A stretch of 36,018 bases of DNA from an uncultured Nitrosomonadales bacterium. Lineage in GTDB: Bacteria; Pseudomonadota; Gammaproteobacteria; Burkholderiales; Gallionellaceae. Positions 1 through 36,018 of the stretch are shown here, piece after piece. Where the stretch lies: NCBI GenBank assembly GCA_903861075.1, contig CAIOSY010000095.1, positions 1 to 36,018 on the forward strand. Reading direction: 5' to 3'. The notes beneath the pieces are model-generated. The model had not been told where the DNA came from, did not search any database, and saw nothing but the letters and a program-made list of their open reading frames with translations. A program made the translations under genes and the position numbers. The first letter of the stretch is position 1. The number at the start of each line of letters is the position of its first letter.

Positions 1-140
1 CGGACCGCATCCGCCTGAACCTCTCGGCCACCTGGGACGACAGCGCCAGCCTGACCGCCGTCATTGACAAAATCCTTATGGGTATTAGGATCAATCAAAT
101 TCTTCAATGCTGTTTGCACGTCTGTTTCATTAAAACTCAT
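1..140 (-). CDS. apbC: ApbC/Mrp iron-sulphur cluster carrier, N-terminal fragment (runs off window)
   Basis: The reverse strand from the ATG at 140 reads MSFNETDVQTALKNLIDPNT, then HKDFV. This matches the DUF59-type N-terminus of ApbC/Mrp P-loop ATPases, which bind and transfer Fe-S clusters in the cytoplasm, and apbC divergent from metG is a common proteobacterial arrangement. After residue 25 (about position 65) the frame stays open but the sequence no longer looks like ApbC, where a basic segment and then a VDG-like strand are expected. The outer 60 bases are about 73% G+C, far above the rest. The first 25 residues are a fair call; the remainder is probably not this gene (contig-end artefact or rearrangement). 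Confidence 0.5.
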   Translation of the reverse strand, partial: MSFNETDVQTALKNLIDPNTHKDFVNDGGQAGAVVPGGREVQADAV

Positions 141-337
141 CACTGCCTCAATTCGGGAAGAAAACACACAAGAACGCAATTCTAACTGATGTTATGGATA
201 CACATAAAAAACCTTGACCTGCAAAAGACGTAAACGAATCATTTCCCCTGCAGAACACCTTGCACCGATAAGCAATTCGCCGCCCGTGCGCACAATTTGC
301 TAAAATGCCGCTTCCTTATCGAATCCGGCAAGCTTAC

Positions 338-2419
338 ATGACACCTCGTAAAATTCTCGTCACCTCCGCACTCCCTTATGCCAATGGCAGTATCCATCTA
401 GGTCACTTAGTTGAATATATCCAAACTGACATTTGGGTACGCTTCCAAAAAATGCAAGGGCACGAAGTTCACTATGTCTGCGCCGACGACACACACGGCA
501 CACCGATCATGCTGCGTGCCGAAACCGAGGGAATCACACCTGAACAATTGATTGCACGCGTATGGCAAGAACACACTCGCGATTTTGACGCATTCCACGT
601 CGAGTTTGATCACTACGGCTCGACCAATTCTGACGAAAATCGCTTTTGTGCAGAAACGATTTACCTTGCCCTAAGAGACAAGGGACTCATCGAGGTGCGC
701 TCTATTGAACAGTTTTATGATCCGGTCAAAAATATGTTTCTACCCGATCGTTTCATCAAGGGAGAATGTCCAAAATGCCACGCTCAGGATCAATACGGTG
801 ACAACTGTGAAGCCTGTGGCGCCGCTTATGCCCCGATAGAACTGATCAATCCGTATTCAGCCGTATCCGGCGCAAAACCTGAAATGCGTCATTCAGATCA
901 CTATTTCTTCAAGCTTTCCGCCGATACTTGTCAGGATTTTTTGCGTGACTGGACGCGCAGCGGCACACTACAAGCCGAAGCGGCCAACAAAATGCAGGAA
1001 TGGCTGGGAACGGAAGGGGACAACAAGTTATCCGACTGGGATATTTCACGCGATGCACCTTATTTCGGCTTTGAGATACCTGACGCACCCGGAAAATACT
1101 TTTATGTCTGGCTGGATGCACCCGTCGGTTATATGGGCAGTTTCAGGCAACTGTGCAATAACAGCATAGGGAAGCAAGGTTCGCAGCCCGACTTCAACGA
1201 ATACTGGCAGCCTGATTCGACCACCGAGCTTTATCATTTTATAGGCAAAGATATTCTGTATTTTCACGCCTTATTCTGGCCTGCCATGCTGGAAAAAGCA
1301 GGATTTCGCACACCGACTAAACTTTTCGCGCACGGCTTTTTGACCGTCAATGGCGAGAAGATGAGCAAGTCACGCGGCACCTTTATCACGGCCAGAAGTT
1401 ACGTCGACACCATAGGCAACACTGAATATCTGCGTTACTACTATGCCGCTAAAATCAACGGTACGATGGAAGATCTGGATCTGAACCTCGACGATTTCGT
1501 CGCCAAAGTCAATTCGGACTTAATCGGAAAATATATCAACATCGCCAGTCGCTGCGCAGGCTTCATCGCTAAAAATTTCGACGGCAAACTCGGCGAGACT
1601 GATAGCATCGCTAGTGCCGAGTTTAAATCTGCTTACCTCGAAGGGGGCATTGCACACTGCTATGAGCAGCGGGACTTTGCCCGAGCCCTGCGTGAAATCA
1701 TGCGTCTGGCTGATGTCGCGAATCAATATATAGCCGAACAAAAACCCTGGACGCTCGCCAAGGAAGCAGGGCAAGAAACAAAATTGCACATAGTCTGTTC
1801 TACCGCGCTGACGCTGTTCCGCGATTTAACGCTGTATTTAAAACCCGTGTTACCCGTGTTAGCGGGACAAGTTGAAGCCTTTCTCAACATCGCGCCGCTC
1901 TCCTGGACAGGCCACTGGCAAGCCCTGCCCGCAGCACATACCATTAACAGCTACCAGCATCTGGCAACCCGATTGGATCCCAAACTCATCGCCGCCCTGA
2001 CTGCCGCTAACGTTGAAAGTTTAAAACCTGCCACGCATTCTCCCGCGCGTCATGCCGAAGCTCAACAACACACCCTCACGCCTATCGCCGAGACCATTTC
2101 TCTGGATGATTTTTCAAAAATTGACCTGCGCGTGGCTAAAATCATCAATGCCGAACACGTAGCAGGGGCGGCAAAATTATTAAAGTTAACCCTGGATATT
2201 GGTGAAGAAAACACCCGCACGGTATTCGCGGGCATCAAATCAGCCTACGATCCCGCACAACTCAAAGGGCGCATGACGGTGATGGTTGCCAATTTAGCAC
2301 CCAGACAAATGAAATTCGGTCTGTCAGAGGGGATGGTACTGGCCGCTTCAGGCGAGATGCCCGGCTTATTCATCCTGTCACCTGATGACGGCGCACAGCC
2401 CGGCATGAGAATAAAATAA
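338..2419 (+). CDS. metG: Methionyl-tRNA synthetase
   Basis: Class I cytoplasmic aminoacyl-tRNA synthetase that charges initiator and elongator tRNA-Met with methionine. The 693-residue protein has the HIGH-type signature HLGH at residues 20-23, the zinc-knuckle cysteines of CPKC and CEAC near 144-160, and KMSKS at 341-345. A C-terminal EMAP-II/Trbp111-like tRNA-binding domain starts around IDLRVAKI. An in-frame ATG exists at 305, but the family begins with the [15 protein letters not shown] strand directly after the ATG at 338, and the extra 11 residues have no counterpart. A TAAAAT at 301-306 could be its -10 box, giving a very short leader. It is monocistronic and ends in the hairpin at 2422-2459. 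Length and motifs are complete. Confidence 0.97.
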
Positions 2420-2421
2420 CA

Positions 2422-2459
2422 ACCCTCATTTTCCTGCTGGGTAGCAGGAAAATGAGGGT
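2422..2459. terminator. Convergent hairpin terminator between metG and the Ehr operon
   Basis: A perfect 17-bp inverted repeat (ACCCTCATTTTCCTGCT and its complement) flanks a four-base GGGT loop. It lies 3 bases after the metG stop and 13 bases beyond the stop of the minus-strand operon. On the minus strand it is followed by the T-rich TGTTATTTTATT. On the plus strand the following bases are not a T-run, so the fit is better for the minus-strand operon, although the stem could stop both transcripts. Confidence 0.8.
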
Positions 2460-2472
2460 CATAAAATGGCCT

Positions 2473-2994
2473 TTATTTCTGTGCGCTAATGGCGGTTAAT
2501 ATGCCTTGCATAATCGCGGTAGGGGTGGGCGGGCAACCGCTCACCACCACATCCACAGGAATGACATTAGCCACACTCCCGCAACAGGCATAATTATCCG
2601 CCTCCAGGGATGAAAAAATCCCGCCGCCACCACAATCCCCGATGACCACGACCAGCTTGGGTTCTGGCGTTGCGTCATAAGTACGCTTGAGCGCGACTGC
2701 CATGTGATGCGACACGGGTCCCGTGACCAGCAACATATCAGCATGGCGCGGACTCGCGACAAACTTGATCCCCAATCCTTCCAGATTGTAATAAGCGTTA
2801 TTGACGGCGTGAATTTCCAATTCGCAACCATTACAGGATCCGGCATCCACAAAACGAATAGCCAACGCACCACCGAACACATCAAGTATCTCTTGCTGCA
2901 GACGCTGATGATGCACGCGCAGCGACGCCACAGGCTCAGGGGGCGCCTCGGTTTTAATCCCCGTTTTAATAATCTGCCTGATAATTTGAAACAT
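2473..2994 (-). CDS. Ehr complex small subunit (HyfI/HycG/NuoB-like)
   Basis: The 173-residue protein belongs to the NuoB/[NiFe]-hydrogenase small-subunit family and would sit in the cytoplasmic arm of a membrane complex, carrying the proximal [4Fe-4S] cluster next to the large subunit. The four likely ligands are all present: Cys54 and Cys57 in SCNGCE, Cys121 in GDC and Cys154 in GCPP. It is much shorter than HycG/HyfI of formate hydrogenlyase (about 250 residues) because the C-terminal extension is missing. It is the last gene of the six-gene operon, 48 bases after the large-subunit gene, with an AGAGG Shine-Dalgarno-like stretch ahead of the ATG. Retention of this cluster shows that the complex still moves electrons although the NiFe site is gone. 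Confidence 0.88.
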   Translation of the reverse strand: MFQIIRQIIKTGIKTEAPPEPVASLRVHHQRLQQEILDVFGGALAIRFVDAGSCNGCELEIHAVNNAYYNLEGLGIKFVASPRHADMLLVTGPVSHHMAVALKRTYDATPEPKLVVVIGDCGGGGIFSSLEADNYACCGSVANVIPVDVVVSGCPPTPTAIMQGILTAISAQK

Positions 2995-3042
2995 TTGCGT
3001 ATCAGCCTCTATGACTCATTACTCATAAGCGAGCAACGTTAT

Positions 3043-4680
3043 TTACAAATCACAACCTGAATAGCTCAGGTTGAAAGATTTATTGATCAACGGAAAGTCG
3101 GGAACGATATTACCCATAATGGCGTGCTCCAGCGCCGGCCAGTTCTGCCAGGAAGGATCATGGGGATGAACCCGCGTCAAATTACCTTTTTCATCCGTAT
3201 GAATCGCCACCATCACCTCACCGCGCCAGCCTTCTAACATACCGGCACCAAAACGATGCGGCGGCAGACTCGTCACCGGATATGCCAAATCTTCACCGCC
3301 GATCAAGTTGATTAAAATATCGCGTTGCAAACGCAAGGACTCGAACAACTCATCAAAACGGACGATGACGCGAGCGGCGACATCACCGTGATGATGCGTC
3401 GCAATTTTCACATCCAGTTTATCGTAAGGTGCGCAAGGAAACTGCACACGACTATCCCAGGTTTGGGAACTGGCGCGCCCGGCCAATCCGCACAAACCGA
3501 GTGCCGCAGCCAATTTGGGCTCTACGCGCCCCGTGCCCATATACCTATCCTGCACACCCGCATGCTCATCAAAGATACTACGCAGCGTGTGTATTTCTTG
3601 TTCCAGCATGACACTTTCATCACGCAAGGTTTTTTTGCCTGACTCATCAATACCCGTCGTCACACCACCCGGAATGATCTTATCCATCAAATAACGATGA
3701 CCAAACAGCGTGGCATTGTTGCGCAGTACCTGCTCTTTCAAGATCCAGAACTGCGCATAAGCGAATGATAGCGCGACATCATTTCCCAGATAACCTAAAT
3801 CGCCCAGATGATTGGCAATACGTTCACGTTCCAAAAACAAGGCGCGCAACCACAGCGCCCGATCCGGCGGCGTAATATCAGCCACCCCTTCCACTGCCAT
3901 CGCATACGCCCACGCATACGCCACCGTACTGTCACCGCTGACACGCCCCACCAACTTCGCAGCAGCACATAACGCCTTGTTCTCTAATAATTTTTCTATT
4001 CCCTTATGGGTATAGCCCAGACGCGCTTCCAAACGCAGCACTTTTTCGCCGACGACAGAGAAACGAAAATGTCCCGGCTCTATAATGCCTGCATGAACCG
4101 GTCCCACCGGAATCTCATGCACCCCCTGCCCTTCAACCTGTACAAAAGGATAATCATCCTGAATTTGCGTTGCATCCTGCACAATTGCGCTTGCCTCCTC
4201 GCCCGCAGGCGCGCCGGAATCATGCTGACAGACTGCGACAAAATCTTTACGCAAAGGAAAGCTACCCTCGCGCCACGCCGCATGGCGCAGCCAGGCGCGC
4301 TGATCCTTAGCATCAATCGCCTTAATCCCCAACAGATCATACGCTGCGCGCTGCATACGATTTGCCGCTGGAAAAATCAAACTAAGATCAGGATAAACAG
4401 GCTGTTGAGCCGATAACGGCAGACTCAGCGCAACCAGACCCGTTTCATTGACTAAAACCACATGTAAAGCAAAGCCATTCAAAGAAGGCGCAGAAACCAA
4501 CGCAGTCTTCGCCTCTTCCGGACTGAGCGCGCGTTCATCACTCCCCCACAATGCAAGCAAACGCCCGCCCCCTTCACGAACAGCGGCACAAACCGGCAGA
4601 AGATCGGCTTCGGCAATTTTTCCGTGCCAGGCAGGAATTGCCCCCTTAATACGCTGAAGATTTAACTTTTTGACGGGCAT
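3043..4680 (-). CDS. Ehr complex large subunit (HyfG/HycE-like, NiFe ligands lost)
   Basis: The 545-residue protein has an N-terminal NuoC/30-kDa-like part (roughly 1-170) and a NuoD/hydrogenase large-subunit part (roughly 185-545), as in HycE/HyfG. Family landmarks are visible: VGPVHAGIIEPGHFRF, RLGYTHKGIEKL and the ERERIANHLGDLG helix. The two motifs that bind Ni-Fe in hydrogenases are altered. The first, normally RxCGxC, reads RVSGDS at 246-251. The second, normally DPCxxC, reads FNLSYSGC at the C-terminus. All four metal ligands are therefore missing, as in energy-converting-hydrogenase-related (Ehr) complexes, and the electron donor and acceptor are unknown. The ATG at 4680 is fixed by an in-frame stop four codons upstream. 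An AAGGAGG lies about 35 bases ahead of it, too far to be its own ribosome site. Confidence 0.9.
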   Translation of the reverse strand: MPVKKLNLQRIKGAIPAWHGKIAEADLLPVCAAVREGGGRLLALWGSDERALSPEEAKTALVSAPSLNGFALHVVLVNETGLVALSLPLSAQQPVYPDLSLIFPAANRMQRAAYDLLGIKAIDAKDQRAWLRHAAWREGSFPLRKDFVAVCQHDSGAPAGEEASAIVQDATQIQDDYPFVQVEGQGVHEIPVGPVHAGIIEPGHFRFSVVGEKVLRLEARLGYTHKGIEKLLENKALCAAAKLVGRVSGDSTVAYAWAYAMAVEGVADITPPDRALWLRALFLERERIANHLGDLGYLGNDVALSFAYAQFWILKEQVLRNNATLFGHRYLMDKIIPGGVTTGIDESGKKTLRDESVMLEQEIHTLRSIFDEHAGVQDRYMGTGRVEPKLAAALGLCGLAGRASSQTWDSRVQFPCAPYDKLDVKIATHHHGDVAARVIVRFDELFESLRLQRDILINLIGGEDLAYPVTSLPPHRFGAGMLEGWRGEVMVAIHTDEKGNLTRVHPHDPSWQNWPALEHAIMGNIVPDFPLINKSFNLSYSGCDL

Positions 4681-4748
4681 ATCAACTTTCTATCCTTGAG
4701 CACAGGACAACAACCTCCTTGATAAAAGCCGGGAATTACCGAGCGAAT

Positions 4749-6206
4749 TCATGAAAAAAGTGCCGCCGCCTGACGATACCAATTAGCCAAATAAGGCGGC
4801 ATATAAAGCCCCAGCAGTAACACTAAAAACAGATGCAAAAAGACCGGCAGCAGCGCAGGCGGATGCGGCAATGGTTTAGCTGTGGTTGCGCCGAATACCA
4901 TAGGTTGAATTTTGCCAAATATTGAAGCAAAGGCTATCCCCAGCGCCAGCAGCAAAATCGGCGTCGTCCACGGATAGTCATGCATCGCAGTGGTAATAAT
5001 CAAGAATTCACTGGCAAATACACCAAAAGGCGGCATCCCCAAAATAGCAAAGGTCCCCAATAGCAAGCCCCAGCCTACCGTGGGACTGACATGCAGCAAA
5101 CCGCGTATATGTTCCATTTGCTGCGTACCGACTTTTTGTACCGCGTGCCCCACGGCAAAGAAAATAGCCGATTTTGTTAAAGAATGCATCGTCATATGCA
5201 GCATAGCCGCAAAGTTCGCTACGGCACCGCCCATGCCAAAGGAAAAAGTAATCAAGCCCATGTGTTCAATCGAAGAATAGGCGAACATACGTTTGACATC
5301 CTTTTGCCTAGACAAAAACAGGGCGCCAACCAGTACCGACAACAAACCAAAGCCCATCATCAAATTCCCTGCAAAGTGTGTGCCCAGCGACCCGTCCACC
5401 AGCACTTTACTTCGCATCACCGCACACAGTGCCACATTCAGCAACAGTCCGGACAACACCGCAGAAACGGGTGTCGGCCCCTCGGCATGCGCATCAGGCA
5501 GCCAACTATGCAATGGAACCAAACCAATTTTTGTGCCGTAACCTACCAGCAAAAATACAAAAGCCAGTTTCAATACAGTGGGTTCGAGTTCCCCCTTAAC
5601 CTGATTCAAATGCGTCCAAAGTAGCGCCGTCCCCCCTTCACCCAAAACGCGCTCTGCAGCAAAATACAGCAATATCGTGCCGAACAAGGCCAACGCAATA
5701 CCCACGCCGCACAGAATAAAATATTTCCACGCAGCTTCCAGACTCGCCGGTGTGCGATACAAGGACACAAGCAGTACCGTACTCAACGTCGCCGCTTCCA
5801 TCGCCACCCAGATAATTCCCATATTATTCGTGGTCAGCGCCACCAGCATCGTAAAAGTAAACAATTGATACATACTGTAATACAGATGCAGCATAGGCGT
5901 ATTGAGCTTGCCGTGATGCTGCTCGATACGCATATAAGGACGTGAAAACAACGAAGTAGTAAACGCCACAAAAGCGGTCAAGGTAACCAGAAACACATTA
6001 AAGGGATCGATAAAAAACTGCTCGCCGAACGCGACTTGCGGGCCCGAATCGATCACCCTCAAGGTCAAAACAATCGCGGCAAGCAAGGTCGCGCCACTCA
6101 TCAGCGAATTGAGTTCTGCCGCCCAGGTACGCGAACCAAACAAGGCTAAAAACACCCCGCCCAATAACGGCGTCGCCAGCAGCGCGAGCAGTTGAAAATC
6201 AATCAT
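4749..6206 (-). CDS. Ehr complex membrane subunit (HyfF, NuoM/N-like antiporter type)
   Basis: The 485-residue polytopic protein (about 14 predicted membrane segments) belongs to the proton-conducting subunit family shared by complex I (NuoL/M/N), Mrp antiporters and hydrogenase-4. Visible landmarks are a glutamate in the WVAMEAATLSTVLLV helix, the TKIGLVPLHSWLPDAHAEGPTPVSA loop with its helix-7 lysine, and a second lysine in HSLTKSAIFFAVGHAVQK. These charged residues form the proton path in the family. The start overlaps the end of the HyfE-like gene by 8 bases, which suggests translational coupling. It is the second antiporter-like subunit of the complex, which would allow more than one ion-translocating channel. 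Whether H+ or Na+ is moved cannot be read from the sequence. Confidence 0.9.
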   Translation of the reverse strand: MIDFQLLALLATPLLGGVFLALFGSRTWAAELNSLMSGATLLAAIVLTLRVIDSGPQVAFGEQFFIDPFNVFLVTLTAFVAFTTSLFSRPYMRIEQHHGKLNTPMLHLYYSMYQLFTFTMLVALTTNNMGIIWVAMEAATLSTVLLVSLYRTPASLEAAWKYFILCGVGIALALFGTILLYFAAERVLGEGGTALLWTHLNQVKGELEPTVLKLAFVFLLVGYGTKIGLVPLHSWLPDAHAEGPTPVSAVLSGLLLNVALCAVMRSKVLVDGSLGTHFAGNLMMGFGLLSVLVGALFLSRQKDVKRMFAYSSIEHMGLITFSFGMGGAVANFAAMLHMTMHSLTKSAIFFAVGHAVQKVGTQQMEHIRGLLHVSPTVGWGLLLGTFAILGMPPFGVFASEFLIITTAMHDYPWTTPILLLALGIAFASIFGKIQPMVFGATTAKPLPHPPALLPVFLHLFLVLLLGLYMPPYLANWYRQAAALFS

Positions 6207-6873
6207 CTTTTAACTTTTCCATATGGGTAATATCCAGACTGTCAAAGGTCTCGCGTATCTGAAAAAAGAAAATCCCGAAAATAAAGGTTGCCACTAGCAC
6301 GTCCAGCGCAATACCCAACTCGACCACCAAGGGCATCCCCTGAGTGGCACTGGTCGCCGCAAAAAACAAGCTGTTCTCCAGCGACAAAAATGCAACAACC
6401 TGCGATACCGCCTTGCGCCGTGTGAGCATCATTAACAACGATAACAAAACACTCGCCAGCGCAATACCAATCAGGCCGCGCGTAATCCCTTCCGACAATT
6501 GTGAAATGGGTGCAGCCAAATTGAAGGCAAAAATGACCAGCGCAATACCAACCAGCATGGTAGTGGGAATATTGATCAGCCTTTCTACATCCCAGCGTAT
6601 ATTTAATTTTCTAATTAGCCGGTACAGCAGCCAGGGCAATATCAATACTTTCAACAACACCGTCAGTGCAGCGGAATAATACAAATGTTGCTGTGCCGTG
6701 GAGTAAGCAACGACGACCGTACTGATACTCAACACCAAGCCCTGCCAGGCAAACAAATTAATCAGGGAAAAAATACGGCGTTGCCCCAGCATGGCAAATA
6801 CGATCAATAACAGCATCGCCGCCAGCAAATTGATAAACTGCAAGGTGAGTGAAATTTGCACTAGCGCCCCCAC
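6199..6873 (-). CDS. Ehr complex membrane subunit (HyfE-like)
   Basis: The 224-residue hydrophobic protein has about seven membrane segments and resembles hydrogenase-4 component E, whose C-terminal half is NuoK-like (here SLENSLFFAATSATQGMPLV, with a glutamate inside a membrane helix). In the complex it would lie between the quinone-side subunit and the antiporter subunits. The start is a GTG at 6873 with GAGGAAGGG just upstream; a second GTG four codons later is also possible. It follows the HyfC-like gene by 69 bases, a T-rich stretch on the coding strand, and overlaps the next gene by 8 bases. Confidence 0.85.
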   Translation of the reverse strand: MGALVQISLTLQFINLLAAMLLLIVFAMLGQRRIFSLINLFAWQGLVLSISTVVVAYSTAQQHLYYSAALTVLLKVLILPWLLYRLIRKLNIRWDVERLINIPTTMLVGIALVIFAFNLAAPISQLSEGITRGLIGIALASVLLSLLMMLTRRKAVSQVVAFLSLENSLFFAATSATQGMPLVVELGIALDVLVATFIFGIFFFQIRETFDSLDITHMEKLKDD

Positions 6874-6942
6874 CCTGCCCTTCCTCTATACCCGCAAACA
6901 GGAAAAAAGGGAAAAATGAAAAAAATCCCGGAAAAGCGCATC

Positions 6943-7905
6943 TTACGCCCCCAGTAAAAAATGTATAAGCAATCCCAAAACGGCCAGTAAAAAGGCCGTA
7001 CCCAGAAATTCCGGCGCACGAAAAATGCGCATTTTTGCCGTCACAATTTCCAGCAGCGACAAGGCGGCACCGGCGAGCAACATTTTCACCACCAGAAAAC
7101 CAACCGCCTGCGGCAAGCCTGCCCAATTGCCCATTTCCGCAATACCGTGCGGAATAAACAAAGCAATGCCAATCGAAATATAAGCGAATAATTTCAGACT
7201 GCTCCCCCACTCGATTAGCGCCAGATGACGTGCCGAATATTCCAGTATCATCGCCTCGTGTATCATAGTCAGCTCCAGATGAGTACCGGGATTATCGACA
7301 GGAATACGCGCATTTTCTGCCAGCAAAACGATACCGAAGGCCAACGCCGCAAAACCCATGCTGGGATACAACACGAACTGATGGTGCGCCAACGCATCGA
7401 CAATGCCCGGCAATTGGGTAGAGTGACTAATCATTGACGCCGTAAACAACACCATCAACAAAGCCGGCTCAGCCAGAAACGACACCAGCATTTCCCGCCG
7501 CGCGCCCATAGATCCGAAGGCTGTACCGACATCCATTGCGGCCAGCGAAATAAACATACGCGCCAAGGCAAACACACCGACCAGCGCAATGACATCCGCC
7601 GCACCTGAAAAGGGCAAGTCAACGGCAATGATGGGGATAATCGCCGCCGCCAGCCACATACAAGCAAATACCACATAAGGGGTGAGACGAAACAACCAGG
7701 AAGCGTTATGCGCCAGCACCATATCCTTATGAAAAAGCTTGTGCAATACACGGTAGGGCTGTAACACACCCGCACCGGATCGATTCTGCAACCAGGCCTG
7801 ACACTGGTTCACCCACCCTGTCAATAAGGGCGCGGCCAGCACAACCAGCAGCAACTGCGTCAACTGGAAAAGAATCGCTAATATAAAATGGGGATTATTG
7901 ATCAT
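6943..7905 (-). CDS. Ehr complex membrane subunit (HyfC/HycD, NuoH-like)
   Basis: The 320-residue protein with about eight membrane segments belongs to the NuoH/HycD/HyfC family, which anchors the peripheral arm to the membrane. The conserved loop is clear: ENARIPVDNPGTHLELTMIHEAM, rich in glutamates, with the preceding SMGARREML segment typical of the family. In complex I this subunit borders the quinone cavity; in formate hydrogenlyase it couples the hydrogenase arm to the membrane without quinone. Its ATG overlaps the stop of the HyfB-like gene by four bases, so it is probably translationally coupled to it. Length is normal for the family. Confidence 0.92.
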   Translation of the reverse strand: MINNPHFILAILFQLTQLLLVVLAAPLLTGWVNQCQAWLQNRSGAGVLQPYRVLHKLFHKDMVLAHNASWLFRLTPYVVFACMWLAAAIIPIIAVDLPFSGAADVIALVGVFALARMFISLAAMDVGTAFGSMGARREMLVSFLAEPALLMVLFTASMISHSTQLPGIVDALAHHQFVLYPSMGFAALAFGIVLLAENARIPVDNPGTHLELTMIHEAMILEYSARHLALIEWGSSLKLFAYISIGIALFIPHGIAEMGNWAGLPQAVGFLVVKMLLAGAALSLLEIVTAKMRIFRAPEFLGTAFLLAVLGLLIHFLLGA

Positions 7906-9911
7906 ACGAATATCAACAAGACAATTAACGTCACAAAGGTATAAGTCAAATACAAATGAATACGCCCCTGCTGGAGCAAGGATACGCAGGCCGAGAGTCT
8001 TTCCGTTAATTGCTTAAGAGGCAGATACAGCAAATACCATAGCCGGTCTTCGCTACGTCCGTGGTATTTCGGATGCGCATCAAACGGGCCGGGTAACTCG
8101 CTTTCAATCTTGAAGAAAGGCTCGAAAATGCGACGTATCGGCTGACCAAATCCTTCAGCCGTATCCTGCATGCGTGCGGTCTGCGCAGGAAATCCACAAT
8201 CCCAGGGACTGCTGCGCCTTAATCTGCCGTGATACAGACGCCGCACCAACAAGATCGTGAGCAACATCACGCCCGCCACTGCCAGAAAAAAATAGACCGG
8301 ACTATAGCTGGCGCGTTCTGTATCAACAGGAGCAAGAAACATCCAATCGGCGGCAGCATTCCCTAATCCGGCTCCTAACAGCGACAACGACACCTGATCC
8401 AGAAATCGCACCACGACCACCGGTATCAAGCCTAACACCACACACAGCAATGCCAACCATGCCATTCCCGCACGCTCCCAGTAATCGGCATCCTGCGCCT
8501 GCTCCAGGATTTTCTCGCGCGGCTGTCCTAAAAAAATCACACCATAAAACTTTACCATGACATACGCTGCCAGCGCCGCCGATAAGGCAATCACTGCGGC
8601 CGCGACCGGCACCAGCATATTAATATAACTATTTGGCAACCCGGGTGAAAGCAAAAACGCCTGCAATAACAGCCATTCGGATACAAAACCGTTGAGCGGC
8701 GGCAAACCGGAAATCGCCAGCACACCGACCAGCATTAAGGCGGCCACCCAAGGCATACGATGAATCAATCCGCCCATACGTCCCATATTGCGCGCACCCG
8801 TGGCATGCAATATTGAACCTGTACCGACAAACAACAAACTCTTAAAACAAGCATGATTGAGGCTGTGGTACAAGGTAGCCGTCAAAGACAAGGCGGCTAA
8901 GGCATCCTTGCCATAAAAGTGAAAAATCAGCGTCAAACCGATACCAACTAGCAACAAGCCTATGTTTTCAATCGAAGAGTAAGCCAGCAGTCGCTTCATA
9001 TCGCCCTGCACCGCAGCAAACATCACACCAAAAATAGCGGTAATTAAGCCTAGGGTCAGCGCTAACACCCCCCACCACCAAACTTGCGTATTCAGCAAAT
9101 CAAAGGACACTCGTAAAATGCCATAGATTGCCATTTTGAGCATCACACCACTCATCAGTGCAGACACGGGAGATGGCGCTGCAGGATGTGCTTCAGGCAA
9201 CCAGACATGCATAGGCAATACCCCCGCTTTGGCACCAAAACCGAACAAGGTCAGCAAAAATGTGGCTGAAGCCCAAAAAGACGACGGATGTGCGGCACGC
9301 ATCGCATCAAAGGTATAAGCACCTATACCCTGCCCCCCTTGCATCACACCAAAACCAAGCAAAATGGCAATGGCGCCGACGTGCGCAATCAGCAGATACA
9401 AATATCCTGCACGGCGTATCTCAGGAATAGCGTGATCCGTGGTGACCAGAAAATAGGAAGACAGCGCCATGGTTTCCCATGCCAGCATAAAGACATACGC
9501 ATCATCCGCCAGTAAAACCATCGCCATACTGGCCAGAAAAAGGTGATATTCCAAACACAACAAACCCAGAACGGATCCTGGCATCATTTTGAAATAACCG
9601 GCGCCGAAGAGTGAAACCCCAAACGATGCACAGCCCAGTAAAACCAAAAAGAAAGCCGACAGAGGATCAAGACGCAGGTGGATAGGCAGATCAGGCAAAC
9701 CCAACGGCAGCACGGCGATAGTGGGTGTTTCACCTAACGACCAAAGCCCGGTCAGCGCAAGTATGAGTGCAGAAAAAGCACCCAGCGGAAAAACAACACT
9801 GACAATAAACCGCGGGTTGCGCTGCAGCAGCAACCCGAGCAAGCCCAATCCTGCCAATACCGCGATCATCGCGCCCGCTACATCTATCGGTAAAACACTC
9901 GCTACATTCAT
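7902..9911 (-). CDS. Ehr complex membrane subunit (HyfB, NuoL/M-like antiporter type), first gene of operon
   Basis: The 669-residue polytopic protein resembles hydrogenase-4 component B. It has about 14 core helices with the membrane glutamate of LAWETMALSSYFLV, the AKAGVLPMHVWLPEAHPAAPSPVSA loop, and a lysine in HSLNHACFKSLLFVGTG. A C-terminal extension carries further helices and a soluble stretch (SSPWDCGFPAQTARMQDTAEGFGQP and following) that is usual in HyfB. It starts the operon; an inverted repeat and a possible promoter lie in the divergent gap to the spermidine-synthase-like gene. No ferredoxin-like gene (HyfA/HyfH type) accompanies the operon, so electrons probably enter through a soluble partner or another subunit encoded elsewhere. 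Confidence 0.92.
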   Translation of the reverse strand: MNVASVLPIDVAGAMIAVLAGLGLLGLLLQRNPRFIVSVVFPLGAFSALILALTGLWSLGETPTIAVLPLGLPDLPIHLRLDPLSAFFLVLLGCASFGVSLFGAGYFKMMPGSVLGLLCLEYHLFLASMAMVLLADDAYVFMLAWETMALSSYFLVTTDHAIPEIRRAGYLYLLIAHVGAIAILLGFGVMQGGQGIGAYTFDAMRAAHPSSFWASATFLLTLFGFGAKAGVLPMHVWLPEAHPAAPSPVSALMSGVMLKMAIYGILRVSFDLLNTQVWWWGVLALTLGLITAIFGVMFAAVQGDMKRLLAYSSIENIGLLLVGIGLTLIFHFYGKDALAALSLTATLYHSLNHACFKSLLFVGTGSILHATGARNMGRMGGLIHRMPWVAALMLVGVLAISGLPPLNGFVSEWLLLQAFLLSPGLPNSYINMLVPVAAAVIALSAALAAYVMVKFYGVIFLGQPREKILEQAQDADYWERAGMAWLALLCVVLGLIPVVVVRFLDQVSLSLLGAGLGNAAADWMFLAPVDTERASYSPVYFFLAVAGVMLLTILLVRRLYHGRLRRSSPWDCGFPAQTARMQDTAEGFGQPIRRIFEPFFKIESELPGPFDAHPKYHGRSEDRLWYLLYLPLKQLTERLSACVSLLQQGRIHLYLTYTFVTLIVLLIFV

Positions 9912-9987
9912 CTTGAGTACGGTGACTCCCGTTTTTGCCGGAATGGACAGCTTAGCTATCCGTCCTGACTTGATATTGAATATTTCA

Positions 9988-9999
9988 GGAGTTTACTCC
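9988..9999. promoter_or_regulatory. 12-bp palindrome in the divergent gap upstream of the Ehr operon
   Basis: GGAGTTTACTCC is a perfect palindrome located 77 bases upstream of the Ehr operon start and about 110 bases upstream of the spermidine-synthase-like gene. A looser repeat with the same arms, GAGT-N6-ACTC, lies at 9915-9928, just upstream of the HyfB-like start codon. Two sites sharing GAGT/ACTC arms suggest an operator pair, but no regulator can be named. Confidence 0.25.
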
Positions 10000-10006
10000 C
10001 ACCGCG

Positions 10007-10035
10007 TTGAAAATCGCAATCTATTCGCATTTTAT
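10007..10035 (+). promoter_or_regulatory. Candidate promoter of the spermidine-synthase-like gene
   Basis: TTGAAA at 10007-10012 and TTTTAT at 10030-10035 are separated by 17 bases, a sigma-70-type arrangement. The leader would be about 65 bases long. The region is AT-rich and no better pair was seen by eye. Confidence 0.35.
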
Positions 10036-10106
10036 TTACATAACGTGATAACAATATGTTAATGTTTTAACCTGTCCTGCCTGGATAATTAAGGAGTATG
10101 GCGGCA

Positions 10107-10934
10107 ATGCACTCAACAGACCAACCCAGCAAACGCAACAAGGGACGATTTAAAAACACCGTCAAGGAAATTTTTTCCTGGTTTGAGGCGGCTGATGAAA
10201 ACCACTTGGACTCACATCCTTACATCAAAGAAAGCAAGGGTATTTTAGCGCTACACCTAGACAAAATGTCGGTGCAAAGCGAAATGAAACTGGATGCACC
10301 GGACGAACTGGTGCTGGGTTATACGCGCGCCATGATGTGCGCGCTGTTGTTACTCAACGAACCCAAGTCCATCGCCATGATAGGATTGGGCGGCGGATCA
10401 CTGGCAAAATACTGCTATCGCTATCTACCTTTAAGTAAAATTCTGGCTCTGGAAATCAATGCCGGCGTGATTGCACTGCGCAATGAGTTCGCCATTCCGC
10501 CAGATGATGCGCGCTTTCAAGTCAGATTGGCTGATGGCGCGGACTACGTGCGAGATAATTCAGAGACGGTTGACGTGCTGTTTGTTGACGGATTTGATGC
10601 CTCAGGACAAGTACCACAATTGGGAACGCCGGAATTTTATGATGATTGTTTCGCAAAACTCAACAACAACGGCGTGCTGGCCGTCAATCTGTGGTTCGGT
10701 TACCCCAACTACGATAAATATGTTGCGCGCATCAGCCGAAGTTTTGCCGGACAAATTGCCATCGTCGATGCCGACGGTGACAAGGCAAATAAAATCATCC
10801 TGGCGGTCAAGCAAGGAACTTTCCCGCCGTCTCATGCGACCTTACGACAACGCGCCGAGAGTCTGTGCAAAAACCACCCGATGAACTATCAGGCTAAAGC
10901 CGATAAAATCATAAAACACTTATCAAAAAATTAA
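10107..10934 (+). CDS. Spermidine-synthase-like (polyamine aminopropyltransferase fold) protein
   Basis: The 275-residue protein has a Rossmann methyltransferase-type core of the SpeE family. GLGGGS at residues 93-98 is the nucleotide-binding loop, an acidic residue ends the next strand (LALEINAGVI), and VDGFDA near 161-165 keeps both aspartates of the SpeE active-site strand. The canonical GGGDG reads GGGSL, so the loop aspartate is missing, and the N-terminal beta domain is reduced. True spermidine synthesis is therefore uncertain and another SAM-dependent role is possible. An AAGGAG at 10091-10096 leaves 10 bases to the ATG at 10107 but only one to the ATG at 10098, so the later start is chosen. 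A small gene follows after 13 bases. Confidence 0.75.
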   Translation: MHSTDQPSKRNKGRFKNTVKEIFSWFEAADENHLDSHPYIKESKGILALHLDKMSVQSEMKLDAPDELVLGYTRAMMCALLLLNEPKSIAMIGLGGGSLAKYCYRYLPLSKILALEINAGVIALRNEFAIPPDDARFQVRLADGADYVRDNSETVDVLFVDGFDASGQVPQLGTPEFYDDCFAKLNNNGVLAVNLWFGYPNYDKYVARISRSFAGQIAIVDADGDKANKIILAVKQGTFPPSHATLRQRAESLCKNHPMNYQAKADKIIKHLSKN

Positions 10935-10947
10935 ACAAGGAGTTATT

Positions 10948-11151
10948 TTGGTCATCATAGAAACCTTACGCGGACCTGCGCTGACAAATCTGCCCGCTGT
11001 TATCAAGCCCACGCTGACAGAATTCAAAAATCTGACCCGGGTCGAAATCTGGAAAAGTACCTCAGCCGAGCACCAGTCCTTTGAATATCGCTTGTTTTGC
11101 GCCCAACAGAGTGCGCCTGGTATCCGCATTCGCTACTCAGGCACTCACTAA
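10948..11151 (+). CDS. Unidentified 67-residue protein (TTG start)
   Basis: I do not recognise this protein. It starts with TTG, supported by a perfect AAGGAG five bases upstream, and lies 13 bases after the spermidine-synthase-like gene on the same strand, so the two are probably cotranscribed. It is small and soluble, with a hydrophobic first third (VIIETLRGPALTNLPAVI), no signal peptide or membrane helix, and a basic C-terminus (GIRIRYSGTH). The single cysteine makes metal binding unlikely. The strong ribosome site and close spacing support a real gene; its function is unknown. Confidence 0.5.
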   Translation: MVIIETLRGPALTNLPAVIKPTLTEFKNLTRVEIWKSTSAEHQSFEYRLFCAQQSAPGIRIRYSGTH

Positions 11152-11171
11152 TCATCAAGACTGACTATCAA

Positions 11172-11363
11172 ATGGAAAAAAAAACTGCACGCATGACGCT
11201 GCTGATAGATCCCGTTAAGAAAAAAGCTTTCGAGGAACTTTGCGCCGCACAGGACATCACCCCGTCACAAATTGTCCGTCAGCTGATACGCGATTATCTG
11301 GAACAACATGGCGCAGATTACGCAACGCGCAGCCAGGTAAGCAAAACAACTTACACAAAATAA
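11172..11363 (+). CDS. Ribbon-helix-helix (CopG/Arc-type) small DNA-binding protein
   Basis: The 63-residue protein begins MEKKTARMTLLIDPVKKKAF. A short beta strand (ARMTLLID) is followed by two helices (VKKKAFEELCAAQDI, then TPSQIVRQLIRDYLEQHG) with the S/T-P-SQ turn of the ribbon-helix-helix fold. Such proteins dimerise and bind short palindromes, often as autorepressors or antitoxins. No toxin-like partner lies beside it. An in-frame start at 11097 would overlap the preceding gene and add 25 residues unlike the family, so the ATG at 11172 is preferred although its ribosome site is weak. It converges with dnaE. Confidence 0.7.
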   Translation: MEKKTARMTLLIDPVKKKAFEELCAAQDITPSQIVRQLIRDYLEQHGADYATRSQVSKTTYTK

Positions 11364-11396
11364 TCCGAATGGCCGTTACTCATCACCCGTCCGTCA

Positions 11397-14300
11397 TCAG
11401 GCGTAAATAACGCGAACATTGTGCGCACCGAGCACGCCGCGCAACTCATTGAGTAACTCTTCTGCAAGCGTCACCTGCCAAACTTCTCCCAGACACAACT
11501 GGCAGGTAGCCGTTGCATTGCTATAATTTATCGCTACGCGACATTCTCCTTCGCTCCAGGGCGTAAGTATCTCTTTGAGTCTGGCGATGGTAACTTCCGA
11601 CTGACATACCAGTAAAAGCTGCTGTGCAAAATGCGACCTGGCCTGAGCAAAGTTGAATAATTCCTCGCCACTGACACGAATATTGCCTGAATATTCATCC
11701 AAACTGGCTTTACCCTCAACCACCAGCAGTTCATCTTCTTTAATCCACGGACGACTTTTCTCGTATTCCTCATTAAATACAGTCAGTTCCACCTGCGCAC
11801 CGCCATCATCCAGCGTAATGACTGCCATACGACCCCGCCGTGTTTGTTGCAAACGCAAACCCGAGACTATCCCCGCCAGCCTAACGGGAATACCACGCCG
11901 TGGCACATAAGCTGCCGCCCCGCCGCTACTCTTACCGACAAAGGCCGGATTAAGATCCCCCAGCTTCACTTTAATGAAATTCGCCAACTCCGCTTCATAT
12001 TCCTGGTAAGGATGCCCGCCTAAATAAATACCTAGACTTACCTTCTCAAAAGCCAGTTGTTCACGCAAAGTCCAGCGCGGCACATCCGCTTTTTTCTCGA
12101 TTAACACGGCATCCGCATCATCTTCGCCAAACAGACTGTTTTGATTGATCGCGCGCGCCTGCTGATCTGCACTAGCCAAAGCCGCATCGACACTCGCCAT
12201 CAGTGCTGCGCGATGATCGCTAACGGAATCGAAAGCCCCCGCCCGTATCAACGTCTCGATGGTGCGGCGATTAACTGCACGTTTGTCAACCCGACGGCAA
12301 AAATCAAACAAATCCTTATACGGCCCTGAGGCACGCGCTTTCACAATGCTCGCAATCGCGGCTTCCCCTGTCCCCTTAATCGCACCCAGACCATAAGCGA
12401 TGGTTTTTTCGTCAGTAGGCGAAAAGGCGTAGCCTGAACGATTAACATCGGGCAGCAAAATAGTCAGCCCCTGCTGCAGGGTGTCGGCATAAAAGGTGCG
12501 CACTTTCTCGGTATTATCCAGATCTCCCGACAAAGTCGCCGCCATAAAAGCGGCCGGATGATGGGCTTTTAGATATGCGGTTTGATAAGCGACCAGCGCA
12601 TAGGCCGCCGAATGAGACTTATTAAAACCGTAACCGGCAAACATTTCCATCAAATCGAACAAGCGAGTCGCCAGCTCCTTATCAATGGCTCTATTCACCG
12701 CACCATCAACGAAAATATCGCGCTGACGTGCCATTTCCTCAGGATCTTTTTTACCCATCGCACGACGCAACATATCTGCGCCACCTAAGGTATAACCCCC
12801 AATAATCTGGGAAATCTGCATCACCTGCTCTTGATACACGATCACGCCATAAGTTGGCTTGAGAGAGGCTTCAAGTTCAGGGTGAAAATAATCCGCTTCG
12901 GCACGGCCATGTTTACGATTCACGAAATCGTCCACCATGCCCGACTCTAACGGGCCCGGACGAAACAACGCCACCAGCGCCACAATATCTTCGAAGGTGT
13001 CCGGCTGCAGACGCTTAATAAGATCCTTCATGCCGCGCGATTCCAACTGAAACACGGCGGTGGTATTACATTTTTTTAATAAATCATAAGATGCTTTATC
13101 ATCCAGCGGAATGGCTTCAATCGAAAAAACGGCTGGCAAGGAGGCCGGGGATGAAGCGCCACCCCGGGACAGCGCCTCACTATTTTCCAGTCTGTGTATA
13201 TGACGCACCGCCCAGTCGATGATCGTCAGGGTACGCAATCCCAAAAAGTCGAACTTAACCAGACCTATCGCTTCAACATCATCCTTGTCAAACTGACTCA
13301 CCACACTCGCCCCGCCATCAGCGCAAAACAGCGGACAAAAATCGGTCAGTTTTCCCGGGGCAATCACCACGCCCCCCGCATGCATTCCGACATTACGCGT
13401 CAAATCTTCCAGCCGCCCCGCCAGTTCAAGCAGTTCGGGAACGCCCTCTTCGCTTTCGGCGATGGCATTGATCTCAGGTTCAATTTCACGCGCTTTTTTA
13501 AGTGAAACCGGCTTCACACCGTCAAGTGGAATGGCTTTGGACAGCCGATCGCACAAACCATAGGGAAACTCCATCACCCGACCCACATCGCGTATCACCG
13601 CCTTGGACGCCATCGTACCGAAAGTCGCAATTTGTGACACACACGCCGCGCCATACTTTTTCTTTACATAATCAATCACCAGTTCACGCCCGTCCTGACA
13701 AAAATCCACGTCAAAATCCGGCATAGACACACGTTCAGGATTTAAAAAACGCTCGAACAGCAATTCATAGCGCAAAGGATCCAAGTCAGTAATCAGCAAG
13801 CAGTAAGCCACCAAAGAACCTGCACCTGACCCCCGCCCGGGGCCTACCGGTACACCATTCGGGAACGCGGCGGAACGAAAGGCTTTTGCCCAGCGGATAA
13901 AATCGGCAACGATCAAAAAATACCCGGGGAAACCCATATTGATGATGGTTTTAATTTCGAACAGCAGTCGATCCCGATACGCTGGATATTTCGCCGCACG
14001 ATCAGTCTCATCAGGATAAAGGGCAAGCAAACGTTGCGCCAGCCCGCGTTCGGATTCACTGAGTAAAAAATCATCCAGACTCTCACCGGCCGGGGTTGGA
14101 AAATCAGGTAAACGGGGCTTACCCAGAACTAAGGTTAAATTACAACGTCGTGCAATTTCAACACTGTTTTGCAAGGCTTCAGGCAAGTCGGCAAATAACT
14201 CGCCCATCTGGGCTTGTGTTTTAAAATATTGCTGTACGGTAAACGCCTGCTCACGACGTTTATCATTGAGCACATAGCCTTCAGCGATACACACCAGTGC

Positions 14301-14945
14301 TTCATGCGCCTTAAAATCAGACTCAATCAAAAACTGCACAGGATGAGTCGCAACAAGCGGCAAGTTCAACTCGGCACCTAACAATGCTGAGGCATGAATA
14401 AGCACCTCCTCATCGACAAAACCGGCGCGCTGAATTTCCAAATAATAACGGTTATCAAACAATCTAGCCCAGGCACTGGCATAGTCACGGGCAAGCGTTG
14501 CATTACCAGATAACAAAGCACAGCCCACATCCCCCTTTTGCGCACCAGACAAGGCAATCAAACCTTGCGTACCCATTTCATCAAACCACTCGCGACGCAA
14601 CTCCGCTCGTTCACGATACTGATTGGACAAATAAGCGCGGGATAAAAGCCGGCACAGCAACAAGTAGCCTTCAACAGACTGACAGAGCAGCAGTAAACGA
14701 TACGGCTTATCGCGATCGGTTTCGTTACTGATAAACACATCCAGCCCTGCAATCGGCTTAAGCCCCTTAGCGCGAGCCGTTTTATAAAATTTAATCAGGC
14801 CCGAAAAATTCGATAAGTCGGTTAAGGCCAGCGCAGGCATCCCGTCATTTTTAGCAGTGGTAACCGCTTCATCAATACGCAACATGCCATCGGTAATGGA
14901 GTATTCGCTGTGCAAACGGAGGTGAATAAAAGCGGGTGACGGCAT
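11397..14945 (-). CDS. dnaE: DNA polymerase III alpha subunit
   Basis: Catalytic subunit of the replicative polymerase, 1182 residues from the ATG at 14945. An N-terminal PHP domain begins with FIHLRLHSEYSITDGM. The polymerase core carries GRGSGAGSLVAY near residue 372 and the catalytic aspartates in PDFDVDF at 409-415. A helix-hairpin-helix region and a C-terminal OB domain (VRLAGIVSGLRL onwards) follow. The open frame extends 24 codons further, to a TTG at 15017, but family members start just before the PHP strand and the extra residues look non-coding. The gene stands alone between the small-protein cluster and the sulphate operon. No clear Shine-Dalgarno precedes the chosen ATG. Confidence 0.96.
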   Translation of the reverse strand: MPSPAFIHLRLHSEYSITDGMLRIDEAVTTAKNDGMPALALTDLSNFSGLIKFYKTARAKGLKPIAGLDVFISNETDRDKPYRLLLLCQSVEGYLLLCRLLSRAYLSNQYRERAELRREWFDEMGTQGLIALSGAQKGDVGCALLSGNATLARDYASAWARLFDNRYYLEIQRAGFVDEEVLIHASALLGAELNLPLVATHPVQFLIESDFKAHEALVCIAEGYVLNDKRREQAFTVQQYFKTQAQMGELFADLPEALQNSVEIARRCNLTLVLGKPRLPDFPTPAGESLDDFLLSESERGLAQRLLALYPDETDRAAKYPAYRDRLLFEIKTIINMGFPGYFLIVADFIRWAKAFRSAAFPNGVPVGPGRGSGAGSLVAYCLLITDLDPLRYELLFERFLNPERVSMPDFDVDFCQDGRELVIDYVKKKYGAACVSQIATFGTMASKAVIRDVGRVMEFPYGLCDRLSKAIPLDGVKPVSLKKAREIEPEINAIAESEEGVPELLELAGRLEDLTRNVGMHAGGVVIAPGKLTDFCPLFCADGGASVVSQFDKDDVEAIGLVKFDFLGLRTLTIIDWAVRHIHRLENSEALSRGGASSPASLPAVFSIEAIPLDDKASYDLLKKCNTTAVFQLESRGMKDLIKRLQPDTFEDIVALVALFRPGPLESGMVDDFVNRKHGRAEADYFHPELEASLKPTYGVIVYQEQVMQISQIIGGYTLGGADMLRRAMGKKDPEEMARQRDIFVDGAVNRAIDKELATRLFDLMEMFAGYGFNKSHSAAYALVAYQTAYLKAHHPAAFMAATLSGDLDNTEKVRTFYADTLQQGLTILLPDVNRSGYAFSPTDEKTIAYGLGAIKGTGEAAIASIVKARASGPYKDLFDFCRRVDKRAVNRRTIETLIRAGAFDSVSDHRAALMASVDAALASADQQARAINQNSLFGEDDADAVLIEKKADVPRWTLREQLAFEKVSLGIYLGGHPYQEYEAELANFIKVKLGDLNPAFVGKSSGGAAAYVPRRGIPVRLAGIVSGLRLQQTRRGRMAVITLDDGGAQVELTVFNEEYEKSRPWIKEDELLVVEGKASLDEYSGNIRVSGEELFNFAQARSHFAQQLLLVCQSEVTIARLKEILTPWSEGECRVAINYSNATATCQLCLGEVWQVTLAEELLNELRGVLGAHNVRVIYA

Positions 14946-15083
14946 GATAGGAGAGTAAATAAGGTTCAGAGGCGATTTTACCACTGCCCTATCTGACACC
15001 GGAGGATAAAATAGCAACTTAGATTCTAAACACGGCCATTAACAGATTGTTCTGGCCCTGTTGGGACCAAGCAGCGGATGAAT

Positions 15084-15878
15084 TTAAACAGCGGAAAATA
15101 ACAGCTTGATACCGATTGCATAAAGAAACAAAGCGAAAACTTTTTTCAGTGTCGACACAGGCAAGGCATGAGCCGCCCTTACGCCATAAGGGGCAACCAG
15201 CATACTCGCCACCACCAATCCGGCCAAGGCGGGCAGATAAACAAAACCTAAACTCCCGCAGGGCAAATCCCGAACTGCAAGACCATTGAGCACATACCCC
15301 AGCGTACCGGCCAGTGCGAGGGGAAAACCGAGGGCGGCAGAAGTCCCAATCGCATCGTGCAGTTTGATATGACAGCGTGTCATAAAAGGCACGGATAACG
15401 TGCCGCCGCCTATGCCAACCAAGCTGGAAAAAGCACCAATGACGCCCCCTGCTGCGAACATACCCGCCCCTCCCGGTATTGAACGCGAAACTTTAGACTG
15501 AATATTGAATAACTGCCGGGTCGCGACATAAAAAATAAAAACAATAAAAAAATCGCGCAGCAAAACCGTGGACAGTTTTGCGGCTAAAAACGTAGCTGCG
15601 AAAGCACCCAGGAGTATGCCCGGCGTGATGCGTTTCACGATATCCCATTTGACCGCGCCACGATTATGATGGGTACGTAAACTCACAAGAGAAGTAAACA
15701 GTACGCTGGCAAGTGAGGTGCCGACTGCGATGTGCATCAGTTGATCTGCGGGAAAATGCTGCGCTGCGAAGACAAACAAAAGAATGGGCACAATCACAAT
15801 ACCACCGCCCACGCCCAGCAAGCCGGCTAAAAAGCCGGCGATACTCCCTGCTGCAAGATAAAATAGCGCGAAATCCAT
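15084..15878 (-). CDS. TauE/SafE-family membrane transporter (distal copy in cys operon)
   Basis: The 264-residue protein has about eight membrane helices and the two half-repeats of the TauE/SafE (DUF81) family, each opening with a glycine-rich motif: GFLAGLLGVGGGIVIVP near the start and GAFSSLVGIGGGTLSVP in the second half. Members export or import sulphite, sulphate, sulphonates or related anions. It lies 53 bases after cysN on the same strand and is probably the last gene of the sulphate assimilation operon, so a role in sulphate or sulphite movement is likely but direction and substrate are inferred. A second family member heads the operon. Confidence 0.85.
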   Translation of the reverse strand: MDFALFYLAAGSIAGFLAGLLGVGGGIVIVPILLFVFAAQHFPADQLMHIAVGTSLASVLFTSLVSLRTHHNRGAVKWDIVKRITPGILLGAFAATFLAAKLSTVLLRDFFIVFIFYVATRQLFNIQSKVSRSIPGGAGMFAAGGVIGAFSSLVGIGGGTLSVPFMTRCHIKLHDAIGTSAALGFPLALAGTLGYVLNGLAVRDLPCGSLGFVYLPALAGLVVASMLVAPYGVRAAHALPVSTLKKVFALFLYAIGIKLLFSAV

Positions 15879-15931
15879 AATTTCCCTTCTCAGATAGAAG
15901 TTGATAACCCGGCTACTTCATCTGGCATCCA

Positions 15932-17182
15932 CTAGGCTATCATGCCCGCTGCGACCGTGTTGTTAGTGGCTTCATCAATCACGATAAAGCTGCCGCTGGC
16001 ACGGTTACGCGTGTAGTGATCGGTCACTAAAGGCAACTGCACTTTAAGTCGGACATGAGCAATATCATTCATATTCACCGTTGGATTAGCGTGCTGCTCT
16101 AGCGTATTCACGTCAATACGATAATCAATACTGGTGAATAGACATTTGGCGGTTCGTGTGGTGTGCTTGACCAGATATTTGCGATTTTTATCCAGCGGCG
16201 CGTCCGACAACCAGCACAGCATCGCGTCAAATTCTTTCGTCACCGTAGGTAAATAATCCGCTTTGACGAACATATCACCACGTGAAATATCGATCTCATC
16301 GGTCAAGGTAATACAAATCGACTGTGGCGCACAGGCTGTTTCAAGATTGCCATCCAGTGTAACGATTTCTTTCACACGACTGGTGCGACCAGAGGGCAGC
16401 ACGGTAATTTCATCTCCTACAGTCACAGAACCCGCTTCAATACGTCCCATAAAGCCACGGAAATCATGATATTCGTCGGTCTGCGGACGACACACCCACT
16501 GCACCGGATATCTAAAATCCGTGGTGTTTACGTCATGATCAATCTCAACATTTTCCAGCACTTCCATCAAGGTTGGCCCCTGATACCAGTTCAGATTATC
16601 CCCGCGATCAACCAGCATATCGCCCACCAGGGCCGACAACGGCACACAAGTAACATTATGCAAACCCAGTTGTGCCGCAAAAGCCAAATACTCAGTGCAA
16701 ATTTCATCGAAACGCGCCTGTCCGTATTCGACCATATCCATCTTATTCACGGCCAGCACAATGTGCGGAATACCCACCAGACTGGCCAGATAAGTATGGC
16801 GACGCGTCTGCACCAGCACACCACGACGGGCATCAATCAGAATCACCACCAGATTCGCGGTGGAAGCCGCTGTCACCATATTCCGCGTGTACTGCTCATG
16901 CCCTGGCGTATCGCCGATGATGAATTTGCGCTTGGGTGTCGCGAAATAACGGTAGGCCACATCGATGGTGATACCCTGCTCGCGCTCCGCTTGCAAACCA
17001 TCGGTTAGCAAAGACAAATCCACGGCTGCCATACCGCGCTTCTCAGAAGTTCTCGAAATCGCAGAATATTGATCTTCAAAAATTGATTTAGAATCGTGCA
17101 GCAGGCGACCAATCAGCGTGCTCTTGCCGTCGTCCACACTGCCTGCAGTAATAAAACGTAATAATTGTGTCGTGTCAGTCAT
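15932..17182 (-). CDS. cysN: Sulphate adenylyltransferase subunit 1 (GTPase)
   Basis: The 416-residue EF-Tu-like GTPase drives ATP sulphurylase (sulphate + ATP to APS + PPi) together with CysD. The G motifs are clear: G1 GSVDDGKST near residue 15, G3 DTPGHEQ around 92 and G4 NKMD around 146, followed by beta-barrel domains. The length shows no fused APS kinase (CysC) domain, which fits a pathway in which APS itself is reduced by the neighbouring CysH. It follows cysD with a two-base gap and is part of the long minus-strand cys operon. Confidence 0.97.
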   Translation of the reverse strand: MTDTTQLLRFITAGSVDDGKSTLIGRLLHDSKSIFEDQYSAISRTSEKRGMAAVDLSLLTDGLQAEREQGITIDVAYRYFATPKRKFIIGDTPGHEQYTRNMVTAASTANLVVILIDARRGVLVQTRRHTYLASLVGIPHIVLAVNKMDMVEYGQARFDEICTEYLAFAAQLGLHNVTCVPLSALVGDMLVDRGDNLNWYQGPTLMEVLENVEIDHDVNTTDFRYPVQWVCRPQTDEYHDFRGFMGRIEAGSVTVGDEITVLPSGRTSRVKEIVTLDGNLETACAPQSICITLTDEIDISRGDMFVKADYLPTVTKEFDAMLCWLSDAPLDKNRKYLVKHTTRTAKCLFTSIDYRIDVNTLEQHANPTVNMNDIAHVRLKVQLPLVTDHYTRNRASGSFIVIDEATNNTVAAGMIA

Positions 17183-17184
17183 GA

Positions 17185-18090
17185 TTAAAAGTACCCTTCC
17201 TTCTTGCGCAATTCCATTGAGGCGTCTGATGTTTGATCATCCATGCGGGTAGCACCGCGTTCGGTGATACGTGTCGTTGCCGTTTCTGCAATGATTTCTT
17301 CGACATTGCTGGCAGTGGATTCCACCGGCGCCGTACAGGTCACGTCACCCACGGTACGAAAACGCACCGAGAGTACTTCGACTTTTTCACCCGCTTTCGG
17401 TTGCACCAAATCCGACACAGGAATGACTGAATTCCCACGGCGTATCACTTCGCGTTCGTGCGCGTAATAGATGCTGGGAATATGCAGTTTTTCACGGCCT
17501 ATGTATTGCCAGATATCCAGTTCCGTCCAGTTGGAAATCGGGAACACCCGGATATTTTCACCCTGGTGGACGCGCGTATTGTAAATATCCCACAGTTCGG
17601 GGCGCTGATTTTTAGGATCCCACTGACCGAATTCATCGCGGAACGAGAAGATACGTTCCTTGGCCCGCGCCTTTTCTTCATCGCGACGCGCCCCGCCCAT
17701 GCAGGCATCAAAGCCAAACTCAGCAATGGTTTCGAGCAAGGTCACCGATTGAAACGGATTGCGCGGTAAATCCGGATTTTTGATGACGATACTGCCGCGT
17801 TTGATGGAATCCTCCAAAGAACGCACAATCAAACGCTCACCCAGATCTGCGGCCAGTTTGTCACGCGTCGCAATGACTTCCGGAAAGTTATGCTCCGTGT
17901 CGATATGCACCAGCGGGAACGGAAATTTGGCCGGACGAAAGGCTTTTTCAGCCAGCCTTAACATCACAATGGAATCCTTACCGCCGGAAAACAACAGCGC
18001 AGGATTTTTGCACTCAGCCGCAACCTCGCGCATGATATGAATGGATTCACTTTCCAGTGCGTCCAGATGGGTGAAAATACGATTATTCAT
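17185..18090 (-). CDS. cysD: Sulphate adenylyltransferase subunit 2
   Basis: Catalytic subunit of ATP sulphurylase, 301 residues, PP-loop nucleotide alpha-hydrolase fold. The PP-loop is FSGGKDSIVML near residues 34-44. Also visible are the HIDTEHNFPE strand, GGARRDEEKARAKERIFSFR, and a C-terminal RKKEGYF tail typical of the family. It adenylates sulphate to APS in the cytoplasm using the GTPase CysN, encoded immediately downstream. It lies 15 bases after cysH. Confidence 0.97.
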   Translation of the reverse strand: MNNRIFTHLDALESESIHIMREVAAECKNPALLFSGGKDSIVMLRLAEKAFRPAKFPFPLVHIDTEHNFPEVIATRDKLAADLGERLIVRSLEDSIKRGSIVIKNPDLPRNPFQSVTLLETIAEFGFDACMGGARRDEEKARAKERIFSFRDEFGQWDPKNQRPELWDIYNTRVHQGENIRVFPISNWTELDIWQYIGREKLHIPSIYYAHEREVIRRGNSVIPVSDLVQPKAGEKVEVLSVRFRTVGDVTCTAPVESTASNVEEIIAETATTRITERGATRMDDQTSDASMELRKKEGYF

Positions 18091-18105
18091 GGTTTCTTTC
18101 TTTTT

Positions 18106-18822
18106 TTATCGGGCGGACCCAAACGATGATATTTGCGAAATCTTGCCTGCATGCAGACCGCATTCTTTCCCCTCCGCACTCTCCCACCACCATCTGCCGG
18201 AACGAATATCTTCGCCCGGCGTCACGCTACGGGTACAAGGGGCACAGCCTATACTGGGATAAAACCGGTCGTGAAGTTTATTGTAAGGCACATCGTGCTG
18301 TTTGATATATTCCCAGACGTGGGCATTCGTCCAGTCCAGCAACGGATTAAACTTTTGCAAGCCCTGATCTGCATCATAGGCGGAAACTTCCAGCTTGCCG
18401 CGCGTCACCGCCTGCTCACGGCGCATCCCGGTAATCCACGCTTTGTTACCTGACAGCGCCCGTTGCAAAGGCTCGACCTTGCGAACGTAACAACAGGCTT
18501 TACGATTTTCCATACTATCGTAAAATCCGTTCACCCCGATTTTCTCAAGCAGCGTTTCCACCGAGCTCGATTCAGGGAAATAAATAACCAGTGGTACGCT
18601 ATAACGTACGCGCACCGCCTGCATCAAATCATAAGTTTCTTGCGGCAAACGACCGGTATCCAAACTAAACATCGCAATTTCCGGTTGAAAATGAGCGATT
18701 AAATCCGTCAGAACCATGTCTTCAGCGCCTAAACTATTGGCAAATGTCACCGTGCCAAATTCGGCAACAGCCGATGCCAATACCGTTTTTACCTGTTCAA
18801 CTTTCTCCGCCAACTCGCTCAT
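18106..18822 (-). CDS. cysH: Assimilatory adenylyl-sulphate (APS) reductase
   Basis: The 238-residue PP-loop enzyme reduces activated sulphate to sulphite with thioredoxin or a similar thiol donor. The [4Fe-4S]-binding cysteine pairs are present: Cys110-Cys111 in the ACCYVRK stretch and Cys193/Cys196 in GCAPC. The catalytic cysteine is Cys221 in ECGLH. The cluster-binding pairs mark it as an APS reductase and not a PAPS reductase, in agreement with the absence of CysC. The ATG overlaps the stop of the DUF934 gene by four bases (ATGA), so translation is probably coupled. Confidence 0.94.
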   Translation of the reverse strand: MSELAEKVEQVKTVLASAVAEFGTVTFANSLGAEDMVLTDLIAHFQPEIAMFSLDTGRLPQETYDLMQAVRVRYSVPLVIYFPESSSVETLLEKIGVNGFYDSMENRKACCYVRKVEPLQRALSGNKAWITGMRREQAVTRGKLEVSAYDADQGLQKFNPLLDWTNAHVWEYIKQHDVPYNKLHDRFYPSIGCAPCTRSVTPGEDIRSGRWWWESAEGKECGLHAGKISQISSFGSAR

Positions 18823-19328
18823 AAAACACCCCGCTGTGCGCGACGAAACAAGGGTTGGGACTGATCACAGGATGCCTGATAACTTATTGAAAAATCATTC
18901 AGGCCTTTGAGCGCCGCTTGCATATCCTTGTCGCTACGCAGCGCAAAAGAATCAAATCCAACGCGTTGCATATAATACAACTGATCACGCAACACATCCC
19001 CGATGGCGCGCAACTCCCCGGTAAAACCAAGGCGTTCACGTAGCAAATAAGCGAGGCTATAACCGCGCCCGTCTGCGAATTTAGGAAAATCTACCGCAAT
19101 CACGGTGAATTTTTGAATATCTTCCTGCAAGTCTTCCGGCCTGTCATCACTTGCCAGCCAAACCCCCGTTTCAGCGCGTTGAACCAGCGTGTCGCGTTGC
19201 GCCTGCCAGACACGCATAGGCACGATAACGCGACCTTGTGCGACGAGCACATTCTCAGCGGCTTCTTCTGCATCCGGGCGCAGCACCGTCCATTCATCCG
19301 CGACGATCGCTTTATTTTTTATGATCAT
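18819..19328 (-). CDS. DUF934 protein linked to sulphite reduction
   Basis: The 169-residue soluble protein matches the DUF934 family, which is found almost always between cysI and cysH in beta- and gammaproteobacteria. Visible features are a central AVDFPKFADGRGYSLAYLLRER segment and the RVGFDSFALR stretch near the C-terminus. Its biochemical role is not established; an accessory or electron-transfer-related role for the CysI-type sulphite reductase is usually assumed from gene position. It starts 3 bases after cysI and overlaps cysH by four bases. Confidence 0.85.
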   Translation of the reverse strand: MIIKNKAIVADEWTVLRPDAEEAAENVLVAQGRVIVPMRVWQAQRDTLVQRAETGVWLASDDRPEDLQEDIQKFTVIAVDFPKFADGRGYSLAYLLRERLGFTGELRAIGDVLRDQLYYMQRVGFDSFALRSDKDMQAALKGLNDFSISYQASCDQSQPLFRRAQRGVL

Positions 19329-19331
19329 TTT

Positions 19332-21065
19332 CTAAAACCTCGGTGAATAGTAAGGCATATCATAAGGAACCCCGACTTTGAGCAACGCATAATCTGCACC
19401 CGCCAGTTCCTTGTCATTCTCAACCGGAGTCGCATAAACGTAAGTTTTAAACGGTTCAAAACCGATACGACGTACGGTATCGATGAAACGCTCGTCGTCA
19501 TATCTATGCTCGACATAAACCGTCAACAACCTGGCCAGCACTTCAGGAATTTGACCGAAACTGAACGAGCGGCCGATTACTTTACCGATTGAACTGTTAT
19601 TGCCCTGTGCCCCGCCAATGGAGACCTGATACCATTCCTCGCCATCCTTATCCACACCCAAAATACCAATATGACCAATATGATGGTGCGCACAGGCGTT
19701 AACACCTCCGGAAATATTCAGATCAATTTCGCCTATGTCGTGCAAAAAATCAATATCATCAAAACACTGTGCAATTGCCTTGGCCAGCGGAATTGAACGG
19801 GCATTTGCCAGCGTGCAGAAATCACCGCCAGGACAGCAAATAATATCTGTCAGCAGTCCAATGTTAGGCGTCGCCATACCGAGCTCTTGCGCTGAAAGCC
19901 AAAGGTCGAAAAGATCCGTTTGTTTAACGTCAGCCAGCACCAGATTCTGCATATGCGTTGCCCGCACCTCGCCAAAACTGAAACGATCCGCCAATTCCGC
20001 CGCCGCCTCCAACTGCGCCGTGGTCGCATCGCCTGGCGCAATGCCCGTCTGCTTTAAAGACAAGACGACAGCCGCATAACCTGGCATCTTGTGCGATTTA
20101 ACATTGCGCTGCAACCAGTTGGCAAAGGCTTTGTTATCACCTTGAAACACGTCCTCATCAGGCAAATCCTCGTAGGCCGGCGCGGTGAAACAGGCTGAAA
20201 CACGATTCAATTCTGCTTGTGTAATGGTGCAAGGCCCGCCACGCGTATGCAACCAATCGGCTTCCACCTGACGTTTAAATTCTTCTATTCCGAGTGCTTT
20301 AACCAGTATCTTGATGCGCGCTTTATACATATTGTCGCGCCTGCCGTATTGGTTATAGACACGAACGATAGACTCTACGTAAGTAATCACATCCTGCCAC
20401 GGCACAAAGGCACAAATTTCCGAGCCTATCACCGGTGTACGACCTAAACCGCCGCCGACCAGCACGCGAAAACCCACTTCGCCCTGGTCATTTTTAACCA
20501 CGGCTAGCCCGATGTCATGCACGGCAATAGCAGCTCTGTCATCTAGCGCGCCGGTGATGGAAAATTTAAACTTACGTGGCAAATAAGCGAATTCAGGATG
20601 AAACGTACTCCACTGACGCAAAATCTCGGCATAGGGACGCGGATCGACAATTTCGTCCCGCGCAACGCCGGCAAACTCATCACAAGTGATATTGCGTATG
20701 CAGTTTCCAGACGTCTGAATGGCGTGCATCTCTACACTGGCCAAATCCGCCAGAATATCCGGCGCATCGGGTAACTTTATCCAGTTGAACTGAATATTCT
20801 GACGCGTGGTGAAGTGTCCATAATCGCGGTCATATTTCTTCGCAATGTGGGCGAACATCCGTACTTGCGCGCTGGAAAGTAAACCGTAAGGCACAGCGAT
20901 ACGCAGCATATAAGCGTGTATTTGCATATACAGCCCGTTTTGCAGACGCAGAATACGAAATTCGTCTTCAGTCAGTTCGTCTGACAAACGTCGGCTCACC
21001 TGATCACGAAACTGAGCCACGCGCTCTGCAATCAGTTGATGATCGAATTGATCGTAACGATACAT
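19332..21065 (-). CDS. cysI: Sulphite reductase haemoprotein (CysI/NirA type), one cluster cysteine apparently missing
   Basis: The 577-residue protein is a two-repeat nitrite/sulphite reductase that would reduce sulphite to sulphide with a sirohaem-[4Fe-4S] centre. The ferredoxin-like repeats are visible, with FTTRQNIQFNWIKLPD and TSGNCIRNIT in the first half and RATHMQNLVLADV in the second. The first cluster pair is intact (Cys411 and Cys417 in CPGGDFC). The second should read C-x3-C but is SGGVNAC, with Gly454 (codon GGT at 19704-19706) in place of the first cysteine and only Cys458 left. No cysJ flavoprotein gene is nearby, so the electron donor is probably a ferredoxin or another protein. 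The gene follows the 77-residue small gene without a gap. Confidence 0.92.
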   Translation of the reverse strand: MYRYDQFDHQLIAERVAQFRDQVSRRLSDELTEDEFRILRLQNGLYMQIHAYMLRIAVPYGLLSSAQVRMFAHIAKKYDRDYGHFTTRQNIQFNWIKLPDAPDILADLASVEMHAIQTSGNCIRNITCDEFAGVARDEIVDPRPYAEILRQWSTFHPEFAYLPRKFKFSITGALDDRAAIAVHDIGLAVVKNDQGEVGFRVLVGGGLGRTPVIGSEICAFVPWQDVITYVESIVRVYNQYGRRDNMYKARIKILVKALGIEEFKRQVEADWLHTRGGPCTITQAELNRVSACFTAPAYEDLPDEDVFQGDNKAFANWLQRNVKSHKMPGYAAVVLSLKQTGIAPGDATTAQLEAAAELADRFSFGEVRATHMQNLVLADVKQTDLFDLWLSAQELGMATPNIGLLTDIICCPGGDFCTLANARSIPLAKAIAQCFDDIDFLHDIGEIDLNISGGVNACAHHHIGHIGILGVDKDGEEWYQVSIGGAQGNNSSIGKVIGRSFSFGQIPEVLARLLTVYVEHRYDDERFIDTVRRIGFEPFKTYVYATPVENDKELAGADYALLKVGVPYDMPYYSPRF

Positions 21066-21299
21066 TTAGATGTCCTCAGCCGGGTAAAATTTTGATACCG
21101 GCAGCAGCAAGGCGGCATCCAGGGGAAACTTCGCGCCAAACGCTAAAATCTGAGCGACATCCGAATCTTCATCGTGACGTAATGCCGCACCAATATACGC
21201 ATGCTCACCGGTTTGTCCGACCACGACCCCGACACGACCGCCACAGCCGTTAAACCAGCTCACCTGTTTGGGTTTATTCGCTTTATTTTCACTCATCAT
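21066..21299 (-). CDS. Unidentified 77-residue protein of the cys operon
   Basis: I do not recognise this family. The protein is soluble, with a basic N-terminus (MMSENKANKPKQ), a glycine-rich WFNGCGGRVGVVVG stretch, and a hydrophobic C-terminal half (LAFGAKFPLDAALLLPVSKFYP). It lies between the first tauE-like gene (7 bases upstream) and cysI (no gap), which makes cotranscription nearly certain and a link to sulphite reduction likely. AAGGA precedes two adjacent ATGs at 21299 and 21296; the second has slightly better spacing. Confidence 0.7.
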   Translation of the reverse strand: MMSENKANKPKQVSWFNGCGGRVGVVVGQTGEHAYIGAALRHDEDSDVAQILAFGAKFPLDAALLLPVSKFYPAEDI

Positions 21300-21305
21300 T
21301 TTTCC

Positions 21306-22091
21306 TTATTTGTAGAACACCATCTTCAAGCCGATAATCAGCAACATCACAGCCAGCAAGGGACGCAAGACTTTTTCAGGTACTTTAGCACTCAGATGAC
21401 TGCCTATATAAATACCCGGCAAAGACCCCAATAACAAACTGCCCAGCAACACCAAATCGACCGTGCCCAACGCCAAATGTCCCATGCCTGCGAAAGCGGT
21501 CAGCGGCACCGCATGAGCAATATCAGTACCGACCACTTTAACGGAAGGCATACGCGGATAAAGAAATAATAAAGCCACCGTCCCTAACACGCCCGCACCA
21601 ATGGAAGACACCGTGACCAGCATCCCCACGATGATGCCCGTGGCAATCGTTGCCGCCGGCAAATAACGATGATGCAATTCATAAATACGCCCATCACGAC
21701 GGCGACCTATTTTCTTGATTTGTTCCTTGAACAACAACACCGCTGAGGTTAACAACAACGCAACACTCAAAACACTCGTCACCACAGTACGCAAGGTTTT
21801 TTCATCCAGTGCCAAATACTTCAGCAGCAGTATCGTGACCAGTGCTGCGGGCAAACTTCCCATCGCCAACAATCCGACGACTTTCCAATCCACGGTGCCA
21901 CGACGCCCATGCACCCAGGCACCCACGGTCTTGGTGAGCGAGGCATACAACAAATCTGTGCCCACAGCCGTTGCAGGCGACACACCAAACAGCAACACTA
22001 ACAAGGGCGTCATGAGCGATCCGCCGCCGACACCCGTCACGCCGACAATCAAACCGACTAAAAACCCGGATAAGGTGTACATCCAATCCAT
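21306..22091 (-). CDS. TauE/SafE-family membrane transporter (first gene of cys operon)
   Basis: The 261-residue polytopic protein has the two glycine-rich repeat motifs of the TauE/SafE family: GFLVGLIVGVTGVGGGSLMTP at the N-terminus and GMLVTVSSIGAGVLGTV in the second half. Family members transport sulphite, sulphate, sulphonates or related anions. Heading a complete sulphate assimilation operon just downstream of the CysB-controlled region, it is a good candidate for the sulphate importer, since no CysPTWA-type ABC transporter genes are in the window. The two halves differ from those of the distal copy at 15084, so this is not a recent duplication. Confidence 0.87.
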   Translation of the reverse strand: MDWMYTLSGFLVGLIVGVTGVGGGSLMTPLLVLLFGVSPATAVGTDLLYASLTKTVGAWVHGRRGTVDWKVVGLLAMGSLPAALVTILLLKYLALDEKTLRTVVTSVLSVALLLTSAVLLFKEQIKKIGRRRDGRIYELHHRYLPAATIATGIIVGMLVTVSSIGAGVLGTVALLFLYPRMPSVKVVGTDIAHAVPLTAFAGMGHLALGTVDLVLLGSLLLGSLPGIYIGSHLSAKVPEKVLRPLLAVMLLIIGLKMVFYK

Positions 22092-22198
22092 AATGAACAG
22101 CCCAAATTATTTCAGGCGCGCATTTTATCCTATCGCTATGAATATCTTTAATGATTTTCTGTTAAGATTTTATAACCAAATCGCATATAGAAGCATTC
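22092..22198. promoter_or_regulatory. Divergent cysB / cys operon control region
   Basis: The 107-base AT-rich gap separates the cys operon from cysB. On the minus strand TAAAAT at 22127-22122 makes a plausible -10 box with no good -35 box at the right distance, as expected for a promoter needing a LysR-type activator. Upstream of it lies an A/T-rich block (GGTTATAAAATCTTAACAG on the minus strand) that is a reasonable place for CysB to bind. The exact sites are inferred. Confidence 0.4.
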
Positions 22199-23137
22199 AT
22201 GAATCTCCAGCAATTACGTTATCTCAACGAAATCGTACGCCGCGACCTCAATGTATCGGATGCGGCCGCCGCGCTTTACACCTCGCAACCTGCAATCAGT
22301 AAACAAATTAAACTCCTGGAAGAAGAACTGGGCATACAGATTTTTTTGCGTAACGGTAAACGCATTGCCGCCATCACCGAGCCTGGCAAAGGGCTGCTTG
22401 TCATTGCCCGCCGTATGTTGCTCGATGCTGAAAATTTCAAGCAGTACGCTCAGGAATTTCACTCTAAAGATAGCGGACAGCTTGTCATTGCAACCACCCA
22501 CACCCAGGCGCGCTATGCCCTGCCCCCGATCGTAAAGCAATTTACCCGGCGCTATCCCAAGGTTAAGCTGGGCTTGCATCAGGGCACGCCGACACAAATC
22601 GCCGAGCAGGTATTGCATGGCGAAGCCGACATCTGCATCGCCACCGAAAGTCTCTCTCTCTACGAGGGCTTGGTAACGCTACCCTGTTATGAATGGCATC
22701 ATTGCGTGATCACACCGCCTGATCATCCGCTGTCAAAACTACCCGAATTAACACTAGCGGCGCTCGCGCAATACCCTATCATCACCTATGATCATGCTTT
22801 TTCCGGGCGAGGAAAAATCAACGAGGCATTTGAAAATGCCGGATTGACGCCTGATATAGCCCTGACTGCGATTGATGCCGATGTCATTAAAACCTATGTC
22901 GAATTAGGATTAGGCATAGGCATACTCGCCGAAATCGCCTTCATTCCGGAACGGGAAAAACATCTTTGCAAAATGAATGCCCGACATTTATTCAAACCGA
23001 ATACCACGCGGATTGCCATACGCAAGAATGAATACCTGCGCGCCTATACTTACGACTTTATCGAACTTTTTGCCCCTCAGCTGACACCTCACGTTGTCGC
23101 TCACGCCATGCATTTATCAAACCTTACAGAGGATTAG
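22199..23137 (+). CDS. cysB: LysR-family regulator CysB
   Basis: The 312-residue LysR-type regulator has an N-terminal winged helix-turn-helix (residues 1-65; MNLQQLRYLNEIVRRDLNVS, then AAALYTSQPAISKQIKLLE). Its C-terminal effector-binding domain has the CysB/Cbl-type signatures ATTHTQARYALP and LHQGTPTQIAEQV. In this family N-acetylserine or O-acetylserine activates, and sulphide or thiosulphate represses, the sulphate assimilation genes. Its divergent position beside the cys operon supports control of that operon. The ATG is at 22199, with only a weak ribosome site. Confidence 0.93.
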   Translation: MNLQQLRYLNEIVRRDLNVSDAAAALYTSQPAISKQIKLLEEELGIQIFLRNGKRIAAITEPGKGLLVIARRMLLDAENFKQYAQEFHSKDSGQLVIATTHTQARYALPPIVKQFTRRYPKVKLGLHQGTPTQIAEQVLHGEADICIATESLSLYEGLVTLPCYEWHHCVITPPDHPLSKLPELTLAALAQYPIITYDHAFSGRGKINEAFENAGLTPDIALTAIDADVIKTYVELGLGIGILAEIAFIPEREKHLCKMNARHLFKPNTTRIAIRKNEYLRAYTYDFIELFAPQLTPHVVAHAMHLSNLTED

Positions 23138-23314
23138 TCATGAAACTGCAATTGCAGTAACCGTGACTTCGACAAGACCCTGCGATACAGCACCAGACCA
23201 TCCGCTTGCGTCTTGCCAGAAGACTCCGGTGACAGGGGTGGCACGTTCAGCGATGGGTTGAGGAGATTTTAATGGCGCAGTTTGAGTGTTATTCAATCCG
23301 AACAGCTCAACCGG
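23138..23314 (-). pseudogene. Possible 3' remnant of an unidentified gene
   Basis: In the 290-base gap after cysB the minus strand holds 58 open codons that end in TGA directly against the cysB stop. They begin just after an in-frame TAA and have no ATG and no ribosome site. The predicted peptide is protein-like (VTGVFWQDASGW, then an SQGLVEVTVTAIAVS tail), but I cannot assign a family. It could be the tail of a degraded gene or a chance open frame. The rest of the gap holds a TATAAT-like element on the minus strand (23347-23342), a CTGCAATTGCAG palindrome at 23146-23157 and nothing else I can support. Confidence 0.2.
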
Positions 23315-23427
23315 TTACGTGCAATGGGAATAATTTTGCAAATTATAACGAACTGTTAAGGGGAAACGGGGTCGTCGCTTAATCCGGGTGCGCTCGCACG
23401 CACCGACTACGGCTATCATCCTGTCAC

Positions 23428-24966
23428 TCAGCTAATCGCCCGACGAGAAAAGTCGCGAGGACGAAAACCCAGTGCGGCAAGAACGGCAAAATAGACGGCA
23501 ACGCCACCGGCGACCAGCATCGTCAGGCGAAGGACACGCGTCCCACCGGAACTGATCAGCCAGCTTTGTTCACTGCCCATACCAAACCACAGCGCAACAG
23601 CCAGCGCCGTGACCGCCAGAGCCACCTTGAAAAAATAGATCATCCAGCCAGGTTCGGGCTGGTAGATCCCTTTTTTACGCAGAAAATAAAAAAGAATGGC
23701 CGAATTAAGACACGCACCCAAACCAATAGACAAAGCCAGTCCTGCATGAGCGATCCAACCGATAAATATCGCATTCATAATCTGGGTAGCGATCAGCGTA
23801 ATAATGCCGATTTTAACCGGCGTTTTGATATCCTGACGCGCATAAAAACCGGGCGCTAAAATTTTCACCAGTATCATGCCGATTAAACCGACACTGTAAC
23901 CCACCAGGGCATGACTGGTCATTAACACGTCACTGGCCAAAAATGCGCCACGCTGAAAAAAGGTCGACAGCAGGGGCACGGAGATCATGCCCAAACCCAA
24001 GGCTGAGGGTACGGCCAGCATAAAGGTCAATCGCAATCCCCAATCCAACAATCGCGAATATTCTGCCGTATCCTGGCTGGCATGACATTTAGATAACGAA
24101 GGCAATAAAATTGTCCCCAGTGCGGCGCCCAAAACCCCGGCGGGGAACTCCATCAAACGATCCGCGTAATACAACCATGACACGCTACCCGCCACCAGAA
24201 ATGACGCGAATATGGTATTGATAATCAGGCTAATCTGCGCAATCGACACCCCGAATATCGCCGGCCCCATTTGACGCAATACCCGCCGCATGCCGGCATC
24301 GCGCCAGTTAAAACGAAAACTCGGCAACATGTTAATTTTCTTAAGGAAAGGCACTTGAAACGCCAATTGCACTATCCCTGCAATAAAAACAGACCACGCC
24401 AGCGCCATAACGGGCGGATTACAATACGGTGCCAACCACAATGCGCCGCCGATAAAACACAGGTTTAACAAGATAGGTGCGAAAGCGGGCACCCAGAATT
24501 TATTGTAGGTATTGAGTATCGCCGCCGCCACCGCCACCAGCGAGATGAAGAAAATATAGGGCGAGGTAAAGCGCAGCAGTTGCACGGTCAATTGAAATTT
24601 TTCAGCATCGTGAACAAATCCCGGCGCACTGATATAAACCAGAACAGGCGCAGCAACAATGCCTATCAAGGTCACGATAAACAAAATGATTGCCAGCATG
24701 GTCGCCACATGATCGACCAGCAAACGCGTCTCTTCATGACCGCGCCGGTTGCGGTATTCCCCGAAAATAGGAACAAAAGCCTGCGAAAATGCCCCCTCGG
24801 CAAACAAACGACGCAATAAATTAGGCAACTTAAAAGCAACAAAAAAGGCATCTGTCGCCATGCCTGCACCAAACACACGCGCAATCAATACGTCACGGGC
24901 AAACGCCAAAATACGCGACACCAGCGTCAAACCGCTGATAGTCGCTAACGACCTGAGTAGATTCAT
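23428..24966 (-). CDS. murJ: Lipid II flippase MurJ
   Basis: The 512-residue MOP-superfamily protein with about 14 membrane helices flips lipid II across the inner membrane during peptidoglycan synthesis. The N-terminus is typical ([32 protein letters not shown]), with the basic SRILAFARD segment and the [18 protein letters not shown] loop whose arginines are needed for flippase function in the family. It lies 21 bases after a membrane-transporter gene on the same strand, with rpsT divergent beyond that, a variation of the common murJ-rpsT pairing. Length and motifs are complete. Confidence 0.96.
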
Positions 24967-24987
24967 TTTATTTATTAAATAATATTA

Positions 24988-26385
24988 TTAGGGCGTATCC
25001 TGCTCGTTTTCCAGTCGTTTGTGATAACGACCCGCCAGAATGCCGAGCGCAATCCACGCCAGCATGACGACCACCAGCAGCAAAGACAACCAGCGCACCG
25101 ACGCTCCGGAGAATCCCAAACTGACAAAATAGACCAGCAATACCGCCAAACCTTTACCTAATCTCAACCAAAAAATATCTATGAAAGCCTTAGCCTCATA
25201 TTTTTCCTGGCGGGAAATCGGCACATACAATAACTCCTTGGCGGTTTGTTGTATGGAATAGGCGAAACCATAATCAAATGTATTGAGCAAACTGCCAAAA
25301 ATCAGGATAGGGAAAAAGACATATCCTAAAGACCCTAACAAAACCGAAATCGGCAAAACGCATAAGGCCACCGCGATTCCCCAGCGCCGAATCACCCAAC
25401 CGGTCAGGAAAATCTGCACCAGCAAGGCCACAAAATTGGAAAACGCATACACCGATGCAAAATAGCTTTTGTAATGTTCGGGGGCAACCGAATGCAGCAC
25501 ACTGGACGTAAACTGATAATCCAGAACAATAGAGGTGATTTCATAGAACATCACGATGCCGGCCAACCAGCGCAAATAAGGTGAGCGTATCGTCAAGCGC
25601 ATTCCTTCAAGCGCATGGGCCAACATCCCGCCCTCAGGCAAAGGTGAAACCACCGTGCCGTGATATTCCAATACCGGACGACGATCGATAATATGAGCCG
25701 CAAAGTGTTCAATAACAACAATCCCAAGCACCAGTGCCAAAGATAACAACACCGAAGATGCGGGATCTGTTAAAGCCGACTGATGCGCAATCACGGAGCT
25801 GCCAAAAAATCCGCCCAGCACGCCACCGGTACCAATCAATCCATAAGTCAGCTTGGAAGTTTTAGAATCAAAACTGTCATTCAAAAATGAAAAGAACATC
25901 AACAGCATACTGGTGATAAACAAATCACCAAATAAATAAAACAGCCAAACGGATAAGGCATTGTCCGCACTCAAGTAAAAATAAAACAATCCGATGCAGC
26001 TAACAAAAAATGACGAGACAATTAAAGTGTAATGTTCGCGCTTATATCGCCGGGCTAACAGGGTATAGGCGAGCATGGCCAAAAAAGCCACCAGAATATT
26101 GAGTTCCTTAGCTAATAGTTCCGCCTGAGCCGCATCAACAAGCTGCCCCATAAAACTCAGGGCGTGTAGTTTGTGATAGCCGATAAACAGGGCTTTTTTG
26201 AGGGGTTTAAGTATCCAGTAGGTCGTGACGATAAGAAAAAAACTCACGAACATATACACTGAAAACAGCCTATCCCTTGCCGGGATCATCAACAATTGAA
26301 ATATAAAACCGGCGCCTAAAATCAAACCGAGAAAATATTTCCATTCCCAGGCCAAAGCAACAAATTGTACAAAAAAAGAGTCCAT
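24988..26385 (-). CDS. TLC-type (ATP/ADP translocase-like) nucleotide transporter family protein
   Basis: The 465-residue membrane protein has about 12 helices. The N-terminal pattern YMFVSFFLIVTTYWILKPLKKALF, the AQAELLAKELNILVAF stretch and SKLTYGLIGTGGVLGGFFGSS resemble the TLC/NTP:NDP exchange family (Npt, ATP/ADP translocase), which is related to the major facilitator superfamily. In intracellular bacteria and plastids these exchange ATP for ADP, and in free-living bacteria the substrate is generally unknown. It lies directly upstream of murJ in an apparent two-gene unit. A general MFS transporter of unknown substrate is the alternative. A TATACT box ends just 6 bases before the ATG and there is no ribosome site, so the mRNA may be leaderless. 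Confidence 0.6.
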   Translation of the reverse strand: MDSFFVQFVALAWEWKYFLGLILGAGFIFQLLMIPARDRLFSVYMFVSFFLIVTTYWILKPLKKALFIGYHKLHALSFMGQLVDAAQAELLAKELNILVAFLAMLAYTLLARRYKREHYTLIVSSFFVSCIGLFYFYLSADNALSVWLFYLFGDLFITSMLLMFFSFLNDSFDSKTSKLTYGLIGTGGVLGGFFGSSVIAHQSALTDPASSVLLSLALVLGIVVIEHFAAHIIDRRPVLEYHGTVVSPLPEGGMLAHALEGMRLTIRSPYLRWLAGIVMFYEITSIVLDYQFTSSVLHSVAPEHYKSYFASVYAFSNFVALLVQIFLTGWVIRRWGIAVALCVLPISVLLGSLGYVFFPILIFGSLLNTFDYGFAYSIQQTAKELLYVPISRQEKYEAKAFIDIFWLRLGKGLAVLLVYFVSLGFSGASVRWLSLLLVVVMLAWIALGILAGRYHKRLENEQDTP

Positions 26386-26391
26386 GGCCGA

Positions 26392-26397
26392 AGTATA
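26392..26397 (-). promoter_or_regulatory. -10 box close to the transporter start codon
   Basis: TATACT on the minus strand ends 6 bases before the ATG at 26385, which places the expected transcription start at or next to the start codon. A TTGATC lies 19 bases upstream as a weak -35 box. No Shine-Dalgarno is present between them. Confidence 0.4.
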
Positions 26398-26423
26398 GCA
26401 TTTCGCTTCAGATGCCGATCAAA

Positions 26424-26451
26424 ACGACAAAAAACGTCGATCATTTATAAT
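26424..26451 (+). promoter_or_regulatory. Candidate rpsT promoter
   Basis: A perfect TATAAT at 26446-26451 is preceded, with 16 bases between, by ACGACA at 26424-26429, a four-of-six match to the -35 box. It would give a leader of about 110 bases ahead of rpsT. Confidence 0.55.
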
Positions 26452-26568
26452 CTAAAGCCGATACAGGAGATTAAAGTTCAACCCTAAACCGCAAAAGAGT
26501 TGCAAAATTGATAATAAGTGACTAGAATGCCTGCCTTTCGTCGTACCGAATTCTCTAGGAGCAGTCTC

Positions 26569-26832
26569 ATGGCAAATACCGCACAAGCTCGTAAACGCGC
26601 TCGTCAAGCAGTTAAACAAAATATTCACAACAGCAGCCTGCGTTCTGAATTGCGTACTGCAATCAAAAAAGTAATTAAAGCAATTGAAGCCGGCGACAAA
26701 GCGATCGCTCAAACCGTTTACCGTGAATCAATTAGCACCGTTGACAGCATCGCTGACAAGAAGATCATTCACAAGAACAAAGCGGCTCGTCATAAAAGCC
26801 GTTTGTCTGCTGCAATCAAGGCAATGGCTTAA
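26569..26832 (+). CDS. rpsT: 30S ribosomal protein S20
   Basis: The 87-residue, lysine/arginine/alanine-rich protein binds 16S rRNA in the small subunit. The sequence [18 protein letters not shown] and the basic ending [16 protein letters not shown] are diagnostic of S20. An upstream in-frame ATG at 26518 is rejected because AGGAG at 26557-26561 sits seven bases before the ATG at 26569 and the protein then starts exactly as the family does. It is monocistronic, with its own promoter and terminator, divergent from the transporter-murJ unit. Confidence 0.98.
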
Positions 26833-26861
26833 TTGCCCTGTTGATTTGATGTATGCCTGCG

Positions 26862-26893
26862 AGCCGACAGCGATGTCGGCTTGTTTGTTTTAT
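26862..26893 (+). terminator. Rho-independent terminator of rpsT
   Basis: AGCCGACA and TGTCGGCT form an 8-bp perfect stem with a GCGA tetraloop, followed by TGTTTGTTTTAT. It lies 29 bases after the rpsT stop and has the textbook layout. Confidence 0.92.
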
Positions 26894-26916
26894 AGCCTGT
26901 TGAAACTGTTACACTT

Positions 26917-26946
26917 GCCTGACAGGCCTGTTTGGCTCACTATTAC
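26917..26946 (+). promoter_or_regulatory. Candidate argD promoter with palindrome on its -35 box
   Basis: CTGACA at 26919-26924 and TATTAC at 26941-26946 are 16 bases apart. The -35 box lies inside the palindrome GCCTG-A-CAGGC (26917-26927), which could be an operator. The assignment is by eye and the -10 match is only four of six. Confidence 0.4.
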
Positions 26947-26976
26947 GACTTATTCTGAAAGTCACTAATCAGCTAA

Positions 26977-27006
26977 ATGGCGGCATATTCCGCCGTCTGT
27001 TTTTAA
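26977..27006 (+). terminator. Hairpin with T-run in the argD leader (possible attenuator)
   Basis: GGCGG (26979-26983) and CCGCC (26990-26994) form a stem with a CATATT loop, extendable by a T-G and an A-T pair, then CTGTTTTTA follows. It ends about 12 bases before the argD ATG. It could be a weak terminator or attenuator in the leader or simply a structure near the ribosome site. Confidence 0.35.
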
Positions 27007-27017
27007 AGGTACTGTAT

Positions 27018-28190
27018 ATGTCACATCTGATGAATACTTATGCTCGTCTGCCTGTCGCATTTACCCGTGGCGAAGGTGTTTGGTTGTGGGATAGCGAGGG
27101 AAATCGCTATCTGGATGGTTTGTCCGGCATCGCCGTCAACACGCTGGGGCACGCTCATCCGCGCCTGACCGCCGCCCTCGGGGAGCAAATCGGCCGATTG
27201 ATACACTGCTCAAACGTATATCAAGTACGGGAGCAGGAATTGCTGGCAAATAAATTATGCGACCTGTCCCGCATGCAGGAAGTGTTTTTCAGCAACTCAG
27301 GCTGCGAGGCAAATGAAGCCGCCATCAAACTCGCACGACTCTATGGTCATAATCGAGGAATTGAACTGCCTGCGATCATCGTAATGGAAAAATCTTTCCA
27401 TGGACGCACGCTCGCCACCCTGTCAGCAACCGGCAACCGCAAGGTGCAAGCAGGCTTCGAACCGCTGGTGACGGGTTTTGTCCGTGTACCTTACGACGAT
27501 ATTGACGCTATACGCCACGTGGCACAGCACAATAACAATATCGTTGCCATCCTGGTTGAGCCTATTCAGGGAGAAGGCGGTTTACGCACCCCGGATAATA
27601 GCTATTTGCAACAGCTGCGCGAGTTATGCACTCAACATAACTGGCTGTTGATGCTCGATGAAGTACAAACCGGCATTGGTCGCACCGGGCGTTGGTTCGC
27701 TCATCAACATGAGGGGATTTTACCTGATGTCATGACGCTGGCTAAAGGGTTGGGATCAGGCGTGCCTATCGGCGCCTGTCTGGCCGCCGGTTCTGCAACA
27801 GGGACGTTTAAACCGGGGAATCACGGATCGACTTTTGGCGGAAACCCGCTGGCTTGTGTCGCGGGTTTGACCACGCTGGACGTGATTGAAAACGATGATT
27901 TAATCGCTCACGCAGAACACTTAGGGCAATTTATCCGTCAGGGTTGCGCCGAACAAATGGCCGGCGTTTCCGGCTTTGTGGCACTACACGGCAAGGGCTT
28001 GATGATAGGAATTGAGCTTGCAAAACCCTGCGCAGAACTGGTCAAACTGGCATTATCACGCGGTCTTTTAATCAACGTGACTGCCGATAACGTAGTTAGA
28101 CTCCTGCCAGCGCTGGTCATGTCCCGGGACGAAGCCCAGCAATTACTGAATATCCTTTGCCCGCTCATTAAAGAATTTTTGCAATCTTGA
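27018..28190 (+). CDS. argD: Acetylornithine aminotransferase
   Basis: The 390-residue class III PLP-dependent aminotransferase converts N-acetylglutamate semialdehyde to N-acetylornithine in arginine synthesis, and often also acts on succinyl-diaminopimelate. Visible are the phosphate-binding NSGCEANEAAIKLAR region (93-107), the cofactor-ring aspartate in LDEVQTGIGRTG (about 214) and the Schiff-base lysine in LAKGLGSGVPIG (Lys243). It heads the plus-strand arginine cluster, 13 bases ahead of argF. Ornithine aminotransferases are similar, but the argDF pairing favours the biosynthetic role. Confidence 0.94.
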   Translation: MSHLMNTYARLPVAFTRGEGVWLWDSEGNRYLDGLSGIAVNTLGHAHPRLTAALGEQIGRLIHCSNVYQVREQELLANKLCDLSRMQEVFFSNSGCEANEAAIKLARLYGHNRGIELPAIIVMEKSFHGRTLATLSATGNRKVQAGFEPLVTGFVRVPYDDIDAIRHVAQHNNNIVAILVEPIQGEGGLRTPDNSYLQQLRELCTQHNWLLMLDEVQTGIGRTGRWFAHQHEGILPDVMTLAKGLGSGVPIGACLAAGSATGTFKPGNHGSTFGGNPLACVAGLTTLDVIENDDLIAHAEHLGQFIRQGCAEQMAGVSGFVALHGKGLMIGIELAKPCAELVKLALSRGLLINVTADNVVRLLPALVMSRDEAQQLLNILCPLIKEFLQS

Positions 28191-28203
28191 TTGGAAACAA
28201 ACC

Positions 28204-29139
28204 ATGTCAGCGAACTTATCGTTGCCCGTAAAGCATTTCCTGCAATTCAAAGATTTGAACCGCGAGGAATTAGAGTACTTGTTTGAACGCACCCGTATCA
28301 TCAAACAAAAATACAAAAACTATCAGCAATATTGGCCGCTCTCGGATCGGACTTTGGTGATGATATTCGAAAAGGCCAGCACCCGCACCCGCCTATCTTT
28401 TGAAGCGGGTATGCAGCAACTGGGCGGCTCGGCGATCTACCTGAACACACGCGATTCACAATTAGGGCGCGGCGAACCGGTAGAGGACGCGGGTCAAGTC
28501 ATTTCGCGCATGTCCGATATTGTGATGATACGCACCTTCGAGCAATCCATCATTGAACGATTCGCAGCCCATTCGCGCGTACCGGTCATCAATGGCCTGA
28601 CCAACGAATATCACCCCTGCCAGATTCTTGCCGACATCTACACCTACATCGAGCAGCGCGGCAGCATACAGGGCAAGACGGTGGCGTGGATCGGCGACTC
28701 CAACAACATGTGCAACACCTGGCTGCAAGCGGCTGAAATTCTGGACTTCAATGTACACGTTTCGACACCACCTGAATATGAAGTTGAGCCGGAACGCGCC
28801 GGCTTATTCGGCGAGGATCACTACGAAGAATTCACCGATCCGATGGAAGCGGCAAGGGGTGCTGATCTGGTCACCACGGATGTCTGGACCAGCATGGGAT
28901 TTGAAGCTGAAAACGAAGAACGTATGAAAGACTTTGCCGACTGGCAAGTCGATGAAGAAATGATGTCTATAGCCGCACCTAACGCGCTATTTATGCACTG
29001 CCTGCCCGCCCATAGAGGCGAAGAAGTTTCCGCCGGTGTCATGGACGGCCCGCAAAGCGTGGTATGGGACGAAGCGGAAAATCGCCTGCACGTGCAGAAA
29101 GCACTCATGGAATACTTGCTATTAGGGAAAATTCAATGA
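28204..29139 (+). CDS. argF: Ornithine carbamoyltransferase
   Basis: The 311-residue enzyme makes citrulline from ornithine and carbamoyl phosphate. The carbamoyl-phosphate loop STRTR is at 59-63, the HPCQ motif at 136-139, an IGDSNNMCNTW ornithine-domain motif follows, and HCLPAHRGEEV holds the catalytic cysteine near the C-terminus. It lies between argD and argG. Its stop overlaps the ATG of a small downstream ORF by four bases (ATGA), and its last 54 coding bases before the final codon are repeated inside that ORF. The enzyme itself is complete. Confidence 0.96.
   Translation: MSANLSLPVKHFLQFKDLNREELEYLFERTRIIKQKYKNYQQYWPLSDRTLVMIFEKASTRTRLSFEAGMQQLGGSAIYLNTRDSQLGRGEPVEDAGQVISRMSDIVMIRTFEQSIIERFAAHSRVPVINGLTNEYHPCQILADIYTYIEQRGSIQGKTVAWIGDSNNMCNTWLQAAEILDFNVHVSTPPEYEVEPERAGLFGEDHYEEFTDPMEAARGADLVTTDVWTSMGFEAENEERMKDFADWQVDEEMMSIAAPNALFMHCLPAHRGEEVSAGVMDGPQSVVWDEAENRLHVQKALMEYLLLGKIQ
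29080..29133 (+). repeat. argF: Direct repeat copy 1 (argF 3' end)
   Basis: This 54-base stretch encodes NRLHVQKALMEYLLLGKI at the end of ArgF. A copy lies at 29211-29264 in the same relative frame. The copies match at 46 of 54 positions, and all 8 differences are silent. Confidence 0.9.
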
Positions 29140-29273
29140 CAATAAAACGCTCTAAGCAGGCGATTTCGGCGGAGGCACAAAAACATCCGCGCAGCGGGCG
29201 CCGCAGCCAAAACAGATTGCACGTGCAGAAAGCACTCATGGAATACTTGTTACTGGGAAAAATTACCAGTTAG
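29136..29273 (+). CDS. Small ORF carrying a duplicated ArgF C-terminal segment
   Basis: The 45-residue ORF starts at an ATG that overlaps the argF stop (ATGA), which would permit coupled translation. Residues 1-25 are strongly basic (MTIKRSKQAISAEAQKHPRS onwards) and unlike ArgF. Residues 26-43 are identical to the ArgF C-terminal segment NRLHVQKALMEYLLLGKI, followed by TS and a stop. In folded ArgF this segment is the last helix, so alone it is unlikely to be an enzyme. It may be a duplication or recombination scar that happens to be open, or a small protein able to mimic the ArgF C-terminal helix. Real expression is uncertain. Confidence 0.4.
   Translation: MTIKRSKQAISAEAQKHPRSGRRSQNRLHVQKALMEYLLLGKITS
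29211..29264 (+). repeat. Direct repeat copy 2 (argF 3'-end duplicate)
   Basis: Second copy of the argF tail, starting 131 bases after the first. The central 30 bases are identical. The 8 differences fall in six codons (Asn, Arg, Leu, Leu, Leu, Gly) and change no residue. Confidence 0.9.
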
Positions 29274-29285
29274 CCGGTGGACGCA

Positions 29286-29717
29286 ATGAAAGACACCTTA
29301 ATACCGGGCATCCGTTACGAACACAAGTATTTAATTCCCGCCACAAAGACCGTGCCCGCGCTCTATCCGGAATCGCCCGAGTTTCTCGCGATGCCCGAAG
29401 TGTTCGCCACGGGATTCATGGTCGGCTTTCTGGAGTGGGCCTGCATCATGGCGATCAAGCCCTATCTGGACTGGCCGGATGAACAATCCGTCGGCACACA
29501 TATCAACGTCAGTCATGAAGCCGCCACGCCGCCCGGACTTGAAGTTACCGCGACTGTCGAACTGACGATAATCGATGGCAGAAGGCTGACATTTGCCGTA
29601 TCCGCCCACGACGGCATAGACACTATTGCACGTGGCACGCATGAGCGCTTCGTGATTAACAAAGAAAAATTCGACAACAAGCTGCGCGACAAGCGCGACA
29701 AAATAAACCAACAATAG
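29286..29717 (+). CDS. Hot-dog-fold thioesterase, fluoroacetyl-CoA thioesterase (FlK)-like
   Basis: The 143-residue single hot-dog domain would hydrolyse an acyl-CoA or remove a damaged acyl thioester in the cytoplasm. From the ATG at 29286, Thr42 (in ATGFMV), Glu50 (in FLEWAC) and His77 (in NVSHEAATPPG) line up well with the Thr42/Glu50/His76 catalytic set of FlK. Most relatives of this type act on unidentified acyl-CoAs, so fluoroacetate resistance should not be assumed. A GTG at 29277 is an alternative start. It sits between the argF duplication and argG on the same strand; a link to arginine synthesis is only positional. Confidence 0.82.
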   Translation: MKDTLIPGIRYEHKYLIPATKTVPALYPESPEFLAMPEVFATGFMVGFLEWACIMAIKPYLDWPDEQSVGTHINVSHEAATPPGLEVTATVELTIIDGRRLTFAVSAHDGIDTIARGTHERFVINKEKFDNKLRDKRDKINQQ

Positions 29718-29726
29718 GATAAAGCT

Positions 29727-30950
29727 ATGAGCGACATCAAAAAAGCAGTTCTCGCCTACTCGGGCGGCCTTGACACTTCCGTCATTTTGAAATGGCTGCA
29801 AGACACCTATCAGTGCGAAGTCGTCACCTTCACCGCCGATGTCGGCCAGGGCGAAGAACTGGAACCGGCCCGTGCCAAGGCGCTGAAGATGGGCATTGAG
29901 CCTGAAAATATCTACATTGATGATCTGCGCGAGGAATTTGTACGCGATTTCGTATTTCCGATGTTTCGCGCCAATACCGTCTATGAAGGCGAATACCTGC
30001 TGGGCACTTCCATTGCACGTCCCCTGATCGCCAAACGTCTGATCGAAATCGCCTCAATGACAGGCGCACAAGCCATCTCGCACGGCGCAACCGGCAAGGG
30101 TAACGATCAGGTGCGCTTCGAACTGGGTGCTTATGCGCTAAATCCTAATATCAAGGTCATCGCACCGTGGCGCGAATGGGATCTGCTCTCACGCGAAAAA
30201 CTGATGGCCTATGCCGAAAAGCACGGCATACCGGTCGAAATGAAACACAAACAAGGCGGCTCGCCCTATTCCATGGATGCGAATCTGCTGCACATTTCCT
30301 ACGAAGGCCGGCATTTGGAAGACCCCGCAGCGGAAGCAGAAGAATCGATGTGGCGCTGGACAGTGTCTCCTGAAGCGGCACCTGATGCTGCGGAGTACCT
30401 GGATCTTGAATTTAAAGCTGGCGACATCGTCGCGCTTAACGGCACGGCCATGTCTCCTGCCACCATACTGGCAAAACTTAATGAGCTGGGCGGAAAACAC
30501 GGCATTGGTCGCCTGGATCTGGTGGAAAATCGTTATGTCGGCATGAAGTCGCGCGGCTGCTACGAAACACCCGGCGGCACCATCATGTTGAAAGCGCATC
30601 GTGCCATTGAATCCATCACGCTGGATCGTGAAGTCGCCCATCTGAAGGACGATCTGATGCCACGTTACGCCAGCATGATTTACAACGGTTACTGGTGGGC
30701 ACCGGAACGCATCGCGCTGCAAACGCTGATCGATGCAACCCAGAAAACCGTCAACGGCTGGGTACGTGTCAAATTATACAAGGGCAACGTCATTGTCGTT
30801 GGCCGCGATTCGAAGACGGATTCTTTGTTCGATCCGACCATCGCCACCTTTGAAGATGACAAGGGCGCGTATGACCAAAAGGATGCAGCGGGTTTCATCA
30901 AGCTCAATGCCTTGCGTTTACGCATCGCGGCCAAGCTGCATTCAAAGTAA
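29727..30950 (+). CDS. argG: Argininosuccinate synthase
   Basis: The 407-residue enzyme joins citrulline and aspartate with ATP to form argininosuccinate. The N-terminal PP-loop is [15 protein letters not shown] (residues 10-24). [16 protein letters not shown] and [22 protein letters not shown] are also diagnostic of the shorter, bacterial-type enzyme. AGGA precedes the ATG by eight bases. It completes citrulline-to-argininosuccinate conversion after argF. argH is not in the window. Confidence 0.98.
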
Positions 30951-30975
30951 CCGATAAATTTAAAGGAGCTATCCG

Positions 30976-31287
30976 ATGTCACAATTCGACAACGTCAGCG
31001 TAGTAAAAAAGGGCAATGTGTTTTTCGACGGAAAATGCGTCTCCCATTCAGTCATTTTTGCCGATGGCACGCGTAAAACAGTCGGTGTTATTTTGCCATC
31101 CACCCTCACCTTCAACGTTGGCGTTCCTGAAATTATGGAAATCACCTCAGGCACCTGCCGCGTAAAACTGGGCGACGCGACTGATTTCACCGTTTATGCT
31201 GAAGGCAGCCAGTTCTCCGTTCCCGCCAATGGCAGCTTTGTTATTGAAGCGGATGAGGTTGTCAATTACGTTTGCAGTTTCGGCTAA
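30976..31287 (+). CDS. ppnP: Pyrimidine/purine nucleoside phosphorylase (cupin, DUF1255)
   Basis: The 103-residue single-domain cupin matches PpnP (formerly YaiE), which phosphorolyses several nucleosides to base and ribose-1-phosphate. Diagnostic stretches are [35 protein letters not shown] and [22 protein letters not shown] stands seven bases before the ATG. It lies 25 bases after argG and 10 bases before yajQ, so it is probably part of the same transcript. Family length is about 94-105 residues, so it is complete. Confidence 0.92.
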
Positions 31288-31297
31288 GGAGTACACC

Positions 31298-31786
31298 ATG
31301 CCTAGTTTTGATATCGTTTCAGAAGTCGAAAAAGAAGAAGTTAAAAATGCGGTTGAGCAAACCAACAAGGAAGTTTCCACACGATTCGACTTCAAAGGCT
31401 CGAACGTGCGCGTGGAACAAGTTGAACTCAAACTCACCGTATGGGCCGACAATGAGTTTCAGCTCGATCAGGCGCAAGATATTCTTAATGCCAAGTTACT
31501 CAAGCGCGGCGTGGATATCAAGTGTTTAGAGGTCAGCGACAAGATTGAAAAAGTCAGCGGAAACAAGGTTAAGCGCAGTTGTGATGTTAAAGTAGGCGTT
31601 GAAATCGAACTGGCAAAAAAAATCGTCAAACATATCAAGGACAGCAAACTAAAAGTACAGGCCAGCATTCAAGGTGACACCGTACGTATTACTGGCAAGA
31701 ATCGTGACGATCTGCAAGAGGCTATCGCCTTCATCAAGAAGACCATCACTGACTTCCCGTTGCAGTATCAAAACTTCCGCGACTAA
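31298..31786 (+). CDS. yajQ: YajQ-family nucleotide-binding protein
   Basis: The 162-residue protein starts [20 protein letters not shown] and contains the family signatures STRFDFKGS and LQYQNFRD (C-terminus), with two ferredoxin-like alpha-beta domains. Relatives bind cyclic di-GMP in some species and tRNA or nucleotides in others, and the effector here is unknown. An earlier in-frame start at 31196 is rejected because AAGGAG at 31286-31291 is placed correctly for the ATG at 31298. The stop overlaps the next ATG by one base (TAATG). Confidence 0.93.
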
Positions 31787-32196
31787 TGCCCATGCTCAAA
31801 AACAGCATTACCGCCCGCATCGAATTCTCATTCAAGGGTGAGAACTACGTTTATAGCAGTGTCCTCAATCTGGATCTGCTACTCAAACAGTATGTTCAAC
31901 TCCCCGCTCTGTATGCCATTATGGCAACGGAGCACGGCATAGACACGTATTCGTATCTCTATGAGGTAATGCAGGAATCGGATATCGAGTTTACCGATCC
32001 GCAAGGTTATGCGATGGACTACATGAGCCATGGTGAGTTTGATGTTCAAGCATTCGCTAAAAACTGGCAGTATCAAAAGGCTGCTTCGCTATTGCAGCCG
32101 ATTGCCAATCGCGAATTGGGCATTGCAGACTTGAACGAACATCCTGCCCTAAAAGCCGCCCTTGTTGCCGCTTACAACCTGGGACGTGGAGCATGA
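31786..32196 (+). CDS. Unidentified 136-residue protein between yajQ and a DJ-1-type gene
   Basis: I do not recognise this family. The protein is soluble and acidic, with a beta-like N-terminal part (SITARIEFSFKGENYVYSSVLNLD), a tyrosine-rich middle (GIDTYSYLYEVMQESDIEF) and a helical C-terminal half ending HPALKAALVAAYNLGRGA. It has no cysteines, signal peptide or membrane helix. It overlaps yajQ by one base and the next gene by four, so the three are almost certainly translated from one mRNA. A function in the same stress or signalling process as its neighbours is conjecture. Confidence 0.8.
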   Translation: MPMLKNSITARIEFSFKGENYVYSSVLNLDLLLKQYVQLPALYAIMATEHGIDTYSYLYEVMQESDIEFTDPQGYAMDYMSHGEFDVQAFAKNWQYQKAASLLQPIANRELGIADLNEHPALKAALVAAYNLGRGA

Positions 32197-32735
32197 AAAC
32201 GGCGCTGGTGTTATTCGCAACCGGTAGCGAAGAATTGGAAACGGTCACCATCGTGAATATCCTGCGCCGCGCGGGGGTTGACGTCACGCTGGCGGGACTG
32301 AGCGCGGGGGAACTGGTTGGCAGTCGCGGTATTTCACTGGTACCGGATACAACGCTGGATGACGTACTGCATCAGCAATTTGACATGATGGTATTGCCCG
32401 GTGGCCAGCCTGGCACGAATCATTTAAAAGCCGATGCACGCGTGCTGGAACGCGTACGTCAGATGGCGCAGCAGGAAAAATATATCGCAGCGATTTGTGC
32501 GGCACCGATGGTACTCGCGCAGGCCGGATTGCTAACTGGAAAACAGGCGACCTGCTACCCGACCTGCCTTGACGCTTATTCTGATATACGGGTACAAAGT
32601 TCGGCGATCGTTGAAGACGGTAAAATCATCACCTCACGCGGCCCGGGCACGGCCATGGATTTCGCGCTGCTGCTTGCGCAACGTCTGGTTGGCAAAGCCA
32701 AACGCGATGAAGTCGAAAGCGCACTGGTCAGATAG
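32193..32735 (+). CDS. DJ-1/PfpI-family protein (YajL-like)
   Basis: The 180-residue flavodoxin-like protein of the DJ-1/ThiJ/PfpI superfamily has FATGSEELETVTIVNILRRAG at the start, including the conserved acidic residue near position 14, and the nucleophile elbow IAAICAAPMVLAQAGLL with Cys102. YajL/DJ-1 relatives act in oxidative stress as chaperones or repair enzymes for glyoxal-modified molecules, and the exact activity differs between members. Its ATG overlaps the stop of the 136-residue gene by four bases. It ends the plus-strand run, converging with the OsmC gene across a 33-base gap with no clear hairpin. Confidence 0.9.
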   Translation: MKTALVLFATGSEELETVTIVNILRRAGVDVTLAGLSAGELVGSRGISLVPDTTLDDVLHQQFDMMVLPGGQPGTNHLKADARVLERVRQMAQQEKYIAAICAAPMVLAQAGLLTGKQATCYPTCLDAYSDIRVQSSAIVEDGKIITSRGPGTAMDFALLLAQRLVGKAKRDEVESALVR

Positions 32736-32768
32736 CGATATAAATGCGGTGCTGCGGTGTCTGCGTGA

Positions 32769-33152
32769 TCAATCCACCCACTCTCCCGTGACAAACTCAA
32801 TCTGCGCGCCGTCGTGGATCAATTCTTTCACCGCACAATGACTGATCTCCTCGAGGATTTTAAGTCGCTGCCCGGGCGTAATCTGCTCAGGAAATTTCAC
32901 TTCAGTCACGAAACGAGCAGGAATCAGCATATTGCCCTGACGCACAACGGGCTTACAGGAAATTTCAATACCCTCAGCGCTGATGCCCAGCGTCTTACAC
33001 GCCTTGCGCGTGTAGACCCCGGCACAGCCCGCCAGCGCGGCATAAGTCGCTTCCAGCGGATTGGGCAGACTGCCATCTACGCTGTAGCTTACTACGTGAT
33101 TTTTATAGCGTACGTGAAACTGACTACCGTCTGTCATGCTGAGCTGGTACAT
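32769..33152 (-). CDS. OsmC-family peroxide-reducing protein
   Basis: The 127-residue protein of the OsmC/Ohr superfamily would reduce organic hydroperoxides with its two conserved cysteines, Cys43 in ALAGCAGVYT and Cys106 in ISHCAVKEL. Other family marks are the NPLEATYAALAGC helix start and the final EFVTGEWVD. Members of the OsmC branch (this one lacks the longer Ohr N-terminus) can also have other thiol roles. The start is supported by AAGGGA about seven bases upstream of the ATG. The gene has its own strong promoter overlapped by a palindrome, so its expression is probably repressed until a signal appears. Confidence 0.85.
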   Translation of the reverse strand: MYQLSMTDGSQFHVRYKNHVVSYSVDGSLPNPLEATYAALAGCAGVYTRKACKTLGISAEGIEISCKPVVRQGNMLIPARFVTEVKFPEQITPGQRLKILEEISHCAVKELIHDGAQIEFVTGEWVD

Positions 33153-33165
33153 GGATAATCCCTTA

Positions 33166-33185
33166 ATATTAGAAAATACTAATAT
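33166..33185. promoter_or_regulatory. Operator-like palindrome centred on the osmC-like -10 box
   Basis: ATATTAG and CTAATAT are perfect inverted arms separated by six bases, and the six bases between them are the -10 hexamer of the minus-strand promoter. A protein bound here would block RNA polymerase. Arm shape and spacing would suit a dimeric winged-helix repressor (MarR- or ArsR-like); which one is unknown. Confidence 0.6.
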
Positions 33186-33201
33186 ATCACAAACCTGTCA
33201 A
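33173..33201 (-). promoter_or_regulatory. Promoter of the OsmC-family gene
   Basis: On the minus strand a perfect TTGACA (33201-33196) and TATTTT (33178-33173) are separated by exactly 17 bases. The transcription start would lie about 14 bases upstream of the ATG at 33152, leaving room for the AAGGGA ribosome site. Confidence 0.7.
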
Positions 33202-33212
33202 AAGGCAAAAAA

Positions 33213-33236
33213 AAGCCCGCTCTTGCAAGCGGGCTT
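33213..33236 (-). terminator. Rho-independent terminator downstream of the porin gene
   Basis: On the minus strand AAGCCCGCT and AGCGGGCTT form a 9-bp stem with a six-base loop, followed by a run of eight T. It lies 27 bases beyond the stop of the MtrB/PioB-type gene and closes that operon. Confidence 0.93.
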
Positions 33237-33263
33237 ATAAATATTACATTGATAAACAAATTA

Positions 33264-35636
33264 TTAGAACAAATAACTATAGCTCGCCATAAGTACATTC
33301 ACTTTGTAGTTTGGTGACTGTTGATTGGTTGGTAGCATCGTACTCGACGTAAATCCGGTCTGTAAACCGTTGTAATAATAATCGCTACTGCGCATTTGCT
33401 GGAACATATAACCCAACGTAATCAATGAACTCTTGTCTAGGGTGTATTTGCCGGTCAATTTAAGTTGAATAACATCATTTTTGATAGTGGGTAAACTTCC
33501 GCAATTTGCAATAGTAGGAGCACTACACGTTAATCCACCCGTTGTAAGACCAACATAGTTGAGAGTCGTAGTGTAGCCAGTTCTGCCTATTGAATAGCTC
33601 AAATCACCTGCCAAATCAAGTTTTGCACCCAACAGACCTTTTTCTTTCAAGCCAAAACCAATGGTCGTATCGTCATCTTTTTGCCTATCCGACCATGTAC
33701 CATAAGCTGGCACTGCAAGCCTAGTAACAGTTGATGTAATTGGCGTTAAAGTTTGCAAATCCGTCATATCACGCTGTTTATGTTCCTGCGTAAGATAGAA
33801 CGAGAACGAGCCATTTTCGCTGTAACTGTAGTCCGCATCTACGTTCAAGCTCCACGAATTACCCGCCTTGACACCATAGAGCGAGTCATACTTGTCGTCG
33901 GTAAATTTACCGCCAAGACCAAAAGACAGTTTTTCATTGGCCTGCCAGTTAACACCACCCTTCAACATCTGCTGTTTGCGGGAAGCATTAAAAAATGGAT
34001 AAAATCCTCGGAAGTCACCCGCATTTAAACCCTGAATGCTGGTAGCTCCCACAATAGGTACAATATTACCATTAATGCCAATCCGAACCGTCACCGCATT
34101 CATATCCGAAGTAGTCATACGTTGACTGTAGGAATAACCGACATTTAGATTCACAGCATCACTGGCCTTTAACTTGTATGAAGCACTGAGCTTATCATCC
34201 TTGCTGGCAACGGCAACCACGCAATTTGTACCCGGCAAATATTGATTCAAACCCAAAGCACCCCCATTATTAGCACCCAAACCACCTACGGCATACTGAT
34301 TACACCAGCGCTTTACGTCCTCACGGTTATAAGCCAGTCTGAACAACTGATCCTTGTCGATGCGAAAATCACCAGCCAGTTCAAACTGTTTTTTACTGTT
34401 GCTAACGGGTGCATTCGCTAAGTATCCTTGGTGAGTCAGACCTACATCCAATGCATACATGTTATAAAAATTGGATGCCGTTTTATTGTTGCGCTCATCA
34501 AACTTTGCACTGGCTGACAACGTAAGCGCCTTGGTAGTCTGGTCGACCAACTTCAGATCCGCATGAGTTGTTCTGACATCTCCGTTAAGTGCAGCAACCC
34601 CAGGCGCAGTAATCATTGCATAAGCATCATAAGTGCCGGCGTAAGGGGAGTTTTGCGTATTCTTGGCATAGGAAAGCCCACCGGTCAGCTTGGTTGTAGG
34701 TGTTAATTTATAGCCGCCGCTAAGATTCAACTGATGAAAGTCGTTGCTAGGCGCTGTACTCATCGTTTGAATGGCCGTGCCAGTCCCCAAAAAAGTTTGG
34801 AAATTAACAGCATTGTTTGCATCACGGAAGAATGAGCCGAAATACGAACTGGTCGCATGCGCGTTTTCACCCAACCAGTTCAGCGCCATATTTACCGTAT
34901 CGGTCTTGTAATTGGTCGGTGTCGGCAACATTGACACACCCTCTCCAGTTACTCCCGTCATCTTCATTGAACCAAAACCCATCAGCTTTGCGCCGGTCTG
35001 GACCTGTTGGTTGTAATCGACCTTAACACTCCACTCATCATTCAGAACGACTCCTGCACCAACATTGGTGTTCTTCCTGTTTGAAAAAAGATCCAGTTTG
35101 TGAAAAGCCGCCAAATGAGCAGGCGTTAATCCCGTAAGTGTACTCGTTGCCACTGGGGTAAAAGCCGCAGGCAGAACAAAACTGTTTCCGCCCACAAATC
35201 CAAGATAAGGGGTCTGATAGGTATCGGAAATGTTGTGTTTTAGCTCATCGTAACCGATGCTCAGATCCCACTTACCCTGACTACCAACAGAACCACCCAG
35301 CGCACGCGAGGTAGTTCCCAAATCAGCACCGTTGATTTCCCAGCGCATAGTGCCAGAATCGCCGAATGGCTTGTAAGAATCCCCTCCTTTAACGTTGAAA
35401 TTACCCATCAGGTTTACGCCTGATTTATTCAGGCCGTTAAATTCGCCGAACTTGGCTGATTGTTGAAATACATCACTGACGCCAATTTCAATAGAGTTGG
35501 TAGGCCGTTTCAGTGCGGCGACTTCATCATCTACGGCATCCGCTGCATGAACGGGCATGGCAAACATGGCAAGCAAAGCACCTTGCACTGCAATTGATAA
35601 CAGACTGACGCTCATATTTTCATTATTCGTTTTCAT
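33264..35636 (-). CDS. mtoB: MtrB/PioB-family outer-membrane porin (MtoB-like)
   Basis: The 790-residue outer-membrane beta-barrel would sheathe a decahaem cytochrome so that electrons can cross the outer membrane. It has a signal peptide ending MFAMPVHA-AD (cleavage near residue 32), a region resembling the MtrB/PioB family start (NSIEIGVSDVFQQSAKFGEFNGL), many alternating aromatic/polar strands (for example WSLNVDADYSYSENGSFSFYL) and a C-terminal Phe (ASYSYLF), the usual barrel signature. I see no N-terminal CXXC such as Shewanella MtrB has. GGAG lies seven bases before the ATG at 35636; the TTG at 35648 is the less likely start. It follows the cytochrome gene by 21 bases. The iron-oxidation role is inferred from the pairing and the apparent taxon. 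Confidence 0.85.
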   Translation of the reverse strand: MKTNNENMSVSLLSIAVQGALLAMFAMPVHAADAVDDEVAALKRPTNSIEIGVSDVFQQSAKFGEFNGLNKSGVNLMGNFNVKGGDSYKPFGDSGTMRWEINGADLGTTSRALGGSVGSQGKWDLSIGYDELKHNISDTYQTPYLGFVGGNSFVLPAAFTPVATSTLTGLTPAHLAAFHKLDLFSNRKNTNVGAGVVLNDEWSVKVDYNQQVQTGAKLMGFGSMKMTGVTGEGVSMLPTPTNYKTDTVNMALNWLGENAHATSSYFGSFFRDANNAVNFQTFLGTGTAIQTMSTAPSNDFHQLNLSGGYKLTPTTKLTGGLSYAKNTQNSPYAGTYDAYAMITAPGVAALNGDVRTTHADLKLVDQTTKALTLSASAKFDERNNKTASNFYNMYALDVGLTHQGYLANAPVSNSKKQFELAGDFRIDKDQLFRLAYNREDVKRWCNQYAVGGLGANNGGALGLNQYLPGTNCVVAVASKDDKLSASYKLKASDAVNLNVGYSYSQRMTTSDMNAVTVRIGINGNIVPIVGATSIQGLNAGDFRGFYPFFNASRKQQMLKGGVNWQANEKLSFGLGGKFTDDKYDSLYGVKAGNSWSLNVDADYSYSENGSFSFYLTQEHKQRDMTDLQTLTPITSTVTRLAVPAYGTWSDRQKDDDTTIGFGLKEKGLLGAKLDLAGDLSYSIGRTGYTTTLNYVGLTTGGLTCSAPTIANCGSLPTIKNDVIQLKLTGKYTLDKSSLITLGYMFQQMRSSDYYYNGLQTGFTSSTMLPTNQQSPNYKVNVLMASYSYLF

Positions 35637-35657
35637 AGCATTCTCCAATTCCTGTGA

Positions 35658-36018
35658 TTAACGCTGTAAGAAGGCACCAGCCGGGCTGTTAGAACCATGC
35701 ACCATGCTGTGGCAATTCATACAGGCATTACCCACGTTGTTTTTGCTCGGGCCATTGACTGCGACAAGCCCACCTTGAATACCTGCCGCATTGGTACCTA
35801 CCGGAGTTTGACTGGCGTGCGAGCCATCATGACATTCCTGACACATAAAGGGCGCGCGGGTTTTGAGCATAGGCGTGATATTGGAACCGTGCGGCGTGTG
35901 GCACACCGTACAGTCTTCCGTTGCCGGCTGATGTTCCCACAAGAAGGGGCCGCGCTTATCTGCGTGGCAAGTCCAGCAGGTTTCATTCACGGTATTTTTC
36001 TTTAGCAACTTGGGACCG
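35658..36018 (-). CDS. mtoA: MtrA/DmsE-type decahaem c cytochrome, C-terminal part (MtoA-like, runs off window)
   Basis: The frame is open to the window edge, so only the last 119 residues are seen. They hold four haem c motifs: CWTCH, CTVCH, CQECH and CMNCH. The wording around them (NTVNETCWTCHADKRGPFLWEH, and CHSMVHGSNSP near the end) is characteristic of MtrA/DmsE/MtoA, whose full-length members carry ten haems and sit inside the porin encoded next. A TTG at 36008 gives an apparent start, but homology continues past it (GPKLLKKN), so it is internal. In Fe(II) oxidisers MtoA accepts electrons at the cell surface and passes them to periplasmic cytochromes. The total haem number cannot be confirmed here. 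Confidence 0.88.
   Translation of the reverse strand, partial: GPKLLKKNTVNETCWTCHADKRGPFLWEHQPATEDCTVCHTPHGSNITPMLKTRAPFMCQECHDGSHASQTPVGTNAAGIQGGLVAVNGPSKNNVGNACMNCHSMVHGSNSPAGAFLQR

Follow-up and report, generated by a model that had tools for sequence, protein, structure and literature searches.

The six-gene operon and its subunits

The window, meaning the whole 36,018-nucleotide stretch of DNA analysed here, comes from a bacterium related to the iron-oxidising Gallionella and carries a six-gene Ehr operon on its minus strand at positions 2473-9911, where the original prediction had placed six open reading frames. Read along that strand, the genes lie in the order B, C, E, F, G, and I and encode proteins of the HyfB, HyfC, HyfE, HyfF, HyfG, and HyfI types. 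The two hyf-type antiporter-like membrane subunits, EhrB (7902..9911, 669 aa) and EhrF (4749..6206, 485 aa), matched the NCBIfam models for hydrogenase 4 subunit B (HyfB; 921 bits, cut-off 667) and hydrogenase 4 subunit F (HyfF; 868 bits, cut-off 543), respectively. Between them lie ehrC (6943..7905, 320 aa), which encodes a hyfC/nuoH-type membrane subunit with the Pfam domain NADHdh, and ehrE (6199..6873, 224 aa), whose hyfE-type membrane protein scored 77 bits against the NCBIfam hydrogenase 4 membrane subunit, below the cut-off of 136. The large subunit EhrG (3043..4680, 545 aa) is of the NuoC+NuoD/HycE type without Ni/Fe ligands and reached 21.1 bits against Pfam NiFeSe_Hases, under the cut-off of 25.8, while the small subunit EhrI (2473..2994, 173 aa) is of the NuoB/HycG type and matched Pfam Oxidored_q6 with 90 bits. 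The NCBIfam models found for the C, G, and I subunits were those of NuoH, NuoC/D, and NuoB, all below cut-off. One neighbour of the operon is a gene that we take to be metG, and the other is a speE-like gene (PRK04457, below cut-off). The six genes stand alone, with neither a formate dehydrogenase nor a HycB-type linker encoded with them.

The same order on one strand was found in 110 of the 111 loci where the full set of six subunits was detected, with ehrE keeping its position in 110 of these 111 complete operons. Long open frames had suggested EhrF-EhrG fusions, but stops lie between the two genes where both share one frame, and the fusions were rejected. Because some genomes repeat in the locus set, homologues are counted below as distinct sequences; loci L046-L125, the 80 best among 574 confirmed stretches, came from searches with type-1 queries and are therefore biased toward type 1, the kind of Ehr to which the window belongs.

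The operon shares its B-C-E-F-G-I order with E. coli hyf and its folds with hydrogenase-4 and hydrogenase-3 (Hyf and Hyc; group 4a), but hyfA, hyfD, hyfH, and hyfJ are absent. The description of a complete hydrogenase-4-like complex is therefore too sweeping when set against E. coli hyf and holds only for this kind of Ehr, in which 110 of the 111 six-subunit loci share one exact order on one strand. The ferredoxin-type subunits of hydrogenase-4 do not form part of its make-up, contrary to what that description implied: a tblastn search (E 1e-3) gave no match of the HyfH, HycF, NuoI, HyfA, or HycB type inside any of the 111 complete type-1 operons. In contrast, two other NiFe-dead types, type 2 and type 3, do have a ferredoxin-type subunit, and a match of this kind lay nearby in each of the five type-2 loci, the two type-3 loci, and an active-looking hydrogenase operon (L065), the one in L163 being weak.

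The former NiFe site and the retained cluster

In EhrG, the former N-terminal NiFe motif RxCGxC now reads RVSGDS (residues 246-251; 3928..3945, minus strand), and the former C-terminal motif DPCxxC reads NLSYSGC (residues 537-543; 3052..3072, minus strand). Alignment with E. coli HycE places Ser, Ser, Ser, and Gly at the four ligand positions, bearing out the prediction that all four Ni/Fe ligands are gone; the SGC cysteine sits one residue further on than the ligand position, at a site where relatives mostly have Gln, His, Val, Ala, Pro, or Asn and a few have Cys. Among 144 distinct type-1 large subunits, 131 retain no ligand, 13 retain one, and none retains two or more, with 2 of the 144 rows having no residue at C-terminal positions 539 and 542. 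The altered segments are themselves well preserved. Arg246, Asp250, His225, and Asp301 each occur in 144/144 homologues and Gly249 in 141/144, whereas at the C-terminal end Asn537, Tyr540, and Asp544 are each found in 142/144, and position 542 is Gly in 140 and Ala in 2. Conservation is 0.93-1.0 at residues 246 and 249-251 and 0.79-0.97 at 12 of the 13 positions from 533 to 545, compared with a whole-protein mean of 0.66.

Because the cysteines are lost across 144 distinct subunits and the replacement motifs are conserved, a sequencing error, which had been raised as a possible cause, does not account for the loss. The fold is kept and 13 members hold a single ligand Cys, as might be expected if the complex were still a hydrogenase, with an atypical metal site, or a pseudogene, yet no member has two ligands; moreover, six intact genes in a fixed order, with conserved sites in many lineages, argue against both decay and error, and we regard either reading as extremely improbable.

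In the tree, type-1 Ehr forms one clade that comprises 53 of the 71 rows (SH-aLRT 96, quick search). The large subunit of the window falls inside this NiFe-dead clade and outside E. coli HycE/HyfG, so that placement within a catalytic hydrogenase clade, the other outcome that would have spoken against the prediction, did not come true. The AlphaFold models of EhrG (pLDDT 82) and EhrC (pLDDT 84) both found their best PDB matches in formate hydrogenlyase (FHL; 7z0s, hydrogenase-3), namely HycE (7z0s_E, TM 0.80) and HycD (7z0s_D, TM 0.87). Similarly, HycE was the best hit in the EhrG profile search (251 bits), ahead of MBH (135), the best complex I chains (125), and MBS (88).

That the closest structure to EhrG is HycE of FHL would suit a formate-linked complex, either a formate hydrogenlyase or a formate dehydrogenase (FDH) joined to Ehr. 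The group 4 cluster of an acidophilic Sideroxydans has been read as a formate hydrogenlyase (PMC5178258), and in the passages of the reports drawn on here an FDH-Ehr link is proposed for Margulisbacteria (PMC6349859), in A. caldus a few genes separate hyf from FDH, which lies upstream (PMC3826726), and fdh genes are read in A. thiooxidans clusters (PMC6002666). However, type-1 Ehr has no H2 site, the HycB/HyfA subunit that would receive the electrons is missing from all 111 operons, and no FDH reached the curated cut-off among the flanking genes given to Pfam/NCBIfam, a minority of all flanking genes having been named. A formate-linked role is accordingly very unlikely.

A second feature sets EhrC apart from its E. 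coli counterparts. Its loop at residues 204-222 (DNPxTHLELTMIHEAMxLE; 7240..7296, minus strand) contains two conserved His and is 3 residues longer than in HycD, HyfC, and NuoH, and His209, Glu211, His216, Glu217, and Glu222 occur in 109 of 110 distinct homologues. We considered the loop as a mark of NiFe loss and rejected it, since one active-looking relative (G425) has the same loop; it is therefore not tied to loss of the site. Betaproteobacterium NC_groundwater_730 (L065/L189) carries an active-looking group 4 hydrogenase in tandem with a type-1 Ehr operon. This hydrogenase shares the tree clade (99) and the EhrC-type loop with type-1 Ehr, but, unlike type-1 Ehr, it retains RICGVC and CYSC along with a HyfH-like stretch.

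The small subunit retains its four [4Fe-4S] cysteines, as predicted: Cys54, Cys57, Cys121, and Cys154 of EhrI (2533..2835, minus strand), which align with Cys of HycG/HyfI, occur together in all 134 distinct homologues. Likewise, the membrane Lys/Glu residues of the antiporter-like subunits are kept, with the full set in EhrB (Glu146, Lys228, Lys306, Lys357, and Glu412) present in 107 of 108 distinct homologues and that in EhrF (Glu137, Lys161, Lys226, Lys305, and Glu400) in 135 of 135. Two intact antiporter-like subunits, together with the absence of both the NiFe ligands and HyfH, could also describe a non-redox, Mrp-like ion antiporter or pump whose hydrogenase-like head serves as a structural element or a sensor. 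This we judge improbable, given the invariant cluster cysteines of the small subunit and the conservation of the former active-site segments, which a passive cap would not need.

Family-wide loss of the ligands, the placement in the NiFe-dead clade, and retention of both the cluster cysteines and the antiporter Lys/Glu residues make the complex almost certainly an Ehr complex. It has the features by which Ehr is recognized, that is, a group 4-related large subunit, lost Ni/Fe cysteines, and Mrp/complex-I antiporter-like subunits (EhrB and EhrF); the comparison with published Ehr is by description, the printed motif pair of Acidithiobacillus being the only one compared in sequence. Ehr has been described in Sulfobacillus as six syntenic genes (PMC4378227) and in comammox Nitrospira (PMC10284858), Margulisbacteria (PMC6349859), and CPR (PMC7304191), and the portions of these reports used here describe the same group-4-like large subunit without NiFe motifs and the same kinship to complex I and antiporters. 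The type found in the window has no ferredoxin subunit, a point on which these partial descriptions are silent. A group-4-like six-gene cluster of Acidithiobacillus, reported in 2018 as 'cluster III' and annotated fdh-mhy by its authors, has printed motifs that fit the window closely: SGD[TS][TS][AV][GA]Y accommodates SGDSTVAY, and NLSYSGHDL differs from NLSYSGCDL by a single residue, His in place of Cys (PMC6002666, printed motifs only). Ehr as a kind is already known; what the present analysis adds is that type 1 lacks a HyfH/NuoI-like subunit.

Distribution and genomic neighbourhoods

Type-1 Ehr also occurs in Rhizobium, Azospirillum, Cupriavidus, Paraburkholderia, Rhodanobacter, and Accumulibacter, and within the host's own family Ehr or a piece of it was found in 76 of 150 genomes, a count that includes fragments (e.g. 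64 residues in G144). The complex is therefore not a mark of Fe(II) oxidisers, the group in which co-occurrence was originally to be sought. Three markers were set against Ehr in a class-wide sample, with a PF00374 search (115 genomes) standing outside this comparison; Ehr, RuBisCO, nifH, SoxB, and SulP were all tallied by hand.

Across the class, nifH was present in 12 of 36 genomes with Ehr and in 14 of 240 without it (Fisher p = 1.1e-5, genome size and lifestyle uncontrolled). Counted by family, 11 families had both, 27 being Ehr-positive and 19 nifH-positive (p = 1.8e-5, 156 families assumed), and relatedness is corrected in these statistics no further than the family. Within genera of the host family the link was not significant (g1, p = 1.0; g2, p = 0.11). 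Among RuBisCO-positive genomes, nifH accompanied 9 of 21 with Ehr and 7 of 121 without, and in the remaining genomes the association was weak (3/15 versus 7/119, p = 0.08). The host genome has no nifH, nor do 24 of the 36 Ehr-positive genomes, and where nifH and Ehr both occur they are on separate contigs or 139 kb or more apart.

Some neighbourhoods point to inorganic-carbon uptake, in which Ehr would supply the Calvin cycle by assisting or driving vectorial CO2 hydration or the uptake of bicarbonate. NDH-1MS and DAB complexes perform such uptake with other subunits. In Thiobacillus (L061), cbbOQSL and CbbR come after a SulP transporter, a gamma-carbonic anhydrase of the Cam class, and Ehr; in L063, SulP and Ehr precede cbb genes that include a gamma-carbonic anhydrase; in Thiomonas (L097), form II RuBisCO with cbbQO comes directly after Ehr; in L133, RuBisCO is about 6 kb away, with further cbb genes and a beta-carbonic anhydrase beyond it; and in Accumulibacter (L077), DabA/DabB lie behind Ehr. 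The A. caldus hyfBCEFG genes, in the part of the report consulted, likewise co-occur with carbon-fixation genes, a second copy adjoining a beta-carbonic anhydrase (PMC3826726), and the DAB2 vectorial CO2 hydration complex, as partially described, shares a complex-I-like proton-conducting membrane subunit with Ehr, which has no DabA (PMC13144422). However, SulP, gamma-carbonic anhydrase, and RuBisCO recur as neighbours in some lineages only; 121 of 140 loci, with flanks of varying length, had no match to SulP, gamma- or beta-carbonic anhydrase, RuBisCO, CbbQ/O/R, or Dab; and among these 140 loci a DabA match near Ehr was confined to L077. None of the carbon-uptake reference proteins was named among the window ORFs scanned, and the strictly conserved cluster would have no role in DAB-type chemistry. 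Across the class, RuBisCO was found in 21 of 36 Ehr-positive and 121 of 240 Ehr-negative genomes (p = 0.47), and SulP, surveyed in 43 of the 76 Ehr-positive family genomes, is ambiguous, as in L179, L180, and L181 it follows three SoeABC-pattern genes and would suit sulfate. A strict link to CO2 fixation was rejected on these grounds despite the strong-looking contexts in Thiobacillus and Thiomonas, and the carbon-uptake role itself has a low probability.

The SoeABC-pattern genes with SulP, which precede Ehr in L179 and L180 and face it in L048, would also fit a sulfur-compound oxidoreductase whose dead site handles sulfur species, as in the archaeal sulfane sulfur reductase MBS, chains of which (6u8y) resemble EhrG in sequence and EhrC in fold. 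We consider this quite improbable. SoxB did not co-occur with Ehr (15/36 positive versus 102/240 negative genomes, p = 1.0), which led us to reject a link to sulfur oxidation through this marker; the 131 large subunits devoid of ligand Cys also speak against it, and in the EhrG profile search MBS scored below HycE, MBH, and complex I. Furthermore, MBS includes a ferredoxin-type subunit, which type-1 Ehr lacks.

Proposed function and implications

That type-1 Ehr has neither a NiFe site nor a ferredoxin subunit, yet strictly retains the cluster and the pump, narrows the range of mechanisms. A redox reaction coupled to ion movement, as originally proposed, is compatible with the conserved cluster and with the residues kept in the channels. 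Relative to its kin, type-1 Ehr, whose ancestry lies in H2-producing enzymes, has lost the Ni/Fe ligands at one end of the former electron path and the HyfH-type feeding subunit at the other. On the likeliest reading it would work as a pump for protons (or ions) linked to a redox reaction. Ferredoxin, flavodoxin, or another mobile one-electron carrier may dock straight on EhrI, whose cluster would hand electrons to or from a quinone at the EhrG/EhrC junction, with charge moving through EhrF and EhrB. We give this scheme of carrier, quinone, and charge path slightly less than an even chance. The class-wide association with nifH speaks for it; its lack of significance within g1 and g2 and the many Ehr-positive genomes without nifH speak against it. 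No electron-carrier gene was fixed next to the operon.

Comparison with complex I informs the proposed quinone end. Ehr shares NuoB/CD/H/L-M-N type subunits with its Q and P modules but has no N module or NuoI. EhrG His225 and Asp301 align with a His-Asp pair of complex I chain 2fug_4, which we take to be His38 and Asp139, near the quinone; the position of Asp301 is likewise Asp in membrane-bound hydrogenase (6cfw_L), and the pair is thus not specific to quinone enzymes. The quinone Tyr of complex I, presumably Nqo4 Tyr87, aligns with EhrG Gly249, and the normal head-group site is therefore not kept.

In hosts that live with oxygen, this redox-linked pump may run uphill, with the proton motive force driving low-potential electrons from quinol to the carrier, a direction that we regard as possible but unlikely. 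A broader reading, in which type-1 Ehr is a branch without a ferredoxin subunit that exchanges electrons between carrier and quinol at the expense of the proton motive force and thereby provides reducing power for N2 fixation and further low-potential reactions, is rather doubtful. Under it, type-1 Ehr would be a distinct branch of the complex I/hydrogenase family with a single cluster and a whole pump, serving aerobic and microaerobic bacteria, and it would represent a simpler, independent solution to the problem addressed by Rnf and Fix.

Ehr complexes are widespread, and the readings attached to some of them may have to change. The A. caldus hyfBCEFG genes have been read, in the part of the report consulted, as an H2-evolving hydrogenase (PMC3826726), and we infer that these and the Sideroxydans cluster (PMC5178258) are type-1 Ehr; if so, predictions of H2 metabolism based on them are wrong. 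A literature search on expression of the operon in rhizobia yielded nothing useful. A strictly kept cluster and pump without NiFe site or ferredoxin subunit make up a testable signature, and since Cupriavidus metallidurans CH34 and Azospirillum brasilense carry the operon, the question of its substrate is accessible to genetics.

The former NiFe site of the large subunit

The Ehr operon (2473-9911, minus strand) comprises six ORFs that fill the region in the order B-C-E-F-G-I, and NCBIfam and Pfam are consistent with HyfB-, HyfF-, HyfE-, NuoH-, NuoC/D- and NuoB-type proteins, in agreement with the original prediction of six tightly ordered genes of the HyfB, C, E, F, G and I types. The window is the entire contig C95 (36,018 bases), from a genome assembled to 2.3 Mb in 177 contigs and 96.3% complete. 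Alignment of the large subunit, EhrG, with E. coli HycE (7z0s_E) reveals that RVCGIC has become RVSGDS and DPCYSC has become NLSYSG, confirming the predicted loss of all four Ni/Fe ligands. All 14 large subunits of the host's family that were compared share GR[VI]SGD[ST]T and NLSYxGxDL. All type-1 EhrG (the window's kind) gathered for this analysis amount to 154 rows, of which 144 are distinct and two of these end before the C-terminal motif; 131 of the 144 distinct sequences have no ligand cysteine, 13 have one and none has two, while R246, D250, H225 and D301 are invariant. Across 29 sequences, conservation is 0.93-1.0 at positions 246 and 249-251 and 0.79-0.97 at twelve of the thirteen positions in 533-545, against a protein mean of 0.66; positions 247 (0.66), 248 (0.79) and 543 (0.45) are less conserved. 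Sequencing error is ruled out, since two ligands never occur together and the replacements are conserved. The former NiFe site is rebuilt, the product of neither decay nor misreading. The AlphaFold model of EhrG (pLDDT 82, with segment 174-226 of low confidence) has FHL HycE as its best PDB match (TM 0.80).

In an IQ-TREE quick search of 71 large subunits, a set free of published Ehr sequences, the window and 52 other type-1 Ehr formed one clade (SH-aLRT 96). Two other NiFe-dead kinds, type 2 (loci L031 and L162-L165) and type 3 (L087_b, L090_b), joined this clade at 99 together with L065_act, an active-looking hydrogenase with the motifs RICGVC and CYSC. E. coli HycE/HyfG fell outside, as did the active L032-L034 sequences, so the window's subunit belongs to the type-1 dead clade and not to a catalytic one. 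Because the tree leaves the order inside the joined clade unfixed, one loss of the NiFe site or several both fit; the deepest joins are unsure, since IQ-TREE flagged long branches and unusual composition in outgroup and active rows. Other dead-type motifs include RVSGVGS/GLTIAGCDR, and RVCGSR or RVCGNR with DLSYCGNDL. At G425:C93:89000-107800 (loci L065 and L189), an active-looking group 4 operon and a type-1 Ehr stand in tandem, head-to-tail, as a natural before-and-after pair of active and dead operons.

Elsewhere in the host genome, G000:C55:61348-62580 (plus strand) holds another [NiFe] large-subunit match (PF00374, up to 61.6 bits, 542-aa frame), from which the host may still produce a true hydrogenase.

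Retained subunits and the missing ferredoxin subunit

The original prediction held that the small subunit keeps its four cluster cysteines and the antiporter-like subunits their Lys/Glu residues, and this extends across the type: EhrI C54, C57, C121 and C154 are retained in 134/134 distinct sequences, EhrF E137, K161, K226, K305 and E400 in 135/135, and EhrB E146, K228, K306, K357 and E412 in 107/108. The EhrC model (pLDDT 84, residues 201-220 of low confidence) matches FHL HycD best (TM 0.87). Its loop DNPxTHLELTMIHEAMxLE, in which H209, E211, H216, E217 and E222 occur in 109 of 110 distinct sequences, is three residues longer than in E. coli HycD, HyfC and NuoH, at a position within the NuoH region facing the quinone chamber in complex I. 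The extra residues are absent from the active HycD-type proteins of L032-L034 and from Fpo-type ones, and type-2 Ehr has them without both His. The HyfC of the NiFe-active relative shares the long loop (PVDNPDTHLELTMLHEGMLLEHS), which rules it out as a mark of NiFe loss; it marks a wider clade.

The strict B-C-E-F-G-I order on a single strand is found in 110 of the 111 loci holding all six subunits (106 distinct). In contrast to E. coli Hyf/Hyc, with their HyfH, HyfA, HycF and HycB types, no ferredoxin-type subunit was detected within any of the 111 complete type-1 operons by tblastn (E 1e-3) using HyfH, HycF, NuoI, HyfA, HycB and the HyfH-like stretch of an active operon. A ferredoxin-type match was obtained in 5/5 type-2 and 2/2 type-3 loci (weak in L163), with a HyfH-like match near the large subunits (L031, L162-L165; L087 3-2996; L090 18560-20296), and in the active operon beside type-1 Ehr in Betaproteobacterium NC_groundwater_730, where the iron-sulfur motifs look partly worn. 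By parsimony, type-1 Ehr has lost its ferredoxin wire as well as the catalytic metal site and retains one cluster and the pump. In locus L025, a gene at 10805-11545 (minus strand), about 1.7 kb from the Ehr operon, presumably encodes an RnfB-like ferredoxin, judging by its N-terminal sequence.

Ehr was reportedly recognized as a group by Marreiros (2013), according to citing papers. In other published work it appears as a group with no assigned function (PMC6349859, PMC7304191, PMC10284858, PMC10432482, PMC4378227, PMC6728331). A survey of Gallionellaceae hydrogenases names HoxFUHY, HyaAB and HupUV; its available text contains no 'hyf', and both 'ehr' matches are the name Ehrenberg (PMC10734462). 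In an acidophilic Sideroxydans, GALL_all_03470-03520, a range that would span six tags if numbered in tens, was called a formate hydrogenlyase with group 4 subunits in the available text (PMC5178258); our family survey suggests, short of proof, that this cluster is a type-1 Ehr. Record annotations of type-1 Ehr read hydrogenase-4, formate hydrogenlyase or NADH-quinone oxidoreductase. Searches of open-licence PMC papers turned up none that describes the absence of a ferredoxin subunit, the longer loop of EhrC (not sought by name) or the nifH association described below. The finding itself is correct and of a known kind, and the anatomy of this Ehr type is sharper than before.

Distribution and genomic neighbours

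The type-1 large subunit, whole or in part, occurs in 76/150 family genomes (hand tally) and in none of the 19 of genus g9. A scan of genome contigs matched at least 584 stretches, of which 574 were confirmed and 80 kept, among them Gallionellaceae, Thiobacillus, Accumulibacter, Rhodoferax, Ramlibacter, Paraburkholderia and Rhodanobacter, as well as MAGs titled Granulicella and Leptospirillum. At a threshold of E 1e-20, matches were also found in 109 plasmid records (sequences of only seven were fetched), 57 being Rhizobium (31), Azospirillum (16) and Sinorhizobium (10); Escherichia and Klebsiella among the remainder may bear true Hyf. Locus L134 has a lone EhrG (8691-10289, minus strand) beside unrelated genes, the other five subunits not adjoining, possibly through misassembly.

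No fixed partner gene accompanies Ehr across the neighbours of 140 loci. A SulP transporter flanks it in 15 (14 distinct genomes); except in L048, it lies upstream on the same strand, no more than about 2 kb from the first visible Ehr gene. Of 43 Ehr-positive genomes of the host's family, 5 have SulP next to Ehr (G007, G010, G030, G056, G141; hand tally) and 32 have it anywhere in the genome; no SulP was found in the host genome at E 1e-30. A Cam-type gamma-carbonic anhydrase, with Cam-type enzymes and CcmM as best PDB matches, sits between SulP and ehrB in Thiobacillus L061 and betaproteobacterium L068, and elsewhere in the Ehr locus in L062 and L063. Near Ehr, cbb genes accompany form I RuBisCO in L061 and L063 and form II in L097; L133 has RuBisCO and L077 DabA/DabB. 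In L179, L180 and L181, three genes of SoeABC pattern precede SulP; those of L180 (997, 254 and 325 aa), the only ones named, are molybdopterin enzyme, FeS and DmsC/NrfD-type subunits. This context fits sulfate as well as bicarbonate. SoeABC-pattern genes and SulP occur in Gallionellaceae L179, L180, L181 and L048, next to Ehr in L179, L180 and L048. In L177 (1615-8838, minus strand), three SulP transporter genes and, among them, one for a gamma-carbonic anhydrase lie directly upstream of Ehr, and in L144 (173-6679, minus strand) SulP and TauE directly precede ehrF-ehrG, without ehrB, C and E between.

In the window, a speE-like gene (10098-10934, plus strand; PRK04457, under cut-off) diverges from ehrB on its upstream side. 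The next gene beyond is presumably dnaE, and the convergent downstream neighbour of the operon we take to be metG. A speE-like gene also lies near Ehr in 11/120 loci, in several lineages and orientations, and 'fused MFS/spermidine synthase' genes flank Ehr on either side in Variovorax plasmid L172. Elsewhere in the window, assimilatory sulfate reduction-type genes (15084-22091: GTP-binding EFTU-type, two PAPS_reduct, DUF934, nitrite/sulfite reductase) are bracketed by two TauE/SafE proteins, and an MtrB/PioB-type outer-membrane porin (33264-35648, minus strand; 386 bits) fits extracellular electron transfer.

Co-occurrence with nifH and proposed mechanism

Type-1 Ehr (called at E 1e-60) is present in 36 of 276 class genomes at least 90% complete. 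nifH (over cut-off) was found in 12/36 Ehr-positive versus 14/240 Ehr-negative genomes (odds ratio 8.1, p = 1.1e-5), whereas RuBisCO (PF00016, E 1e-30; 21/36 versus 121/240, p = 0.47) and SoxB (15/36 versus 102/240, p = 1.0) showed no association. Likewise, nifH occurs in 29/76 Ehr-positive versus 14/74 Ehr-negative family genomes (p = 0.011); within the family's genera the association is not significant, and nifH is absent from the host's own genome. The link is a correlation that may reflect lifestyle.

By alignment, EhrG H225 and D301 match the His-Asp pair of complex I, whereas its quinone Tyr is replaced by Gly 249. Type-1 Ehr has a single cluster and lacks both a ferredoxin subunit and a NiFe site, while its NuoH-like and antiporter-like subunits are intact. 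On the simplest reading, a diffusible electron carrier would dock on EhrI, the second partner would be a quinone at the EhrG/EhrC junction, and their redox exchange would be coupled to ion movement. In quinol-rich hosts, the complex could plausibly run uphill to make low-potential electrons, which would agree with the nifH enrichment.
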